From contig JAUIFF010000006.1 in assembly GCA_030429545.1 (NCBI GenBank), positions 62,001 to 126,000 on the forward strand: a DNA stretch of 64,000 bases, given 5' to 3'. Both the position numbers and the translations under genes were made by a program. Positions 1 to 64,000 of the stretch are shown here, in pieces (the first letter of the stretch is position 1; each line of letters begins with the position of its first letter). This DNA is from Polyangia bacterium (GTDB lineage: Bacteria > Myxococcota_A > Polyangia > Nannocystales > Nannocystaceae). Under the pieces are notes generated by a model. It was given only the letters and a program-made list of their open reading frames with translations, made no database searches and had not been told where the DNA came from.

Positions 1-234
1 CCCCGCGGTTCAAATGTCTATACAAGTTTATCCACCGACAAACACGAACGCCGGGGTTACCCGCTGCTCATCGATCCGGTGATCGACGCCAAAATCGATC
101 TCATGACCCGACCCAGCCGGGCGATGCCCATGGTTGTGGCGAGCCGGTGGCGGTGGCCGCAAAAGCTCCGGCTGCAACTGCTCGCGCGCCGGCTCACCAC
201 CCGGACTGCGCTCGGCAGCGCCGATATGACCTAG
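1..234 (+). CDS. C-terminal fragment of an unidentified protein (5' end outside window)
   Basis: Reading frame 1 is open from the first base to a TAG at 232-234, giving about 77 residues. The fragment includes GYPLLIDPVIDAKIDLM followed by an Arg/Trp-rich segment and ends in GSADMT. The frame has codon choices like the neighbouring genes (mostly G/C third positions). The opposite strand carries a longer ORF over the same bases, but that looks like a shadow because its protein is Arg/Gly/His-rich with no recognisable domain. I do not recognise the family and the start lies upstream of the window. Confidence 0.5.
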   Translation, partial: PRGSNVYTSLSTDKHERRGYPLLIDPVIDAKIDLMTRPSRAMPMVVASRWRWPQKLRLQLLARRLTTRTALGSADMT

Positions 235-537
235 CGGCGAGCGTAGGACCCACTCGCGTGTTGACCTACCTAGGCCAACAACCATGGCACAACCGCGCAC
301 ACCAGCCTGCCGGCGACAACCCTGCATCCATGCATCTATCACCATCACACCCGTTGCTGTCGCCTGGTTTCCACGCACTATCCAGCCCAAAGTTCCAGCT
401 TCCACTCGACTGGTTGTGCGCGGCTGTTCCATGTCCCGATGGTGTAGTGGTTGCTTGATCTCCCGTGGATCACCTTTGCCGAAATTTTTTGTGGAGCTTG
501 ACGACGACCGCCTAAATGGGCGAGATCCTACAAACGC
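235..537. other. Intergenic region without a convincing gene
   Basis: About 300 bases separate the first stop codon from the murein endopeptidase gene. Short ORFs here are out of frame with any recognisable domain. A short stretch near 437-455 resembles the 5' half of a tRNA but lacks the 3' half. A promoter for the downstream gene probably lies here, but no clear -35/-10 pair is visible. Confidence 0.5.
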
Positions 538-1542
538 ATGCTCGCGCAAATCGCAGCTTTGGGGCTTTGTGGGCTCGTTTCGCTCACCGCGCCTGAACCC
601 GTGCCCGGCTGGCCTGGCCGCGGGGCTGCCGAGGACGGGGCCACCCAGGCCACTGCTGCCGAGGACAACCGCCCCCCGGCCGAACAACATGTAGAAGCAA
701 CAGATACCGAGACCATCGCGCCAATCCCCGAACCGCGCCCCGAACCTGGTGAGCTGCGCGAGGTGTTTTGGGTTACGGTTGAAGCCGGGCCTCCCGAGGT
801 TGTCGGCAGTACATTCGGCATCGGTGGTCGTCGCCTGCTGGCGCTCAACCCAAAACTCAAGCCCGAGGCGACGATCCCTGCGGGCACCCGGGTACGGGTG
901 TTTCGCTACGACGACGAGCGACCGACGCAATCGGTCGGGGCGCCCAACCGCGGGCGCCTCAAAAACGGGATCCCCCTGCCGGAGGGTCCCTACTGGCAAC
1001 TGCGAGACAATCGCCGGCGGACGTTTGGCACCCACCTCGCCATCACCTCGCTACTCGCAGCGTTTCGCAACTTTGGTACCAAGCATCCTGACGGGCCAAA
1101 GATTCGTGTCGGTGAGCTCTCGCGGCGCAAGGGCGGGCGCATCTCGCCGCACAACTCCCACCGCACGGGGCGTGACATCGACATCGGTTATCTGCACACC
1201 GAGGAGCCGGTCGACAAAAAATGGGTGCGAACGACCAGCAAAAACTTTGATGTACAAAAAAATTGGGAGCTCGTCGAAGCCCTGCTCAACACCGGCAACG
1301 TGCAATCGATCTACATGAGTGCCCGGATCCAACGCCGGTTGTACAAAGAGGCCAAAAAACGCGGGGTCCCCCAAGCTTTGCTCGACACCTACTTTCAGCA
1401 CCCGCGCCGCCCCGGCAGCGAACACGCGGTGATCCGTCACTCGCGTGGCCACCACAATCACCTCCACGTCCGGTTTCGCTGCGAGGGCTGGAATCGTCGG
1501 TGCCGGGCGCTGTCGCGTTCACGCAAGCGGCGGAGGTCGTAG
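538..1542 (+). CDS. Penicillin-insensitive murein endopeptidase family protein (peptidase M74, MepA-like) with LysM-like segment
   Basis: The 334-residue protein has a hydrophobic N-terminal segment consistent with a signal peptide, an acidic Pro/Glu-rich linker, a LysM-like segment at about residues 67-125, and a C-terminal M74-type metallopeptidase domain. The domain shows SHRTGRDIDIGY (zinc-binding His and Asp of MepA-type enzymes) and near the C-terminus GHHNHLHVRF (third ligand and catalytic His). Enzymes of this family cleave peptide cross-links in peptidoglycan in the periplasm. The LysM-like segment would anchor it to glycan. The stop is only 6 bp before the next gene, so the two are probably co-transcribed. 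Function is inferred from motifs. Confidence 0.85.
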   Translation: MLAQIAALGLCGLVSLTAPEPVPGWPGRGAAEDGATQATAAEDNRPPAEQHVEATDTETIAPIPEPRPEPGELREVFWVTVEAGPPEVVGSTFGIGGRRLLALNPKLKPEATIPAGTRVRVFRYDDERPTQSVGAPNRGRLKNGIPLPEGPYWQLRDNRRRTFGTHLAITSLLAAFRNFGTKHPDGPKIRVGELSRRKGGRISPHNSHRTGRDIDIGYLHTEEPVDKKWVRTTSKNFDVQKNWELVEALLNTGNVQSIYMSARIQRRLYKEAKKRGVPQALLDTYFQHPRRPGSEHAVIRHSRGHHNHLHVRFRCEGWNRRCRALSRSRKRRRS

Positions 1543-1548
1543 ATTTCT

Positions 1549-2028
1549 GTGCAAGGCCAACAACATCACGATAGCGAATTGGATGTGCCCACGACCGATC
1601 GCAACGACGAGCTGCTCGCCGATCCGCCCGCCGACGACTACCACCTAGGGCGATTTGCCGGCTATCGCCATGCGAGCAAAGTGCGGTGGCGGCTAACAGC
1701 TGTCGCGGTTGGATGCTGTGTGCTGGCGATGGTCGCCGGTTCTTACTACGCCTCGTACCTCGAAGATAAGTCGCAGCAGGTGCCGTACCTGCAGCTGCCA
1801 CCCGGCACCGACTTTAACGACCGCTCGCGCACGATTACATGGTCTTCGGGACAAGTTCGTTTGGCGATGCACCGCGAACCGCCGGGGGCAACCGCGATCG
1901 AACTTCCCGATCGCATTCTCCATCTCGCTGAGGAATCGCGTTCGGCCCAGGTCAAGGTCAAGATTGTCGACGGCAAAACCGAGGAGGTCGTCGTATTATT
2001 TGGGAAGGTGATCGAGGAACTCAAGTAG
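1549..2028 (+). CDS. Hypothetical single-pass membrane protein
   Basis: A 159-residue protein starting at GTG 1549, with a good ribosome binding site (GGAGG) overlapping the end of the upstream gene. Residues 1-45 are polar and acidic, one strongly hydrophobic segment (about 47-70, including AVAVGCCVLAMVAGSYYASY) follows, and the C-terminal part is a polar domain of unknown fold. It therefore looks like an inner-membrane protein with an extracytoplasmic domain. It sits between the endopeptidase and a Cys-rich lipoprotein with almost no spacing (the next ATG directly follows its TAG), suggesting an envelope-related operon. No family recognised. Confidence 0.7.
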   Translation: MQGQQHHDSELDVPTTDRNDELLADPPADDYHLGRFAGYRHASKVRWRLTAVAVGCCVLAMVAGSYYASYLEDKSQQVPYLQLPPGTDFNDRSRTITWSSGQVRLAMHREPPGATAIELPDRILHLAEESRSAQVKVKIVDGKTEEVVVLFGKVIEELK

Positions 2029-2835
2029 ATGCGACGGGCTGTGCTGGGTGTGCTCGCCTGTGCCGGGCTTGCCTGCGGGCCAACGCCGAGCACCACGACC
2101 GCGCAAACCTCTTTTGTGTCAGACCCGGGGACGACCTCGCAGCTACCGTCGACGGGCACCACAACCTCGACCGACACCGGCGACACCACGGCAGCCACGA
2201 CCGCGATGACGTCGGAGTCGACCACCGAAGCTCCGCTCGACTGCGGCGAGGATATCGATCCGGCGGCGTCATGCGACACGGCAATCGAGTTGCTGCTCGA
2301 GGACGACTGCGACCACTTGGCCGGCTACGAGGCCTGCCCGGACGGGTCGGTCCATCGACACACCGCGGTCGACTGCCGCCTCGCGGCCGAGATCGAGGCC
2401 TGCGCCCCACAGCAAAACGGGATCTGCTCGCAGGACACAGACTGCAGCGATTTTCCTCCCGGGGCCTGCCACAACCAGTTTGGCTATTGCCTGTGCCGCT
2501 ACCCCTGCCAGACCGACGACGACTGCGGACCTATGGGAGCTTGCGCCTGCGACACCCAGTACGAACCATCGCTGTTTGAGAGCTTTCAAGGTGGCCTGTA
2601 CACCTTCACAAACTGTGTATCAGCAACTTGCCGGAGCGACGAAGACTGCCCCGGGATGTATACCTGTGGCCTGAGCCCGGACTACTGCGGCGGGGTGGAG
2701 GGCTTTTTTTGTCACGGTCCGGCCGACGAGTGCCAATCGAACAGCGAGTGCGACATCAACGGCGAGCCCGGCCGCTGTTCCTACGACGAAGACGAGGCCC
2801 GGTGGCTGTGTGAGGAGTTCGTGATCTGTGAATAA
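2029..2835 (+). CDS. Cysteine-rich lipoprotein
   Basis: A 268-residue protein with a signal peptide and lipobox (GLACG, lipidated Cys near residue 19). A Thr/Ser/Asp/Gly linker (residues 20-70) is typical of Nannocystis-type lipoproteins. The rest is a Cys-rich region with repeated CxxDxDC-type spacings (SQDTDCSDFPPGAC, CRSDEDCPGMYTC, CQSNSECDINGEPGRC), likely disulphide-bonded and surface exposed. The start codon abuts the stop of the preceding gene. Its 3' end is repeated twice more downstream (see the 121-bp repeats). Ligand or activity unknown. Confidence 0.8.
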   Translation: MRRAVLGVLACAGLACGPTPSTTTAQTSFVSDPGTTSQLPSTGTTTSTDTGDTTAATTAMTSESTTEAPLDCGEDIDPAASCDTAIELLLEDDCDHLAGYEACPDGSVHRHTAVDCRLAAEIEACAPQQNGICSQDTDCSDFPPGACHNQFGYCLCRYPCQTDDDCGPMGACACDTQYEPSLFESFQGGLYTFTNCVSATCRSDEDCPGMYTCGLSPDYCGGVEGFFCHGPADECQSNSECDINGEPGRCSYDEDEARWLCEEFVICE

Positions 2836-3105
2836 GCAACAATCATCGGGTTCAAGCCCCTAGCTGCAGTGCGACATTAACGGCGAGCCCGGCCGCTGCT
2901 CCTACGACGAAGACGAGGCCCGGTGGCTGTGCGAGGAGTTCATGATCTGTGAATAAGCAATAATCATCGGGTTCAAGCCCCTAGCTGCAGTGCGACATTA
3001 ACGGCGAGCCCGGCCTGAGCTCCTACGACGAAGACGAGGCCCGGTGGCTGTGCGAGGAGTTCATGATCTGTGAATAAGCAACAATCATCGGGACAACCCC
3101 CTAGC
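2749..3105 (+). repeat. Three tandem 121-bp copies of the 3' end of the upstream lipoprotein gene
   Basis: Copies begin at 2749, 2870 and 2991. The first is the genuine gene 3' end with its TAA and the following 30 bases; the other two lie entirely downstream of that stop. Copies 2 and 3 keep the same frame and stop codon but have no start. They are about 95% identical, differing at scattered sites (for example GTG/ATG four codons before the stop), so the duplication is fairly recent. Confidence 0.9.
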
Positions 3106-3106
3106 T

Positions 3107-3325
3107 GTCGAGGGTTTCATCGCGCGCTGGGGCTTTGTACGTCGCAGCTGTCGTGCACCGCCCATTCGCGACGAAATCGGCTCGTGCGGTGACGAGAAAA
3201 CCCCCGGCCTGCTCGCCCGTGATTGTTGCGAGAGGGTTTTGTGAATCGCTGGCTCAAGTGGACCTACCCGCAGATTCGACCACTCGCGGCGAAACCGGCT
3301 TGTGCGGTGACGAGAAAATCCGGGC
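3107..3325. repeat. Pair of diverged ~118-bp tandem repeats of unknown origin
   Basis: A shared block (CGCGACGAAATCGGCTCGTG at 3167 and CGCGGCGAAACCGGCTTGTG at 3285) and a GAGGGTTT match about 120 bp upstream of each define two diverged copies. They are not copies of either flanking gene end as those genes now stand. They may be remnants of the 3' end of a lost gene. Confidence 0.6.
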
Positions 3326-3792
3326 TACCCCCCGGGCGTACCAGCGCGGGCTGTGGCCTTGGTCCCCTGGCTGCGGGTGCGCAACTCGACAATCAACGCC
3401 CGCGCCGGTGGATAGCCGGGCCGCAACTCGAGTGCCCGGCGAGTCGATGTAAATGCAACATCTAGCTCGCCACGCATCATCGCCAACTCGCCGCGGGCGG
3501 TCCACAGGTGGGGGTCGCGGCGGTCGTAATAAAGTGCCCGCTCCATCGCCTCCCACGCCCGTTCAAAGTCGGGAGTCTGCGATTCCATCAGCAGCCTAGC
3601 CTCGAGATAGGCGGCATAGGCCCGATGATCGGGTGGTTGACTATACACGAGTGTATCGTCGATGTAGTGCAGCCCGGTCGACGCTGCCGGGCGGTAACTG
3701 CAACCCAGGGCGAGCACAAACCCGGCGAGGCCCAGGCACCACAGGGCCGATCGAGCCCCCAGGGCTCGACTATGGGCAACGGTTTGGCTCAC
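3325..3792 (-). CDS. TPR-containing lipoprotein
   Basis: A 155-residue protein with an N-terminal signal ending in a lipobox (LALGC, Cys near residue 31). It continues into two helical repeats resembling tetratricopeptide motifs ([14 protein letters not shown] and [14 protein letters not shown] regions, with the typical [12 protein letters not shown] ending). Such proteins are usually periplasmic or outer-membrane scaffolds. Its GTG start overlaps the TGA stop of the upstream carboxyltransferase gene by 4 bp, indicating translational coupling. The functional link between the two is unclear. Confidence 0.75.
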
Positions 3793-5402
3793 AGGGGAAT
3801 GTTGCCATGTTTTTTGGCCGGGTTGTCCTGGCGCTTGTTGGCGAGTAGGTCAAAGCTGCGACAGATGTGCTGGCGGGTCTCCTCGGGGCGGATCACCAGG
3901 TCGATAAACCCGAGCTCAGCAGCTTTGTAGGGGCTCGCAAACAGGTCCTTGTAGCTCTCGACCCGCTCGGCCCGCACCGCCTCGGGGTCTTCGGCGGCCA
4001 TCAACTCGCGGCGGTAGATGATGTTGACGGCCCCCTCGGCACCCATCACCGCGATCTCACCGGTCGGGTAGCACAGGTTGACGTCGGCGCGAATGTGCTT
4101 GCTGGCCATGACGTCGTAGGCTCCGCCGTAGGCCTTGCGGGTCACCAGCGTGACCTTGGGTACGGTGGCCTCGACAAACGCGTACAGGAGCTTGGCCCCG
4201 TGGCGAATGATGCCGCCAAACTCCTGGTCGGTCCCGGGCAAAAATCCGGGCACATCGACCAGCGTCAGCAGTGGGATGTTGAACGCGTCGCACATGCGAA
4301 CAAACCGGGCCGCCTTGGTCGAGGCATTGATGTCGAGACACCCGGCCAACACCAGCGGCTGGTTGGCAACAACCCCTACCGGACGCCCCTGAAGACGCAC
4401 AAACCCAATCACGATGTTGCCGGCAAAGTGCTCTTGAACCTCGACAAAATGCCCGTCGTCGGCGATCGAGGTGATGATTTTGCGGATGTCGTAGGGCCGG
4501 CTGGCGTCGACCGGCACAAACCCCTCGAGCTCGGGGCACAGGCGGTCCGCCGGATCGGAGCTCGCCTGCTTGGGCGGGTCGTCCATGTTGTTGGCCGGCA
4601 TAAAGCTCAACAACTCGCGCACCATGGCCATGGCTGCGGCGGCACTCGGGCACGCAAAGTGGGCGACACCACTTTTTTTGTTGTGGGTCATGGCCCCGCC
4701 GAGCTCCTCCTTGGTCACCTCTTCGTGGGTCACGGTTTTGATGACGTCGGGCCCGGTGATGAACATGTAGGCGTTTTGCTCGACCATGAGCACGAGGTCG
4801 GTCAACGCCGGGGAGTACACGGCACCGCCGGCACAGGGCCCGAGCACCACAGAGATCTGCGGCACGACACCCGAGGCGAGCACGTTGCGTTTGAAGATTT
4901 CAGCGTAGCCGGCGAGGCTGGCAACACCCTCCTGGATGCGTGCCCCACCGCTGTCGTTGAGGCCGATCACCGGGGCGCCGACCGACATTGCAAGATCCAT
5001 GATCTTACAAATTTTGTTGGCGTGGGCCATGCCGAGGCTCCCGCCGAACACCGTCGGTTGTTGTGCAAATACAAATACCTTGCGACCTTCGACCGTGCCG
5101 TACCCGGTCACCACCCCGTCGCCGTAGACCTTTTTGTCGGGCATGTTGAAATCGGGGCACTGGGTCGTGACAAAGCGGTCGAGCTCGACAAACGAACCGG
5201 GGTCGAGCAGCAGTTCGATGCGTTCGTGGGCGGTGGCTCGACCGTTGTCGTGCAGACGCGCGCGGGCAGCCTCGGCCTTGGCTACCTGCTTGTTGCGGGC
5301 CTCCTCCGTCTGATCCACGGCCTGGGGTCCGGCGTAATGATCGGCGAGGAGTTCGCGTTCACGAAGGGCTGCTAGCGGTGCGTCGGGAGACTTATCGGCC
5401 AT
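3789..5402 (-). CDS. pccB: Acyl-CoA carboxylase carboxyltransferase subunit (propionyl-CoA carboxylase beta type)
   Basis: The 537-residue length matches biotin-dependent carboxyltransferase beta subunits (about 510-540). It contains both crotonase-like halves: [20 protein letters not shown] and [20 protein letters not shown] in the N-terminal half, and [20 protein letters not shown] plus [12 protein letters not shown] in the C-terminal half. Enzymes of this family move carboxyl from carboxybiotin to propionyl- or acetyl-CoA, feeding methylmalonyl-CoA or fatty-acid synthesis. No biotin carboxylase subunit is in the window. Methylmalonyl-CoA decarboxylase alpha subunits look similar, so the exact substrate is uncertain. 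It overlaps the downstream TPR lipoprotein gene. Confidence 0.92.
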
Positions 5403-5686
5403 GGCGCCGGGACTTTACATCAGCGTACGAACGGCGACCGCAAACTGTCGCGGGGAGCCTCACGCTTGCGTTTTACGCGTATGCAGATACATCGTCACAG
5501 GCTTGCTACAGACGTCGTGCGCCCTGGGATCTCACTCGATCGTCGGCGCCATTGGCGATGGCGTCAGAATTTTACGGCAGCCCATCATTTTACCCCTAAA
5601 TTTACAAGAAAACTCACGCACATGAATCTGTCATTTCGACCATACCGACTCTACCTGCAGTACATTCAATTCACAGGTTGTCCGCG

Positions 5687-7285
5687 ATGAAAAACATACT
5701 GTTGACGCTCCCACTTGTTTTCCTTTTGCCCGCATGTGGTCCTGGCGACGAAACCACTGTCGCCGGCACAGATAGCGACACCGGTGACCCGACCGGCGAC
5801 CCGACCGGTGGTGAGACGACGACAACGGAGGGTCCGACCGCGGGCCCAACAGGCGAACCCGAGCCCGAGCCCGAACCCGCGATGGCGCGCGGCGTCCAGG
5901 TCACCAAGGTCACGGCCGACCAGGGTGTCGAAGTGCCGATCGGACTCGATGGCGGCGCCGTCGGTGGTGCTGGCCGCAACGCCTACCTGATCAACAACCG
6001 CGAGATTCTGTTCCGCGTCGAGGTCGATGTCGAAGACGGCTGGACCCCCCGCGAAATCCGGGCCGACCTGACCCTGACACTCCCCGACGACACCCAACAG
6101 GTAGCCACCAAGGTGCAGTTGATCGAGGGGGACACCACCCGCGAGGACTTCGACTCGGCGATTTGGTGGTTCATCCCCGCCGAGTATGTGGCCCCGGGCA
6201 TGTCCTACAACATCTCGCTGTGGGAGACGACGACCGACTACAACGACCTCCCCGAACCCGACCCCAAACCAATGCTCCCGCTCGACGGCAGCCTGGCCCC
6301 GGTCGGCATCGAGGACAGCTACATGACCATGCGCATCGGGATCGTCCCGATCAAACACGAGATTCAGGGGCAAAACTGTGGCGACGCCCCGGAGATCGAC
6401 GAGGCTTTGCTCAACTACATGGCGGACCACCTGTATATGCAAAATCCCGTCCACGAGGTGACCCTCGAAGTCGAGCCGACCCTCGTGTACCAGGGCAGCA
6501 TGAACTCGTTTAGCCCGCTGCTCAACCAGCTCAGCCAGTACCGCTCTGAGCTCAACACCCCGCCCGAGAAATACCTCTACGGGCTCGCACGCCCGTGCGA
6601 CGGCGGTGCCGATGGCGTCGGTGGCCAGGCCTACGGGATCCCGACCAACCCGACCAAGGGCAACGCCTACCAGCGCGTGTCGATGGGTCGTCGCTACGCC
6701 TCCAACGGCAGCACCACCGAGACCTTTGTCCACGAGGTTGGCCACACCCAGGGCCGCTACCACATCGCCTGCAGTGGTGAGGCCGGCACCGACCCGAGCT
6801 ACCCCTACGCCGGTGGCGATATTGGTATCTACGGGTTTGGTCTGCGCGACTGGACGGTCCACCCGCCCAGCAATCACGACTACATGACCTACTGCGGCAA
6901 CACCTGGGTTTCAGACTGGGGCTGGAACAAGGTCTACCCGATCATCCAAACCCTGAGCTCCTGGGAGATGGAAGACGAGGCCGAAGACATGGGTACCCTG
7001 CTTGTCGGCGCCATCTACCCGGACGGCACCGAGGACTGGTGGACAACCCCCGGCTCACTCGAAGGCGAGCCCCTGAGCGCTGTCCACAGCCTCGAACTCA
7101 AAAATGGCGGTGAGGTCATCGCCACCTTGCCGGCCGCCTACAACCGCCGCCCCGAAAGCGAGACCTACAACTTTGTCGTCGAGCTCCCCGACGATATCGG
7201 CGAGTTCAATGCCGCCGACCGCATCGCCGAGGAGGGTGCGGTGCACCCGGTCCAGTTTGAGCAAATCAAGTGGCTCACCAACTAA
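5687..7285 (+). CDS. Secreted zincin-type metalloprotease lipoprotein
   Basis: About 532 residues from ATG 5687; a TTG three codons upstream is less likely. Signal peptide ends at lipobox LLPACG, followed by a Thr/Gly/Asp/Glu/Pro-rich linker to about residue 65. The catalytic signature HEVGHTQGRYH is a perfect HExxHxxGxxH zinc motif near residue 347, followed by GFGLRDW and a Met-turn candidate (HDYMTYC). This places it among metzincin-like proteases resembling M43/M66 families. It would act on extracellular or surface protein substrates. It is monocistronic, ending in a strong bidirectional terminator. Confidence 0.85.
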   Translation: MKNILLTLPLVFLLPACGPGDETTVAGTDSDTGDPTGDPTGGETTTTEGPTAGPTGEPEPEPEPAMARGVQVTKVTADQGVEVPIGLDGGAVGGAGRNAYLINNREILFRVEVDVEDGWTPREIRADLTLTLPDDTQQVATKVQLIEGDTTREDFDSAIWWFIPAEYVAPGMSYNISLWETTTDYNDLPEPDPKPMLPLDGSLAPVGIEDSYMTMRIGIVPIKHEIQGQNCGDAPEIDEALLNYMADHLYMQNPVHEVTLEVEPTLVYQGSMNSFSPLLNQLSQYRSELNTPPEKYLYGLARPCDGGADGVGGQAYGIPTNPTKGNAYQRVSMGRRYASNGSTTETFVHEVGHTQGRYHIACSGEAGTDPSYPYAGGDIGIYGFGLRDWTVHPPSNHDYMTYCGNTWVSDWGWNKVYPIIQTLSSWEMEDEAEDMGTLLVGAIYPDGTEDWWTTPGSLEGEPLSAVHSLELKNGGEVIATLPAAYNRRPESETYNFVVELPDDIGEFNAADRIAEEGAVHPVQFEQIKWLTN

Positions 7286-7300
7286 GCTGAGCTAAAAATA

Positions 7301-7331
7301 AAAAATGGCTGCCAACTCGGCAGCCATTTTT
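7301..7331. terminator. Bidirectional Rho-independent terminator
   Basis: An 8-bp perfect stem (TGGCTGCC/GGCAGCCA) with a 5-base loop is preceded by five A and followed by five T. It lies between the convergent protease and stress-protein genes, so it can serve both strands. Confidence 0.9.
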
Positions 7332-7359
7332 GTATGTGCACTGTGTTGGCGACACGCAC

Positions 7360-8187
7360 CTATTTGAACCGCTCAATCCACACTGAGCACGGGGCGTGAC
7401 GCAGAAATTTTTCGGACACACTGCCGAGAAACAACCGCGACAGCCCCGATTTGCGGTTGCTCCCGACCACCGCCATCGTGACCTCGAGTTCGCGGGCGAG
7501 CTCGACAAGCGTCATGGCGACATCCTCCCCCTCGAGCACATGGGATGTCACCTCGACCCCCGGGTGTGCGGCTCGCAGGTCCTTGGCCACCCCTGTAACG
7601 GCGGCTGTCGCCCAGGCCTTGGCCTGCTGCCAGGGACGACTGACGTGTTCGAGGTACTCCATGCCGAACAGCTTGACCACCGTCATCACGGTGACCACAT
7701 GAATCTGTGTACCTGCACAAAATTTGAAGCGCGCAAGTGCCTCTGGCAGCCCCTTGGCAGCTTCGCTGTCGTCGAGCGCTAGCAAGATCCGGGGTGGTGT
7801 ACGCCCACCAAATGCCCGGGTGACGAGCGTCGCACACGGGGCATGGCGCGCGACTTTTTCACTCACGCTACCCAAAAAAAATGCTGCCAACCCGCTGACG
7901 CCCTGGGCACCCATCACCACCAAGTCGGCCCCGGAATCGCCGGCGACATGGACAATTTGCTGGGCGGGGTGTCCCTGACAAAACATCTGCTCGATCGACC
8001 ATGTCGATGTCGGCATCTCAGGGGTCTGGAGCGCCTGCATGGCTGCGGCCAGGACATTCGTAGCCTCGACGTCCTCGCCAACGTGTACCAACGTGGCACT
8101 CGGCGGATCACGCCACGGTAGTTCCCCCACAAATTTGCCCGCCGCATGGGCGTGTTTTGAGCCATCGGTCGCCAGTAGAATCTTCAT
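7360..8187 (-). CDS. Universal stress protein with two UspA domains
   Basis: A 275-residue tandem Usp. Domain 1 starts MKILLATDGSKHAHAA and ends with the nucleotide-binding signature GAQGVSGLAAFFLGSVSEKV. Domain 2 starts RILLALDDSEAAKGL and ends GSNRKSGLSRLFLGSVSEKF. Both retain the G-x2-G-x9-G-(S/T) pattern of ATP-binding UspA proteins. These cytoplasmic proteins respond to stress or energy status. No operon partner: the next upstream gene is over 180 bp away. The stop is close to the shared terminator. Confidence 0.9.
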   Translation of the reverse strand: MKILLATDGSKHAHAAGKFVGELPWRDPPSATLVHVGEDVEATNVLAAAMQALQTPEMPTSTWSIEQMFCQGHPAQQIVHVAGDSGADLVVMGAQGVSGLAAFFLGSVSEKVARHAPCATLVTRAFGGRTPPRILLALDDSEAAKGLPEALARFKFCAGTQIHVVTVMTVVKLFGMEYLEHVSRPWQQAKAWATAAVTGVAKDLRAAHPGVEVTSHVLEGEDVAMTLVELARELEVTMAVVGSNRKSGLSRLFLGSVSEKFLRHAPCSVWIERFK

Positions 8188-8370
8188 TGGGCCTCCGGTC
8201 GCTCACCAAAGCAAACCCTGTGTCGACCCAAATTGTGCGGGAAATTTGCGCACTTACGAAAAAGTACGCCACGTGAAACTGGGGAATTTTAACCACCTCG
8301 GGAAAATTCTAGCAACCGCCCGCGAAACCACTTCAAGCGCGGCGTTGCAACATCGCCCGGGTAACTCGAG

Positions 8371-8856
8371 CTAGCGGCAAATCGGTTGCGACAGGGTGTG
8401 GGCGATCGACTCGATCTCATCGCGCCTAGGTGGCCCCACCGCATTGTTGGCCACCCGGATAAGCTCCCGGAGGGTGGCGATATCTGTCGCCCGCAGCCGC
8501 TCGCGTGCAGGTGGCTTTGCCTGTTTGAGCCAGTCGAGCACCGCCTGCTGTTCGCGGTTGTGTTCCTCGATCTCCTGCAACCGCCGCTCCTGGGCGTCGG
8601 GCGGGCTCGAACTCGGGAGCAGCGACGGCCGCGTAGCGAGACTTTGTTGCATATAAAACGTTGTCAGTTTGGTGAGATAGCGCGACCACAACCGGTGCAA
8701 CTGCCGGCGGGCGGCATGGCACTGGTCGACCGCTGCTGCCTGGGCCGCCGTTTGGTCGACGCCCCGCTTGTACAGCCAAAATACCCCGGCCAAGCCCACG
8801 ACGACAACGGCCAGGACAACCCAGCGGCGGACAAACGTGGCCTGCGGTGTCGCCAT
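8371..8856 (-). CDS. Small membrane-anchored protein downstream of enolase
   Basis: A 161-residue protein with a short basic N-terminus, one transmembrane helix (about residues 12-28, WVVLAVVVVGLAGVFWLY) and a long polar helical, possibly coiled-coil, extracytoplasmic region rich in Gln, Arg and Glu. It starts 19 bp after the enolase stop, so it is likely co-transcribed. In many bacteria eno is followed by ftsB, a small bitopic division protein. The topology fits, but length and lack of clear leucine-zipper heptads make that assignment only a possibility. Confidence 0.7.
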   Translation of the reverse strand: MATPQATFVRRWVVLAVVVVGLAGVFWLYKRGVDQTAAQAAAVDQCHAARRQLHRLWSRYLTKLTTFYMQQSLATRPSLLPSSSPPDAQERRLQEIEEHNREQQAVLDWLKQAKPPARERLRATDIATLRELIRVANNAVGPPRRDEIESIAHTLSQPICR

Positions 8857-8875
8857 CGCCGGATTCTACCAGGGA

Positions 8876-10433
<1,558 letters not shown>

Positions 10434-11741
10434 ATGCGCACCATCGCCATTGGCCAATTGGGTCTGGGCAACGTCGGCGCCGGCACGGTGGCGTTGCTGC
10501 GTGACAACCGGGCGGCGATCGAATCCCGTCTGCACGCCAAAGTTGTCGTCCGCAAGATCCTTGTACGCGACCGCGAGCGTACCCGCGACGTCACGGTCAA
10601 CCCTTCCCTGTTGACGACCCGTGCCGACGACATTTTGGGCGACCCCGAGATCGATGTGGTGGTCGAGTTGATCGGCGGGATCGAACCTGCACGTACATAT
10701 ATCTTGCAAGCCCTCACCGCCGGCAAGCACGTGGTCACGGCCAACAAGGCCCTGCTCGCCGAGCACGGTGCCGAGATCTTTGCCCTCGCCGCAGCGCGTG
10801 GCCTGTCGGTCTACTTCGAAGGTTCGGTGGCCGGCGGCATCCCGATTATTCGCAGCCTGCGCGAGGGCCTGGCCAGCGACCGCATCGAGGCGATCACCGG
10901 CATCGTCAACGGCACCTCCAACTACATTCTCGACGCCATGACGCGGACCGGGGCGACCTATGCCGATGCCCTCAAAGATGCCCAGGCCGCGGGGTTTGCC
11001 GAGGCCGATCCCACCCTCGATGTCGGTGGTGGCGATGCGGCCCACAAGCTCGCCCTGCTGGCGCTTGTCAGCTTTGGGGTCCGTGTCGACCCGGCTGAGA
11101 TCGTCACCGAGGGCATCACCGGCATCAGTCCGCTCGACATCGAAACTGCAGCGGAACTCGGATATGTCGTCAAGAGCTTGGCGATCGCTCGCCGCACCGA
11201 GGCCGGGCTTTGCTTGCGTGTACATCCAACCCTGGTGCCCCGCACCCACGTGCTCGCCGGGGTCGAGGGCTCGTACAACGCCTGCCTGGTGCAGTCACGT
11301 GCGCTCGGTCGCAGCCTCTACTACGGCCGCGGTGCCGGCATGCTGCCCACCGGTGTCGCGGTGGTTTCGGACATCATCGAAGTCTGTCGCAACATCGCCG
11401 CCGGCACCAGCAGCCCGCCGGTCCCCGACGCCGGGATTGTCGAGGGCACACCGCTACCGCTCGACAACCTCGTCAGCGAAAACTATTTGTGCCTACATGT
11501 ACCAAACCAGCCGGGCATGCTCGGCAAGTGTGCCGCCTGCCTCGGCAAGCACGGCGTCAGCATCAAGCGCATGATTCAAAATGCCCCGTTGGGCCGCCAC
11601 CCGGTGCCGATGGTGATCTTTACCGAGCCGGTCGAGGAACACAAAATCGCGGCTGCGATCCGCGAAATGACAACCTTTGAGATCCTCGGCGGGATGCCGA
11701 TTGGCCGCATCCGCGTGCTCGACCTAGGAGACACCCCGTAG
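10434..11741 (+). CDS. hom: Homoserine dehydrogenase with C-terminal ACT domain
   Basis: A 435-residue protein of the monofunctional class. It has an N-terminal Rossmann motif (GLGNVGAGTV), the GKHVVTANKALLA block, NGTSNYILDAM, and the family signature GFAEADPTLDVGGGDAAHKL, which includes the catalytic acidic and Lys positions. Residues about 355-430 resemble an ACT regulatory domain (NYLCLHVPNQPGMLGKCA), which usually binds threonine for feedback control. It reduces aspartate semialdehyde to homoserine for Thr/Met synthesis. Its stop directly abuts the next ATG, so it begins a probable four-gene run to 14029. Confidence 0.96.
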   Translation: MRTIAIGQLGLGNVGAGTVALLRDNRAAIESRLHAKVVVRKILVRDRERTRDVTVNPSLLTTRADDILGDPEIDVVVELIGGIEPARTYILQALTAGKHVVTANKALLAEHGAEIFALAAARGLSVYFEGSVAGGIPIIRSLREGLASDRIEAITGIVNGTSNYILDAMTRTGATYADALKDAQAAGFAEADPTLDVGGGDAAHKLALLALVSFGVRVDPAEIVTEGITGISPLDIETAAELGYVVKSLAIARRTEAGLCLRVHPTLVPRTHVLAGVEGSYNACLVQSRALGRSLYYGRGAGMLPTGVAVVSDIIEVCRNIAAGTSSPPVPDAGIVEGTPLPLDNLVSENYLCLHVPNQPGMLGKCAACLGKHGVSIKRMIQNAPLGRHPVPMVIFTEPVEEHKIAAAIREMTTFEILGGMPIGRIRVLDLGDTP

Positions 11742-12248
11742 ATGGCACGGTTGCAACACAACCTCAAACTCCCGCCGGATGCCCCCAACATGCAACCGGT
11801 GGTCCGCTACCGGGTGATCTACGGCGACACCGACCGCATGGGCTTTGTCTACCACGGCACCTACCCGCGGTTTTTGGAACAGACACGGGTTGAGTTCTTG
11901 CGCACGATCGGCTGCAACTACGCCGAGGTCGAAGCCGGTGGCCACGGGTTTCCGCTGATCAACATGGCCCTGGCCTACCGCTCGCCGGCCAAGTTTGACG
12001 ACCTGTTGACGATTGCGATCGGCTTGGCCGAGCTCACCTCGACGCGCCTGCGGTTTTGCTACCACGTGTACATCGAGCCAGGCGACCGCCCGGGTCTTGA
12101 ACGCCGCCTCGACATCCTCCGCGGCTCGACCTGGCACTGTTGCATCCGCCTCCACGACGGCCACCCCGCCCGTTGCCCCGAGCCTGTGTTTTCGCTTTTG
12201 CAAGCAAAATGTCAGCAGATGCTGGCACCCACCGCCGCCCCAACCTAG
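11742..12248 (+). CDS. Acyl-CoA thioesterase, hotdog fold (YbgC/4-hydroxybenzoyl-CoA thioesterase type)
   Basis: A 168-residue single-domain hotdog protein. The catalytic motif [21 protein letters not shown] contains the Asp conserved in 4HBT/YbgC thioesterases, and the following region ([17 protein letters not shown]) has the expected central helix. It should hydrolyse acyl-CoA esters in the cytoplasm; chain length preference cannot be read from sequence. Start codon follows the hom stop immediately and glpX begins 11 bp after its stop, but no metabolic link to either neighbour is obvious. Confidence 0.88.
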
Positions 12249-12259
12249 CCGAGGACTCC

Positions 12260-13234
12260 ATGGACCGACGACTTGTACTTGAATATACACGCGTAACCGA
12301 GGCCGCCGCGATCTCGGCAGCTTCGATGATCGGACGCGGCGAAAAAGACGAGGCCGATGCCCGGGCCGTGGCGGCCATGCGCGAGGCGTTTGAACGGGTC
12401 CCCGCCCGCGGCACCATTGTCATTGGCGAGGGCGAGCGCGACGAAGCCCCGATGCTCTACATCGGCGAACGGGTCGGTCCCAACGACCCGGACCTGGTCG
12501 AGGTCGACATTGCTGTCGACCCGCTCGAGGGTACCAACCTGTGCGCCAACGGTGGCCCCGGCGCGATGGCGGTGCTGGCCGTCGCGCTCAAGGGACACCT
12601 GCTCGCCGCCCCCGATACCTACATGAGCAAGATCGCGACCGGGCCCGAGGGTCGGGGTGTGGTCTCGCTCGAGATGTCGCCGGCTGAAAACCTGCGGGCA
12701 CTTGCAGCTGCAAAGAAACGCCGCCCCGACGAAATGACGGTGGTGGTGCTCGACCGCCCGCGCCACACCGAGGTCATTCGCGAGTTGCGACAGGCCGGTG
12801 CCCGGGTGTTGCTGATTACCGATGGCGATGTTGCCCCGGCGGTCGCCACCTGCCTGCCGACCTCCTCGATCGACATGGTTTACGGCATCGGTGGCGCCCC
12901 CGAAGGTGTGCTCGCGGCGTCGGCCCTGCATTGCCTTGGCGGCGAGTTTTGTGGCCAGCTGCGGTTTCGCAACGACGGCGAACGCGAGCGGGCCAGCAAG
13001 ATGGGCATGGATGACCCCGACAAATTTTTGGGGCTGTCCGACCTGTGTCGCGGCGATGTCATATTTGTCGCCACTGGCGTGACCTCGGGGCCCCTGCTCA
13101 AGGGCGTTCGCCGGATCGGCGACCGCTTGCATCTACATAGTTTAGCCCTGCGCTCACAAACCGGCACCCTGCGCAATGTCAAGACCTCGGTCGACGCGGG
13201 CCGGTTCTCGTTTGAGTATGCGCGCTCGCTGTAA
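12260..13234 (+). CDS. glpX: Fructose-1,6-bisphosphatase class II
   Basis: From ATG 12260 (ribosome site GAGGA just upstream) the protein is 324 residues, matching GlpX. It has the metal/phosphate-binding blocks [34 protein letters not shown] and KIATGPEG. Class II enzymes dephosphorylate fructose-1,6-bisphosphate in gluconeogenesis. With enolase nearby this suggests a small central-carbon neighbourhood. Two TGYANNTRCA motifs lie inside the gene (12703 and 13128). The frame extends further upstream into the thioesterase gene, but that segment is not part of the family. Confidence 0.95.
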
Positions 13235-13258
13235 CCCCGACCCAGCTAGGAAAACCAC

Positions 13259-14029
13259 ATGCATGTGCACCTAAAACACCTCATCCTTGCTCTCGCCCTC
13301 GGCGCCTGTGGCTGCGACAGCGACAAGCCAGCCAAACCGGCCCCGGCCCAACCGGCACAGCCCGCGGCCACCCCCCACGCTGCGGGCCCCCACGCGGCGG
13401 GCCCCCACGCGGCAGGCCCCCACGCTGGCGCAGCCGGAGCGGCCGCCAATCCCCATGCCGCGCCGGCCAAAACCCCTGAGCCCGTCAACCCGACCGACGT
13501 CACTCCCGACGGCAAGACCCAACCGCAAACCGTCCGTAGCCTGCAACTCGAGATCCCCGCACAGTGGACCCGACGCGAACCAAAAAGCTCGATGCGGGCC
13601 GCGGAATTTGTGATTCCCGGACCCGGCGGCGAGGTCGTGATGGCGGTGTTCCGGTTCCCCGGCGGTGGCGATGTCAACTCGAACATCCAGCGCTGGAAGG
13701 GCCAATTTCAAAAGACCGACGGCTCGCCCCTAGGCGAAGCGGACCTCAAGGTCGACACCAGCGAGCGGGCCCCGCTCAAGCTCACCACCGTTGAAATTGC
13801 AGGTACAAACATTGCCCCGGTCCGTCCCGGGTCGGCCGAGCGTTACCACCAACCCGACGCCAAAATGTTTGCCATCATCGTCGAGGGCGATGGCGACCCG
13901 TATTTCTTTAAGGCCGTCGGCCCAGCCAAAACCGTCGACGTGTGGGCGGAGCAGTTGCCGGCGATCGCCAAGTCGATCACGTCGGGCGCTGCCCAGCCGG
14001 CTGCTGCCCAGCCAGCCAAACCGGAGTAG
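13259..14029 (+). CDS. Lipoprotein with Pro-His-Ala-Ala-Gly repeats
   Basis: A 256-residue protein with signal peptide and lipobox (LGACGC, lipidated Cys near 18). A Pro/Ala-rich linker follows, including four PHAAG pentapeptides encoded by 15-bp tandem repeats around 13372-13430. The C-terminal half (residues 95-240) is a globular domain of unknown family with a clear start (RSLQLEIPAQWTRRE) and PYFFKAVGPAKTVDVWAEQ near the end. It lies 24 bp after glpX and may share its transcript. A TGYANNTRCA motif overlaps its ATG. Function unknown. Confidence 0.8.
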   Translation: MHVHLKHLILALALGACGCDSDKPAKPAPAQPAQPAATPHAAGPHAAGPHAAGPHAGAAGAAANPHAAPAKTPEPVNPTDVTPDGKTQPQTVRSLQLEIPAQWTRREPKSSMRAAEFVIPGPGGEVVMAVFRFPGGGDVNSNIQRWKGQFQKTDGSPLGEADLKVDTSERAPLKLTTVEIAGTNIAPVRPGSAERYHQPDAKMFAIIVEGDGDPYFFKAVGPAKTVDVWAEQLPAIAKSITSGAAQPAAAQPAKPE

Positions 14030-14206
14030 TGAAGGCCGTGCCGGACTGCGCACCGTCAGCCCCATCCGGCGCGGTGCGCGTGTCTGTGGCGTGCTCGAAC
14101 GCAACAAGATGACCATAAATACGTGGAATCAGCGATTTGCGGCATTCACGCAGCGTCGATTTGCGGGAATCTTCTCGAGTCGTCAGGCGTGCGCTATGCA
14201 CTGAAT

Positions 14207-15856
14207 ATGCGTGCCCCTAGCAAATCGTGGCTGTTGACGGCGCTGCTTGTTGGCTGCGGAGCCAGCACCCCACAGCCCACGCCCCAACCGGCCGAGCCCG
14301 CGGCACCTGCCGAAGACCCGACAGGCGGCCCCGAGGCACCCCAGGTCGCCCAGGCGAGTGAAACGCTCGATTGGCAGGAGGCCATTTCCGGGACGACCGA
14401 GGACGCAACCGGTAGCGACACAGATACCGATACCGACACCGATACCGATACCGGGGGCGATGTCGTGGCCGAGCCCCCGCCTGGCTATGGCCTGATGGTC
14501 CCGAAGGTCACCCCGCCAACCGCCGAGGAGCTCACCGTCAACGGCCTTGCCGGCTACGAGGTTGTCACCGTCTACTCCGAGCCCAACCTAGAGTCGGCCA
14601 AACTCGGGTACCTGCGGATCGGTACGCGGGTAAAGGTGAGCGAACGCCACGACGACCAGGGCGAGGGCTGCCGCAAGGGATTTTATGCGCTTGAGACCGG
14701 AGGCTTCGCCTGTGTCAACAAGGGCCTGATCGTCGACGCCGAGCGCGAACCCTACATGAAGTACCCGCCGCCCAAACCGGCACTCGACCAGGCGCACCCG
14801 TACACCTACGGCTACGTGCGCAAGTGGAACAGCCCGATGTGGTGGCGAATCCCCACCACCCGCGAACTCGCCGAAATGCAATCGCAACGGGCCGAACGCG
14901 AGGCCGAACGCACGGGTACGCCATTGGTTGCTGATACAACAGGTGGGGAGACCGACACCGGCGGCGGCGAGCCAGATACCGGCGGGGCTGCGGCCGAGCC
15001 CGAGGAGCCCATTTCCCTGCCCCAGAGTCCGGGCACCCCATGGCTCGAAAAAGGCTTCTTTTTGAGCCTAGGCGAAAAGGTCCGCGAGGACGGCCACTCC
15101 TACTACCGGACCGCCCGCGGGGCCTATGTCGACCACCGCGATGTCTACAAGTACAAGGCCAAGGACTTTCAGGGGGTCGAGCTGACCGAAGAAATTCGCT
15201 TTCCGGTGGGCTTTGTCGACAAGAAGTCGACCAAACTGATCGAGCTGACACCCGATGGCAAGCTCAAGGCGGTCGGCAAGCTCGAGCGGCGGGCGTTTGT
15301 CAATGTCACCGAGGAGACCGAAGTCAACGGCCGGACCTACATGATGACGGACGAGGGCCTGTTGGTCCGCAAAGACCACCTGGTGATGCCCGACCTTCAG
15401 CCCCTGCCAAAGGGCCTAGATCCGTGGGAGCGCTGGGTCGATGTCAGCCTGTCCAAACAGCTGCTGGTGGCCTACGAAGGCACCCGCCCGGTCTATGTCA
15501 CGCTGGTTTCGACCGGGCGCAAGGGCACCGAAGAAGAGCCGTTTGAAACGCCCAAGGGTCGCTGGCGGATCAAGAGCAAGCACATCTCGACAACCATGGA
15601 TGGCGGGACCGCGTCGGACGGCAACTACTCGATTCAAGATGTCCCCTGGACCATGTTTTTCCATGGCAACTACGCCCTCCACGGGGCTTTTTGGCACCGT
15701 AGCTTTGGCCGGGTGCGCAGCCATGGATGCGTCAACCTGGGCCCGAGCGATGCCCGCTGGCTGTTCTTTTGGACGACACCGTTTTTGCCCGACGATTGGC
15801 ACGGTGTGATCTCGACCGATGAAAGCCCGGGCTCGACCGTGATCGTCCGCGAATAG
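14207..15856 (+). CDS. L,D-transpeptidase (YkuD) lipoprotein with SH3-like segments
   Basis: From ATG 14207 the protein has 549 residues: signal with lipobox LLVGCGA, a Pro/Ala linker, a run of alternating Asp-Thr encoded by a GATACC-type hexamer repeat (14417-14455), SH3-like segments (about 110-180 and 280-340), and a C-terminal YkuD domain. The catalytic block HGAFWHRSFG followed by VRSHGCVNLG has the nucleophilic Cys and paired His expected for L,D-transpeptidases, which form 3-3 peptidoglycan cross-links or attach proteins to the wall. The longer frame upstream of 14207 lacks a signal peptide, so this start is preferred. Confidence 0.9.
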   Translation: MRAPSKSWLLTALLVGCGASTPQPTPQPAEPAAPAEDPTGGPEAPQVAQASETLDWQEAISGTTEDATGSDTDTDTDTDTDTGGDVVAEPPPGYGLMVPKVTPPTAEELTVNGLAGYEVVTVYSEPNLESAKLGYLRIGTRVKVSERHDDQGEGCRKGFYALETGGFACVNKGLIVDAEREPYMKYPPPKPALDQAHPYTYGYVRKWNSPMWWRIPTTRELAEMQSQRAEREAERTGTPLVADTTGGETDTGGGEPDTGGAAAEPEEPISLPQSPGTPWLEKGFFLSLGEKVREDGHSYYRTARGAYVDHRDVYKYKAKDFQGVELTEEIRFPVGFVDKKSTKLIELTPDGKLKAVGKLERRAFVNVTEETEVNGRTYMMTDEGLLVRKDHLVMPDLQPLPKGLDPWERWVDVSLSKQLLVAYEGTRPVYVTLVSTGRKGTEEEPFETPKGRWRIKSKHISTTMDGGTASDGNYSIQDVPWTMFFHGNYALHGAFWHRSFGRVRSHGCVNLGPSDARWLFFWTTPFLPDDWHGVISTDESPGSTVIVRE

Positions 15857-15875
15857 CTGTTTTATTTGCAGATAC

Positions 15876-15905
15876 AAAAAAAGCTGCCCAACGGCAGCTT
15901 TTTTT
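15876..15905. terminator. Bidirectional Rho-independent terminator
   Basis: An 8-bp stem (AAGCTGCC/GGCAGCTT) with loop CAAC is flanked by an A-run on the left and a T-run on the right. It lies between the convergent transpeptidase and DUF4920 genes. A TGYANNTRCA motif (15867-15876) overlaps its left edge. Confidence 0.88.
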
Positions 15906-15922
15906 GTTGCAGACAGCAGCGG

Positions 15923-16558
15923 CTAGCTCTGGGCGGCCTTGATATCGACAGCCGAGGCGGTCAACACATACTCGGTACGCTCGCCCGAAACGGCAGCCGG
16001 GTCGCCACCACCATCTTTTTCGAGGTGCTTGACCTGCTTTTCATTGAACGTCCGCGAGGCGAGGGTCCCCTCGATCACCGCCAACTTGCCGGCGCTGTCC
16101 ATCGGCACGTTGAAGGCGTGGTCCTTCATCAGGATCCGGGCTTCGGCCTCGCCGTCTTTGACCACCATCCAACAACCCTTCTTTTGGCAGACCTTGTCGA
16201 TCTTGCCGCTGACCTGAATGACCTCGTCGGGTTTGGCGGTCAGCGACTTGCTCAGCGGGGTGGCCGAGGCGAGGGTGAATGGGGTGCCGAAGTGTCCCTC
16301 GGCTGCGGGGCTTTGCTCTTGACCACAGCTATGACCTTCCTCGCCTTCGCCTGGCTTCTTCTCGTCGCCGTAGACACAGCCGTCATCGCCTTCTTCGGCT
16401 TCGGTCTTGGCGTCGGCTTTGGTGGCAGGCTCGCCCTGTTTGGCGGGCTCGGCCTTTGCTTCGGCCTTGACTTCAGTCTTGGCCACGACGTCCTTCTGGC
16501 CTTGGGAGCAGGCGGCGAGGGTCAGAAAACTGAGGGACAAAATCGTGTGCAACTTCAT
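15923..16558 (-). CDS. DUF4920-type lipoprotein
   Basis: A 211-residue protein with signal and lipobox (LTLAACS). A Lys/Glu/Ala-rich linker with a short Cys-containing patch follows, then a domain at about residues 90-205. This domain contains KVCQKKGCWMVV, the paired-Cys core typical of the DUF4920 family, and ILMKDHAFNVPMD. The Cys pair could bind metal or form a disulphide; the biochemical role of the family is not established. It is convergent with the transpeptidase gene across a shared terminator. Confidence 0.82.
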   Translation of the reverse strand: MKLHTILSLSFLTLAACSQGQKDVVAKTEVKAEAKAEPAKQGEPATKADAKTEAEEGDDGCVYGDEKKPGEGEEGHSCGQEQSPAAEGHFGTPFTLASATPLSKSLTAKPDEVIQVSGKIDKVCQKKGCWMVVKDGEAEARILMKDHAFNVPMDSAGKLAVIEGTLASRTFNEKQVKHLEKDGGGDPAAVSGERTEYVLTASAVDIKAAQS

Positions 16559-16892
16559 GGTGCGCTCGTGTGTTCGGCCAATGTGGCGACTTTTGTAGTT
16601 TGCCGGGCGTGTTTGCGCAAAGTCAATCGGCCCGATCTCGGATACCTCACCTGTGAGTCGGCTTGCCGCAGCTCACTTGTGGCGCCAGCGCCCAAACCTC
16701 AGACCCTCGGCGGTAAGCCTATCTGCGGTTGCTGGCGGGCTTTCGCGTCGACGTGCGCGACCCCAAGCCAAGTTTCCTCGCAGATCTTTGTGGGGAATGT
16801 GGGCCTTGAAAAGCGTGCATTTGCAACCGCTCGCCGACGAACCTCAAAAAAACGTACTCCACATCGACCCTGGCTCGTGATTCCATGGCGTC
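16559..16892. other. Divergent intergenic region
   Basis: A gap of about 330 bp lies between the divergent DUF4920 and phosphatase genes. No credible ORF is present. It holds one TGYANNTRCA motif at 16816-16825 and presumably the promoters of both genes. Confidence 0.5.
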
Positions 16893-18695
16893 ATGGTCTG
16901 CGTGCTCCCGACTGGCGTGGCTTCGTCGCTGCAAGCGTTTGTGCGCAAGCTGGCCATCGCGTCGGCCATCGCCAGTGTCGCCGGGCTATCGGGATGCGCC
17001 GGTTCGACCGCGCCTACCCAACCTGCGGAAAAACTCCCGGCGGTGCAAAAACTCGCCGGCCCGCGCCCCCAGCTCGTTGTCGTGGTTGTCGTCGACCAGA
17101 TGCGGGCCGACTACCTCGATCGGTTTGCCGAGCTTTTTGCCAACGAGCCCGGCGGCTTTTTGTGGCTCGAGCAGCAGGGCGTCAACTTCGCCCAGGCCTC
17201 GGTTGCGCAGGCGCCGACCAAGACGGCCCCAGGGCATGCGAGCATCGTCACCGGGACCTACGCCGCGACCCACGGCGTGGTCCTCAACCACTGGTACGAC
17301 GTCGAGCAAAATACCGAACAGCACGCCGGTGACGACCCGCAGGCCACGGTTGTCGGGGGTCCGCCGGCGGTCAAGGCCCGCGCCTACTCCTCGCACCAAC
17401 TCCTGCGGCCGAGCGTCGGTGATTGGCTCAAGCGGCAAAGTCCACAAAGTATGGTGTATGCCGTCGCCGCCAAGGACCGGGCGGCGGTGATGCTCGGCGG
17501 TCTGCGCCCCGACGGCGTATGGTGGTACGACAAGCACCGGGCCGCCTACGTCACCTCGAGCTTTTACACGCCCAAGCTCCACGCCTGGGTCGACGTGTTC
17601 AATCAGTCAGGTCAAATCGATCAGTATTTCACCACCGGGTGGAAGCGGTTTGCCAACAAAGATGTCTATACAAAGATGGGCCCCGACGCCGTCGCCCAGG
17701 AGGTGTTTGGGTTTTCGAGTGTGTTCCCCTACACGTTTGACACCGGCAACCCCAGCGACCTCGCCGCCTACCACAAGCGCCTACCGGTCACCCCGTTTAG
17801 CGACTCCTTGAGCTTTGAGCTGGCCAAACGCACGATCACCGCGGCCGGCCTCGGGCTCGACCAACACCCCGACCTGCTGCTCATCGGGGCCTCGGCCGGC
17901 GACAAAATCGGTCATGCGTTTGGCCCCGATAGCCACGAAATTCTCGACCACTACCTCCGCCTCGATCGCGAGCTGATACAGTTGTATCAGCACCTTGTTA
18001 GCACCCGCGGGGACCAGACCTTTGCCATTTTGCTGACCTCGGACCACGGTGTGCAGGCGTTTCCCGAGCACCTGCGCGAGGGCGGCGAAACCGAGGCTCG
18101 CCGGGTGTTGACCGAGGACTTTGAACGCGACGTGCGTCGCGTGTTTAATGACGTTGTCGACCAGCTAGGGGTCTCCCGCGCGGTGCTTCGCCATATTGGC
18201 ACCCATGGTCTGTGGTTTGATCACCGCCACACCGAAGCCGCGGGCCTGCACCCCGATGCCGTCGAAGATGCGGTGGCCTCGGCCCTGCGCCAGCTCGATT
18301 ATGTTGCAGATGCACTGACTGCACAGGAGCTTCGCGGCCACCGACCCGTTGCCGAAGCCCGCCCCTGGCTCACACTTTACCGCCGGGGTTTTCACGACGG
18401 TCGCAGCCCCGACATCGTGTTTCGCATCGAGCCCGGGACCCTGGCACCAACCCTATTTACGGGCACAACCCACGGCAGCCCCTACGGCTACGACACCCAT
18501 ATCCCGCTGCTGGTCGGCGGTGCCGGCCTCGGCCACCACACGGTGACGAGCCCGGTCGACCTAGTCGACGTTGCGCCCACGGTTGCCGACCTCCTCGGCA
18601 TCCGGGCAGCCCCGGGCATCGACGGCGAAAGCCTGCTACCGCTGATCATCTACGGCGAGCCGCAGACCGCTGTGAGCGACACACAAGGGTCGTAA
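16893..18695 (+). CDS. Alkaline phosphatase superfamily lipoprotein (PafA/nucleotide pyrophosphatase type)
   Basis: A 600-residue protein with an N-terminal signal and lipobox (VAGLSGC). The phosphatase core shows VVVVDQMRADYLDRF (metal-binding Asp), PTKTAPGHASIVTG (Thr nucleophile and the GHASIVTG block of PafA-like enzymes), GDKIGHAFGPDSHE and LTSDHGVQAFPEH (metal-binding Asp/His pairs). Enzymes of this group hydrolyse phosphomono- or diesters in the periplasm or on the surface. A second-half His (GTTHGSPYGYDTHIPLLVGG) completes the site. It could supply phosphate from extracellular organic phosphate. Confidence 0.88.
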   Translation: MVCVLPTGVASSLQAFVRKLAIASAIASVAGLSGCAGSTAPTQPAEKLPAVQKLAGPRPQLVVVVVVDQMRADYLDRFAELFANEPGGFLWLEQQGVNFAQASVAQAPTKTAPGHASIVTGTYAATHGVVLNHWYDVEQNTEQHAGDDPQATVVGGPPAVKARAYSSHQLLRPSVGDWLKRQSPQSMVYAVAAKDRAAVMLGGLRPDGVWWYDKHRAAYVTSSFYTPKLHAWVDVFNQSGQIDQYFTTGWKRFANKDVYTKMGPDAVAQEVFGFSSVFPYTFDTGNPSDLAAYHKRLPVTPFSDSLSFELAKRTITAAGLGLDQHPDLLLIGASAGDKIGHAFGPDSHEILDHYLRLDRELIQLYQHLVSTRGDQTFAILLTSDHGVQAFPEHLREGGETEARRVLTEDFERDVRRVFNDVVDQLGVSRAVLRHIGTHGLWFDHRHTEAAGLHPDAVEDAVASALRQLDYVADALTAQELRGHRPVAEARPWLTLYRRGFHDGRSPDIVFRIEPGTLAPTLFTGTTHGSPYGYDTHIPLLVGGAGLGHHTVTSPVDLVDVAPTVADLLGIRAAPGIDGESLLPLIIYGEPQTAVSDTQGS

Positions 18696-18698
18696 GCC

Positions 18699-18866
18699 GG
18701 TTCGACCTACTGGGCAACTCATGGTGTTGGGCTTGTCCACGCCGCTACCGACTTCGTAGTCAAACCGTTGAGCAGGGTCCGACCTATTATTTGGCCGGAT
18801 TGGCCGTGGATATTTGTGTCGTGAGCAGTCCGACCTACTTGGCCGGCTTGGCCTTGGATGCTTCGC
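18699..18866 (-). repeat. Decayed tandem copies of the 3' end of the LolA-like lipoprotein gene
   Basis: The gene end (reading + strand: GAGCAGTCCGACCTACTTGG at 18823) is matched by GAGCAGGGTCCGACCTAT at 18770, followed by TTGGCCGGATTGGCC, and more weakly by a block at 18699. Spacing is about 53-70 bp. The copies lie downstream of the gene's stop codon. Confidence 0.7.
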
Positions 18867-19770
18867 CCTTGTCGGCAACCTGTTCACCTGCCGGCTTTTC
18901 ACCCGTCGCCTGCTCGGGGGTTGGCTCGGGCTTGGGCTCGGGACTGTTCGGGTCGATCACACCGCCCTTGGGGGCGGGCATTTCAAACACCTTGGGGTCG
19001 ATCTCGGGGTTGACTTCGACCTTGGTGACCTCCGAGGTGATGCTCATGATCGATGCGTGTACAACCTGTTTGTAGGCGAGCTTGATGCCTTCGACCTCGC
19101 GGTAGTCCTCAAACTTGATCTCAATGGGGGTATCACCCAGCGGGCTCGCCTGCTTGAACTTTTGGCTCACCGGCAGCTTGGTGGTGAGGTCCAAAACCAG
19201 CACCATTTCGTCGCCCGAGTTGGCGTTGAGGGTGATCTCGGCCCGGTTGTCGGCGACCTTGGTGGTCTTGGCCGACTTGAAGTGTTTTTGCCAGGTACAC
19301 GGCATGCACACCGACGAGCTCCAGGCCGCCTGCTCGGACTCGCGGCCGGCGAGTGTGCGCAGCCCGTTGATCGGGTCTTCGCTCCAAATCTGTCCGCCGA
19401 GGGTGCCGCCAATACGGGTGCGGCCAACCCCTTGGATGTCGGAGTCGCCGTAGAACTTGTCGCCCTGCCACCAGGTTTTGGCCGTGCCCTTGAGGCCCAT
19501 CGACTTCATGTCGATCGTCGCCTCCGAATACACGCCCTTGACCTCGGCCAGTTTGTCGCCGCCTAGGGCCTTGGCCGTTTCGGCGAGTAACGTCGATGCC
19601 TCGGGTAGGCCGTCGTCGGGTTTTTCCGGGGTTTCGCCCTTGTCCTCGGCTAACTTTTTATCTGCTGCAGCTGCGCCCTGGGTTTGGGCCGCCTGCTCGG
19701 TCGCTTGGCAACCGACGGTGAGCAACAGGCAGCACGGGACTGCGAGCATCCAATTTTTGTGCTTGTACAT
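18835..19770 (-). CDS. LolA-like-fold lipoprotein
   Basis: A 311-residue protein with signal and lipobox (LLLTVGC). A Glu/Lys-rich linker is followed by a domain (about residues 65-265) starting AKALGGDKLAEVKGVYSEA and containing YREVEGIKLAYKQV. This is the pattern seen in LolA/LolB-like or zinc-protease-associated beta-sheet domains. The C-terminus is a Pro/Glu/Lys-rich tail. It starts 7 bp downstream of the S41 protease gene, so the two form an operon, likely envelope-associated. The fold assignment is tentative. Its 3' end is duplicated downstream. Confidence 0.75.
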   Translation of the reverse strand: MYKHKNWMLAVPCCLLLTVGCQATEQAAQTQGAAAADKKLAEDKGETPEKPDDGLPEASTLLAETAKALGGDKLAEVKGVYSEATIDMKSMGLKGTAKTWWQGDKFYGDSDIQGVGRTRIGGTLGGQIWSEDPINGLRTLAGRESEQAAWSSSVCMPCTWQKHFKSAKTTKVADNRAEITLNANSGDEMVLVLDLTTKLPVSQKFKQASPLGDTPIEIKFEDYREVEGIKLAYKQVVHASIMSITSEVTKVEVNPEIDPKVFEMPAPKGGVIDPNSPEPKPEPTPEQATGEKPAGEQVADKGEASKAKPAK

Positions 19771-19777
19771 CTTTTAC

Positions 19778-21238
19778 CTATCCCGGTGTGGCTGTGGTTT
19801 TGAGTTGTTCTCGAAGGTGTTTGACCCCGGCTTCGAGGACCTGATCCTTACCCTCGGCAAATGTCTTGCGGGTTTCCACAACAGCGATGTCGGGCGCGAC
19901 CCCGTCGCCCTCGGCAACCGCCCCCTTGGAGCTGTGGTAGTCGCCAACCACGTATTGCAGCATGGCTCCGCCGTCGAGTTGTTGGATCAGCGATGGCAGG
20001 GCCGCCCCGGCCGAAGGGCCGCCGCCGGCAATCTTTACACGGCCTAGGTCGCGCATGCCCGCGGCAAAAATCTCGGAGGTACTCGCGGTCCCCTCGTCGA
20101 CCAAAATCACAATCGGACCGGCAAATGCCTGGGGGTTTTTGGCGACGTTGAAGGTCTGCTCGAAGTCGCGAAACTTGAGGGTCCCAAGGCTGCCGCCGCC
20201 GGGCAGCAGCATCCGAGCAATCGGCACACTCATCGCGCCCACGCCCCCCGGATTGCCGCGAAGGTCGACCACCAATCCGCGCATGCCCGCGGCTCGCAAC
20301 TCGCCGAGGCGTTTTTCAACATCGGCGACCATCGGCAACATCCAAAAATTAAAGGCGATGTAGCCGAGTTTGTCGGGGCCCTCGAGCATCCGCGAGGAGA
20401 TACGCGTGGGGATGTCGGTGAGATTCCCGACCGACAGCAGCTCGACCTTGGGCATCTGGCAAACCACCTTGGCGGTGGTCGGCTTGTCGGCCCCGAGCGG
20501 CGTGTAGACCACATCGACCGGGTCACCGGGCTTGCACCGCAAGCTGTATTCGAGGTTGCGATCGAGTGCATGTACAAACGTCGTCGGCCCCTCGGCCTGT
20601 TTTTTGGCCGCGGCGATGGTCTTGGCCACTTGGGTGTCGCCGATCGCAATGACCTCGGCCCCGGTCGGGATCTTTGTTGTATGACCATCGACGTCGTTGT
20701 CGACCACCGTCACGGTGTCCTCGATCCAGCGCAACTCAATCGGTATACGGGCCGGACCCTTGGGTGCCGGGCCCTGGGCGTCGCGGCTCGAGACCCAAAA
20801 ATGGCTTTGTCCGAGGCGGCCGAGCATCTCGTTCATCAACCTGTAGGCCGCCTCCGGCCCCTCGGCTGTCCGCAACTTCTCGCCGTACTCAGCGCGTACC
20901 GCAGGCCAATCGACACAACCCAAGGTCGGGTCGAAGTGCTTGGTCAACACGGTCTCCCACACCTGCAAAAACGTCGCGGTGTACGGGGTGTCTGGTAGGT
21001 CAGGCAGGGTCGAAGGGTCGAGTTCGCTGTAGTCGCGACACTTCGGTTGTTGTGCAGGCTCGGCCTTTGCCTCGCTCACCGGCTTACTCGCCGCCGAGTT
21101 GTCGGCAGCTGGAGCGGGGTCGCAGGCCAATGCCGCGAGCGTGAGCAACGCGGGCCATCCGCGCGTCGTGTGTGTGGGTTTTGGTGCCGCGCCCCGGCAC
21201 GAGTCGGTTGGACGCCCAGCGTGTAGACGGTTGGTCAT
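19778..21238 (-). CDS. S41-family serine protease (C-terminal-processing type) lipoprotein
   Basis: From ATG 21238 (good ribosome site GGGGAG) the protein is 486 residues, with a signal ending near LAALACDPAP. The S41 core shows GLVVDLRGNPGGVGAMS and the nucleophile block VDEGTASTSEIFAAGMRD. The downstream segment reads GGGPSAGAALPS. Usual CtpA enzymes have GK at the general-base position; here no Lys is seen, as in some S41 subgroups that end in AGAxLPS. It probably degrades or processes envelope proteins. It forms an operon with the LolA-like lipoprotein. An upstream extension of the frame is unlikely to be translated. Confidence 0.85.
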   Translation of the reverse strand: MTNRLHAGRPTDSCRGAAPKPTHTTRGWPALLTLAALACDPAPAADNSAASKPVSEAKAEPAQQPKCRDYSELDPSTLPDLPDTPYTATFLQVWETVLTKHFDPTLGCVDWPAVRAEYGEKLRTAEGPEAAYRLMNEMLGRLGQSHFWVSSRDAQGPAPKGPARIPIELRWIEDTVTVVDNDVDGHTTKIPTGAEVIAIGDTQVAKTIAAAKKQAEGPTTFVHALDRNLEYSLRCKPGDPVDVVYTPLGADKPTTAKVVCQMPKVELLSVGNLTDIPTRISSRMLEGPDKLGYIAFNFWMLPMVADVEKRLGELRAAGMRGLVVDLRGNPGGVGAMSVPIARMLLPGGGSLGTLKFRDFEQTFNVAKNPQAFAGPIVILVDEGTASTSEIFAAGMRDLGRVKIAGGGPSAGAALPSLIQQLDGGAMLQYVVGDYHSSKGAVAEGDGVAPDIAVVETRKTFAEGKDQVLEAGVKHLREQLKTTATPG

Positions 21239-21361
21239 AAACTCCCCGGAGCATGCCCTGTGTGCGGCGGCTTGACGAGTCGCCCTGGGATCGATCAGCG
21301 GGTACGACAAAACCGGCTCCCCGCGTGGGAAACCGGTATGTCCTTTAGTTGGCGAGCCTGG

Positions 21362-22069
21362 CTACTCGTAGGTCACGCGCTCGAGCGCATTGAGGTCCAA
21401 GACGACGATTTCTTGGCGGCTCAAGCTCAAGATGCCCTCGCGCTGCATGCGGTTGAGCGCGCGTGAGATCTCCTCACGGACGGTACCTAGGCGAGCGGCC
21501 ACCGTGTTCATGTCGAGCTGACGCGGGATGACACACGGGGTCCCCTGGACCGCGCCGGCACGCAGTGCCAGGGTCAACAAAAACGAGGCCAGACGGCGCT
21601 CGACCGAACGCAGCGAAAGGTCGAGGATGAGGTCGATCAAGCGGTTTGCACGGAAGGCCATTTGGCGCATCAGCGCAAACGCGAGAGCCTCCGACCGCCC
21701 GATCAGTTTGATGACGAGTTTGCTATCAAACCGCCACGCTTGGGAGTCGACCATCGCAAACGCCGATGCGGCGCACTGGGTGTCGGGGGGCAAAAACCCC
21801 TCACCGATCAGTTTGCCCGGCTCAGCTAGGTAGAGGATTTGCTCGCGACCTTCCGACGAGATCAAGCTGAGCTTGAACTCCCCGCTGCGGACCATGAACA
21901 GACCGGGACCTGGCTCACCTCGGCGGAAGACAGAGCGCTTTCGCTTGACTTCGACAACCTCGGCTGCCTGGCACAGCTCGTTCATGATCTCCGGCGGGAC
22001 TTGGTCCCACCCGGCGAAGCGCAACAGGTATTGGCGGATTTGGTCTCCTTCCGCGGCCTCAACGATCAT
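21362..22069 (-). CDS. Crp/Fnr-family transcriptional regulator
   Basis: From ATG 22069 the protein is 235 residues. The N-terminal cyclic-nucleotide-binding-like domain shows VFRRGEPGPGLFMVRSGEFK and LYLAEPGKLIGEGFL. The C-terminal winged helix shows MNTVAARLGTVREEISRALN, the recognition-helix region of Crp/Fnr proteins. There are no Fnr-type Cys clusters, so the ligand is unknown. It is divergent from a small roadblock-like gene at 22214, which it may regulate. The frame extends upstream, but the extra 51 residues are not domain-like. Confidence 0.88.
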   Translation of the reverse strand: MIVEAAEGDQIRQYLLRFAGWDQVPPEIMNELCQAAEVVEVKRKRSVFRRGEPGPGLFMVRSGEFKLSLISSEGREQILYLAEPGKLIGEGFLPPDTQCAASAFAMVDSQAWRFDSKLVIKLIGRSEALAFALMRQMAFRANRLIDLILDLSLRSVERRLASFLLTLALRAGAVQGTPCVIPRQLDMNTVAARLGTVREEISRALNRMQREGILSLSRQEIVVLDLNALERVTYE

Positions 22070-22213
22070 GGCGCGGAGTGTACCCAACTTGGGCGGCAAT
22101 GTGTCCGAAATCAAACCATGTGAGCTTTTTTTCGTGCTCGGTAGGTAAACGCGCAGGTTATTTGGGGAAAAGCCCAGGTAGGACCTATACACACACCTCG
22201 TTCGGAGAGCCCG

Positions 22214-22597
22214 ATGACCCACCTAAATCCCACATTCGTTGAGCGCCGGGTAGATCGCCCCGCCGATACCTACAGTGCCCTCACCCGCGCACTCGACTGC
22301 GCTGTTACCCGCGGCGACCTCGACGTCGCCTACGTCACCGACGACTTTGGCATGTTGGTGGTTGGTTCGAGCACCCATTTCGACCTCCACGAAATTGCCG
22401 CGGTCACACCGATCATCGGTCGTGGACGGGCCGACGCCGACTTCCGCCGTGCCGGCAAACCCCGCGGATTTTCGATCCGTGAAATCGAGGTGCTCGGGGA
22501 AACGCTGTATGTCGCGGCGGTCGGTGGCGACGATGAGCTGCGCGCCCGCGAAGTTGGCATGAGCGCGGCCGCGACCGAGCGGATCTTGGTCGCCTGA
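22214..22597 (+). CDS. Small roadblock/LC7-like protein
   Basis: A 127-residue protein with ribosome site GGAGAG. The pattern of strands and helices (YVTDDFGMLVVGSSTHFDLHEIAAV, then FSIREIEVLGETLYVAAVGGD) resembles the roadblock/longin fold used by partners of small GTPases in myxobacteria. No catalytic residues are expected. It is divergent from the Crp/Fnr gene across 144 bp. The fold assignment is by pattern only; the coding call is stronger than the function. Confidence 0.7.
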   Translation: MTHLNPTFVERRVDRPADTYSALTRALDCAVTRGDLDVAYVTDDFGMLVVGSSTHFDLHEIAAVTPIIGRGRADADFRRAGKPRGFSIREIEVLGETLYVAAVGGDDELRAREVGMSAAATERILVA

Positions 22598-22686
22598 GCG
22601 CGCAAGCCGACATGTCGAAATAGACAGGTCGGCCTGCGCGAAAAGATGTACGCGCATGGACCCCGAGGCGTGATACCCCTAGGGCC

Positions 22687-23196
22687 ATGCGCACGACGTC
22701 CCTGGTCCATGTAGGTCTGCTCGCCCTGTTGTCCGGCCTGTTGGTCGCCACCCCGGGTTGCAAAAAGTCGGGGGAGACCAACGTTCCCGATGAACAAGCC
22801 GAGGACGACGACGACGGCACCAACGACGGTGACGACGCCGAGGATGCCGACGACGCGGCCGAGGGTGCCGACGAAAGCGACGCTGCCGGCGACGACGCGA
22901 CCCCGCTGACAACCTCGTCGTTCGAAGAGACCGTCAACAATCACATGGAAGATGTCGCCAGTTGCTACGGCGATGCGGTGGCCGCCAATGCTGAACTCCA
23001 GGGCACCCTCGACGGGGTGTTCACCATCGCCGCCGACGGCACCGTCGCCGAGTTCAAGGCCGCCGAGGGCAGCTCACTCAACGACGAGGGGCTCAACGCC
23101 TGCATCACCGAAAAGACCAAGGACTGGGTGTTCGACAAACCAGCCGGCGGGGAAAATATGACCCTGAACTTCCCGTTTAATCTCACCCCCGGCTAG
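22687..23196 (+). CDS. Acidic lipoprotein with AgmX/PglI-type C-terminal domain
   Basis: A 169-residue protein with signal and lipobox (VATPGC), an Asp/Glu/Gly-rich acidic linker (residues 30-75) and a C-terminal domain (about 78-165). The domain begins SFEETVNNHMEDVASCYGDA and carries GTLDGVFTIAADGTVAEFKA and LNACITEKTKDWVF. This layout (one Cys in the first helix, one before the last helix) matches the TonB-like AgmX/PglI C-terminal domain found in gliding-related myxobacterial proteins. It may be a periplasmic adaptor. Its 3' end is duplicated downstream. Confidence 0.8.
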   Translation: MRTTSLVHVGLLALLSGLLVATPGCKKSGETNVPDEQAEDDDDGTNDGDDAEDADDAAEGADESDAAGDDATPLTTSSFEETVNNHMEDVASCYGDAVAANAELQGTLDGVFTIAADGTVAEFKAAEGSSLNDEGLNACITEKTKDWVFDKPAGGENMTLNFPFNLTPG

Positions 23197-23345
23197 GTCG
23201 CCACGGCAGGGGCTCGCTCAACGACGAGGGGCTCAACACCTGCATCACCGAAAAGACCAAGGACTGGGTGTTCGACAAACCGGCCGGCGGGGAAAATATG
23301 ACCCTGAACTTCCCGTTTACTCTCACCCCCGGCTAGGTTAGGTCG
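23066..23345 (+). repeat. 140-bp tandem duplication of the 3' end of the AgmX/PglI-type lipoprotein gene
   Basis: Copy 1 (from about 23066) is the genuine gene end including TAG and nine following bases. Copy 2 begins near 23206, is nearly identical (CTCAACACC against CTCAACGCC, TTTACTCTC against TTTAATCTC) and keeps the stop codon but has no start. A short start of a third copy (GTCGCCGCGGCGGG, then GCTCGCTCAA) follows near 23342. Confidence 0.9.
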
Positions 23346-23683
23346 CCGCGGCGGGTGCCATTGCTCGCTCAATCCAGCCACATTGTCTCGTCTCGTCCGA
23401 GCGAACCCCGCGAATCTTCCGTAAGCAGGTCGAAGTGGGACGTATACCCGCTCAGGACCACCGAAGCTGCGGCAACCTGCGGGCGCGGGCCGATGCATTC
23501 CCACGTCCGGGCTCGCCCCTGGTGACTCGACACCCCACCCGCTGGTCTGCCTCGGACCGAATCGGGCCTCGAGTCACCACCCCCCAACCGTGGGATGCGG
23601 CTCGAGCGTATTGCTAGCTCACCGAGATAACTCGACAAACGTCGAGCCGCGGTCTGTGCCGCCAATGGGGCACGGTTTTTCCA
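23346..23683. other. Intergenic region, no credible gene
   Basis: About 340 bp between the duplicated gene end and the phosphatase gene. ORFs here are compositionally odd (Arg/Gly/Ser-rich) and have no domain match I can see. The first bases look like the decayed start of another repeat copy. Confidence 0.5.
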
Positions 23684-24433
23684 ATGCAAGGGGGCATGCG
23701 TATCTACAGCTATGCCCATACCCACGTCGGCCGCCGCTCCAACAACGAAGACGCCCACCTGCGCGACGACGGCCTCGGACTCTACCTCGTGGCCGACGGC
23801 ATGGGCGGGTACGAGGGGGGAGAAGTCGCCAGTCAGCTGACCGCCGACACCATCCGCTCATACATCGGTCGGCTCAACGGCCCGGCACACTCCATGCATC
23901 TACAACAGGCGATCCTGCGGGCCAACGCCGCCGTCATTACAAAACGCGTTGGGCGGCTGGCACAGATGGGTTCGACGGTTGCGGCCCTCGCTATTTGTGA
24001 CGACGCCGTGGTGCTCGGCCACCTCGGCGACAGCCGGATCTACCGGATGCGTGACGGTCGGCTCGAGGCGCTGACCACCGACCACTCGCTACTCGCCGAG
24101 CTCGAGGCCGCCGGTGCCAATATCGAATCGGCGGCCGGGTTTCGCCACGTGGTCACCCGGGCGATCGGCATGGACCAGGCCCAGCCCGAACTACGCCGCG
24201 AAAAACTGCGCCCGGGCGACCTTTACGTGCTGTGCACCGACGGACTGTCCGACCGCGTCAGCGACGACACCATCGCGTTTTTGTTGCAAACCCGGGCACC
24301 GGGCGACGCCTGCAAAACCATGGTCGAGTTGGCCTACGACCTCGGTGGAACCGACAACATCACCGCGGTGGTGCTGCACGTTGTCCACCCAGCCCGCGAC
24401 GCGGCGCAAAACCGAGTGCATGTACAATCTTAG
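23684..24433 (+). CDS. PP2C-type protein serine/threonine phosphatase
   Basis: About 249 residues; ATG 23696 (MRIYSYAHTHVGRR) is an alternative start giving 245. All metal-binding motifs of bacterial PP2C are present: NNEDAHLRDDGLG, VADGMGGYEGGEVAS, GHLGDSRIYRMRDG, LCTDGLSDRVSDD and GGTDNITAVVL. It should dephosphorylate Ser/Thr-phosphorylated proteins in the cytoplasm, the counterpart of Hanks-type kinases such as the one at 34126-36894. No kinase is adjacent. A TGYANNTRCA motif spans its stop codon. Confidence 0.92.
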   Translation: MQGGMRIYSYAHTHVGRRSNNEDAHLRDDGLGLYLVADGMGGYEGGEVASQLTADTIRSYIGRLNGPAHSMHLQQAILRANAAVITKRVGRLAQMGSTVAALAICDDAVVLGHLGDSRIYRMRDGRLEALTTDHSLLAELEAAGANIESAAGFRHVVTRAIGMDQAQPELRREKLRPGDLYVLCTDGLSDRVSDDTIAFLLQTRAPGDACKTMVELAYDLGGTDNITAVVLHVVHPARDAAQNRVHVQS

Positions 24434-24764
24434 TGCGTGGCGGATCGAACGTATGCCGGAGCTGTCGCCACTGCCCGCCGTCGGCGAATCGCCAATGCCC
24501 AGCCGACGACAAGCAGTGGCACTAGCCCGAGCAGGTGTTGCACTGCCGAGTGCTGCACCGCCAAGTCAGTGCGTGGCCCCCGCGCACCGCAACACCGGAG
24601 GCACCCTAGCGCTCGACAGCTTCCAATCTCCTAAGCTTTTGCAACTGCACGTCGGCGGATTTGATTGACCACCTAGCGTGCCTCGCCGGCGGCGACGTGG
24701 CGTACCGGTCATCGAAATTCCTCGTTTTCGTCCGCTCCCAACACCTGTTGACGCTTCGCCATTG
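24434..24764. other. Intergenic region holding decayed 3'-end copies of the SRPBCC gene
   Basis: No credible gene. The right half contains two degraded copies of the end of the neighbouring reverse-strand gene (see repeat). A TGYANNTRCA motif lies in one copy at 24640-24649. Confidence 0.6.
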
Positions 24765-24835
24765 CTAGGTGTCGTCTGCCTCCAACACCTGCTTGAGCTT
24801 TTGCAATTGCCCGCCGTCTGTTGATTTAATTGCAT
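24603..24835 (-). repeat. Decayed tandem copies of the 3' end of the SRPBCC gene
   Basis: On the + strand the gene end reads CTAGGTGTCGTCTGCCTCCAACACC then GCTTTTGCAATTGCC. A copy at about 24730 reads GTCCGCTCCCAACACCTGTT, and a copy at about 24606 reads CTAGCGCTCGACAGCTTCC then GCTTTTGCAACTGCACG and GATTTGATTG. The copies are 70-130 bp apart and diverged. All extra copies are downstream of the stop. Confidence 0.7.
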
Positions 24836-25208
24836 AACCAATCAATGGACGCAGCAGCCGCCAGCCCAGGCCACGGGTCTCGCAGGTCGCCCGCAGGGTC
24901 ACCTTGGTGCGGTTGTCCCCGAGCTGTTCAAGCGCATAGGTGTAGACCGCTGTGACCCCGCCTTGGACCGATTCAAACGCCACCACACGCTCGGGTTGCA
25001 CCTCGCTCACCCGCGAGGGTCGCTGCTTGCCGCGCGTCGTAAACAACAAGGTCGCCCCCACGCTTGGCCCGCTTGCATCCTCGTAGCGAATGCTCTCGAC
25101 ACCCATCCACTTGGGCATCACCTCGGGGCTGGTGAGCCCGTGCCAAACCTCGCGCGCCGGCCGTTCGATGGTGCTCTCAACATTGATGACGGTATGTGCC
25201 CTGTCCAT
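24765..25208 (-). CDS. SRPBCC-family (START-like) protein
   Basis: From ATG 25208 the protein is 147 residues. It has the SRPBCC pattern: N-terminal strand VINVESTIERPAREVWHGLT, then VMPKWMGV, VVAFESVQGGVTAVYTYALE and a C-terminal long helix (STDGGQLQKLKQVLEA). These helix-grip proteins bind lipids, polyketides or other hydrophobic ligands. It follows the AraC-type regulator gene by 45 bp on the same strand, so the two are likely one unit, with the regulator controlling or sensing the same ligand class. The ligand is unknown. Confidence 0.82.
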   Translation of the reverse strand: MDRAHTVINVESTIERPAREVWHGLTSPEVMPKWMGVESIRYEDASGPSVGATLLFTTRGKQRPSRVSEVQPERVVAFESVQGGVTAVYTYALEQLGDNRTKVTLRATCETRGLGWRLLRPLIGYAIKSTDGGQLQKLKQVLEADDT

Positions 25209-25253
25209 GGCGACGATGGTGTACCAGCCGCCAGCTGCGGTCTTGGACAAATC

Positions 25254-26087
25254 TTACCCCGACAAAAATTGTGGCGTCTGCCCGGTCTCGCGGCCCCCGT
25301 AGCTTGTTTGCCGCCGCCGCATAAACTCCCCGGGGGTCATCCCACACACGCGGCGAAACTCGCGATTGAGGTGGGCCTGGTCGCAAAACCCATTGCCGAG
25401 TGCAACCTCGGCCAACGGCCTGGGACCGTCGAGTGCTCGCAACACCCGCAACAACCGCGCTTGCCGGGCAACGGCCTTGGGCGAGATCCCGACAAACTGG
25501 CGAAACGCAGCCACCAGCGATTTGTTGGAGCGCCCCATCTCGCGACACACCTCGGCCACCGAAAGCGGATCGTCGCCGGTCAGGGCCCGGGCCGCCCACC
25601 CGACCTGACGAAGGCGCGGGGGCTGTCGTTGTTGTATCAGCAATGTTTGCTCGAGTACATCGAGCATCTGCGAAGGGCACGACAGCTCACCCAAGCGCTC
25701 GCGCAACTGCCTCGCAAGCGGCCCCCAAAGCTCGCCCAACTCGACCACGCGATCCGTCAGTTCGGCACAGGCTGGGGCCAACAACGCTCCCGCACCGTGG
25801 ATATGAAACGTCGCCCCCACGACATGGGTCAGCCCCGTCGGCGTGTTGCGCAGCACCCCGCGCTGCTGGCCGATCACCCAGGCGTCACGGGGCTGCACGG
25901 CCAGATTTGATGCACACACAATTGTTTGCGGGTCGCCTAGGTTGACCAGCAACGACATCTGGGCGGTTGGGAAAATGATGTCGGTGTAGGGGCTATGCCC
26001 CTTGGCGTACCACAGCTTGTCGACGCAACCGGCCAACTCGGCGCGCGGGGGACGGCTGCGAAACTCAAACGCCTGCACGCCAATCAT
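25254..26087 (-). CDS. AraC-family transcriptional regulator
   Basis: A 277-residue protein. The N-terminal portion (about 1-150) resembles the cupin-like DUF6597 sensor of AraC proteins. The C-terminal double helix-turn-helix is clear: LSVAEVCREMGRSNKSLVAAFRQFVG, then RLLRVLRAL and LGNGFCDQAHLNREFRRVCG, ending TPGEFMRRR. It likely activates its own operon with the SRPBCC gene downstream or nearby genes. The effector is unknown. A short gap separates it from the macro/ARH gene upstream on the map. Confidence 0.9.
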   Translation of the reverse strand: MIGVQAFEFRSRPPRAELAGCVDKLWYAKGHSPYTDIIFPTAQMSLLVNLGDPQTIVCASNLAVQPRDAWVIGQQRGVLRNTPTGLTHVVGATFHIHGAGALLAPACAELTDRVVELGELWGPLARQLRERLGELSCPSQMLDVLEQTLLIQQRQPPRLRQVGWAARALTGDDPLSVAEVCREMGRSNKSLVAAFRQFVGISPKAVARQARLLRVLRALDGPRPLAEVALGNGFCDQAHLNREFRRVCGMTPGEFMRRRQTSYGGRETGQTPQFLSG

Positions 26088-26126
26088 CCTAGCAGGGGCT
26101 GGCAGGTTGTGATGTTCAAATCGGTG

Positions 26127-27593
26127 CTACTGCAACGAAATCTCGACGAGCTCACGGGTCATCGCCAACACCGTGTCGCGCCGGGCGAGTTGTTGGACCC
26201 ACGCCGAAGGGATCGCACGACGCCCGTAGATGACCCCCGCAATCGCCCCGGCCACGGCCGCAGTTGTGTCGGTATCGTCGCCTAGATTGACGGCCTTGAG
26301 CACGGCGGCCCGGTAGTTTGTGGTGGTCGCACAACACCACAGGCTGGCTTCGAGGCAGTGGATGACATAGCCACTACTTTGGATGTCCGACTCCTCGGCC
26401 TTGAGCACCTCACCCGAAAGGATGCGGGCAAACACCGGTTGTTCCGACGCGGGAATCTGCGGCCCGAGCTCAGTGGCAGCCGCAGCCATGGCCGCGGCCA
26501 GGTCACTGCCCGTGAGCAATTGTTGAATCAGCAACGAAAAGTAGGCACAGCAAAGCTGCGAGCGCACATGGGCGTGGGTCAGGGCACTGACTTCACCACT
26601 TTTGGCGATGATCTCATGGGCCTCCCGCCGGTGGAGATAGGCACTGAGTGGGTAGATCCGCATCAGCGAACCATTGCCGTTGCTGCGCTCCCCGTTGCCG
26701 CCCCACTCCTCGCGCGGCTTGCCATTGAGATGGCGATTGATCGCCTCACGGGTCGAGATACCAATGTCGAAAACCTTGCCGTGGGGGGTGAAGTGGCGGT
26801 GCTCGTACCAGTTGCCAAACTTCACCATGATGTCCTCGGGGTCATAGCCGTCGCACAGGCTGGCGAGCGTGGCCAGGGCCATCGAGCTGTCGTCCGACCA
26901 GGTCCCCGGAGGTTGGTTGTGGGTGCCAAACCCGGTCATTTCGCTCACCGGATGCTCGACAAAATGCGCCCGCGGTTTGAACTCGGCCGGGACCCCGACC
27001 GCATCGCCACACAAAAGCCCGAGCATGCCCCCGGCAAGCCGCTCGCGCACACCCGGCGGACGGCCGTGGAGCGCCAGCGTGCGCTCCAACGCAGCCGACA
27101 CCTCGGCCTCAAAACACACCAAAATCACCTCGCGGATCGGCGAGTTGGGATGGTCGTCGAAGTACGATTCGATTGCAGATACAGCAATCGCACAGGCGGC
27201 CGGAATCGGGTAGGCGTAGACACCACAGGAGATCGCTGGAAAGGCAATGGTTTGCAGGTCGCGTGCGTCGGCGAGTTCGAGACAGCGGCGGTAACACGAC
27301 GCCAGCAACAACGGCTCCCCCCGGCCCCCCCCGCGCCACACCGGACCAACCGTGTGGATCACGTGGCGACACGGCAGGTCATAGGCCCCCGTGACCTTGG
27401 CATCGCCGGTATCGCAGCCGCCCAGGCCGCGACACTCCTCGACCAACATCGGCCCAGCCGCGCGATGGATCGCCCCATCGACGCCACCACCCCCGAGCAG
27501 CGAGCGCTTGGCAGCGTTGACAATGGCATCGACGCGCAACTTGGTGATGTCGCCCCGCGTCAGTTTGATTCGACCCGTCGAAGTCCCGTGCAT
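26127..27593 (-). CDS. Macro domain fused to ADP-ribosylglycohydrolase
   Basis: From ATG 27593 the protein has 488 residues. Residues about 8-170 form a macro domain of the deacetylase/ADP-ribose-removing type: [20 protein letters not shown] with the Gly-rich loop, HIHTVGP-like [10 protein letters not shown], and [13 protein letters not shown]. Residues about 180-485 form an ARH/DraG domain: [34 protein letters not shown] (metal-binding Asp) and [18 protein letters not shown] (second metal site). Both halves are erasers of ADP-ribose, so one polypeptide could remove different linkages. No ADP-ribosyltransferase is visible nearby. Confidence 0.9.
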
Positions 27594-27872
27594 CCAGAAA
27601 CTGGGATACCAGACTTTGTTCGCGCCTGCGGGTTTTCTCGAGCACAACCCCACCGAAGCAGGTCATGCATCCGGGAGCCGAGGCGATTGGCAGAGCTCGA
27701 AAGTCGACCATCGACAAGCTCGCCGACGGACCGAGCAAACAGCGATGCCGAACTTCGTGTACCACCTCCGTGTGAACGCCTTCATGTCGGCCGGCGCAAG
27801 CGGCTACGGACCTTGACGCCACTTGGATATTTGCCAAGGATCTTCGCGAAGCGACCCCACGAAAAAGGCCCC

Positions 27873-28619
27873 ATGCAAACTGCCCTGTATCACGAACTCG
27901 TTGATTGGTACCCCCTGTTGGATGCGCGGGAAAACCACGCCGATGAAGTTCCCATCTACGATGCCCTGCTCGCGGCCGCTGTTGAGGGCCCGTTTGACAC
28001 GCTGCTTGAGCTCGGTGCTGGCGCGGGTAACAACGGCTATTACTTTCGCCAAAAACGGACCTGTACACTCACCGACTTGAGCACGTCGATGCTCGAACTC
28101 AGCCGGGCACAAAACCCCGAATGTGAGCACGTCGCCGGCGATATGCGACAGCTGCGTCTCGGTCGGCAATTCGATGCCGTGTTTGTGCACGATGCCATCG
28201 TCTATATGTGTACACCCGAAGATCTACGTCGGGCAGCGGACACCGCATTTGTCCACACTCGCCCCGGTGGCGCAGCTTTGTTTGCCCCGGATATTGTCCG
28301 CGAAACCTTCCGCGAATTCCACGAAGATGATGCCTGTGACCACACAGATGGGCGCAGCATGCGATACATCGCGTGGGTCACCGACCCGGATCCGAGCGAC
28401 TCGACCTACAGGGTCGACTACGCATTTTTACTCCGCGACCAACAGGGTATCCGAGCGGTTCATGAGTCCCATGTCGAGGGACTCTTCTCCCAGGCGACAT
28501 GGATTCGGATCCTCGAGGAGGCCGGATTTCAGGTCAGCCTAGGCGAACGCCCGCTCGACGGGGTGGAACAAGACCATCCATACACACCGCACGTATTCGT
28601 CTGCCGGCGCCCACACTGA
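27873..28619 (+). CDS. Class I SAM-dependent methyltransferase
   Basis: From ATG 27873 (ribosome site AAAAAGG) the protein has 248 residues. The SAM motif I reads LLELGAGAGNNGYYF, followed by TDLSTSMLELSRAQNPE (motif II) and VAGDMRQLRLGRQFDAVFVH. The C-terminal part shows TWIRILEEAGFQVSLGERP. The substrate cannot be inferred. A much longer frame extends upstream across the macro/ARH gene but that is antisense shadow. It is divergent from that gene across about 280 bp. Confidence 0.88.
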   Translation: MQTALYHELVDWYPLLDARENHADEVPIYDALLAAAVEGPFDTLLELGAGAGNNGYYFRQKRTCTLTDLSTSMLELSRAQNPECEHVAGDMRQLRLGRQFDAVFVHDAIVYMCTPEDLRRAADTAFVHTRPGGAALFAPDIVRETFREFHEDDACDHTDGRSMRYIAWVTDPDPSDSTYRVDYAFLLRDQQGIRAVHESHVEGLFSQATWIRILEEAGFQVSLGERPLDGVEQDHPYTPHVFVCRRPH

Positions 28620-29280
28620 CGTCATACCTCGCGCGCCCACAGTCGTGGTTGACCACGACGTGGCAGGAGAACCCTAGAACAACGCTCTGTAAATTTGTTT
28701 TATTTGACTATGCACTAATATCTCGTCCGTCATCGGCATGACGCACGTCGGGCTGTACACCGTGCGAGGGCCACCGTGGACAGCCTCTTGACCCAGACTC
28801 GCAGCGACATGCATGCAGGTACAAATTATTTCGCCAACCGGGCCCCATTCTCAGCGAGGCGTTTGCGCTGTCCCGGATCGAACGGTTGCCCCGCTGGGTT
28901 GCGGGGCGACACTCGTTTCCGCGCTCCGAAAGTGCCCCTGCGACAAAGTCTCGAAGTTCCGCAACTTCACAGGCGCTTGCACGCGTGAGCGAAACAGGAC
29001 GCGAAAGTTTTCGCCGGCTCGCGGGCGGTACGCACGCTCCTCCGAGAACTCATTTCTCGAAGCATTTGGGGACCGTCCAGACCGTGCTAGCTCGTCCTTT
29101 TTGCGAGGTTTTTGCCTCTGTCGAAGCCCGAACAACACATTTCACGACCCTGTCCGGTCCTTCGCGTTGGCGCGCAGCTCCTGCGCATCGCTCGACGAAG
29201 CCAACAACCAGTTTTGTCGTAATGATCTGCGTGTGAGCAACGGAGCGCCACTCACCACTGTGTTCCTGGCAAACATCGAC
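28620..29280. other. 660-bp non-coding region upstream of the sigma factor gene
   Basis: No gene with a domain is seen. The left part (28680-28740) is AT-richer than its surroundings. A TGYANNTRCA motif lies at 28814-28823, the last one for more than 10 kb. The sigma-factor frame is open upstream of its ATG to 28813 but is Arg/Ser/Cys-rich and unlike the family there, so I treat it as untranslated leader. A long regulated 5' region for the sigma factor is plausible. Confidence 0.5.
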
Positions 29281-30129
29281 ATGGCCCAGGCAACCGTGCT
29301 CGACCAAGGCCCCGACCTCGAGCAGGCCCTGCAGGAGCTTTGGCTGCGCGGGCGGGCGTCGTGGCCCGAAGTCGCCGTCGAAATCGAGCAGTTCTTGGCA
29401 CTCATCGGCCGTCGCTTCGCGCCCGGGACCAGCGCAGCGATACGCATGCTCCACGCCGACGACCTCTACCTCCTGTGCGCCTACCTGTCTGGCGCTCCGG
29501 GGGCGAGCACATCTTTTGAAAGCGAGTTCTTTACCCGAGTGGCCCGCGCACTCAAGCGCAGCCGTGCGACCGACGACGAGATCGCTGAGATCCAACAGAT
29601 ACTGCGGGAGCGGCTCCTCAACGACCGCCGCTCGACCCCGGCACGCAGCCACTATGCCGGCACCGGTAGCCTCGGCTCGTGGCTGTGCATCAGTGCTGTC
29701 CGCGAGCTTTGGCGGATGCGGCAGCGAAGCCACCGCGAGGCCCTCGACGAACACACGCTCGAGCAGCTCCCAGCCCACGACGAGGACCAGGAACTCGCAT
29801 ACCTCAAGGCACTTTATCGGCGCGAGTTTAAAGAAGCGTTTAGCGAGGCCCTCGACTCGCTGACGCCAAAGGAGCGCAACGTCTTGCGGTACAACGTCCT
29901 CAAGGGCCTCAATATCACCGAGATCGGTGCGATCTACAGGGTTCATCGGGCGACGATCGCCCGCTGGATCGCCCGCGCCCGCGATCAACTCAAGGCCGAG
30001 ACCCATGCCGCCCTCACCCGCAAGGTCGAGCTTCGCGGGCGCGACCTCGAAAGCGTCTTGCGCCTCATCGAGAGCCAACTCGATGTCAGTCTGCGCAGGC
30101 GCCTCGGCGAAGAACCGCCGCCCACCTAG
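29281..30129 (+). CDS. RNA polymerase sigma-70 factor, myxobacterial family
   Basis: From ATG 29281 the protein has 282 residues. Region 4 is clear: EALDSLTPKERNVLRYNVLK then LNITEIGAIYRVHRATIARW, a sigma-4 helix-turn-helix. Region 2-like helices lie around residues 60-160, including GSLGSWLCISAVRELWRMRQ. It resembles the Myxococcales-specific sigma family (TIGR03001 type), which is often found near Ser/Thr kinases. A kinase with an anti-sigma-like zinc finger lies 4 kb away in the same cluster. It is convergent with the first FAD oxidase, their ends overlapping by 4 bp. Confidence 0.9.
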   Translation: MAQATVLDQGPDLEQALQELWLRGRASWPEVAVEIEQFLALIGRRFAPGTSAAIRMLHADDLYLLCAYLSGAPGASTSFESEFFTRVARALKRSRATDDEIAEIQQILRERLLNDRRSTPARSHYAGTGSLGSWLCISAVRELWRMRQRSHREALDEHTLEQLPAHDEDQELAYLKALYRREFKEAFSEALDSLTPKERNVLRYNVLKGLNITEIGAIYRVHRATIARWIARARDQLKAETHAALTRKVELRGRDLESVLRLIESQLDVSLRRRLGEEPPPT

Positions 30130-31640
30130 CTGCCTGTCGACCCGACGCCATACCTCCCAGGTGCGAGAATCCCCAAAGGGTCGAGTTCCCGTTTGAGCCG
30201 CTCGAGAAGCTGCGTGCGCGCCGAGTCATAAAGCGCTGCTGCACTTTGATGGGCAATGTCGGTGCGGTGACAACCCATGCCCCCTTCACGAAACGCCGAG
30301 TGAAGCGCATCGAGGGCCGCGTGTGCACGCTGTGTCTCGACCGCGGATCTCCGATCGAAGCGGATCGCGACCAGGCTTTCCGCCGCGCTGTCATCGAGGA
30401 TGTTGAAGGTGATCCCAAGGGGCACACCATGCCTGGCACCGATCTCCATACACAGCCCCGCGGCACGCTCAAAGACCTCTGGCTCAACGACCAGTGATGG
30501 CACGAAGGCGAGCCAGCCACCTGTCCCTTGCTGATCGATCTCCAGCGTCCGCGCACCCGCTAGCTCGTAGACGCTGATGTCCTGTGGCTCACCCAGGTAG
30601 AGGCGACTAAAGCGGCGTTCCATCTCATCGCGGGCCTCGTCCGGACCGCGAAACAGCCTCAACGCCTCAACAACTCCAGCAAGGGCGCCGCGTACCTCCG
30701 CAGCCGCGGCCGCGGCCATCGTCGCTGTGCCGCGATAGGCCGCGAAAAGCACGTATTCCCCACCAGGCTGGCCGAACCCGTAGCTCGCCCGCATCTGCGT
30801 GTTGAGGAACTTTGCAACGCAATTGATCGCACCGTCGCGGACCAACCGACGCACTGCCGCGACCGCCTCCCCGAACCGGGACGCCGGCACCCGACCATGC
30901 AACACCATGAGCACTTCGGGGCGTGGAACGAGCCCGATCGCCGCGGCCGTCACGACACCAAGGTTTGACTGGACAAACAACTCGGCGAGACCAGGGCCAA
31001 CCCCGACCCGCCGGTGAAATCGGTGCATGTCGTCGCGTCCGTCCGACCAACTTCCCGTGCGTACGATCGATCCATCGGCAAGCATGACTTCGAGTGCCCG
31101 CAAATCCTCGGCCCGCGCCCGCACAAAACCGACGCCGCGCTCGAGGAGGTTGCCGACGACACTCGAGTCAGAACTCGAGCCGGTGATGTTGAGCATCCAG
31201 GGAGTCCCGGCGAGAGCCCGCGATAGCTCTCCTTGGCTGACGCCGCTCTCAACCACGGCAACACCCCGCGAGAGGTCGAGCTCTCGGATCTCACGCAGGC
31301 GCGAGAGGTCGAGGATCACCGCGTCGTCGTCGACCGCTTTGCGTGAGCCCAGACCCCAATTCCGGCCGCGGCTAATCGTATAAACCGGCAGCGGCGGCTC
31401 GGCGCTGGCCACCTCGAGCACCGCCCGCAGTTCGCCCTGGTCTTTGGGGGTGATCACGGCCCCGGGGCGACCGCGTTGGAACTCGCCAATGTCTTCGCCA
31501 AAGGCGGCTAGCCGCGCGCGCGAGCCCGGCGTCGCCCCGAGCCGACGGGCGAGTTCGCGGCCGACCTCAGAGCTGGCGAACTCGGCATCGAGCGCCAATG
31601 TTTTGCTATTTGGGCCCGCGTTCGCTTGGAGCTTTGGCAT
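30126..31640 (-). CDS. FAD-linked oxidase, VAO/PCMH type
   Basis: About 504 residues from ATG 31640; a longer start at 31676 is possible. The PCMH FAD-binding region (about 60-235) shows PVYTISRGRNWGLGSRKAV and MLNITGSSSDSSVVGNLLER, and the C-terminus DPLGILAPGRYG is typical of the vanillyl-alcohol oxidase / p-cresol methylhydroxylase group. Such enzymes oxidise phenolic or hydroxy-acid substrates with covalently or tightly bound FAD. It is divergent (about 110 bp) from a related oxidase-acyltransferase fusion. Substrate unknown. Confidence 0.88.
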   Translation of the reverse strand: MPKLQANAGPNSKTLALDAEFASSEVGRELARRLGATPGSRARLAAFGEDIGEFQRGRPGAVITPKDQGELRAVLEVASAEPPLPVYTISRGRNWGLGSRKAVDDDAVILDLSRLREIRELDLSRGVAVVESGVSQGELSRALAGTPWMLNITGSSSDSSVVGNLLERGVGFVRARAEDLRALEVMLADGSIVRTGSWSDGRDDMHRFHRRVGVGPGLAELFVQSNLGVVTAAAIGLVPRPEVLMVLHGRVPASRFGEAVAAVRRLVRDGAINCVAKFLNTQMRASYGFGQPGGEYVLFAAYRGTATMAAAAAAEVRGALAGVVEALRLFRGPDEARDEMERRFSRLYLGEPQDISVYELAGARTLEIDQQGTGGWLAFVPSLVVEPEVFERAAGLCMEIGARHGVPLGITFNILDDSAAESLVAIRFDRRSAVETQRAHAALDALHSAFREGGMGCHRTDIAHQSAAALYDSARTQLLERLKRELDPLGILAPGRYGVGSTGS

Positions 31641-31749
31641 CTCCACTAAGAGCCATGTCGCCCAAGCTTGTCGCACTTAAATCATGGCCGGCGCCAAAAA
31701 AACTATGCGGCTGCGTGCGACAAGCTGACTGCGAGCGGCTCTCCACCGC

Positions 31750-34074
31750 ATGAACCGCAACTTGCAGTGCCTCGAGACCCCTGCCGATGAAGATCGCGTC
31801 ACCCAGCACTTTTGCGACGCGCTTGGCGAGAGCGCTGTCGATGTCCGACCAGCTTCACTTGACGCGGCCGCGACCGCGACTTTTGCGACCGAGGCTCGCA
31901 TCCGCGGAATCCTCCGACCACGTAGCCGCGAGGAGGTCCAACGCTGCGTCCGTATCGCCCGCGCTGAAGCCGTCCCCCTCTACCCGATTAGCGGCGGCAA
32001 GAACTGGGGCCTGGGTTCACGGGTGCCGACGACCGACGGAGCCTACCTCCTCGACCTTGGCGGGATGGCGCGGATCCTCGACTACGACGCTGAGCTCGCC
32101 CATGTGACGATCGAACCTGGGGTGTCCTTTGGACAGCTCGCCACCTTCCTCCGCGAGCGCGGCGAGCGCCACCTCCTCTCAACGACCGGCTCGACGCCGG
32201 CTTCGAGCGTCATCGGCAATACCGTTGAGCGTGGCGACGGGATTGGGCCATTGGGCGACCGGGCTGCACACGTCTGTGCCCTCGAGGTGGTACTCGGTAC
32301 AGGCGAGGTCATCGAAACCGGGTTTGCCCGTTTCTCGGGGGCGAGCGCAGCCCGGGCCTACCGCTGGGGCGTCGGTCCGAGCCTCGACAGCCTCTTCCAG
32401 CAAAGCAACTTGGGGATCGTCACGCGAATGACTGTGTGGCTCACCCCGCGGCCCGCGGCGCTCTTGGCCTTTCGCTTCGCCGTCGGCGATGCCAGCCAGC
32501 TCGGGTCGGCGATGGAGGCGATTCGCCAACTCCGCCTCGAAGGCACACTGCGCTCACTTGTCGCCGTGTGGAACGACTTCCGTGTGCTCTCGACGCGGGT
32601 CAACATCCCGTGGGGCGATGCTTCGCCACGGGCGATCCTCCGCGAGGAGCTCGCGGCGCTCGTGGGCGGAGAGGTCGCGCCTTGGTACGGGATGGGAGCG
32701 GTCTACGCCGGCTCGCCGGCCCTCGCCGAAGCGGCCCGGCTGCGCATCGCCGAGGTCCTCGGCCCGCACACAGCAGACCTCATCTTTGAGGAGCAGCGCC
32801 GTGGTGCGTCCACCATCGTCCACACCGCCAACGACGGGCGCAGCCTCGCGGCCTTTGGTAGCGGCGACGCGGCCTTTGCACTGCTCGGCGGCCAACCACA
32901 GGAGGCAAGCCTGGCATCCGCCTACTTCCGCAAGGAAGTACTCCCTCCTGCCGGTGATCGCGACCTCGATCGCGACCGCTGCGGTGTGATGTGGTCGTGC
33001 CCGGTCGTCCCACTGCGCGCCACCGACATCGAGCGAGCCGCGGCGATCTGCGAGACCAGCATGACCGACCACGGTTTCGAACCGATGCTTGCGCTCCTCG
33101 CCCAACACGACCGCACGGCCTACCTCGTGCCGATCATCATCTACGACCGCGACGTGCCTGGCGACGACACACGCGCACGCACCTGCCACGACGCCTGCCT
33201 CGCGGCGCTGATCGACGCTGGCTACCTGCCCTACCGTCTCGGTGTCCAGTCGATGGGCGCCCTACCGCAACCTAACGACGACTCCGTCGCCCTCTTTGGC
33301 CGTCTCAAGCACGCCTTTGACCCCGACGAGATCCTCGCACCCGGTCGCTACGACCCCCGCCGTGCACGGGGTGACGACGCTATTGGAGGGGGTGAACCGG
33401 CATCGACGAGCAACCCGAACATCCTTGACGGGACCGTCCTCGGCGCACCTGAACTCGCCGGCGAGGACTGCTTGTTTTACGCCTTTCGACCGGCGCTCCA
33501 CCCTGAGCTCGCCGATCAGGTGGAGGCCGCCCACCGCGAAGTACTCGCGGAGTACTGCGTTGAGGGCCTCACGATCCGCACGCCGCTTCGCACCCAGCAG
33601 GCAACCTGGATGGTCGTTGCCCGCACACAGCCCGGCGCGCCTCCTTGTGGCGCTGTGCGCCTCGAACTTCCGACTCCACAGACACCAACTCCGCTCGAGA
33701 CGATCGTCGCCGACCACTTCCCCCACCAGCTGCGAGACCTGTGCGCCGCGCTGCATGGGAGTGCCGAGATCGCGGGGCTCTGGGTCGCCCGCGACCACCG
33801 ACGCCGCGGCCTATCCCGCGCCCTGATGCTCGCCGGCATCCATCTCGCCAAGCGCCTCCAACTCGCCCAGCTCTACGGAATCGCGGCCGGACACGTCATC
33901 CCGACCTTCGTCCAGACCGGTGCCTGCATCGAGCGGCGGTTCTCCGGCGAAGGCCCGCTCCCCTACCCGTCGACCCGCTACCAGTCGCACTTGCTGCGTT
34001 GGGATCTATCCCCATGTCGGCGCGATGCGGCCGTGCGAACGAGTCCTCGGCTGGTGCCATTTTCACGATACTGA
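31750..34074 (+). CDS. FAD-linked oxidase fused to a GNAT-type acyltransferase
   Basis: A 774-residue two-domain protein. Residues about 1-535 are a VAO/PCMH oxidase (PLYPISGGKNWGLGSRVPTT, LLSTTGSTPASSVIGNTVER, ending FDPDEILAPGRYDP), related to the divergent neighbour. After a linker of about 25 residues, residues about 565-755 form a GNAT-like domain: IAGLWVARDHRRRGLSRALM carries the acetyl-CoA-binding R-x-x-G-L/A motif, and the following helix and strand fit N-acyltransferases. It may oxidise a substrate and then acylate it. The exact reaction is unknown. No stop or frameshift separates the two domains. Confidence 0.88.
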   Translation: MNRNLQCLETPADEDRVTQHFCDALGESAVDVRPASLDAAATATFATEARIRGILRPRSREEVQRCVRIARAEAVPLYPISGGKNWGLGSRVPTTDGAYLLDLGGMARILDYDAELAHVTIEPGVSFGQLATFLRERGERHLLSTTGSTPASSVIGNTVERGDGIGPLGDRAAHVCALEVVLGTGEVIETGFARFSGASAARAYRWGVGPSLDSLFQQSNLGIVTRMTVWLTPRPAALLAFRFAVGDASQLGSAMEAIRQLRLEGTLRSLVAVWNDFRVLSTRVNIPWGDASPRAILREELAALVGGEVAPWYGMGAVYAGSPALAEAARLRIAEVLGPHTADLIFEEQRRGASTIVHTANDGRSLAAFGSGDAAFALLGGQPQEASLASAYFRKEVLPPAGDRDLDRDRCGVMWSCPVVPLRATDIERAAAICETSMTDHGFEPMLALLAQHDRTAYLVPIIIYDRDVPGDDTRARTCHDACLAALIDAGYLPYRLGVQSMGALPQPNDDSVALFGRLKHAFDPDEILAPGRYDPRRARGDDAIGGGEPASTSNPNILDGTVLGAPELAGEDCLFYAFRPALHPELADQVEAAHREVLAEYCVEGLTIRTPLRTQQATWMVVARTQPGAPPCGAVRLELPTPQTPTPLETIVADHFPHQLRDLCAALHGSAEIAGLWVARDHRRRGLSRALMLAGIHLAKRLQLAQLYGIAAGHVIPTFVQTGACIERRFSGEGPLPYPSTRYQSHLLRWDLSPCRRDAAVRTSPRLVPFSRY

Positions 34075-34093
34075 CGCATTCCAACCAACCAAA

Positions 34094-34131
34094 CGCTAGA
34101 AAGCCGTTGTCGATACAAGTAAATTCTAGCG
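34094..34131. terminator. Inverted repeat between convergent genes
   Basis: CGCTAGAA (34094-34101) and TTCTAGCG (34124-34131) are perfect inverted copies with a 22-base loop. The right arm contains the TAG stop of the kinase gene. No T-run follows, so its use as a terminator is only suspected. Confidence 0.35.
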
Positions 34132-36894
34132 AACTGTGGGAGCTACACCCTGTGAAGACCTGTCCCTAATGCCATCTTGCTGCGCAAGCCAAGCTTCGAT
34201 CGTGGCCACCTCGCGGATCCCCCCGCGACCGAGCTTGCGATAGATCGCTAGGGCGCGCTCAGCCTCCGCCCGCGCCACTGTCGGTGGTTCGCCGGCATCG
34301 AGCTTTGCCCGCGCGAGAGCAAAGCCGACGCGTGCGCGCTGCTCCGGCTGGACCTCCGCCTTTGCCAGCGCGAGTGCGGCTCGCTCGAGAACCTCTCGGG
34401 CACGCTCCGGCGAATCGACCCAAAGCTTTGCGATCCCAACCTCGCCCAGAGCGAGTGCTGTGAGAGGGTGCTCCGCCCCAAGCACGGCAAGGCGTCGCTC
34501 ATATGCGACTCGCACCCTGGCCGCGCCACCCTCCCGGTCGATCCCTGAGGCGACCTCGAGCGCCCCGAGTTCAAGCGCCACCTCGACCCAAAGAAGATGC
34601 TCCGCTCCGAGCAGACGCTCACGGATCGCCAGCGCCTTGCGAAAATGCTGGTGAGCCGTCGTCGGCTCCCCATTCGCCACACCGAGCCGTCCCAGATTTA
34701 GCAATACGTGTGATCGATCGAGCTCACCGTCATCGCCAAGCGCCACGCGAATCGCCAACGCCCGTCGCAGGTAAGCCCGTGCCTCACTGAGATACCCGCG
34801 CGCCAGATAGGCCTCGCCAATGTTGTTGAGACTCGCGGCGACCCGTGTGTGCGAGCCGCCGAGACTGCCCAAGCGCAGCGCAAGCGCACGCTCTTGCAGG
34901 TCGATCACCTCCTCCCACCGACCGAGCGCTGCGAGGGAAAGCCCCTGCGCCGACAGGGCGCTGGCCACTGCCACGTCTGAACTCGGAAGCGTCGCATAGA
35001 TCGCCTCGGCCTCTGCACCTGCGGCGAACGCCTCATGGTAACGCCCGATTGAGTACAGGTAGTGGCTGCGTAGCGACCGCACGCGCCCCTCGGTCGCCCG
35101 GCTTTCGCCCCGCCGAGCAAACGCTCTCTCAGTGTGACCGATCCCGCGACGTGCTCCCGAGAGCAGGCCAAGCGACGCGTCGACAATCGTGAGCTCGAGC
35201 CAGATCTCTGGGAGTATGGCGTCGTAGCGTGTGTCCTCAGCGAGTGCGAGGGCCCGCTCGAGCGTGGCTTGGGCCGCGAGAACCTCGCCACGCCGCAGCT
35301 CGACCTGGCCGTGCCGGAGAAGCGCCTCGACGAGCAGCGGCGGGTATTCGAGTGCCTCCGCCTCTGCGAGAACCTCTCGCACCGACGCCATGGCTGCACC
35401 CAACTTCCCGGCGAGGAAGAGGCGTTGGACCTCCTCCAGGCGCATGCGCAACGCCAGCTGTGCTGGCTCAAACGGCGGCGGCCTGACAACGTCGACCTCG
35501 AGGCAACTAGCGACCAATCGATACTCGAGCGGCTGCTTGGCGAGGAAAGCGAGGGTCGGTCCGTCCGCACTCCCAGCGGCATTGACCAGTTTGCGCAGGA
35601 CTTCGAGGCTTTGCTCGAGACAGATGCGCGAGGACTCCTGTCGACCTTCTTCCCCGAGGCAGACCTCACCGTAGGCCACCAGCCAGGCCTCGGCTGTCGC
35701 GTCGAGAGTCCGGATGAGTTTGGCCATCGGCACCTCCTCGTCCGGGCCAGCGCGCGCGACCAGAACGTGCCGCGCCTGGGCGTTCCAAGCTGCTTCGAGG
35801 AGCTGTGAAGGGTCACCACACTTGCCCTTTGCCGGCAGGGCAATCCCTCCGAGGGCGATCCCGAGAGCCGCGGCTCCACTGGCGAGCGTCCATCGCCACG
35901 CCCGCCTGCCGAGGCCCCGCTCGAGGGCGTCACAAAGCGCGTCGATCGTTGCGAAGCGGTCTTCTGGGTCGCACGCGAGCGCACGGGCCACAACCGGGTC
36001 GAGCCAACGCGGGAACCCGCGCCCGAGCCCCTGCGGTCCCGCTTTGATCGCCGCCACGTTGACGGCCGCAAATGGTCCGCGCCCGGTAAGTGCCTCATAA
36101 AGTGCCACCGCGAACGCAAACTGATCGCTGCGCGCGCTGCCAGGCCTGCCACTCAGCTGCTCCGGCGACATGTAACGCGGCGTGCCCACAAGCCACGAGC
36201 CGGTCTGCCCCTCGCGCTCGGGCGAACGCGCGAGACCGAAGTCTGTCACTCGGACACGACCGTCGACACCGACGAGCACATTGTCGGCCTTGAAGTCGCA
36301 GTGGACGATCCCCTGGCGGTGCGCCGCCGCGAGTCCGCGACCGGCGTCGACGTACGCCTGGACGATCGCCCGCACCGAACGCCTTGGCGGTCCCTCAACC
36401 CACGTCCGCAGCGTCTCCCCGCGGACAAGCTCCATCGCCAGGAAGACCGCGTCGTCGCCCGCAACAACATCAAAGACAACGATGACATTGGGATGGGCGA
36501 GACGCGCGAGCATCTGCGCCTCAGCAAGTAAGCGACCCCTCACCTCCGCGTCGGTGCGGCGAAGCACCTTGAGGGCAACCTCGCGGTCGAGCACACGATC
36601 GTGGGCTGCGTAGACCACACCCATGCCACCGGCGCCAACAAGCTCGCCCACCTCAAAGCGCTCGCTCAACACGACACCCCGCACAAGCGTCCGCCCCGTC
36701 GAGAGCTCGCCCGGACAGCTCCCCGAACTCGAGGACCCACGCGCGGCTCCGATCGCCGCCGCTGCAAGAAGATCGAGACAGCGCGGGCAGCCGTCGATGT
36801 GGGCATCTATCGCCTCGCGGCGGGCGTCGTCCACTTCGACGAGCCCGTGGAGCTCATCCTCAGACAAGCATGTCCGGCTGATTCGCGCGCTCAC
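34126..36894 (-). CDS. Zinc-finger/Ser-Thr protein kinase with TPR repeats
   Basis: From GTG 36894 (GAGG five bases upstream) the protein has about 922 residues; a TTG at 36963 would add 23. The N-terminus carries an anti-sigma-type H-x3-C-x2-C motif (HIDGCPRC, residues about 32-39). A Hanks kinase follows (about 80-335): VGAGGMGVVYAAHD, EVALKVL, HCDFKADNVLV, DFGLARS, GTPRYMSPEQL. The HRD Arg is replaced by Cys (non-RD kinase). A hydrophobic segment (about 335-355) precedes a long C-terminal TPR array. It likely couples a signal to the cluster sigma factor; this link is inference. Confidence 0.9.
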   Translation of the reverse strand: MSARISRTCLSEDELHGLVEVDDARREAIDAHIDGCPRCLDLLAAAAIGAARGSSSSGSCPGELSTGRTLVRGVVLSERFEVGELVGAGGMGVVYAAHDRVLDREVALKVLRRTDAEVRGRLLAEAQMLARLAHPNVIVVFDVVAGDDAVFLAMELVRGETLRTWVEGPPRRSVRAIVQAYVDAGRGLAAAHRQGIVHCDFKADNVLVGVDGRVRVTDFGLARSPEREGQTGSWLVGTPRYMSPEQLSGRPGSARSDQFAFAVALYEALTGRGPFAAVNVAAIKAGPQGLGRGFPRWLDPVVARALACDPEDRFATIDALCDALERGLGRRAWRWTLASGAAALGIALGGIALPAKGKCGDPSQLLEAAWNAQARHVLVARAGPDEEVPMAKLIRTLDATAEAWLVAYGEVCLGEEGRQESSRICLEQSLEVLRKLVNAAGSADGPTLAFLAKQPLEYRLVASCLEVDVVRPPPFEPAQLALRMRLEEVQRLFLAGKLGAAMASVREVLAEAEALEYPPLLVEALLRHGQVELRRGEVLAAQATLERALALAEDTRYDAILPEIWLELTIVDASLGLLSGARRGIGHTERAFARRGESRATEGRVRSLRSHYLYSIGRYHEAFAAGAEAEAIYATLPSSDVAVASALSAQGLSLAALGRWEEVIDLQERALALRLGSLGGSHTRVAASLNNIGEAYLARGYLSEARAYLRRALAIRVALGDDGELDRSHVLLNLGRLGVANGEPTTAHQHFRKALAIRERLLGAEHLLWVEVALELGALEVASGIDREGGAARVRVAYERRLAVLGAEHPLTALALGEVGIAKLWVDSPERAREVLERAALALAKAEVQPEQRARVGFALARAKLDAGEPPTVARAEAERALAIYRKLGRGGIREVATIEAWLAQQDGIRDRSSQGVAPTVR

Positions 36895-38285
36895 ATCGAC
36901 CTCAACCCTGCACCTGAAGCAACAAGGCTCGCCCACTATGGTTGCGAAGGGCCGTATGAGCAAGCCGCCTCACTGAGCCTTTGAGCGCCACCACCAGTCG
37001 AAACAACCACGCCTCCGCGCGCCACCAGTCGAAACAACCACGACCGCACCACGATTCGCGGCCATCTTTTTCCCAGGCTACCGAGCCCGAAGTCGTGAAC
37101 AGCAACTGCCACTACTCCCACGACTACGCCCGCGCCCAAAGTTGTGGGCCGCCACGCCACGATTCGCGGTGACCTTTTGCCAGGGTGCGAGCCCGAAGCA
37201 GCGACGCTGTCAACCCACTGCGAGCCCCCGCGCGCCACCAGTCGAAACAACCACGCCCGCACCACGATTCGCGGTGATATTTTTGCCAGGGTGCGAGCCC
37301 GAAGCAGCGACGCTGTCAACCCACTGCGAGCCCCCGCGCCCACCAGTCGAAACCACCACGCCCGCACCACGATTCGCGGCCATCTTTTTCCCAGGGTGCG
37401 AGCCTGAAGCGGCGACGCTTATCTGCTGCGAGCCCACCGAGTCGAAACAACCACGCCCGCACCACGATTCGCGGCCATCTTTTTCCCAGGCTATCGATCC
37501 CAAAGCGGCGACACTTTCGGAAGCGGGTGGGGTGCTCCGTTGAAAAAGTGTATATTCAAACGAAAGCCGGTCGACCACGTGCACTTGAAGTTGTGTTGCG
37601 GCTGGCGAGCGGACATCGACCTCGACCCTCGCCCCCAAAACGGCGACGCTGACAGCCTACTCCGAGCCGCTGTCAGCCCTACTCCGAGCCGACTACGCCC
37701 CCGCGCGCCACCAGTCGAAACAACCACGCCCGCACCACGATTCGCTGTCATCTTCTTGCCCCCCTAGTCGACTACTACGCCAGTCGAAACCACCACGCCC
37801 GCACCACGACTCGCTGTCATCTTTTTGCCAGGCTGCGAGTCCGAAGCGGCGGGACCCACTGCAAGCCGCTCCCGTGCCCCTATGCCCCCGCGCGCCACCA
37901 GTCGAAACCACCACGATTCGCGGTGATATTTTTGCCAGGCTGCGAGTCCGAAGCGGCGACGCGTCAGCCTACTCCGAGCCGCCTACTCCGAGCCGCCCCG
38001 CGCGCCACCAGTCGAAACAACCACACCCGCACCACGATTCGCGGCGATATTTTTGCCAGGGTGCGAGTCCGAAGCGGCGACGCTGTGGTGGACCCACTGC
38101 AAGCCGCTCCCGCGCCACTACGCCCCCGCGCGCCACCAGTCGAAACCACCACGCCCGCACCACGATTCGCGGTGATATTTTTGCCAGGGTGCGAGTCCGA
38201 AGCGGCGACGCTGTGGTGGACCCACTGCAAGCCGCTCTCGGGCCGCAGCCTGGCAAAAATAGCCCGCGCGATCCATTCGAATCGT
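36895..38285. repeat. Hairpin-repeat array 1 (about ten degenerate ~95-130-bp units)
   Basis: Core AGTCGAAACAACCACGCC-type starts occur at about 36996, 37027, 37240, 37345, 37440, 37713, 37782, 37900, 38010 and 38138. A full unit continues CACGATTCGCGG, ATATTTTTGCCAGGGTGCGAG, GAAGCGGCGACGCTG and CTGCAAGCCGCTC. The last unit ends in an inverted copy of its own first half: 38169-38206 pairs with 38231-38267. ORFs here are Gly/Arg/Val repeats with no domain. A 37540-37650 island is unrelated to the unit and recalls the sequence just upstream of the kinase start. Confidence 0.85.
38169..38267. repeat. Terminal hairpin of array 1
   Basis: Left arm 38169-38206 and right arm 38231-38267 are inverted copies over about 37 bases with roughly 80% pairing, including TATTTTTGCCAGG/CCTGGCAAAAATA. 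The tip holds a small stem GTGG/CCAC. It lies 19 bp from the 3' end of the TonB-type gene. Confidence 0.85.
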
Positions 38286-39071
38286 TTACTGGAATTTGAA
38301 ATCGAACGTGACAGTCGAACAGGTTTTGACCGGTCGACCGGCGATGCGCTGGGGTTTGATCCGCCATTTCTTCACGGTCTGCCGACAGATCGCATCCACG
38401 GCCGGATCGCCTGGAAACTTCTCGACGGTTTTTACGGAAGCGACTTTGCCATCGGGATTGAGGCAAAATTGTGTCTTGTTGCGACCGCTGCGGCGGCCGA
38501 ACATCCCGTTGGACGTCGTCGATAGTTTTTGCTGGTTTGGGTCTGGGCAGTAGATGCAGCGGGCCATGACTGCGGCGATCGGCTCGGGTGGTGGTGCCTG
38601 TTCGACTCGGCGTTGTGTCAGGCCGATTGGCATTTTGATGCCGATCGTTTCTGTGCCGGTTAACGACCCTCCGGGGATGCCCCCGACCTTACCTCCGGGG
38701 ACCCCATCTTTGCTGCCTTTGGGGTTGCCGAACTGCGTCGACTTTGAGGTTGTTGGCTTGGGGATGGCGGTTGGGATGACCTCGACTGGCACTTCCTCGT
38801 CGGGCTCGGGCTTTTGCTCTTCATCCTGTTGTTCGTCGCTTCCGAGCGGTGGTGGCGGTGGTGGTGGTGCGGCCATCGGCACCTCGCTCGACAGTTGGAA
38901 CATGATGTAGTCGGTCGCTGGGGCATCGACGCGGGCGATGTCGAAGCGATCGGCGGCATAGGTGAATGCCAACATGCCGACGGTTGCGAGCGCGGCGGCA
39001 TTGCCGGACAAAAACAGACGCAGGCGGCGTTTGGGGTCGCCTTGATGATTGCTGAGGTAGTGTTCAAACAT
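38286..39071 (-). CDS. TonB-family energy-transducer-like protein
   Basis: From ATG 39071 (ribosome site GGGAG) the protein has 261 residues. It has a cytoplasmic basic N-terminus, one membrane helix (about residues 22-42, NAAALATVGMLAFTYAA), a Pro/Glu-rich periplasmic linker (PPPPPPP, QKPEPDEEVPVEVIP), a Gly-rich segment and a C-terminal TonB-like domain (GKVASVKTVEKFPGDPAVDA, CRQTVKKWRIKPQR). Four Cys in the C-terminal part are unusual for TonB. No ExbB/ExbD in the window. Hairpin array 1 occupies its 3' flank. Confidence 0.85.
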   Translation of the reverse strand: MFEHYLSNHQGDPKRRLRLFLSGNAAALATVGMLAFTYAADRFDIARVDAPATDYIMFQLSSEVPMAAPPPPPPPLGSDEQQDEEQKPEPDEEVPVEVIPTAIPKPTTSKSTQFGNPKGSKDGVPGGKVGGIPGGSLTGTETIGIKMPIGLTQRRVEQAPPPEPIAAVMARCIYCPDPNQQKLSTTSNGMFGRRSGRNKTQFCLNPDGKVASVKTVEKFPGDPAVDAICRQTVKKWRIKPQRIAGRPVKTCSTVTFDFKFQ

Positions 39072-39600
39072 GGCACGCTCCCGGGCCCACGCCTGGACGT
39101 CCCACCAGTTGACGTGGCGAAGATGCACGTCTCCCGAGTGCGTGCATTTGCAAGCATCACGCTCAGATCTGGTGGAAATATCCGGGTGGTGTCACCCGCG
39201 AGATCCCCCTTGGCCAGGCCGATTTGTCATCTTTCATCGGCTCGGAGTCACCCGCGCCTTGGGGCGCCCACCACGATCGGCAAAGGTTCGACAAGTCGGC
39301 AAAAATATGCCTGCGTGTACGCACCTACACAGGCACCTCCAACATGTCCCTTTGGACATCTACCACTGATATCGAAACCGGCCGCTCGGACATTCGATAA
39401 TTTCCCGCCAAATGCCTTCTGAGCACGCTTATTGGGCCAAACACTGATTTATCCTCGATCGTCCACGCGAGCCATTTGCAGGTGCGCAAACCTCCTCGCA
39501 CATCGAACTGTGATCCGGGCCACTCGGCACAAACACCGATTTATGGACATCCTGAGGTGCGAGCTGCTTGAATTTCAGTCTCGTCCGAGGAGATGCTCCA
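39072..39600. other. 530-bp intergenic region, no credible gene
   Basis: The gap lies between the divergent TonB-type and hydrolase genes. It holds a TGYANNTRCA motif at 39143-39152, the only one between 28.8 and 46.9 kb, and nothing else recognisable. Small ORFs lack domain features. Confidence 0.5.
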
Positions 39601-40515
39601 TTGATTACCGCACCCGAACGCTTGGCCCGTCGTGTCCTCAATGCCCAAGGTTTAAAAAGCCGGTGGTTGATGACTTCGGTCGGCCGCATCCATGCGCTCG
39701 ACGGTGTCGGCCAGGGGCCGTTGCCACCGATTGTGATGCTCCACGGTCTCAGTGCCAACGCGGTCAGCTACTCGGGTTTGCTGCGGCGGTTTATCCCGCA
39801 TTCGCGCCGGGTCATTGCCCCCGACATGCCGGCCCATGGCTTTAGCGACGTACCGGCCAGGGGCCTGGGCCGCGATGCCATGCTCACCGGCCTGCACGAA
39901 ACCCTCGACCGCTTGATCGATGAACCTGCAATTATTATTGGCAACTCGATGGGTGGGCTCGGAGCCATTCGCTACGCGATTGCTCGCCCCGAGAAGGTCC
40001 GCGGGTTGGTGCTGATCTCCCCCGGTGGTGCGCCGATGCCCGAGGGCGAGCTGCAGGGGTTTTTGGATACCTTCCGGATCGACCGCTACACCGACGCGCT
40101 GCACTTTGTCGACCGCATGTTCGCCCACTCGCCCCGGGTGTTTCGCCACGCCCTCGCCATGGGTGTGAAAGGTCGATTTGCCCACCCGGAACTGCGCCGT
40201 CTGATCGACGACATCCGGACCGAGGACCTCCTCACGCCGGACGACCTGCAGCAGCTTGCGATGCCGGGGCTTTTTGTCTGGGGCCGCGAAGAGTGGATTT
40301 TGCCGCGCTGCCAATTTGAGTTTTTCCACGAGCATCTGCCCGAGCACATCGAGCTCGAAGAGTGGGCAAACTTTGGTCACTGCGGGTTTATGGAGCAGCC
40401 TGAGGCATTGACCCGGCGGATTATTCGGTTCGTCCGCGGCTCATTTCGCGAGGGTTCGAGCTTGCGGGTGTCGACGAACATGCGCGAGCGTGCCAAGCTT
40501 CGCGCATCGGCCTGA
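39601..40515 (+). CDS. Alpha/beta-hydrolase
   Basis: From TTG 39601, preceded by GAGGAG at eight bases spacing, the protein has 304 residues; TTG 39568 is possible but lacks such a site. The fold is clear: PIVMLHGLSANAVSYSG (oxyanion strand/loop), the nucleophile elbow IGNSMGGLGAIRYA with Ser, a candidate Asp in the LFVWGREEWILP region and the catalytic His in ANFGHCGFMEQPEA. Substrate unknown (esterase/lipase or C-C hydrolase). An acyltransferase gene follows 68 bp downstream, suggesting a lipid role. Confidence 0.88.
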   Translation: MITAPERLARRVLNAQGLKSRWLMTSVGRIHALDGVGQGPLPPIVMLHGLSANAVSYSGLLRRFIPHSRRVIAPDMPAHGFSDVPARGLGRDAMLTGLHETLDRLIDEPAIIIGNSMGGLGAIRYAIARPEKVRGLVLISPGGAPMPEGELQGFLDTFRIDRYTDALHFVDRMFAHSPRVFRHALAMGVKGRFAHPELRRLIDDIRTEDLLTPDDLQQLAMPGLFVWGREEWILPRCQFEFFHEHLPEHIELEEWANFGHCGFMEQPEALTRRIIRFVRGSFREGSSLRVSTNMRERAKLRASA

Positions 40516-40583
40516 CATCACCCGATACTGCGGACGACGTCCCAGTCGCCCAGGACCGGCCAGCTTCTGGCGGGCTCGAAGTC

Positions 40584-41522
40584 GTGCGTACGCACGGACC
40601 AGAATCCGGGCAACCCAGCCCCGACGTCGTGCCCGGGCAAGTGCCCGAGCAACCTCCGAAGTCCGAGCAGCCTCCAAAGCCCGAGCAGCCTCCAAAACCA
40701 CCGGGGCCCGACATCGTCGGTGACACCACCAAGTTCCCCGTGAGTGCAAGTGCGCTGCAAAAGGCGGTCGACGGGTTTGATGTGCTCGCCAAATACCACC
40801 GCCTAGACGTCCGCGGGTTGGAGCGAATCCCGGCCGGCAGGGCTGTGATGGTCGGCAATCACAACGGCGGCCTCAACCCGGTCGACGGCCTGTTTTTGAT
40901 CCCCTACTACCGCGAGATAGGCTACCGCGACCCGGTCTACATCCTCGCCCACGACCTGCTGTTTCGCATGCCCAAGGTCGCTAAGGTCGTGCGCTCGGTC
41001 GGCATCTTACCCGCCCGCCGCGGCATTGCCCGCGACCTTTTAGACGACGGCCGCAAGCTCCTCGTGTTCCCCGGCGGCGACATCGAAAACATGCGCCCCT
41101 TCGCCGACCGCCGCAGGATCGTCCTCGCCGGCCGCACCGGGTTTTTGCGGCAAGCGATCCGCACCGGGGCCCCGATCGTGCCAGTGGTCGGAGCCGGCAG
41201 CCACGAAACCCTGCTCGTCCTCAGCCAGGGGCGAAGGTTGGCCAAGCGCCTCAAGCTCGACCGCCTATTCCGGATCCACTCGCTCCCCATCCTCCTAGCC
41301 GCCCCCTGGGGAGTACTGATCGGCCCGACCTGCGCCCTGCCCTACCTCCCGCTGCCCTCCAAAGTCACCGTCGAAGTCGGCCACCCGATCGACCCTGGCC
41401 CACGCGACCCAGCCGGAGGAACCGAGCGAAGGCTATCGGTCCTGTACGCCCACGTCGAAGCGACCATGCAGCAGATGCTCGACCAGCTGTACGAAGAGCG
41501 CCGCTATCCAGTTGTGGGCTAG
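40584..41522 (+). CDS. Lysophospholipid acyltransferase (PlsC/DGAT-like)
   Basis: A 312-residue protein starting at GTG 40584 with a Pro/Gln/Glu-rich N-terminal tail made of a short repeat (EQPPKPEQPPKP). The acyltransferase domain shows GNHNGGLNPVDGLFLIPYY (family block I), ILPARRGIARDLL, and LLVFPGGDIENMRPF (FPxGxxE-type block III). It probably transfers fatty acyl groups to a lipid alcohol at the inner membrane. It follows the hydrolase gene on the same strand and may share a transcript. Confidence 0.88.
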   Translation: MRTHGPESGQPSPDVVPGQVPEQPPKSEQPPKPEQPPKPPGPDIVGDTTKFPVSASALQKAVDGFDVLAKYHRLDVRGLERIPAGRAVMVGNHNGGLNPVDGLFLIPYYREIGYRDPVYILAHDLLFRMPKVAKVVRSVGILPARRGIARDLLDDGRKLLVFPGGDIENMRPFADRRRIVLAGRTGFLRQAIRTGAPIVPVVGAGSHETLLVLSQGRRLAKRLKLDRLFRIHSLPILLAAPWGVLIGPTCALPYLPLPSKVTVEVGHPIDPGPRDPAGGTERRLSVLYAHVEATMQQMLDQLYEERRYPVVG

Positions 41523-41564
41523 GCGGGTCCGACACAAGTACGTAGGGTCGACAGGAACAATTTT

Positions 41565-42575
41565 ATGAGCGAAGCAAAGCGCGGAGAGCTGATCCTCTAC
41601 GAGTCGCCAACAGGCAAAGTACGCGTCGAAGTCCACCACGAAGATGAGACGTTTTGGCTGTCACAGCGACAGATGGCCGACCTGTTTGGGGTGGATGTTC
41701 GGACCGTGAACCACCATCTGAAACAGATCTACGAAAGCGGTGAGCTGCACGAAAAGGCAACTATCCGAAATTTTCGGATAGTTCGAAGTGAAGGAAATCG
41801 TTCAGTTTCTCGCCAAATCACCCACTACAACCTCGACGCGATCATCTCCGTCGGCTACCGCGTCAACAGCGCACAAGCGACCCGTTTCCGCATTTGGGCG
41901 ACCGCGACCCTACGCGAGTTCATCATCAAGGGCTTCGTCCTCGACGACGAGCGCCTCAAGTTACACAAGCGCTTCGGCAAGGATTACTTTGACGAACTCC
42001 TCGAACGGATCCGCGAGATCCGGGCCAGCGAGCGCCGCTTTTACCTGAAGATCACCGACATCTACCAGCAGTGCAGTGTCGACTACGACAAGCACGCGGA
42101 GACGACAAAGACCTTCTTCAAAACCGTCCAAAACAAGCTCCATTGGGCAGTGACAGGCAAAACCGCGGCTGAGATCATCGCAGCACGAGCCGATGCAACA
42201 AAGCCATCCATGGGGCTGACAACTTGGAAGAACAGCCCTGACGGCAAGGTACTCAAGCGAGATGTCGCCATCGCCAAAAACTACCTCATCGAAAGCGAGG
42301 TCAAGGAGCTCGAACGCATTGTCTCGATGTACCTCGACTACGCCGAAAACCAGGCCGCACGCCAAATCCCAATGAAAATGACGGACTGGATCCGCAAGCT
42401 CGACGCTTTTCTAACCTTCAACGAATACGAAGTACTCACCAACGCCGGACAAGTGTCGGCCGCCGTCGCCAAGCGGCTCGCCACGGAGGAGTACACAAAG
42501 TACCGCGTGCGGCAGGACCAAGAGTACGAAAGTGATTTTGAGCGGGCAATGAAGCGGGCTCAGAAGAAACGTTGA
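41565..42575 (+). CDS. RhuM-family protein
   Basis: A 336-residue protein of full RhuM length with ribosome site AGGAA. The N-terminal winged-helix-like region shows FWLSQRQMADLFGVDVRTVN and ITHYNLDAIISVGYRVNSAQ, the family hallmark, then ATRFRIWATATLREFIIKGF. RhuM proteins were first noted in Salmonella pathogenicity island 3 and are often found in mobile or patchy islands; their biochemical role is not settled. Located 42 bp after the acyltransferase and immediately before hairpin array 2, so the whole interval may be an inserted segment. Confidence 0.92.
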   Translation: MSEAKRGELILYESPTGKVRVEVHHEDETFWLSQRQMADLFGVDVRTVNHHLKQIYESGELHEKATIRNFRIVRSEGNRSVSRQITHYNLDAIISVGYRVNSAQATRFRIWATATLREFIIKGFVLDDERLKLHKRFGKDYFDELLERIREIRASERRFYLKITDIYQQCSVDYDKHAETTKTFFKTVQNKLHWAVTGKTAAEIIAARADATKPSMGLTTWKNSPDGKVLKRDVAIAKNYLIESEVKELERIVSMYLDYAENQAARQIPMKMTDWIRKLDAFLTFNEYEVLTNAGQVSAAVAKRLATEEYTKYRVRQDQEYESDFERAMKRAQKKR

Positions 42576-42589
42576 ATACACAATTACTT

Positions 42590-43343
42590 ACGACTGCCCA
42601 CCAGTCGAACAACGCCACCCCAAAGGTTCTGTCGCCGTGAACTGACCCCTGAGTGGCTACGCTGTAGTCGACTACTGCAACCGCGCACACCCGGTCTAAC
42701 CGGCACAAAACAACCCGCACCCGCCCCCACAGTCGAAACGACAACGCCACCCCAAAGCTTCGCAGCGGACTTTTGCCCGTGAACCTAGCCCCGAGTGGCA
42801 CAGTCGAAACAACAACACCCACCCCAAAGGTTGTTCGCGGCGGACTTCTACCCGTGAACCTAGCCCTGAGTGGCTACGCTGTAGCGGACTCCCCGCGCAC
42901 GCCCAGACAACGCCACTCCCTAAGGTTCGCGGCGGACTTTTGCCCGTGAACCGAGCCCTGAGTGGCTACTGTCGTCGGCTACTGCAAGCCGCTCACGCCC
43001 GGCACGAAACAACCCGCAAACGTCGAAACAACAACGCCACCCCAAAGCTTCGCGGCGGACTTTTGCCCGTGAACCGAGCCCTGATTGGCTACGCTGTCGT
43101 CGGCTACTGCAAGCCCAAGCCCTGAGTGGCGATGCTGTAGTCGGCTACTGCAAGCCGCTCACGCCCGGCACAAAATAACCCGCGTCCGCCACCCAGTCGA
43201 AACAACAACGCCACTCCCTAAGGTTCGCGGCGGACTTTTGCCCGTGAACCGAGCCCTGAGTGGCGACGCTGTAGTCGGCTACTGCAAGCCGCTCAGGGCC
43301 GGTCTCACGGGCAAAAGAACCCGCGCGTCCGCCCGCATGTCAT
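42590..43343. repeat. Hairpin-repeat array 2 (five to six ~100-140-bp units)
   Basis: Units contain AGTCGAAACAACAACGCCAC, CAAAGCTTCGCGGCGGAC, TTTTGCCCGTGAACCGAGCC, CTGAGTGGCTACGCTGTAG and TCGGCTACTGCAAGCCGCTC. The core AGTCGAA occurs at about 42603, 42731, 42801 and 43195, with variants near 42905 and 43021. The last unit ends in an inverted copy of its first half (43227-43264 with 43288-43335). The unit is recognisably homologous to array 1. No gene is present. Confidence 0.85.
43227..43335. repeat. Terminal hairpin of array 2
   Basis: Left arm 43227-43264 and right arm 43288-43335 pair almost perfectly over about 37 bases apart from one bulge of about ten bases, including CTTTTGCCCGTG/CACGGGCAAAAG and GCCCTGAG/CTCAGGGC. 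The tip carries a small stem GTAG/CTAC. It lies just downstream of the helicase stop codon. Confidence 0.9.
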
Positions 43344-46300
43344 CTAGTCGAGGGAAGGGGATGCGAGTAGAGCTTCCACATCGTCCATCGTCAGCTTCTT
43401 ACCGCCCGTCGTATCTCGCCCAAGAGCACTCTCGGCGACCTCTCGCTTGCGCTGCCCGAGCTCCACCATTTTTTGCTCGACCGTATCTTCGCAGACCAGC
43501 CGGTACACATTGACGGGCTTGTCCTGGCCGATTCGGTGTGCGCGGTCGGTCGCCTGGTCCTCCACGGCTGGGTTCCACCACGGGTCGAAGTGGATCACGG
43601 TATCGGCCTCGGTCAGCGTGAGGCCGGAGCCGCCTGCTTTCAAACTGATGAGGAACACTGGCGGGCCTGACTTCGATTGGAACTTTTGGACCAATTCCTC
43701 GCGGTTTTTGGTGCCGCCGTGGAGCCACAGGTGCTCGATCTCTAGCTCTTCTAGCACCCCTGCCAGGATTCGTTGCATCGACACGAATTGGCTGAACACC
43801 AGGACTTTGTGGCCGCCACCGATACAGTCGGCGATCAGTTCGCGGAAGGCCTCGACCTTGGTCGATGGTGGCACGGTTGTGGTGTCGGGCAGGCCTAGCA
43901 GTTTGGGGTCGCAGCAGACCTGGCGCAGGCGCGTGAGTGCGGCCAGGATTGTCATTTGCGAACGCTCCAGGCCGACGTCGTCGATCCGGCCTTGAATCTC
44001 GTTGCGCGCGGCCTTGAGGATCCGGTTGTAGAGCCCCAGCTGGGTGCGGCCAAACCGGCAGTAGAGCGTTTGCTCGGTCTTTGGCGGCAGTTCCTTGGCG
44101 ACATCTTCCTTGCGGCGGCGCATGATAAACGGCCGGACCCGGGCTCGCAGGGCCTCCAGGGTTTTGGTGTCGCCCTCCTCGATCGGCCGCACATAGGTTT
44201 TTTGGAAAGCCGTCAACTTGCCCAAAAAGCCAGGTGCCAAGAAATCAAAGATGGCCCAAAGGTCAACTAAATGGTTTTCGACTGGCGTACCGCTGAGTGC
44301 CAGGCGGTGGTCGGCCTTGAGTTTTTTGGCTGACTTGGCCGTGCTCGTCGTCCAGTTTTTGATGTACTGGGCCTCGTCGAGCATGACGTAGCGAAATCGG
44401 ATCTTGCACAGGTCGTCGACATCGCGGCGCATGATGCTGTACGAGGTCACGATCACGTCGCTTTTTTTGAGCAGCCGGCGTTTTTCAGCCCGATCGCTGC
44501 CGTGCCACATCACGATCGACAGCGACGGCGCCCACTTTTTGACCTCCTGTTTCCACACCGAGATCACAGAAGTTGGACATACAATCAACGACGGCATCGC
44601 CCCCTCTTCCTCCTTGGCCTTGGTCAGGAGGGCGAGGGCCTGCACGGTTTTACCGAGGCCCATGTCGTCGGCCAAAATGCCGGTCATGCTGTTGATGTGC
44701 AGCTGCCACAGCCAAGCAAACCCGGAGCGCTGGTAGGGCCGTAGCTTGGCGTTGAGGGCCTTGGCTTTTCGCGGCCCGCGGCTGGCTCGCTTGCCCGTCA
44801 TGTTGGACATCAGCTTCTTGACTTCGCGGGCGACCTTGGCGGTCGGGACCGCCCCTAAAAGCCGTGAAAGTGTGCCCAACTCGAGGGTCGAAATCTCCGC
44901 GTGTCCGGCCTTATCAAAGTCGATGGCGCCGGCAGCCTCGGCCACGGCATTGAGAATTTGCGGGTCGAGTTTGGCAACTGACCCATCGGCCAGGGTGACC
45001 CAGCGACGGCCGTCGTGCAGCCAGCGAAGCAGGTCGCGAAAGCTGATGAGGTCGTCGGAGCCATCGATCACAACCTTGGCTTCGATGTCGAGGACCGAAC
45101 CGTCGCCGCTGCTCACCGAGATGCTCGGGGTCGGCGACTTGCTGCGGATCTTGGGCAGCTTGGGGACCCGCTTTTCCCAGTCCTCCGGCATGGTTTGCAG
45201 GCCCACAATCATGAACTCGATCGCGCGGTCACCTTGGGCGACAAATGCCTCGTCGATCGAATCCCACTTGAGGTGCATGTTGGTCAGCACCCGGCGTTTT
45301 TCGGCCTCGCCGTCGAGGTCGCGATAAAACGAAATCGTCTCGTCGCCGGCCGTCATCGCGTAGCGTGGCGACTCTGGGTCGGTGCCCTTGATCTCGAGCG
45401 TGACATTGTCGTAGCGGACGCCTAGCCGCACCATGATCTTGTTGGCATCGCCCTCGATGTTGGCGGTGACCCCAGTGATGCTGCGCGAGTCCGAGGCCAG
45501 GGCATAAAGGTCGTTGCGCGGCACCCCAACCGTTTGCAGTTGGTCGGACAGGTTGTCCATATGCTCGGCGCCAACCCGGCTGTCCATGACGATCCGCGGC
45601 TGTTTCGCAATCGCCTCGAGGACCCACGGCGGGGTGTCGGGGACCGCAAAAACCTCGCCTGTTTCGGGCACCAAAAACCATGTGGGCGCGCCGGCGATGA
45701 TCCGCCCCTTGTCGATCTCAAAGGTGCGGTCAGTGTCGGGAAGGGCCAAAAACCCGTGGAGGTCGACGCCGGCATCGGTCTTGCGGGATTCTGCTTGTAC
45801 ACGCAACACCAGCGGCGACGCAGCAAACTGGAGGCGGCCAACGCCCTTGAGGCTCACCGAGCTTTGCCGGGCGAAATACAAAAACCCGGCGAGCGCGGCA
45901 TCTTCTAAAATATGTGCACCATCATCGGTTTCGTCGATCTCCTGATCGAGGTAAAACTGGATCATGCGGTCGGCCGGCGACAGGCCCTCTTGCAAACGTT
46001 TGCGACGGCGGCGGTTGGTCGGCGAAGCGCCCCCGCGAAACACCGTGACATGCCAGCTGCCGCGCCGCAGCTCGATCTGGTAGCGGCGTTTGGAGTGGCT
46101 CGACGCGGCGAGGTCCTCGACCCATGGATTTTGGGTCATGGTGATTTCGCTGCCCTGCTGATATTGCTTGCGCACCGTTAGGGCCAGGGCGGCGCTGTGG
46201 TGGCAGATTTTCTCCCAACCGTCGGTAAATGTCGGGCACGTGCAGTGACCTTCGAGCGTGCCGTCGGGGCTGAGTTTGAGGCTCGCCGTGTGGGGCACCG

Positions 46301-46466
46301 GGTTGGAGCCTTTGACCTTACCGCGAACGGTATCGCCGTCGTAGACGACATCGGACACCCGCTTGGTCTCAAACAACTCGACACCTGCCTTATAGGCTTT
46401 CGGGCTGACAAGACTGGCGAGTGCTTCGGGCTCAAAAAGGGGGAGAAATGCTTCGAGCTTGGACAC
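43344..46466 (-). CDS. SWIM zinc finger/SNF2-family helicase
   Basis: From GTG 46466 (AGGAA upstream) the protein has 1040 residues; the frame extends further but without family features. An N-terminal SWIM zinc finger (CTCPTFTDGWEKICHHSA, a CxC...CxH type) is followed by a middle domain, then the SNF2 ATPase: GILADDMGLGKTVQALALL (Walker A), MLDEAQYIKN (DEAx box), LALSGTPVENHL and FLISLKAGGSGLTLTEADTV (motif V), ending with AHRIGQDKPVNVYRLV. These ATP-driven DNA translocases act in repair or transcription recycling. Hairpin array 2 lies on its 3' side. Confidence 0.93.
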   Translation of the reverse strand: MSKLEAFLPLFEPEALASLVSPKAYKAGVELFETKRVSDVVYDGDTVRGKVKGSNPVPHTASLKLSPDGTLEGHCTCPTFTDGWEKICHHSAALALTVRKQYQQGSEITMTQNPWVEDLAASSHSKRRYQIELRRGSWHVTVFRGGASPTNRRRRKRLQEGLSPADRMIQFYLDQEIDETDDGAHILEDAALAGFLYFARQSSVSLKGVGRLQFAASPLVLRVQAESRKTDAGVDLHGFLALPDTDRTFEIDKGRIIAGAPTWFLVPETGEVFAVPDTPPWVLEAIAKQPRIVMDSRVGAEHMDNLSDQLQTVGVPRNDLYALASDSRSITGVTANIEGDANKIMVRLGVRYDNVTLEIKGTDPESPRYAMTAGDETISFYRDLDGEAEKRRVLTNMHLKWDSIDEAFVAQGDRAIEFMIVGLQTMPEDWEKRVPKLPKIRSKSPTPSISVSSGDGSVLDIEAKVVIDGSDDLISFRDLLRWLHDGRRWVTLADGSVAKLDPQILNAVAEAAGAIDFDKAGHAEISTLELGTLSRLLGAVPTAKVAREVKKLMSNMTGKRASRGPRKAKALNAKLRPYQRSGFAWLWQLHINSMTGILADDMGLGKTVQALALLTKAKEEEGAMPSLIVCPTSVISVWKQEVKKWAPSLSIVMWHGSDRAEKRRLLKKSDVIVTSYSIMRRDVDDLCKIRFRYVMLDEAQYIKNWTTSTAKSAKKLKADHRLALSGTPVENHLVDLWAIFDFLAPGFLGKLTAFQKTYVRPIEEGDTKTLEALRARVRPFIMRRRKEDVAKELPPKTEQTLYCRFGRTQLGLYNRILKAARNEIQGRIDDVGLERSQMTILAALTRLRQVCCDPKLLGLPDTTTVPPSTKVEAFRELIADCIGGGHKVLVFSQFVSMQRILAGVLEELEIEHLWLHGGTKNREELVQKFQSKSGPPVFLISLKAGGSGLTLTEADTVIHFDPWWNPAVEDQATDRAHRIGQDKPVNVYRLVCEDTVEQKMVELGQRKREVAESALGRDTTGGKKLTMDDVEALLASPSLD

Positions 46467-46728
46467 AAACGTTCCTAAGTGCTGGATGGGCCTGGCGTGT
46501 TTCAGGCAAAGTTGTCGTCTGTGTCGCAGCAGCTGGCTACGCACAGACCGACCAGGGACCAAAAAAGGTCGCGATACGGTTGTGGACATCGCCAAAGCTC
46601 CACACTGGCGCCCCGTTGACGTCGGGTCCATTTAACACGGGCGATCGACCTCGTCTACTTGAATTCCGTTGCCTTGGGCGGTATTGCACACACAACGTTC
46701 TGCGCAACTGACGCGAGCAACACGTTCT

Positions 46729-47817
46729 ATGACGATCGACGGCATTAACCCCTCAGATCCTGGCCGCCAACTGCTCCAACAGGCAGTCGCTGACATCCCA
46801 GGCGAGTGCTTGTGGCTTGTCCACTGCGGCGGATTTCAAGGCATCAAGCCCCACGCCAACCGCCTGATCCTCGATATCCGCGAGCAGCCGGTGGCTGGCG
46901 AGCAGTGTATCCCCGACCGGCTACCGTTGCATTTGCAACCCACCGCTACGCAGGCACAGGCCCCAACTGCGACCGCGACCGATGCTGTGGTTTGGCCGCG
47001 GGCCCACCTCGGCCGCGACTTCACCGAGCGCTGCCTGGCGCTGGCGACCTCGGTCCTAAAACCCGGTGGCCGGCTGTGGTGTGCCGCACGCAAATCCAAG
47101 GGTGGAAAAACCATTGCCGGGGTCATGAAGTCGATGGTGGGCAACGTCGAAGTTGTCCGGCGCAACCGCGGCTACCACCTATACCGCTCGGAACTCATCG
47201 CCCCCGACCTTGCGGCGGTCCGCGAACGCCTCGACCGGACCTACAGCTTTGAGCACCCCCTGCTCCCCGCGGCCATCACCACAGTACCCGGGGTGTTCTC
47301 GCGGACCCACCTCGACCGCGGCACTGCGGCACTTATCGAATTTTTGGCGACCACCCGGGCAAATCGCAGGGCCACCCGGGTGCTCGACCTGTGCGCCGGC
47401 GTTGGTCCGCTCGGCCTGTGGGCCCTCAAAACATGGCCCAATGCACAGGCGTGGGCGGTCGACAGCAACATCCTGGCGACGGCACTTACCAGCCACAACG
47501 CCAGGGTCGCTGGCATGGCAGATCGCATGCATGTACATCTTGGTGACGGCCTTCGCAAACCCAGCCGCGAGTTGGCCCGCCACCGCGGCCGGTTTGACCT
47601 CGCCCTCGTCAACCCGCCAACCCACGCCCCCGTCGAAGCCTTCGCCGCCCTGATCACCTCGCTCAAGTCCTGGCTGCGACCGGGGGCCGAAGCCTTTATT
47701 GTCGTCAACCGAGCCGGGCGCTTACGAAAAATCCTGGCCGAGAGCGCAGCCTCGGTTGAGGTGCACTCGGTCCCCGGGTTTGAACTCGTGCGCGCCACCT
47801 GGCCACAGCCGGCATAG
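46729..47817 (+). CDS. RsmC/RlmG-like SAM-dependent methyltransferase
   Basis: From ATG 46729 the protein has 362 residues, close to the two-domain RsmC length. The C-terminal domain has SAM motif I VLDLCAGVGPLGLWAL, a motif II WAVDSN, and the guanine-N2 methylase block LALVNPPTHAP (NPPF/Y-like). The N-terminal half resembles a degenerate copy of the same fold (WPRAHLGRDFTERCLALATS, LKPGGRLWC). Such enzymes make m2G in ribosomal RNA. The target base is not readable. It is divergent from the helicase gene across 260 bp. Confidence 0.85.
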   Translation: MTIDGINPSDPGRQLLQQAVADIPGECLWLVHCGGFQGIKPHANRLILDIREQPVAGEQCIPDRLPLHLQPTATQAQAPTATATDAVVWPRAHLGRDFTERCLALATSVLKPGGRLWCAARKSKGGKTIAGVMKSMVGNVEVVRRNRGYHLYRSELIAPDLAAVRERLDRTYSFEHPLLPAAITTVPGVFSRTHLDRGTAALIEFLATTRANRRATRVLDLCAGVGPLGLWALKTWPNAQAWAVDSNILATALTSHNARVAGMADRMHVHLGDGLRKPSRELARHRGRFDLALVNPPTHAPVEAFAALITSLKSWLRPGAEAFIVVNRAGRLRKILAESAASVEVHSVPGFELVRATWPQPA

Positions 47818-48008
47818 CCGACACATCCACGCCAACATTAAAAGTCGAGGCCGGAGAGCACCATTGCCCCCCGACCTCTGAGACTATGGATATCTTCCTC
47901 ACGAGTCCTTCTGGGATTCTAGATCAACATGTCCTTAGAGACATAAAAAACTGTATTAATAGCGCTCGCCTGCGTCACCGAAAACTCGACGGGTTCGATT
48001 CGGCCCAC

Positions 48009-50156
48009 TCAAGCCTGCGTCCGACCTAGTCGGATCACCCCACCAGTTTCGAGCGAACGGTGCACGGCCAGCGTCACCTCAGTTGTCCGTACCAGGCTCG
48101 CAAGTGTAATTGGCATCGGGCTGCCCTCGCGCACGGCCGTGACAAACGCCTGAAGTTCGCCGCTAAAGCCCTTGTCCTGGTTGCGCAGGCGCGTGCGCTG
48201 CCGCTTCCCTTTTGCATACACACAGACTTCGCGATAGTCGTCGAGCGTCGCCGCCACGCCCGTCGCAAACACCTCGATCCGCTCCTTGGGCAGAGCAGGG
48301 TCACCGAGCGAGCTGTAGGTCAGGGTTGCCACCGAGCCGCCATCGAAACCTAGTTGTACACTCACACAGTCGCCGTGCCCGCGGACCGACATCGCCGCTA
48401 CCGACACCGGCAACTCCCCACAGATCGCGCTGAGTGTGTCGACAAAGTGGCAGCCCTCGCCAATGATCCGCCCGCCGCCCTCGGCCTGGTGGACCCAGCT
48501 GTCGGCGGGGATGTGCCCTGCATTGACCCGGTAGTGCATCATCAGCGGGCCTCGCCCAGCAACCGCTTCGCGCAGGCGGGTAAGTAGTGGGCTAAACCGG
48601 CGATTGTACCCGACCATCAACCGCCCTCCATATGTACCTGCAACTTCTTCGACCTCGTCGAGTTGCACCTGCGTGAGGGCTAAGGGTTTTTCGACAAACA
48701 CCTGCTTGCCCGCGCGCAGGGCCGCCACCGCCAACGCGGCATGGCGGTCGTGGCGGGTGGCGATGACCACTGCATCGGTACGTGTGTCCTCAAAAACCGA
48801 CTCGGCACGGGTCGAAGCAAAGCCAAAGCCAAAACGTTTGGCTGTCCCCTCAGCGCTCATACCCGTTGCTGTGACCACTCCTGTCAGCCGGGTGCGGGGC
48901 AGCTTTGCAAGTACCGGCAACAACACGCCCCGGGCGAAATTCCCGGCCCCGATCACACCCACGCCGACTGCTCCGGCAACCGGCTTGACCCCGGGGAGCT
49001 CGACTTTGCGGGCTGCCGTCAGCTCGGCCGCGGTCGGAGGTTCGTTGTATGTCAAGACAATACCGAGGCGCGGCTCCTGGCTTTGCAACAACGCGTAGGC
49101 TTCGGTCGCCTTGGCAAACGCAATCCGATGGGTAATCAGTTCTTGCGGCGTCACCGAGCCACGGGCAATGAGTTCGACAAACGCCGCCATGTTGCGTTGC
49201 TCGGTCCAGCGCACATGGGCGTAGGGATAGTCGTGGCCCGCCTCCTCATAACTCGGGTCGTATCGACCTGGCCCATAGGACATCGAAAGGCGTAGGTCGA
49301 GTTCCTTGCGATAAAACGGGTCGCGCGGGAGGTTCATCCCGACCAACCCCACCACCACAACCCGACCCTTGAGGCGGGCGAGTGCCGCGGCGAGCTGCAC
49401 CGGGCCATGCCCCTTGGTCGAGGCGGCAACAATCACCGCGTCGGCCCCATGCCCGGCGGTGAGGTCGAGCGTGCGCGCCGAAAGTTCATCGCTGTCGGTC
49501 GTTGCAACTTCGGCCCCGAGTGCCTTGGCCAGGGCGACACGACTGGGGTCGAGGTCGTAGCCGAGCACCCGACAACCACTCGCCAAAAGAATTTGCACAC
49601 TCAACAAACCGATCAGACCAAGGCCGATCACCACCACCCGTTCGCCCAGGGTAACCGCCGCCTGCCGTACCCCCTGCAGGGCAATTGCCCCCACGGTGAC
49701 AAACGCAGCATCCTCGTCCGCAACATTGGGCGGGAGCGGCACGCACAGGTTTTTGGGAACGTAGTTGACCTCGGCGTGGTTGGCATAGCCGGCACCGCCA
49801 CAGGCCACCCGGTCGCCGACGGCAAAGTCCCCGCCATTGCGCCCGACCTCGAGCACCTCGCCGGCACAGCTGTAGCCCAGCGGAATGGGGGTATCGAGTT
49901 TCGACTGAACCTTGCGCAGGGTGTTGGCAATCCCCTCCTGCCGCGCCTTGGTCAGAACTTTTTGCACGAGGTCGGGGCGTGCCACCGCCTTGCCAACCAG
50001 GCTCGCCTTGGCCAAGTCCATCAGGACTTTTTCGGTGCCGGCACTGATGAGCGAGGCGGCCGTGGCCACCACAACGCCGCCGTCGCGGCAGCTCGGAGCA
50101 GGAACGTCGACCAGTTGTAAGACGCCGGTACGGTAGTGCTGCGAAACCTGTTTCAT
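48009..50156 (-). CDS. Bi-domain oxidoreductase (zinc-type dehydrogenase plus Gfo/Idh/MocA)
   Basis: From ATG 50156 the protein has 715 residues. Residues about 1-370 form a medium-chain dehydrogenase (LGYSCAGEVLEVGRNGGDFAV, Rossmann VVVIGLGLIGLLSVQILLASG). Residues about 390-700 form a Gfo/Idh/MocA domain (GVIGAGNFARGVLLPVLAKL, EKPLALT). Such fused enzymes are found in polysaccharide clusters. The asparagine synthase gene lies 21 bp upstream, so they form an operon, likely making an amidated or modified sugar for a surface polysaccharide. No glycosyltransferase is in the window. Confidence 0.88.
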   Translation of the reverse strand: MKQVSQHYRTGVLQLVDVPAPSCRDGGVVVATAASLISAGTEKVLMDLAKASLVGKAVARPDLVQKVLTKARQEGIANTLRKVQSKLDTPIPLGYSCAGEVLEVGRNGGDFAVGDRVACGGAGYANHAEVNYVPKNLCVPLPPNVADEDAAFVTVGAIALQGVRQAAVTLGERVVVIGLGLIGLLSVQILLASGCRVLGYDLDPSRVALAKALGAEVATTDSDELSARTLDLTAGHGADAVIVAASTKGHGPVQLAAALARLKGRVVVVGLVGMNLPRDPFYRKELDLRLSMSYGPGRYDPSYEEAGHDYPYAHVRWTEQRNMAAFVELIARGSVTPQELITHRIAFAKATEAYALLQSQEPRLGIVLTYNEPPTAAELTAARKVELPGVKPVAGAVGVGVIGAGNFARGVLLPVLAKLPRTRLTGVVTATGMSAEGTAKRFGFGFASTRAESVFEDTRTDAVVIATRHDRHAALAVAALRAGKQVFVEKPLALTQVQLDEVEEVAGTYGGRLMVGYNRRFSPLLTRLREAVAGRGPLMMHYRVNAGHIPADSWVHQAEGGGRIIGEGCHFVDTLSAICGELPVSVAAMSVRGHGDCVSVQLGFDGGSVATLTYSSLGDPALPKERIEVFATGVAATLDDYREVCVYAKGKRQRTRLRNQDKGFSGELQAFVTAVREGSPMPITLASLVRTTEVTLAVHRSLETGGVIRLGRTQA

Positions 50157-50177
50157 GCAATTTCCATGTTGATACAA

Positions 50178-52130
50178 TTAATGCGGTGGCCGGACCACGC
50201 GGTCGACGACAAGCGGCGAAAACCGGGGAATCTCCGTTTGGTCCAAAAACAACTGGGCCCACATTTCCAGGCACAGCAAGCTAAAAATGAGGTAGGAGGC
50301 ATCGACCCGGTGGTTGCGGTCGCGTTCAATCAGGTCCCACACAGCCCTGGGCTCAAACCAGCCGCGTCGCTGCAGGGCTTGCGGGGATAGGTGCACACGC
50401 AACGTCTCCGCTAGCTCGCGATGGATCCACCGGCGCAACGGCAAGCCAAACCCGGTCTTGGGGCGCCGCAAGATCGCCGCCGGCAACAGCGGGCGCACAG
50501 CCTCGCGCAACAACGCCTTGGCCTGGCCGCCGCGACACTTTTCACCGGGGGGAAGTTGCGCCGCCAAATCGACCACGGCACGGTCGAGCAACGGCACCCG
50601 CACCTCAACGCCCCGGGCCATGCTCGCCTTGTCGGTGTAAAGCAGGTTGTGATCGGCCAAGAAGTGCTGGCACTCGAGGTACAGCATTTGGTTGAGCAGA
50701 TCAGGCTCGTTGGGGATTTGGCCGAGGCTGTGGCGAAGTGGCCCGAGGGTGTCAAAGTTGTCTACAGCCTCGCGCAACGGTTGCTGATACAAACTTCGCC
50801 GGACATCTTCGGGGGCCCATAAAAAGTGCCCGAGCATGCGCGTCACCGGGTCGTGGTGCGCCCCGTGGGCGAGCTTGGCCACCCGCCGCCCGAGCGTGCC
50901 CATTCCCGAAAACCTGGCGGCGATCGTGGCAAAGGCCCGCCGCCCGACCTGCGGTACGAGATCGAGCCAACGGGTCACGGCCAGGGCCTGGTGGCGGCGA
51001 TACCCCGAAAAGACATCATCTCCGCCTGTCCCTGACAGCAAAACCTTGACCCCGTCTTCGCGCGCGGCGTGGGCGATCAACATCGTCAAAATCGCCGCGG
51101 GGTCGGCCTGGGGCTCATCGGCGTGCCACAACATCCGTCGCAAGTGGCCGATGATATTTGTCTGCACATGGATTTCGTGGAGCGGCACCCCGATGTGTTT
51201 GGCGGCGAGCCGGGCGTAGGGAAGATCCGCCGGAGCACCGTCGAGATCGTCGCCAGCAAAACCGATCGCGTAGCACGGGAACTGGCTCGGATCGACCGCA
51301 GAAGTTGCCATTGCAACAATCGATGACGAGTCGAGCCCGCCCGACAAAAACGCGCCGACGGGCACATCGCTGAGCAACTGGCGATGGACCGCCGCGGTAA
51401 CGGTATCCCGAACCTCGGCCGCGAGCGCATCGCGTTGACCCCGTCGGCGAGCGCCGTCAAACGGGATCTGGTAGTGGCGAAACCGCCGGACAACTCGCCC
51501 GTCTTCGATCACAATCGCGGTCCCGAGGGGAACTTTTTCGACATGCTTGAGCATGGTCCGCGGCGCCGGGGCCCACAGGTAGGCGAGGTATTGGTGGACC
51601 GCCTGCAAGTCGGGCTCACGCGGGAGTTCGGCAAGTTGCAACAGGGCCTTGAGTTCCGAGGCAAAAGCCAGACCCGCGGGACATGTCGCAAAGTACAGTG
51701 GCTTGACCCCCAGGCCATCACGGGCCAGCAGGATTCGGTTTTTGCCCGCGTCGTAAATTGCAAATGCATACATTCCGTCGAGGTGGGCAAACATGTCCTC
51801 GCCGTACAGGAGATAGGCGTGGAGCAACGCCTCGGCATCGCAACGGCTAGAAAACACAACCCCGCGCTGCTGCAATTGCCGGCGCAGGGCCGGGAAGTTA
51901 AACAGCTCACCGTTGTAGCTCAGCCACACACCCGAACCGGCCACGGTCATTGGTTGGTGCCCGCTCGCGCTGGTGTCGAGGATGCTCAGGCGGGTGTGGA
52001 CCAGGCCGACACGTGCGACCGGGTCCCAAAACTGCCCGCGGTCGTCGGGACCGCGATGCGCCAGGGCGGTCGCCATTTTCGGCAGCTGCGCCGGGTCCCA
52101 CGCGCCGACCATCCCTGCGATCCCACACAT
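50178..52130 (-). CDS. asnB: Asparagine synthase (glutamine-hydrolysing)
   Basis: From ATG 52130 the protein has 650 residues. It begins MCGIAGMVGAW, so Cys2 is the glutaminase nucleophile after Met removal, with ALAHRGPDDRGQF of class II amidotransferases. The synthase half has the ATP-binding PPi loop FLSGGLDSSSIVAMA, LLSGTGGDDVFSGYRRH and VRVPLLDRAVVDL. It converts aspartate to asparagine or amidates another substrate, as in exopolysaccharide loci, where AsnB paralogues modify sugars. The frame upstream of 52130 is not domain-like. Next gene is the bi-domain oxidoreductase. Confidence 0.92.
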   Translation of the reverse strand: MCGIAGMVGAWDPAQLPKMATALAHRGPDDRGQFWDPVARVGLVHTRLSILDTSASGHQPMTVAGSGVWLSYNGELFNFPALRRQLQQRGVVFSSRCDAEALLHAYLLYGEDMFAHLDGMYAFAIYDAGKNRILLARDGLGVKPLYFATCPAGLAFASELKALLQLAELPREPDLQAVHQYLAYLWAPAPRTMLKHVEKVPLGTAIVIEDGRVVRRFRHYQIPFDGARRRGQRDALAAEVRDTVTAAVHRQLLSDVPVGAFLSGGLDSSSIVAMATSAVDPSQFPCYAIGFAGDDLDGAPADLPYARLAAKHIGVPLHEIHVQTNIIGHLRRMLWHADEPQADPAAILTMLIAHAAREDGVKVLLSGTGGDDVFSGYRRHQALAVTRWLDLVPQVGRRAFATIAARFSGMGTLGRRVAKLAHGAHHDPVTRMLGHFLWAPEDVRRSLYQQPLREAVDNFDTLGPLRHSLGQIPNEPDLLNQMLYLECQHFLADHNLLYTDKASMARGVEVRVPLLDRAVVDLAAQLPPGEKCRGGQAKALLREAVRPLLPAAILRRPKTGFGLPLRRWIHRELAETLRVHLSPQALQRRGWFEPRAVWDLIERDRNHRVDASYLIFSLLCLEMWAQLFLDQTEIPRFSPLVVDRVVRPPH

Positions 52131-52305
52131 CAGCTTATAGGTACCCTCCGGCCGGACATCTCGCCAAGATTTCGGCGATGCGCGGGAGTTGTTGTCGCTT
52201 GTCGCCACGCCTGCGCGACTGTGTGGTGTGCATCGCCGATTGCACCCACGACATTGCGCGGATGGAGAGGCGGTCGCATCGGGAAGTCGCGGTATAGTTC
52301 GATCC

Positions 52306-53166
52306 GTGGAACGCAGCGCAACCCGACAACTTTCGTCGTGCACTGCCGTCGCTGCGATTCTCGCCAGCCTCGTGGTCGCCCCGGGCTGCGTCATTGACCC
52401 GGCGAGCACCTCGCTCATCTTGCTGTGCCTGTGTGTCAGCACATTTTTGTGTGTCGGCCACGGGCGACAACGACGGGCGCGACTCGAGGCCGAAAACCTG
52501 CGGCGGGCGATCGCCAGCGGGCAACACCGACACATCGAGCAACGCCTGCGTCGCGAACTTTCGCTGGCGATGGCAGGTGAGGCCATCAGCATTGAGCGCC
52601 AGTGGTTGGCCCGTGCCCAACTCGGGGGGTTGTTGGTCGCCGAGTGGCGGCTTGCCGAGGCGGCTGAGATCTACGCCCTGCCCTCACCCAAACTCTCACC
52701 CCACCTGCAGGCGCTGGCCGCCTATGGCCACCACGAACTCGCTGTATTGGCAACGGTTCCCACCCGCGAACGACTGCACAGCATTCGCCGCGATCGCAAC
52801 GCCTGCCTGCGGCTGTTGCCGGCGACCTACCGCCAAACCGTGGCCCGCGCTTGGGCTGCGCTCGAGGGCCTGTGTCTGCAGCGAATGGGGCACACGCGTC
52901 GGGCCATCAGCAGCCTCGAAACCGGGCTCGAGTCGTTGGGCTACAACCCGGCGCGGGTGGTGTACCTGTATCACCTCGCGCAGGCCTACGAGTCGGTTGG
53001 GCAACTCGACGCGGCGGTCCACTACTACTCCCAGGCCGCCGCGGCGTTTCCCGGCACACGCCTCGCCAGCGAAGCTTCGTGCCGCCAAAATCAACTGTCC
53101 CATCAGACAGGGTGTGCAATCTTTCGCCGGATGCTACCCGAGCCACCCCCGTCGACCGTGGCCTAG
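52306..53166 (+). CDS. TPR-like membrane-anchored or lipoprotein
   Basis: From GTG 52306 the protein has about 286 residues. The N-terminal hydrophobic stretch contains a possible lipobox (VVAPGC) followed by a second hydrophobic run (LILLCLCVSTFLCVG), so it is either a lipoprotein or membrane-anchored. The rest is alpha-helical repeats resembling TPR (AQLGGLLVAEWRLAEAAEIY, LYHLAQAYESVGQLDAAVHY). It is divergent from asnB. Start site and function uncertain. Confidence 0.65.
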   Translation: MERSATRQLSSCTAVAAILASLVVAPGCVIDPASTSLILLCLCVSTFLCVGHGRQRRARLEAENLRRAIASGQHRHIEQRLRRELSLAMAGEAISIERQWLARAQLGGLLVAEWRLAEAAEIYALPSPKLSPHLQALAAYGHHELAVLATVPTRERLHSIRRDRNACLRLLPATYRQTVARAWAALEGLCLQRMGHTRRAISSLETGLESLGYNPARVVYLYHLAQAYESVGQLDAAVHYYSQAAAAFPGTRLASEASCRQNQLSHQTGCAIFRRMLPEPPPSTVA

Positions 53167-53298
53167 CCCTACCTTTGGGTCAGCCGCGGCGAACTGTGCA
53201 CAGCTGTGCGCAACCCGTTCGCGGTTGCACGTGCATCCATTTGGCGGGCGACTACCTGTGGGATACCCGCCTGCAAGGATGCCTGCTACTGTGTCCGG

Positions 53299-54039
53299 GT
53301 GAGTTCTCCGCCACGCAGTCGGGTCAAGCGGGCCTACCGCACGGTCGAGCACAGTCTCGGCTACGTCCGCGCCCTGCTCAAGGGCAACCGAATTCCCGGC
53401 GACGTCTCCTGGGTCTCCGCAGACGCCCGACCAATTGTGCTTGTACACGGATTTTTGGGCACACGCGGGACCATGCAACCTCTCGCCCAAAAGTTGCGCG
53501 CCGATGGCCGGGCAGTGTTTACCTACCACCACGGCACGTTTCAGCTCGCCTCGTTGCGACGCACCGCCGAGGGCCTCCAGGCACAAATTCAGGCGATCGT
53601 CGACGAACTCGACGTCGACAGTGTCGACCTCATCGGCTTTAGCATGGGCGGCCTGGTTTCCCTGTATCTCCTCAAGTTCCTAGGCGGTGAGCGTTGGGTG
53701 CGACGGGCCGTGATTTTGGGAGCACCTGTCCGCGGGACCTGGCTCGCGCTCGCCGGGGTTGCCGCGATCGGCCTTATCAGCTCGTCGGTGTGGCAAGTCA
53801 TCCCCCACAGCCGGTTTCTCAACCAGCTGCTCGCAGCGCCCCTGCCCAAGCAGGTACCGATCCGCCAGATCCACGCCACCGAGGATGCGTTTTGCCCAGA
53901 CCCTGGGCGGCTCACCGGAGTCGACCCCGAAAACTACATCGTGCTCCCCGGCGGGCATTCCTCGCTGGTGCTCTCCCAGCCGTTTTACGCCCGCATCCGC
54001 GAGTTTTTAATCGAGCAGCAAGACGCAAAAAACGTGTAG
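53299..54039 (+). CDS. Lipase-like alpha/beta-hydrolase
   Basis: The fold core is clear: PIVLVHGFLGTRGTMQPLAQ (oxyanion hole), nucleophile elbow DLIGFSMGGLVSLYLLKF, acidic residue in HATEDAFCPDPGRL, and His in VLPGGHSSLVLSQP. GTG 53299 gives 246 residues; GTG 53206 would add 31 residues with an odd Cys-rich start, so the start is uncertain. It resembles triacylglycerol lipases or PGAP1-like esterases; substrate unknown. It lies 130 bp after the TPR gene. Confidence 0.8.
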   Translation: MSSPPRSRVKRAYRTVEHSLGYVRALLKGNRIPGDVSWVSADARPIVLVHGFLGTRGTMQPLAQKLRADGRAVFTYHHGTFQLASLRRTAEGLQAQIQAIVDELDVDSVDLIGFSMGGLVSLYLLKFLGGERWVRRAVILGAPVRGTWLALAGVAAIGLISSSVWQVIPHSRFLNQLLAAPLPKQVPIRQIHATEDAFCPDPGRLTGVDPENYIVLPGGHSSLVLSQPFYARIREFLIEQQDAKNV

Positions 54040-54099
54040 CTGCACCAAAACTACGAGGCCAACCGTCCTGGGGCTCAAGTTAGAGCCCGATGAAACGCC

Positions 54100-55041
54100 C
54101 TAGCGGTAGCTGACCAACCCGCGCTTGCTGAGTTTGGCGATCCGCTGGGTCAGGGTGAGGTCGTCGGCCGGGTAGTTGTCGAGAATGTCGGCCCAACTCA
54201 TGCCCTCAACCAGGCTCTGAATGATATCGAGCTCATCGGCTTCGAGGGTGTGCCAACGGACAGGTGATGGCATCACCACGGTGACCTGGTCGCGGTACTC
54301 GGGGATGTTGTAACGATCCGCGAGGTGGCTGATCTCATCTTGGATCCGCGCCGACTCCATCAGGATGTGGCCCAACGGGGTCGTAATCCGCTTGTGCGGC
54401 TCCTCTTTCAGGGGGGCGTTGTCGAGGGCAAACCGGCCGTTGGTCCACCCGATCATCCGCATCAACGCCTTTTCGGGATCCATTTTGGCATCGCCGATGC
54501 GCGCGTAGAAGGCGTTACCCTCTTGTAGATGCACCGTTCCCGCGATGTTGTCGGCATCGTTGCGGACATTGATCGTGCCCGACTTGCGAGAGGTCGCCAA
54601 AAACTGCAACACATCGACGAGCGGGATGTCCTCTAGGCTGCCCGACATCGACTTGGAGGCACCCGTGTCCGAAGCCTGTCCCTGGCGCTTTCGCGGCTCA
54701 CCGGCACGCTCACCGGTATCTGGGAGTTCGTCGGTGCCACGCAGCTCGACGGCAATCAGGCTGCCACCCAAAACAATGCGATCGCCGTTATGCAGGCAGT
54801 GGCGGGACCGCTGTTGCCCGTTGATGAGGGTGCCGTTGCGAGAACCCAAGTCGGCGATCCACATACGGTCGCGCTCGGCGAAAAAGCGGGCGTGCTTGCG
54901 GCTGACATTGGCGTCGGCGAGCACAAGGTCCGCATCGCTACTGCGGCCCACCACAAAATTGTGGCCATCCGGCCCCAAGGGAAATGCTTTGCCCTTGTAC
55001 CTTCCGGTAAGGAATTGGAGTACGTGGATCGATTCACCCAT
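54100..55041 (-). CDS. FHA-domain protein with DUF4388 region
   Basis: From ATG 55041 the protein has 313 residues. The FHA domain (about 20-90) shows FVVGRSSDADLVLADANVSR, KHARFF and LGSRNGTLINGQ, which bind phosphothreonine peptides. A DUF4388/PATAN-type domain (about 135-250) starts SGSLEDIPLVDVLQFLATSRKSG and includes LMRMIGWTNGRFALD. The C-terminal tail has a helical DNA-polymerase/regulator-like repeat region of unknown role. It likely reads phosphorylation by Hanks kinases; a PP2C and a kinase are in the same window. Confidence 0.88.
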   Translation of the reverse strand: MGESIHVLQFLTGRYKGKAFPLGPDGHNFVVGRSSDADLVLADANVSRKHARFFAERDRMWIADLGSRNGTLINGQQRSRHCLHNGDRIVLGGSLIAVELRGTDELPDTGERAGEPRKRQGQASDTGASKSMSGSLEDIPLVDVLQFLATSRKSGTINVRNDADNIAGTVHLQEGNAFYARIGDAKMDPEKALMRMIGWTNGRFALDNAPLKEEPHKRITTPLGHILMESARIQDEISHLADRYNIPEYRDQVTVVMPSPVRWHTLEADELDIIQSLVEGMSWADILDNYPADDLTLTQRIAKLSKRGLVSYR

Positions 55042-55382
55042 TGACGACGCCTCGCCCTGTTGCGCCCGGCACCGCGGAACACCGAAGGACTGCGGGGCAG
55101 CATAGTTTGCAGCCATTGAGCGAGTCAATCACTCACGACGCCGACAAAAAGCAGTCGGCGATTGGGCATCTTCTCCATCGCCGGAACGTGAGACAATACA
55201 CACCAAATACGCGCATCGAGAAGGTTTGCGACTCACAACTGCGCATACGACGGAGCTTCTGTGAAGAACTGCGCGCGGCGAGCTCACCGCAGTGTGATCC
55301 ATCTTTCGCTGTGGTTGCCCCTTTGCAATCGAGATTGAAGACTAGACCTATCGATCAGCGTCAAGGGTCTAGGGACTTCGCC
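55042..55382. other. Divergent intergenic region
   Basis: About 340 bp between the FHA gene and the Arg/Ser-rich lipoprotein gene. The frame of the latter is open through it, but has no signal peptide there, so I treat it as leader. No other feature is recognised. Confidence 0.5.
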
Positions 55383-56987
55383 ATGACTATTAAATCACGC
55401 ACTCAAGCTCGCCGCGTCTTTGGGCTCGCCCTCGTGCTCGCCTGTGGCCTCGCGGCCGGTTGTAAGAATAAAGACCAAACCCAGACCCAAGCACCCGCTG
55501 CCTCGCCGCAACATCCGACTCCGACAATCGCGGCTGACTCGGCCGGCTATCAAAATGTGTATGTCGAATCGCGGGTGGCCGCCGAGCCAACCGAAGAAAA
55601 CCCCGACCTGCTCGGCTACGAGACCCTTAGCGATGGCCAGCGGGTCGAAGTTGTGACCTACGTCCACACCTATCCCGACCCGATCGAAACCTATCCGCGC
55701 GTGTGGTGGGGAGGTAGTTGGTACTACAACATTAACGGCAACTTTGTGTACTACAACCCGTACTGGAACGCTTGGACCTACTACTGGGGTCCGCCCGCAC
55801 CGCTTGTATTTGCATGGAACTACTACTACCCGTGGTGCCCGTACACCTGGGGAGTTGGGTTTTACGGTCGCGGCTGGTATTGGGGAGGCGTTGGCGTCTA
55901 CGGCTACCACGCCTACGGCAACCGCTACTACCACAACTATTACGGAGGTCGCCCCTCGCAAAACGGTCAGCGCCGTCCGTCGATGAATGCGTCGCGCGGG
56001 GGTCAGGGTGGCAACGCTGGTCGCCCAGGAAACGCCGGGCGTCCATCCAACGCCGGGCGTCCCGCCAACGCGGCCCGTCCGTCAAACGCCGGACCCAACG
56101 GCTTGACCGCCCGTCCGGCAACAACTGCCCGCCCCGGCCAGGGTTCACGCCCAAGTCGGACGCCAGGTGCCGGTCAACCCGCCACCAAAACCCTGGCTCC
56201 GCGCCCTGGTTCAGGCCCCCGCCCGGGCTCGTCGCCGGCGTTTAGCAACAAAGGTTCGCAACCCCGTCCCGGGGCTAGCCCCAGCCTCAAAGCGCCTGGC
56301 AATCCTTCGCGACCGGGTCAAACCGGTGCGATCGGCAGTCGCTCGCCGAGCTCTCGCCCCGGCCAAAGCCCCACCGTCGGCAGCCGCTCGCCGAGCTCTC
56401 GCCCCGGCCAAAGCCCCACCGTCGGCAGCCGCTCGCCGAGCTCTCGCCCCGGCCAAAGCCCCACCGTCGGCAGCCGCTCGCCGAGCTCTCGCCCAAGTGC
56501 AGCGCTCACCAATCCACCGCGGCCGTCGAGCAACAACAACTTCCAGCGTGGCTATGCCGAACCGGGCCGCAACCCCAACAACCGCGGCACCTACAGCCGC
56601 AGCCGCACAGCGCCGTCGCGGGCACAGGCCCCATCGCGTACGAGCCCAAGTCGCTCGACCTCCTCTCGCCCAAATAGCTCCCGCAGCATCCCGAGCTACG
56701 GGTCGAGTTCGCGGCGCAGCAGCTCGCCGAGTCGTAGTAGCAGCAGTAGCTCGCGGCGCAGCAGTTCGCCAAGCCGTTCGAGCTACTCCCGCAGTTCCTC
56801 ACGCAGCTCATCGCGCAGCCCCTCACGCTCGAGCTACTCCCGTAGCTCCTCATCTCGCTCACGCGGTTCTTCGTCGCGTTCGCGCGGGAGTTTCTCCGGT
56901 TCCCGGAGTTCCGGACGCTCGAGCGGGCGTTCATCGGGTTCTCGCGGATTCTCGGGCGGGCGTTCGTCCCGTGGCGGTCGCCGCTAA
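55383..56987 (+). CDS. Lipoprotein with Tyr/Trp-rich core and Arg/Ser-rich tail
   Basis: From ATG 55383 the protein has 534 residues: signal with lipobox (CGLAAGC), a globular Tyr/Trp/Gly-rich region (about 100-195, NPYWNAWTYYWGPP and similar), then a disordered Gly/Arg/Asn/Pro region and a long Arg/Ser-rich tail (about 390-534). Four 45-bp repeats at 56334-56513 encode GSRSPSSRPGQSPTV-type units. The tail is highly basic and could bind acidic polymers such as surface polysaccharide or eDNA; this is inference. A strong terminator follows. Function unknown. Confidence 0.82.
   Translation: MTIKSRTQARRVFGLALVLACGLAAGCKNKDQTQTQAPAASPQHPTPTIAADSAGYQNVYVESRVAAEPTEENPDLLGYETLSDGQRVEVVTYVHTYPDPIETYPRVWWGGSWYYNINGNFVYYNPYWNAWTYYWGPPAPLVFAWNYYYPWCPYTWGVGFYGRGWYWGGVGVYGYHAYGNRYYHNYYGGRPSQNGQRRPSMNASRGGQGGNAGRPGNAGRPSNAGRPANAARPSNAGPNGLTARPATTARPGQGSRPSRTPGAGQPATKTLAPRPGSGPRPGSSPAFSNKGSQPRPGASPSLKAPGNPSRPGQTGAIGSRSPSSRPGQSPTVGSRSPSSRPGQSPTVGSRSPSSRPGQSPTVGSRSPSSRPSAALTNPPRPSSNNNFQRGYAEPGRNPNNRGTYSRSRTAPSRAQAPSRTSPSRSTSSRPNSSRSIPSYGSSSRRSSSPSRSSSSSSRRSSSPSRSSYSRSSSRSSSRSPSRSSYSRSSSSRSRGSSSRSRGSFSGSRSSGRSSGRSSGSRGFSGGRSSRGGRR
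56334..56513 (+). repeat. Four 45-bp in-frame tandem repeats
   Basis: Units start at 56334, 56379, 56424 and 56469. They are almost identical, with the last diverging after its first half, and encode Gly/Ser/Arg/Pro pentadecapeptides in the basic tail. Low divergence indicates recent or homogenised expansion. Confidence 0.9.
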
Positions 56988-57006
56988 ACCGAGGACATCC
57001 ACGAAG

Positions 57007-57036
57007 CGGGTCTGGAGGTTCCAGGCCCGTTTTTTA
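57007..57036 (+). terminator. Rho-independent terminator
   Basis: CGGGTCTGGA (57007-57016) pairs with TCCAGGCCCG with one mismatch and a short loop, followed by TTTTTT at 57030. It lies 20 bp after the Arg/Ser-rich lipoprotein stop. Confidence 0.85.
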
Positions 57037-57097
57037 TTGGCAGTTGCGAGTGTATCGCCGACCCAAAAAGTGCATACACAAATAAGTCTTAAGCGAC

Positions 57098-57292
57098 TTA
57101 CCCCGACTGTGAAACTGCAACGAGACCCCTGACCGAACCCAACTGCGAAGCTGCCCCCAATTTACCCTGTTCCATGGGATAGATCGCAACGACAGACTGT
57201 CGAGAATCCTGACCTACCCCGACTGCGAAGCTGCCCCGTTTGCGCTGTCCCGCGGGATAAATCGCAACGACGGGCTGTCGAGAATCACCGTG
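57098..57292 (-). repeat. Tandem copies of the 3' end of the serine acetyltransferase gene
   Basis: The genuine gene end (+ strand from 57214: CTACCCCGACTGCGAAGCTG and GGGATAAATCGCAACGAC) is repeated at about 57134-57213 (AACTGCGAAGCTGCC, GGGATAGATCGCAACGAC) at 80-bp spacing. A short third copy lies at about 57098 (TTACCCCGACTGTGAAACTG). Extra copies lie downstream of the stop. Confidence 0.88.
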
Positions 57293-58176
57293 GTGTGGGC
57301 GGGGACGCTGCGCGTCAACCACACGTTACCGCCGATGACCGAACCGCGTCCGATCACGGTCTTACCACCTAAAATCGTTGCACCTGCATAGACTGTGACA
57401 TCATCTTCGATCATCGGGTGTCGCTGTTGCCGGTTTTTTCGCACCGAACCGGCATTGACCGAGTGGGCTCCGAGGGTCACCCCCTGGTACAGCTTGACCC
57501 GGTTGCCGATCCGCGAGGTCTCGCCGATCACCACGCCGGTACCGTGGTCGATAAAAAATGACTCGCCAATGTTCGCACCGGGGTGGATGTCGATCCCGGT
57601 TCGGCTGTGGATGCGTTCCGACATCATCCGTGGCAGCAACGGGATGCCCCGTCGGTAGAGGAAGTGGGCGATGCGGTGGACCGCGATCGCGGCGACCCCG
57701 GGGTAGCTCATGATCACCTCGTGGCCGCTGCAAGCCGCCGGGTCGCCGTTGAGTGCGGCGAGCACATCGGTCGTCAGGATCTCGCGGATCTCGGGGATCG
57801 CCTGCAACAGCGCCATCGCGTGGGCATGCGACTCGGTTTCGAGTTCTTGCTGGGGACGCCTCGCTGCCCCGCCACCGCGGCACTGAACCGACAGGGCCCG
57901 CAGGCACACCTGTTCAAATCGCCGCAGAATCCGGGCACACCGCTCACCCACGAAGTACCGGGAAGTCAGCTCATCGAGCTGCTCGAGCACGAAGTACCCG
58001 GGGAAGATCACCAGCATGAGATCTTCGAGCAGCTGCGAAACCTCGTTGCGAGCAGGCAGGTTGCTTCCGTCTAGGTGATTGATGTTCCCGTGCTCGCGAT
58101 AGGAGTCTAAAATGCCCTCCACCACGTTTGCGAGCGTTTGTTCGCGGTCGTTCACCGGCACAACATAGTCGATCAT
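57214..58176 (-). CDS. cysE: Serine O-acetyltransferase
   Basis: From ATG 58176 the protein has 320 residues. The C-terminal left-handed beta-helix is of the CysE/EpsC type: GIDIHPGANIGESFFIDHGT with the catalytic His/Asp, GVVIGETSRIGNRVKLYQGV, and hexapeptide repeats to VIGRGSVIGGNVWL. The N-terminal half is helical (SYPGVAAIAVHRIAHFLY precedes the helix). It transfers acetyl from acetyl-CoA to serine for cysteine synthesis. The frame continues upstream to 58317 and some of it may be coding, but it would overlap a small divergent gene at 58250. Confidence 0.88.
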   Translation of the reverse strand: MIDYVVPVNDREQTLANVVEGILDSYREHGNINHLDGSNLPARNEVSQLLEDLMLVIFPGYFVLEQLDELTSRYFVGERCARILRRFEQVCLRALSVQCRGGGAARRPQQELETESHAHAMALLQAIPEIREILTTDVLAALNGDPAACSGHEVIMSYPGVAAIAVHRIAHFLYRRGIPLLPRMMSERIHSRTGIDIHPGANIGESFFIDHGTGVVIGETSRIGNRVKLYQGVTLGAHSVNAGSVRKNRQQRHPMIEDDVTVYAGATILGGKTVIGRGSVIGGNVWLTRSVPAHTTVILDSPSLRFIPRDSANGAASQSG

Positions 58177-58249
58177 CTGTCGGATTGCCGCCCGTGGAGA
58201 TCCCCAATTATTTCTGAACCGCAGTCGCCACAGGCTAGGCTGTGTCGCA

Positions 58250-58477
58250 GTGACGCAACAACCGCTCCATCGGCTTGTACGCCAGCTACTCTTGGCGAAA
58301 ACGGAAGACCTCGACACCCGCGCACTCGCGGCCTACCTCGATGGATGGAGCAGCGCATTGAGCCTCCTGCGTCGGACCGAGGTTTGCCTGCCGGGAGCGA
58401 GTAGCGAAGTTGAGCGAGCGGTCCACGCCATGCTCGACGAGATCGCGCAGGCCCAGGCCGCCGTGCTCGACGACTGA
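58250..58477 (+). CDS. Small hypothetical protein
   Basis: A 75-residue frame from GTG 58250 with helical, Leu/Ala/Glu-rich composition (RQLLLAKTEDLDTRALAAYL, then SEVERAVHAMLDEIAQAQAA). It looks coding in composition but has no known domain. It is divergent from cysE; its start lies within the possible 5' extension of that gene, so either that extension or this gene is less certain. Confidence 0.55.
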   Translation: MTQQPLHRLVRQLLLAKTEDLDTRALAAYLDGWSSALSLLRRTEVCLPGASSEVERAVHAMLDEIAQAQAAVLDD

Positions 58478-59119
58478 GCACCAGATCGCTCCGCGTCAGC
58501 ATGCACATGCAAGCAGGCCAAACGCCTGCGGGTGATGTCATTACGGCCTCACATGGGGATATGTGCATTTGCAATCATGCGTGTTGAGACCCACCTGTAC
58601 GAATGTTGCTGCGCGCCAAACGGACGCATGCGCAACAACCGAAAATGGGCGCGACAGCGATGCGTGGCGCGGCTGAGATTTTGCGAATCGCCAATTGACA
58701 TCAGGTTGCGAACAACGATTCTGACAATGTTCAGTTAAGTGTTCAAAATCAATCGTTCGGTTAGATACACACAGCAAAGTTTCGATATCGCCCAAAAACT
58801 GTTTAAAATAATTTTAATAAAATTAATAATAAAAGATTGATAACTAGATGCGCAATAAGCACGTACAACGCAATATAGTTGTATAGGCAGACACCTCAAA
58901 ACCGCGCAGGGGTATCCGTGATTTGCGCACCCCAACTTTTCTTTATGATTTGTTGAGGCGATCTCTAGGAGATCTCTTCCGCGCAACAGCGAAGCTCTCG
59001 GCCGCCGGGCCGAATCTCTAAATCTCCTGTGAATCCCAGTATTTACTGCGGTTAAAACAAAACGGACAGCACGCCATAGCGACGTGCTGCCCGTGAAAGT
59101 TGGGATGTAAAAGTTGGGG
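58478..59119. other. 640-bp gene-free region with an AT-rich island
   Basis: Two TGYANNTRCA motifs lie at 58502 and 58564. From about 58680 to 58960 the sequence is strikingly AT-rich compared with the rest of the window, with runs such as TTTAAAATAATTTTAATAAAA. No gene is seen; short ORFs are AT-driven. The right end holds the terminator of the Fis-type gene. Confidence 0.6.
59063..59093 (-). terminator. Terminator of the Fis-type HTH gene
   Basis: CGGACAGCACG (59063-59073) pairs with CGTGCTGCCCG (59083-59093) with one mismatch and a nine-base loop. Reading the minus strand, it is followed by TTTTGTTTT. It lies 27 bp after the gene's stop codon. Confidence 0.8.
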
Positions 59120-59377
59120 TTAGTCGGCGGCCGCCACAGCGACTACCGGCGTCACACTGTTCACCACCTGGGCCGGTTGGACGATGGCCGGAGCCGCGCT
59201 CGCCTTGCGGGCCGGGGGCCAGGGGATGTTGTGCTTGATGATGCGACGCTTGAGGGCGTGGCGGGTGATTCCGAGGAGTTTAGCCGCGTCGACGATGCTC
59301 CCTGCTTCGTTGAGTGCTTCGACACAAAGGAGGCGTTCGGCGGCGTGAAGGTTGTAGCTTTCTAGAACGAGGCGCAT
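59120..59377 (-). CDS. Fis-type helix-turn-helix protein
   Basis: From ATG 59377 the protein has 85 residues. It begins MRLVLESYNLHAAERLLCVE and carries a Fis-type DNA-binding helix-turn-helix (SIVDAAKLLGITRHALKRRI, then IKHNIPWP), as at the C-terminus of NtrC-type activators, but no other domain. A Pro/Ala/Val-rich tail follows. Stand-alone proteins of this kind are common in myxobacteria. It is divergent from the receiver/DUF4388 operon. An upstream start at 59440 is possible but less family-like. Confidence 0.85.
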   Translation of the reverse strand: MRLVLESYNLHAAERLLCVEALNEAGSIVDAAKLLGITRHALKRRIIKHNIPWPPARKASAAPAIVQPAQVVNSVTPVVAVAAAD

Positions 59378-59697
59378 GGCCGGCAGAATAGGGGAACAAC
59401 CCGCGCGATGAAAAGAAGAAAACGTATTCTGGTTCTTCAAAAATTCACCATGTAAAAGAGCGAAAATTTAATAACTATTATTAGTTTTGTTTGATTAAGT
59501 TCAGAACCGATCAGGACGAGCGAGATTTTCGGATTTCATTACTCGGTGCACTGGATCTACTTCGCGCTTTTTGCGCTCGAAGCCGATCCCCTACTGTGAC
59601 TTACCCTCCACACAGCATGGTGAATTCACTATGTCCGTGGCTGCCCTCACCCCAGGGAATTTGCTCAAAACATGCTGTGGCGGACCGGAGGGGTAAG
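59378..59697. other. AT-richer divergent region
   Basis: About 320 bp between the Fis-type gene and the response regulator operon. The stretch 59440-59500 is AT-rich and contains a near-palindrome (TAATAACTATTATTA). It probably carries promoters for both units. The downstream frame is open through part of it but lacks family features there. Confidence 0.5.
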
Positions 59698-61167
59698 ATG
59701 GCCTCCCTAGTGTCCACGTCTTCGCAACCCGCAATCCACCTCCTCGTGGTGGTCGACGATCAAATCCTGTTGGATGCCATTCCGCGTCGGCTCAAACACG
59801 AGGGACACAACGTTGTCACGGCAACTAGCGTGCGTGAGGCGATCGACCGTCTGCGCCGGGAGCCTTTTGATGTGGTGGTGGCCGACCTCCATATGACGTC
59901 GGGCAACGCCAGTGAACTCCTGCAGTGGCTCGGCAGCTACTACCCCTCGATCCGGTCGGTGGTGATTTGCGAGGCCATCAGCCCCGAGTTCCGCACCGAA
60001 TATGAGAAGGGTGAGTCGGTCCGCATCGTCGAAAAACCGATCGATTTGGACAAACTCGTCAGCATTGTCGAGGACTGCGGCCCGCGTGAAGGGTTTTTCG
60101 CCAACAACATCGAAATCGAGTTGTTCGACTACATCCAGATGATTGCCCTGACCGGGCGCGACAAGGCGATTATCGTCAACACCCGCCAGGGTGTCGGCCG
60201 CATCTGGTTTGAGCACGGCGACATATCCCATGTGATGTACGGCGAAGAGCGGGGAGAAAAGGCGTTTTATAAGATCCTCGCGGCCAGCCAGGGTGTGTTT
60301 CGCGAGACCTTTTTTCGCTCGCCCCCAACCCGCACCGTCATGCGCCAGAGCATGTACCTGCTGATGGAGGCCGCGCGTCTCAAGGATGAGGGGCTCCTCG
60401 ACGCCGAGCCAGAGCCCGAAAAGCCAAAACCGGCGCCAAAACCCCAGAAGGCGGCCGAGCCCGTCCGTCCGCGCAAGCGTCAGCTGACGGCCGAAGAAGA
60501 GTTTACCGGTGTTCCTGCCGATGACTCCGAGCCAGAGCCAGAGCCCACACCCGAACCTGTGCCCGAGCGAAGTCCATCGATGGAGTCGACGCTGCTCAAG
60601 GTCAGCAACTTTGGCCTGCCGACCGACGACGACGAAGAGGAGACCCGGGCTGCTCCAACGCCGCCGCCGAAGCCACGGCCGAAGCCCAAGACCAAGCCTG
60701 TCGATGCATCTACAACATCGACCAAACGCAAAATCCAAACCCTGGTCCCCAAGCAAGCCCGCCCGCGCAAGCAGGTCAAGGAGCTGACAAACCGCAAGCC
60801 GCAGCGCTCGCGGACCGCCAGTGTCAACCCGCTCGACGATCCCGAGACCCGCAAGTTGATGCTCGACCAGTTTTGGGAGTTCGATGGGGTCGACGGGGTT
60901 GCCATCATCTCGAGCACCGGCAAGGTCATCGCCGAAGACATGCGCAACAACAGTACGGTGGTCACGCTAGCCGGCTTTTACATGCGGGGCGCGGCTCGGA
61001 TTGCCCGCACCCTCGGCTACAACGTCTCCGATGGGGTGATGGCCCGCTCTAAAAACGGACAACAAATGATTATGGTCGGTATGGGTGCAACCTCAGCCGT
61101 ATTGTCGATCGCCCCGGGTCACGACCCGGAAACCATCCGCGACGCGATCATGGGAGTAGGAGGCTAG
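59698..61167 (+). CDS. Receiver/DUF4388/roadblock fusion protein
   Basis: From ATG 59698 (ribosome site GGAGGGG) the protein has 489 residues. Order: receiver domain (about 13-125) with VVDDQIL acidic pocket, phospho-acceptor Asp in VVVADLHMTSG and VEKPIDLDKL; a DUF4388 domain (about 135-235, LFDYIQMIALTGRDKAIIVN); a long Pro/Glu/Lys linker; and a C-terminal roadblock/LC7 domain (about 395-485, DGVDGVAIISSTGKVIAED). Likely a two-component-controlled regulator of a small GTPase. Three bases separate it from the next roadblock gene, an obvious operon. Confidence 0.9.
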   Translation: MASLVSTSSQPAIHLLVVVDDQILLDAIPRRLKHEGHNVVTATSVREAIDRLRREPFDVVVADLHMTSGNASELLQWLGSYYPSIRSVVICEAISPEFRTEYEKGESVRIVEKPIDLDKLVSIVEDCGPREGFFANNIEIELFDYIQMIALTGRDKAIIVNTRQGVGRIWFEHGDISHVMYGEERGEKAFYKILAASQGVFRETFFRSPPTRTVMRQSMYLLMEAARLKDEGLLDAEPEPEKPKPAPKPQKAAEPVRPRKRQLTAEEEFTGVPADDSEPEPEPTPEPVPERSPSMESTLLKVSNFGLPTDDDEEETRAAPTPPPKPRPKPKTKPVDASTTSTKRKIQTLVPKQARPRKQVKELTNRKPQRSRTASVNPLDDPETRKLMLDQFWEFDGVDGVAIISSTGKVIAEDMRNNSTVVTLAGFYMRGAARIARTLGYNVSDGVMARSKNGQQMIMVGMGATSAVLSIAPGHDPETIRDAIMGVGG

Positions 61168-61170
61168 TCG

Positions 61171-61884
61171 ATGAGTTTCGATCCCGATCCGGCCCTACGT
61201 GCCATGCTCGAAGAGATCACGGCGATTCCCGGCGCCCGCGGGGCGCTCGTCGCCACCGTCGACGGTGCCTATTTTGCCGACGCGCAAAAATCCCTCGACG
61301 CCTCGATCGCCAACGACCTGGCCAAGACTGTTCGCCGCATGGTGGTTGCATCTGCAACGGTTGGCTCCCCGCTCGCCGAGTTGCTCATCAACTTCGGGCC
61401 TGCCCGCATGATGATCGTCCCCCTGCGCGAAGAGGCCACCCTGGCCATCTTGCTCGAGCGCTCAACCGCGACCTCCAACGTCCGGCGCCTGCTCAAAAAG
61501 CAACTCAATGCCCTGCGGCGGATGTTTGGCCCCGGCACCGGCGAGCCCTCTGAAAGTTCGCTTATCGCGGTCGCCGAGCAGCCCGAAGACGAAGTCGATC
61601 GACTGTTGGCCGGTGAGCTCGGCCCGGTCCTGCGCGACGTTGAAGCCTGTTTTACGAGTTACATGCTGCGCGTCGGCAAAACCCGTCAACAGGCCGAACG
61701 CGGCATGCGAGACCAGATGCGCGAGTGGCTTTTGTGCTGCAACCCATCGCCCTATACGTTCCCGCTGTTGATCGAAGGCCTGTCGCAGCTGTTGAGCAAC
61801 GACCAGGAAATCCGGGCGACGTTTATGGTCAACGTCAAGGACGCGATGCGAAACTCGAAAATTTGGGGTGGGGCTCGCCGCTAG
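61171..61884 (+). CDS. Roadblock/LC7-domain protein
   Basis: A 237-residue protein. Residues about 10-110 form a roadblock domain (ITAIPGARGALVATVDGAYF, LLINFGPARMMIVPL, TLAILLERSTATSNVRRL). The C-terminal half (about 130-230) is a helical region without a recognised family. MglB-type roadblock proteins act on Ras-like GTPases that set cell polarity in myxobacteria; by position this one probably works with the preceding fusion protein. It contains a TGYANNTRCA motif at 61347. Confidence 0.87.
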   Translation: MSFDPDPALRAMLEEITAIPGARGALVATVDGAYFADAQKSLDASIANDLAKTVRRMVVASATVGSPLAELLINFGPARMMIVPLREEATLAILLERSTATSNVRRLLKKQLNALRRMFGPGTGEPSESSLIAVAEQPEDEVDRLLAGELGPVLRDVEACFTSYMLRVGKTRQQAERGMRDQMREWLLCCNPSPYTFPLLIEGLSQLLSNDQEIRATFMVNVKDAMRNSKIWGGARR

Positions 61885-61891
61885 CCTCCTC

Positions 61892-61976
61892 TTGTTGTAC
61901 GTGCATTTGATTGCGTGACTGGCAAAAACGGCTGGCAACGACCGGCGACCGGTCAACAGCCATGCACGTACAACAA
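61892..61976. repeat. 15-bp perfect inverted repeat built from two TGYANNTRCA motifs
   Basis: TTGTTGTACGTGCAT (61892-61906) and ATGCACGTACAACAA (61962-61976) are exact reverse complements separated by 55 bases. It lies just after the roadblock gene and about 200 bp before tRNA-Phe. Without a T-run it is not a typical terminator. Confidence 0.85.
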
Positions 61977-62171
61977 TCCGTGTGCGTGCCCGGCTGCGGT
62001 CGTATGGTCCCCGACATCACGGGGCAGGCCAACGCCTCCGATCGTCCACCGTGTGATTCACGCACTTTCGTGGGCGAGATAAGTCACCACCGCGACGGTC
62101 ACCACAAACCTCCAAACGGGCGAATCAATGCTTGACGAGCGGTCTGGGATTTCGTACGAAGTCGGCCCCTC

Positions 62172-62244
62172 GCCCAGGTAGCTCAGTCGGTAGAGCAGGG
62201 GACTGAAAATCCCCGTGTCGGCGGTTCGATTCCGTCCCTGGGCA
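62172..62244 (+). tRNA. tRNA-Phe (anticodon GAA)
   Basis: A 73-base cloverleaf: acceptor GCCCAGG/CCTGGGC, D arm GCTC..GAGC, anticodon stem GGGGA/TCCCC with loop CTGAAAA (GAA at 62205-62207), and a T arm with TTCGATT. CCA is not encoded. A terminator follows at 62248. Confidence 0.97.
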
Positions 62245-62247
62245 CAC

Positions 62248-62273
62248 CCCGCCTCCCACGAGGCGGGTTTTTT
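62248..62273 (+). terminator. Rho-independent terminator after tRNA-Phe
   Basis: Stem CCCGCCTC/GAGGCGGG with loop CCAC and a six-T run, starting four bases after the tRNA end. Confidence 0.93.
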
Positions 62274-62338
62274 GTTGTCTAGAAATTTACACGGCCAACC
62301 CGCAACCTCGATTTATCAGGGCGGTACACTCGCGGCCG

Positions 62339-63001
62339 ATGACCGAGCAATCCGAAGGTGTGATCCGTGTTCTGCTTGCCGAGGACCACACGATCGTCCG
62401 CGAGGGGCTCAAGGCTCTGCTCGCCGCACGCCCGGGGATCGAGGTCATCGCCGAAGTCGGAAATGGCCGCGATGCGGTGACCCAGGCCCAAGCACTTCGT
62501 CCGGATGTGGTGGTCATGGACCTCAACATGCCTGAGAAAAACGGTCTCGAAGCGACCCAGGCGATCCGCGACACCAAGGGGCTCGACACCCAGGTGCTGA
62601 TCCTATCGATGCATTCGAGCGAAGAGTATGTCCGGCCGGCGTTGCGAGCCGGTGCCAGCGGCTATCTCCTCAAGGGTTCCGGACTCTCGGATCTCGTATC
62701 TGCAATCGAGGCCATCGCCGGCGGCAACGCTTTTTTTAGCCCCGAAGTTGCCCGGATCGTCCTGCAAGACTCTCGGCGCCCACCAAAGAGCGCCACCAAA
62801 CAGGAGCTGAGTCAGCGCGAGACCCAGGTTCTCAAACTTGTCGCCGAGGGCAAGTCGAGCCCAGAGATCGCCAAGATCCTCAACCTGAGTGTGAAAACCA
62901 TCGAGGGCCACCGCAGCCGCATCATGGCAAAACTCGAAACCCGCAACGTCGTCGGCCTGGTCCGCTACGCCATCAAAACAGGCCTGGTCACCGCCGACTA
63001 A
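62339..63001 (+). CDS. NarL/FixJ-type response regulator
   Basis: A 220-residue protein. Receiver domain (about 8-125): VLLAEDHTIVREGLKALL with the acidic pair, phospho-acceptor Asp in VVVMDLNMPEKNG, Ser in LILSMHSS and Lys in GYLLKGS. The C-terminal LuxR-type helix-turn-helix (about 155-215) reads LSQRETQVLKLVAEGKSS then IAKILNLSVKTIEGHRSRIM. It regulates transcription on phosphorylation by an unseen sensor kinase. It follows the tRNA by 95 bp and a terminator, so it has its own promoter. Confidence 0.95.
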   Translation: MTEQSEGVIRVLLAEDHTIVREGLKALLAARPGIEVIAEVGNGRDAVTQAQALRPDVVVMDLNMPEKNGLEATQAIRDTKGLDTQVLILSMHSSEEYVRPALRAGASGYLLKGSGLSDLVSAIEAIAGGNAFFSPEVARIVLQDSRRPPKSATKQELSQRETQVLKLVAEGKSSPEIAKILNLSVKTIEGHRSRIMAKLETRNVVGLVRYAIKTGLVTAD

Positions 63002-63098
63002 TTGTTGATACAACTATACTTTAATTTTGTCTTGTATATGCATGCGATTCGTTGACAACGGCCGTCTCCGTTGCGACCAACTGTGATACATTCGTGCC

Positions 63099-64000
63099 AT
63101 GGGCCTGTTTACACGCAAGCCAAAACGTTTGGGATGGGGGCGCGCTGCCGTCGAAACAGTTTACGCCGGCGAACCGTTGGCAGAACTCCTGTCGGCAATC
63201 GAGATCACCGCTGACGTGTTTGGCAACCCGGTGACCTCGCGGCTCGCCGACGAGCTAATCCCAGGCAAATTCGCCGGTCCGCGCACGGCCGTCAACTCGC
63301 TGCGGCGCGAAGGCATCTCCGCGATCCCGGCGATTCCTGCCATCGCCGCCTGGGCACGTTCTTGTATCGGCAAGATTCCCGACGACAACGCCGGCTACGG
63401 CGTGCGCGAAAGCCTGTTTACCCTGGGCGACCTGCGCAAGATTATCCTCGGCCAAGGGCGCGGCGGCTCAGATGCGATTCGCCCTGCCCTCGAGACCTTT
63501 GCCGGGTTTTTGGATGGCGAGGTCGAAGACATCGCCCGACTGCTGATCACCACCCCCAATGGCCGGGCGGATCGCGGAGCTATCTCCTACCTGCGTTCAT
63601 CTCGCGGGCAGATCAAGGCGAGCATGGACGCCCTCGGGGAGTTCCTCGACAACCACCCCGGGGAGACGGGTGACGGCGACTTCGACTATGCCCGCAATGA
63701 CGCGATGTATGCCCTACAAGACCTCGCCAGTCGGTTGCGGGCCCAAACCCCGGCAACCCCGCAACCGGATGCCCAGGTTCCGACGATCGCCGAAGTCTCG
63801 TTGGACAGCGAAGACCACAACAACATCGACGATGATGATGATGACGACGACGTTGATGACGACATCCACTTTCCCAGCCGTCGGCAACGACTGTCGCCGC
63901 AGCAACGCGACGTGGTTTCCGAGCTGCTGATCGAGGCTGCGCAACACGACAGCGAGCCGATGGTGCGAGCCCAGGCCCTCGACGCACTCAACCCGCACAC
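63099..64000 (+). CDS. Hypothetical protein, truncated by the window end
   Basis: ATG 63099 opens a frame without stop to the end of the window, more than 300 residues. It starts MGLFTRKPKRLGWGRAAVET, is followed by a mostly alpha-helical region to about residue 215, an Asp-rich linker (IDDDDDDDDVDDD), and a helical segment that begins another domain (QQRDVVSELLIEAAQHD). I recognise no family; HEAT-like repeats are possible. The 3' part is outside the window. Confidence 0.75.
   Translation, partial: MGLFTRKPKRLGWGRAAVETVYAGEPLAELLSAIEITADVFGNPVTSRLADELIPGKFAGPRTAVNSLRREGISAIPAIPAIAAWARSCIGKIPDDNAGYGVRESLFTLGDLRKIILGQGRGGSDAIRPALETFAGFLDGEVEDIARLLITTPNGRADRGAISYLRSSRGQIKASMDALGEFLDNHPGETGDGDFDYARNDAMYALQDLASRLRAQTPATPQPDAQVPTIAEVSLDSEDHNNIDDDDDDDDVDDDIHFPSRRQRLSPQQRDVVSELLIEAAQHDSEPMVRAQALDALNPH

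Follow-up and report, generated by a model that had tools for sequence, protein, structure and literature searches.

Sigma factor genes of the groups ECF43, ECF59, ECF61, ECF62, ECF217 and ECF283 adjoin genes for Hanks-type kinases (PMC8999054), and for ECF43 the model is that a phosphothreonine residue supplies a missing charge (PMC8999054, PMC13147305). On the biosynthetic side, the acyl-oxazolone systems TyzABC and TrzAS (both of Mycobacterium) and OxzAB (Pseudoalteromonas rubra) combine an N-acyltransferase of the GNAT/LuxI fold with a flavin-dependent oxidase (PMC10404671, PMC12856293). TyzA is a proven Tyr/Phe N-acyltransferase that is structurally closest to FeeM and BjaI (PMC10404671), and a ThiF–nitroreductase beside an acyltransferase is the TrzS layout of acyl-tryptazolone synthesis (PMC12856293). 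An acyl amino acid synthase together with a desaturating flavoenzyme is likewise found for the FeeM/NasY synthases and in the N-acyl dehydrotyrosine clusters (stieleriacines, thalassotalic acids and kyonggic acids; PMC12479983). Here we analysed a locus within a 64-kb stretch of DNA from a Polyangia bacterium (hereafter the window), in which genes of both kinds lie side by side. The locus is made up of two units, a sigma factor/kinase module and a pair of flavin-dependent oxidases, and is not one conserved cluster.

Gene organization of the locus

Positions 29281–36894 of the window are filled by four genes alone, separated by short gaps, as the original prediction had stated, and all four are present as ORFs with profile matches of their own. 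The features are as follows.

29281–30129, + strand, sigma-70-type sigma factor of 282 aa, TIGR03001 (Sig-70_gmx1, Myxococcales family 1), 198.8 bits, above the curated cut-off of 154.6 bits
30126–31640, − strand, oxidase 1, VAO/PCMH-type FAD-dependent oxidase of 504 aa, FAD_binding_4 at 7e-22
31665–31676, + strand, left arm (AGCTTGTCGCAC) of a perfect 12-bp inverted repeat in the candidate promoter region of oxidases 1 and 2
31715–31726, + strand, right arm (GTGCGACAAGCT) of the inverted repeat, 38 nt from the left arm
31750–34074, + strand, oxidase 2–acyltransferase fusion of 774 aa, FAD_binding_4 at 2e-22 and Acetyltransf_1 at 9e-5
33469–34035, + strand, GNAT domain of the fusion, from AlphaFold/Foldseek and profile comparison with FeeM
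34126–36894, − strand, serine/threonine kinase of 922 aa with a GTG start, Pkinase at 2e-39, C-terminal TPR repeats
36778–36870, − strand, N-terminal HX3CX2C finger of the kinase (C...H-IDG-C-PR-C), motif present, zf-HC2 at 20.9 bits (Pfam cut-off 22.2 bits)

The sigma factor and oxidase 1 genes overlap by 4 bp at their stops, the two oxidase genes are divergent with 109–110 bp between them, and 51 bp separate oxidase 2 from the kinase. The most likely start of oxidase 1 is the ATG at 31640, the alternative being a longer GTG frame that reaches 31676. For the kinase, the GTG start at 36894 retains the first cysteine of the finger. The fusion protein consists of a VAO/PCMH-type oxidase (residues 1–540) followed by a FeeM/LuxI-like GNAT domain (about residues 574–762). 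Next to these four we recognised no gene for an acyl carrier or for export, and no RNA elements were found between 28 and 39.5 kb. At some very GC-rich loci the simple gene caller picked the wrong strand, and the conclusions drawn there are based on six-frame searches.

The sigma factor and the kinase belong to a common myxobacterial module

Of 193 related genomes, 98 gave TIGR03001 matches above the cut-off, whereas the 14 control genomes gave none; the source genome contains only two such copies, that of the window included. In the second copy (L090), a gene encoding finger, kinase and TPR repeats is followed at 9 bp by the sigma factor gene, with no oxidases near the pair. We sampled 20 TIGR03001 loci with 4–5 kb on each side, contig permitting. 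The kinase gene directly adjoined the sigma factor gene in 15 of them, and at least 11 of these 15 kinases carried C-x(n)-HX3CX2C near the N-terminus. The relative orientation of the two genes varied between loci (same direction, divergent or convergent), and two loci, L150 and L165, showed convergent pairs without any insert and with gaps of 13 and 7 bp respectively. The window has this convergent arrangement with ~4 kb of oxidase genes in the middle; direct adjacency is not seen there, the sigma factor and kinase genes being 4 kb apart with two oxidase genes between them. The combination of such a sigma factor with a finger-bearing kinase is thus common among myxobacteria, and at the window locus this module is split. 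The earlier description of the two genes as flanking the oxidases was right about their position, but they are not mere flanks, since both are halves of a normally adjacent module. The literature that we searched contained no study naming TIGR03001. The pairing of this sigma factor with a finger-bearing kinase constitutes a large, class-wide signalling module of the Polyangia, of which the window offers a small, testable case.

The HX3CX2C finger of the kinase, which we take to resemble zinc-binding anti-sigma domains, suggests how the module may work. Because of this likeness, the simplest model is that the finger holds the sigma factor and releases it. Behind its kinase domain, the window protein has a weak hydrophobic segment, which is compatible with a membrane anchor that would place the TPR repeats outside as a sensor.

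Oxidase 2 is an atypical VAO/PCMH protein fused to a predicted acyl synthase

Both oxidases matched VAO/PCMH flavoproteins by FAD_binding_4 and by a full-length profile match, and their closest solved structures are p-cresol methylhydroxylase (PCMH), eugenol oxidase and vanillyl alcohol oxidase. Oxidase 2 falls in a clade of enzymes of ~530 aa. A minority of the Polyangia have a member of this clade, which is also present in Acidobacteriota and one Burkholderiales bin. Oxidase 1 is a long-branched relative. We rejected oxidase 1 as a conserved partner of oxidase 2, having detected no ortholog of it either among 193 relatives or among 379 genomes of the phylum. At the positions of the phenol-binding residues Tyr95, Tyr473 and Arg474 (PCMH numbering), oxidase 2 has leucine, tyrosine and arginine, and oxidase 1 has leucine, histidine and arginine. 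Across the clade, Arg474 is invariant, Tyr473 varies and the Tyr95 column holds leucine or tyrosine. Where PCMH has its catalytic acids, E380 and E427, and its flavin-linking Tyr384, oxidase 2 has serine, leucine and alanine, and the PCMH residues are unconserved in the clade. Given this residue pattern, oxidase 2 appears from its sequence not to be of the standard p-cresol or vanillyl-alcohol type. The oxidases group with catabolic enzymes at the level of the VAO/PCMH family, but in a clade without the catalytic acids known from those enzymes.

In Pfam searches, the GNAT domain of the fusion gave only weak acetyltransferase matches, the best being Acetyltransf_1. Its AlphaFold model (mean pLDDT 75, seven sequences) retrieved the acyl-homoserine-lactone synthase BjaI at Foldseek ranks 1, 2, 4 and 5 (E 1.1e-7), with TM scores of 0.54–0.58 and ordinary GNATs close behind. 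In profile–profile comparison, its homologues matched FeeM with 95.6% probability, and a search with the FeeM profile retrieved free homologues of the domain, the best at 2.6e-8; the domain alone reached 13 bits against PF21926 (FeeM), under the cut-off of 27. The model thus predicts the LuxI/FeeM variant of the GNAT fold, and the domain is probably a distant acyl synthase of the FeeM/LuxI superfamily. Three free homologues of ~250–290 aa (L142 from the same genome, L144 and L147) are each encoded within ~2 kb of a ThiF–nitroreductase fusion gene. A second subgroup (L143, L145 and L146) is without this neighbour, and no ThiF or nitroreductase is encoded in the 64-kb window. Taken together, the fold matches, the FeeM profile, the free homologues beside ThiF and the likeness to TyzA indicate that the GNAT domain is best read as one that N-acylates an amino acid.

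Genes for FeeM- and LuxI-like synthases accompany the oxidase family in other genomes

In six Acidobacteriota loci, the gene adjoining the oxidase encodes a protein without a Pfam family whose model has the LuxI/FeeM fold (pLDDT 80; the first eleven Foldseek matches are BjaI, LasI and FeeM). A further Acidobacteriota genome, G755, was drawn independently and carries two genes of this kind within 5 kb of its oxidase. A PF21926 search detected FeeM genes in six of 26 oxidase-bearing genomes, one of them below the cut-off, and in three of these genomes (G022, G053 and G194) the FeeM gene lies within 5 kb of the oxidase. By our own estimate, the chance of each such coincidence is ~0.1–1%, given 1–7 FeeM genes per genome of 4–9 Mb. 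The FeeM gene of G022 overlaps the oxidase gene, and that of G053 lies in a row of genes for UDP-glycosyltransferase, oxidase, B12-radical SAM protein, FeeM and a further B12-radical SAM protein; three Acidobacteriota oxidase loci have a glycosyltransferase related to that of G053. Linkage of the family to N-acyl amino acid synthases resembling FeeM or LuxI was thus seen in Acidobacteriota, in myxobacteria of other genera and in a bin assigned to Burkholderiales. Among the myxobacteria, however, the majority of these oxidases, including those closest to oxidase 2, have no detectable synthase nearby. The FeeM gene of the source genome itself (G000:C8) was rejected as a partner, as it is on another contig with no oxidase nearby.

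In another genus of the same family (G009), an eroded oxidase C-terminus is followed by an eroded GNAT C-terminus, showing that the oxidase–GNAT pair was once wider; no sigma factor or kinase gene is beside this copy. In two genomes, the C-terminus of the oxidase is extended in quite another way, by a stretch with DDxxD-like motifs. Given this extension and the variable synthase neighbours, the family is a modular oxidase of biosynthetic gene sets that is not tied to one substrate.

The proposal that the locus combines oxidation with acylation is supported by the FeeM/LuxI-like GNAT domain and by the synthases of this kind that lie near members of the oxidase family in several phyla. For the enzyme half, the best reading is a single protein in which an N-acyl amino acid synthase is joined to a VAO-type oxidase, and neither this fusion nor any other joining of vanillyl-alcohol-oxidase-type enzymes with N-acyl amino acid synthases was described in the papers searched. 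If this is true, a second kind of oxidising enzyme, unrelated to the one already known, serves N-acyl amino acid pathways in bacteria ranging from Acidobacteriota to myxobacteria, and the oxidase–synthase pair could be used in genome mining for new lipid–amino-acid products.

Relationship between the two units

Co-occurrence analysis did not support the four genes as a conserved set, no other sampled genome having all four together. No TIGR03001 sigma factor gene was found beside other loci of the oxidase 2 family, and probing the 20 sigma factor/kinase loci with the window proteins gave no oxidase match. Kinase genes do occur near several oxidases elsewhere, but at about the background rate for a kinase-rich group, and this linkage was discarded. 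As the set of four is not found again, it is position that argues for control of the oxidases by the sigma factor/kinase pair, and we consider such control by the window sigma factor possible but doubtful. Of the model in which a small-molecule pathway is governed by this pair, the enzyme chemistry is supported, the conserved four-gene set is not, and control is left to the position of the genes.

The upstream regions were compared as well. The 8-mer core of the inverted repeat, TTGTCGCA, has three copies in the window, one in each arm and one upstream of the sigma factor gene. With 2.8 copies expected by chance, only their placement at the oxidases and the sigma factor upstream region is of note, and it is no more than suggestive. 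The repeat motif TTGTCG was not enriched upstream of other TIGR03001 modules. The comparison revealed no element common to the sigma factor, the oxidases and the kinase, and the idea of a promoter element shared by the four genes was abandoned.

On this basis, our best explanation is that a divergently transcribed oxidase pair has been placed into a sigma factor/zinc-finger kinase module. The fused GNAT domain, being similar to FeeM, LuxI and TyzA, would most likely join an acyl group to an amino acid, and the fused VAO/PCMH-type flavin domain would oxidise the acylated product, for example by desaturation or hydroxylation of an aromatic side chain; a second oxidation would probably be carried out by oxidase 1. 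The enzyme pair would form a compact and uncommon pathway to a modified lipid–amino-acid molecule. Co-expression of both oxidase genes from the 109–110 bp between them, which contains the inverted repeat, is probable. The sigma factor would probably be held by the N-terminal finger of the kinase until a signal sensed through the kinase releases it, and the oxidases may be among its targets. The analysis establishes the gene structure, the family memberships, the fold predicted for the GNAT domain, the conserved pairing of sigma factor and kinase, and the recurrent linkage of the oxidase family to N-acyl amino acid synthases; the substrates, the reaction, the binding of the finger to the sigma factor and the control of the oxidases are inferred. 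As a whole, we judge this explanation, a sigma factor/kinase module with an inserted oxidase pair for N-acyl amino acid synthesis and oxidation, to be evenly balanced between right and wrong. A version in which one protein both makes and oxidises an N-acyl amino acid via a VAO-type domain (the known pathways using a nitroreductase), and in which the product, or the need for it, is signalled through the finger-bearing kinase to release the sigma factor, seems to us quite improbable.

The oxidase pair may instead lie between the sigma factor and the kinase by chance, with its own regulation through the inverted repeat and no functional link to either gene, in which case the enzymatic reading can still hold. 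This is consistent with the absence of oxidases from the sigma factor–kinase pairs everywhere else examined, with the oxidases that occur without such a pair and with the lack of enrichment of the repeat motif at other modules. However, the insert is placed exactly between the two genes with almost no spacer, and the placement of TTGTCGCA, with two copies at the oxidases and a third upstream of the sigma factor gene, points the other way, if only suggestively; we give chance placement an even chance of being correct. Alternatively, the enzymes may be phenol oxidases of ordinary catabolism or detoxification, and the C-terminal GNAT domain may acetylate a small amine or play another, unrelated part, as the closest solved structures, the Tyr473–Arg474 pair kept in oxidase 2 and the best Pfam match would suggest. 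We regard this as unlikely, because the usual catalytic acids are absent from the clade, its genes lie in rows of biosynthetic genes across several phyla and the GNAT domain comes closest to the LuxI/FeeM types.

As to the mechanism of the module, the kinase may activate the sigma factor by phosphorylating it directly, in the way that PknT/PknS act on ECF43 sigma factors, and not by release from the finger. The conserved adjacency of the kinase and sigma factor genes, a hallmark of phosphorylation-controlled sigma factor groups (PMC8999054, PMC13147305), favours this. However, in an alignment of 41 TIGR03001-type sigma factors the acidic residues (DE) of region 2.2 were kept in most rows, and the window protein has DDEIAE. 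The pattern of an ECF43-type phosphorylation-activated sigma factor, a loss of region 2.2 acidity with a phospho-acceptor threonine, was thus not found, and the ECF43 model is not directly transferable. As the kinases also carry the anti-sigma-like finger, activation by phosphorylation appears rather unlikely, and hold and release by the finger is preferred.

Comparison with known systems

Oxidase 2 shares with the 4-phenol oxidisers of the VAO/PCMH family the full-length profile match, which is to PCMH and eugenol oxidase, as well as Arg474 and Tyr473, but differs from them in lacking E380/E427, Tyr384 and Tyr95 and in its C-terminally fused GNAT domain. The oxidase of the Tyz, Trz and Oxz systems is a nitroreductase-type FMN enzyme, whereas the window encodes a FAD protein of the VAO/PCMH type that is fused to its acyltransferase, and no ThiF cyclase. 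Similarly, the N-acyl dehydrotyrosine clusters use a nitroreductase and ThiF where the window uses a VAO-type oxidase, and the GNAT domain differs from the FeeM family in falling under its cut-off. The sigma factor and kinase resemble the ECF/kinase pairs in the adjacency that is usual for their genes; unlike those pairs, the TIGR03001 kinase has an N-terminal HX3CX2C finger, region 2.2 of the sigma factor is acidic, and in the window the sigma factor–kinase pair is split by two enzyme genes.

Repeats and a neighbouring gene of the oxidase region

Around the genes for the sigma factor, the two flavo-oxidases and the kinase, the following features were located in the window:

26127–27593, fusion of a macro domain and an ADP-ribosylglycohydrolase, preceding the sigma gene by 1.7 kb
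31665–31726, 12-bp perfect inverted repeat between oxidase 1 and oxidase 2
36986–38250, array of ~10 imperfect direct repeats upstream of the kinase gene

The core of the inverted repeat, TTGTCGCA, had its sole further occurrence in the window upstream of the sigma gene, at 28939. The sequence CTTGTCGCAC was found 14 times genome-wide; one of these copies lies upstream of another sigma-like gene (L007), ~300 bp from its matched region. The direct repeats, with units of 80–121 nt at a spacing of ~70–440, number at least 95 across the genome to which the window belongs, in arrays spread over many contigs. A relative of the macro domain fusion adjoins the oxidase at another locus, L074.

Oxidase relatives and related gene groups at other loci

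The loci examined for comparison contained the following:

L192 8500–9572, minus strand, eroded C-terminus of oxidase 2, then eroded C-terminus of GNAT
L073 6687–8846, oxidase of the oxidase 2 clade with a C-terminal Uma2 domain
L084 5800–12645, tightly packed row of UDP-glycosyltransferase, oxidase, B12-radical SAM, FeeM (N-acyl amino acid synthase) and B12-radical SAM
L142 1099–10444, window's own genome, ThiF–nitroreductase fusion, dienelactone-hydrolase-like gene and GNAT

The host of the eroded oxidase–GNAT remnant belongs to a different genus of the same family as the window genome. The Uma2-bearing oxidase gene is neighboured by ATP-grasp-like and metallo-hydrolase-like genes. Two other oxidases of this clade (L086 and L087) have a C-terminal extension with DDxxD-like motifs, which resembles isoprenoid synthases and gave no match in Pfam.

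The FeeM-containing row is likely to be a biosynthetic cluster. The L142 group, which adjoins a very large kinase/AAA/GAF/histidine-kinase gene, is likely an acyl-oxazolone locus having its own sensor.

What the first reader, a model, noticed from the sequence alone, without database searches (positions are those of the whole stretch)
36895..43343. Two related hairpin-repeat arrays with compensatory changes: a candidate undescribed structured element
Array 1 (36895-38285) and array 2 (42590-43343) share a start (AGTCGAAACAACNACGCC), a GACGCTG tip region and a CTGCAAGCCGCTC block, yet the stem sequences differ. Each array ends in a hairpin whose two arms changed together: ATTTTTGCCAGG/CCTGGCAAAAAT in array 1, CTTTTGCCCGTG/CACGGGCAAAAG in array 2; the tip stem GTGG/CCAC became GTAG/CTAC. 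Paired change in both stems is what selection on a folded RNA or folded single-stranded DNA produces. Units are repeated, non-coding and of 95-140 bp. Candidates: structured RNA, substrate for a single-strand recombinase, or a non-autonomous element moved by a factor elsewhere.
Basis: partly seen in the sequence, partly recalled or inferred. Interest (0 to 1): 0.82.

Follow-up and report, generated by a model that had tools for sequence, protein, structure and literature searches.

The report
Mobile hairpin repeats of Nannocystaceae myxobacteria
The two repeat arrays are copies of a roughly 100-160 base hairpin element that has spread to dozens or hundreds of places, mostly just after the ends of genes, in a family of predatory soil and marine bacteria; its two arms keep matching each other while their sequence drifts, one particular strand is the one that folds, and nobody yet knows which enzyme moves it.

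Summary
Observation confirmed and much extended. Each window array is a series of decayed tandem copies ending in one intact ~100-nt hairpin (38168-38268; 43226-43325), 17-18 nt from the stop codon of an opposite-strand gene. A covariance model finds 116 matches in this genome and homologues across Nannocystaceae (Enhygromyxa salina, several MAGs), none in 10 genomes of other families. Covariation is overwhelming: 98.5% of cells paired, 27 of 40 pairs with double changes, 0/500 shuffles. Elsewhere in the family the hairpin is the core of a fixed ~160-bp palindrome with ends CTAGCAGCC...GGCTGCTAG, in up to ~260 copies, often with the TAG of CTAG serving as a gene's stop: a mobile, REPIN/MITE-like element. 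The tip is the most conserved part. Wobble pairs fit one strand only (G.T far above A.C in every genus), so a single strand of fixed polarity folds (RNA or ssDNA). Arm-to-arm copying was seen directly but in only ~4 copies, so it does not explain all covariation. Not RAYT-driven (no Y1 transposase in five carrier genomes), not the msd of the retrons examined, not in Rfam. Mobiliser unknown. New variant of a known kind. The 1997 report of msDNA-like repeats in Nannocystis exedens could not be compared.

The parts
36996..38160 (+). Array 1: degraded tandem copies (left arm and tip kept, right arm largely lost); best-matched stretches 37165-37226, 37270-37332, 37375-37419, 37812-37878, 37919-37962, 38040-38116
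   Evidence: Tandem repeat calls; nearly every unit is most similar to the array's own terminal hairpin, 79-98% identity
38168..38268 (+). Terminal intact hairpin of array 1 (CGCGG...CCCGCG, tip GACGCTGTGGTGGACCCACTGCAAGC)
   Evidence: Covariance model R1 103.6 bits; folds z -5.0 as RNA, -10.7 as DNA
38286..39128 (-). Adjacent gene (TonB C-terminal domain protein), stop codon 17 nt from the hairpin
   Evidence: ORF, PF03544, distance
37519..37631 (+). Filler inside array 1: two pieces copied from coding sequence elsewhere (C24:651208-651266, 90%; C4:51511-51581, 77%)
   Evidence: BLAST rows; source ORFs
42603..43190 (+). Array 2: degraded tandem copies; matched stretches 42635-42718, 42761-42799, 42836-42884, 42928-43017, 43051-43115, 43115-43184
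   Evidence: best match is always the array's own terminal hairpin
43226..43325 (+). Terminal intact hairpin of array 2 (tip GACGCTGTAGTCGGCTACTGCAAGC)
   Evidence: R1 103.1 bits; z -7.5 as RNA, -9.0 as DNA
43344..46631 (-). Adjacent gene (SNF2-family helicase), stop codon 18 nt from the hairpin; the ortholog in same-genus genome G001 has no hairpin after its stop
   Evidence: ORF, PF00176, G001 locus

Best explanation
The arrays are local, decaying tandem duplications of a non-autonomous mobile hairpin element of the family Nannocystaceae. The element's core is a ~100-nt hairpin: variable but self-complementary arms, a conserved internal loop near the base, and a conserved tip (G-N-N-GC-U-GUA...UAC-U-GC-N-A-G). 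In most genera the core is framed by further palindromic arms to a fixed ~160 bp that sits at CTAG sites, very often the TAG stop of a gene. Shown: copy number, fixed length, palindromic ends, near-identical young copies, an element-free ortholog, compensatory evolution, single-strand polarity, strand orientation bias in this genome, adjacency to stop codons. Inferred: an enzyme encoded elsewhere recognises the folded single strand (tip and internal loops) and inserts it, with CTAG as target outside this genome; structural selection acts on the lineages that still move, while individual copies decay. Secondary hairpin effects then operate on resident copies: occasional copying of one arm onto the other, breakage at the tip giving half elements, and tandem duplication with loss of the right arm, which makes the arrays seen here.
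For: 116 matches here; matches in 9 other genomes of the family and in 0 of 10 from other families of the class. Fixed element length with paired ends 141-166 bp apart (156-160 in most) and no long pair listed; ~265 left and ~266 right ends in E. salina SWB005. 99-100% identical copies at unrelated loci in G009 with only ~168 bp in common. Junction CTAG coincides with (or lies within 30 nt of) a gene's stop in 13 left and 20 right of 58 (SWB005 and others) and 12 left and 4 right of 19 (G009). Covariation. Tip and few other columns invariant across genera. G.T against A.C: G000 52:13, G009 106:6, g10 28:5, SWB007 12:2, G001 9:1, SWB005 133:66, and the array strand folds better in almost every copy. 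In this genome 52 of 62 hairpins face the 3' end of an opposite-strand gene, median ~20 nt; orientation agrees within contigs 53/61, and the hairpin strand has negative GC skew while other genes are unbiased, 133:125. Arm copying and half elements.
Against: No mobilising gene was identified and no autonomous copy was seen; the listings of ends were cut off, so a rare long copy could be missed. Movement was not observed; it is inferred from identical copies and one element-free ortholog. In this genome the copies sit mostly 2-28 nt beyond the stop with no preference for TAG stops (16 TAA, 15 TAG, 11 TGA), so the CTAG target holds clearly only in the relatives (one local copy, L103, is flanked by CTAG on both sides). 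RNA and ssDNA cannot be told apart from sequence alone. The orientation bias puts the folded strand on the C-rich strand, opposite to what a textbook single-strand transposon inserting into the lagging-strand template would give.
Confidence: 0.7

Rival explanations
1. A cellular structured RNA: the hairpin is a 3'-UTR or termination/processing element kept by selection at the end of each gene.
For: In this genome 52 of 62 hairpins face the 3' end of the neighbouring gene, median ~20 nt from its stop codon, in one fixed orientation; one copy is next to a 5S rRNA gene in L021; intact gene-proximal copies coexist with decayed distal ones.
Against: Wobble pairs fit the strand opposite to the gene's mRNA, so the mRNA is not the strand under selection. 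The ortholog in G001 lacks it. In relatives it sits on either side of genes in either orientation, and many copies are near-identical and recent.
Confidence: 0.12
2. An ordinary double-stranded MITE of a DDE transposase that targets CTAG (IS630/Tc1-type); matching arms are kept only by arm-to-arm copying during replication.
For: Inverted ends, CTAG on both sides and fixed length; arm copying proven in L309, L310, L311, L312. IS630 preference for CTAG is from general knowledge.
Against: The centre is conserved across genera rather than only the ends; strongly strand-asymmetric wobble; young SWB005 copies mostly show single changes, 118 one-sided against 17 paired, so copying is too rare to account for the pattern. 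No IS630 search was run.
Confidence: 0.13
3. Retron-derived: the hairpins are msd-like templates spread by a retron-type reverse transcriptase, as was proposed for msDNA-like repeats in Nannocystis exedens.
For: Same bacterial family; a review describes Retron-Nex1 with several duplicated msr-msd repeats and no RT within a kilobase (PMC6868368). An RT of retron type (L047; orthologs L280, L290) had no recognisable msr-msd within about 400 nt in this genome and G009, where it is the only RT found. Msd hairpins beside related RTs in Enhygromyxa also have drifting, compensated arms and are repeated.
Against: The element has no msr and no visible priming-G region, and differs in base and tip from those msd hairpins; the model finds no convincing match at any RT locus, best 20 bits. 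G010 and G018 carry elements but no close relative of this RT was found there. Left and right ends are equally frequent genome-wide, so there is no 5'-truncation signature.
Confidence: 0.1

Closest known systems
REPINs / REP elements with RAYT transposases (PMC3116915, PMC3733652)
   Same: Small dispersed extragenic palindromes; arms with compensatory changes and constrained length are described for REPINs; REP ends often supply a TAG stop codon to flanking ORFs; clusters occur.
   Different: Ends are CTAG-GCAGCC rather than GTAG- or CGTC-tagged; the most conserved part is the hairpin tip; 100-160 nt; no Y1 transposase detected in G000, G009, G010, G016 or G018.
Bacterial MITEs and small mobile repeats such as ERIC and related repeat units (PMC2759123, PMC2229807)
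   Same: Non-autonomous, 100-170 bp, palindromic, intergenic, multi-copy.
   Different: Conserved tip and internal loops with arms free to drift; strand polarity of the fold; no known autonomous partner.
Retron msr-msd repeats of Nannocystaceae (Retron-Nex1, cited in PMC6868368)
   Same: Same family of bacteria; repeated hairpins far from an RT; msd arms that drift with compensation.
   Different: No msr, no similarity to the msd base or tip seen beside Enhygromyxa RTs. The primary papers (PubMed 9157251, 12459273) are not held, so identity with the published repeats could not be checked.

Membership tests
REP/REPIN-RAYT system | Dispersed extragenic palindrome with compensated arms | tested here: met
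REP/REPIN-RAYT system | GTAG or CGTC tag at the REP terminus | tested here: not met
   Ends are CTAG/GCAGCC in relatives
REP/REPIN-RAYT system | Y1 (RAYT) transposase in the carrier genome, usually flanked by the repeats | tested here: not met
   PF01797: none in G000, G001, G005, G009, G010, G016, G018; the Enhygromyxa/G007 Y1 loci carry no element
MITE of a DDE transposon | Terminal inverted repeats and short target duplication | tested here: inconclusive
   Inverted ends and CTAG on both sides, but CTAG is palindromic, so duplication and retained ends cannot be separated
MITE of a DDE transposon | Autonomous element with the same ends | tested here: inconclusive
   No long end pair listed, but listings were truncated and no DDE family was searched
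Retron msr-msd | msr with priming G upstream of the msd, complementary a1/a2 ends | tested here: not met
   No msr-like stretch in the element; direct reading of the sequence
Retron msr-msd | Homology to the msd next to a retron RT of the same family | tested here: not met
   R1 against 37 RT and Y1 loci: best 20.4 bits, others chance level
Integron attC site | Inverse core and core sites RYYYAAC / GTTRRRY | tested here: not met
   Absent from the SWB005 consensus by direct reading
Known RNA family (Rfam 15) | Score above the gathering cut-off | tested here: not met
   Only a tRNA in the window; no hit at E<=1 in 36800-43400; sub-threshold miRNA hits on L138 are generic long hairpins

The most novel reading that the evidence does not exclude
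A bacterial mobile element whose transposing form is a structured single strand of fixed polarity (RNA or ssDNA hairpin, recognised at its tip), moved by a protein that is not a Y1 transposase, possibly a retron-type reverse transcriptase without its own template nearby; in effect a bacterial SINE-like or new single-strand transposition system.
Probability: 0.2. Interest if true: 0.88.

Novelty: new variant of a known kind. Interest (0 to 1): 0.6.

Why it matters
It is an abundant hairpin repeat family that did not match any family in the libraries searched, in a bacterial family of interest for natural products, and its compensatory evolution is unusually clear. It offers a natural data set for separating three processes that are often confused: selection on a folded strand, arm-to-arm copying in palindromes, and hairpin-driven tandem duplication and breakage. 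If the mobiliser proves to be an RT or an undescribed recombinase it would be a new way to move small DNA, and it would bear on the old claim of msDNA-like retrotransposition in Nannocystis.

Tried and rejected
Target-primed reverse transcription: local truncated copies first looked 5'-truncated, but left and right ends are equally frequent genome-wide (265 against 266) and half elements broken at the tip keep either side; rejected. RAYT/REP: no Y1 transposase in key carriers. Retron msd in cis: no convincing hit at RT loci. Autonomous copy at L207 (lone ends 1.65 kb apart): the gene between is an ordinary predicted gene, not a recognisable transposase by inspection. Phage carriage: the single viral-contig match has no matching arms or CTAG ends by inspection. 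mRNA 3'-UTR hairpin: the wobble sense is wrong. Caveats: R1's seeds were picked with RNA folding in array orientation, which slightly favours G.T there; SWB005 copies were retrieved by tip sequence only and show the same direction. Gene calls were made with a simple ORF/GC3 script, not a gene finder. The ~4% arm-copying rate comes from inspection of a truncated listing.

Full report
WHAT IS THERE. Array 1 (about 36996-38268) and array 2 (about 42603-43325) each consist of degraded tandem units followed by one intact hairpin of 101 and 100 nt (38168-38268, 43226-43325). Both fold far better than shuffles. Nearly every unit of an array is most similar to that array's own terminal hairpin; the unit beside the array-1 hairpin is 96% identical and several distant ones are 79-88%. 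The units keep the left arm and tip and have lost parts of the right arm, so they are best read as local duplications that decayed.

HOW MANY AND WHERE. BLAST with array 1 gives 91 matches in this genome; a covariance model built from 33 intact hairpins gives 116, and matches in nine other genomes of the same family, with none in ten genomes of other families of the class. Contig lengths tie these relatives to Enhygromyxa salina SWB007 (G015), MAG Polyangia 2_bin.15 (G009) and MAG P_S1_bin.18 (G016), and a collection scan adds E. salina SWB005 (G029), so the family is Nannocystaceae. No Rfam family matches.

STRUCTURE AND COVARIATION. The hairpin has a nearly fixed length (98-102 nt), a basal internal loop, a 3-against-2 internal loop below the tip, a U.U mismatch and a short terminal stem. 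Of 40 pairs 27 show double changes; 98.5% of cells pair; no shuffle comes near. Across genera the arms are unrecognisable but the tip stays: columns G40, G43, T45, G46, T47, A57, C58, A63 are invariant.

THE ELEMENT IN RELATIVES. In G009 identical copies at unrelated loci share only about 168 bp, from CTAGCAGCCCGTGGCAAAAGTCCCG through the hairpin to CGGGACTTTTGCCACGGGCTGCTAG. In several further genomes complete copies run 160 bp or nearly so from GCAGCC to GGCTGC, usually between CTA and TAG. SWB005 has about 265 ends of each kind. The junction CTAG often is the stop codon of a gene, on either side. These facts make it a mobile repeat. In this genome the copies instead sit mostly 2-28 nt beyond stops of all three kinds, in one orientation relative to the gene (52 of 62), and the ortholog of the SNF2 gene in same-genus G001 has nothing there.

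WHICH MOLECULE FOLDS. If the palindrome mattered only as double-stranded DNA, imperfect pairs of type G.T and A.C would be equally frequent. They are not: on the array (tip) strand G.T outnumbers A.C in every genus examined, and that strand folds better in 49 of 61 (this genome), 50 of 54 (SWB005) and 17 of 17 (G009) copies (also 72:16). So one strand of defined polarity folds, as RNA or as ssDNA. It is not the strand of the adjacent gene's mRNA.

STRAND BIAS. In this genome the orientation is consistent along contigs (53 of 61) and the hairpin strand is C-rich (GC skew -0.033 +/- 0.005, intergenic -0.025), although other genes in the loci are split 133:125. The bias is weaker in SWB005. It points to insertion or retention linked to replication direction, but not in the sense expected for the known single-strand transposons.

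ARM COPYING AND BREAKAGE. But in 52 young copies one-sided changes to a wobble or mismatch (118 cells) far exceed paired ones (17, eleven of them one subfamily position), and near relatives in this genome are linked by wobble steps. Half elements broken at the tip keep either half, as expected from cleavage of a hairpin at its loop. These processes, together with tandem duplication, explain the arrays (inference).

WHAT MOVES IT. Unknown. No Y1 transposase was found in five carrier genomes including the very active G009. A retron-type RT is conserved in several carriers and shows no obvious msr-msd close by in this genome, but element-bearing G010 and G018 lack a close relative and the element does not resemble the msd hairpins beside the Enhygromyxa RTs. 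A DDE transposase with CTAG preference remains possible and was not searched.

VERDICT. A real, family-wide, structure-constrained mobile hairpin repeat; closest in behaviour to REPINs, but failing their defining tests of end tag and RAYT. New variant of a known kind, with a modest chance of something more unusual. Prior work on msDNA-like repeats in Nannocystis exedens (cited in PMC6868368) must be compared before novelty is claimed.

Noticed in passing
window 37519-37631: Array 1 contains two short pieces copied from unrelated coding sequences elsewhere (C24:651208-651266, antisense to its ORF; C4:51511-51581, sense), joined to each other: filler DNA that suggests template switching during array growth.
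   Followed up: partly
L286:730-2900, L285:2400-3000, L279:800-960: Enhygromyxa and G016 retron-type RTs are accompanied by one or several msr-msd units (GGATCGTTAGCC...GGTTTG hairpin CAAACC) whose msd arms differ completely between copies but stay complementary; some lie downstream of the RT.
   Followed up: partly
L047:1273-2577 (G000:C39:124085), L280, L290: Retron-type RT directly behind a SWIM-domain-like gene (named by eye), with no obvious msr-msd within about 400 nt in G000, G009 and G001: possible orphan retron RT.
   Followed up: partly
L046:630-2517 (G000:C24): A complete-looking retron (leader with a1/a2 repeats and msd hairpin GGGGTAGCGGGAC...GTCCCGCTACCCC, then a 518-aa RT) about 16 kb from one of the hairpin arrays; msd unrelated to the array hairpin.
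   Followed up: partly
L207:5540-5590 and flanks of many SWB005 copies: A second small palindromic repeat bounded by CTAG (CTAGCCCTAAATCA...TGATTTAGGGCTAG) is scattered in E. salina, often next to the hairpin element.
   Followed up: no
window 2747-3107, 23072-23338, 56332-56494, 57121-57286: Other high-identity tandem repeats (periods 121, 140, 45, 78 bp) in the window, unrelated to the hairpin family as far as seen.
   Followed up: no
window 41565-42575: RhuM-family protein (PF13310, E 2e-115) immediately upstream of array 2.
   Followed up: no
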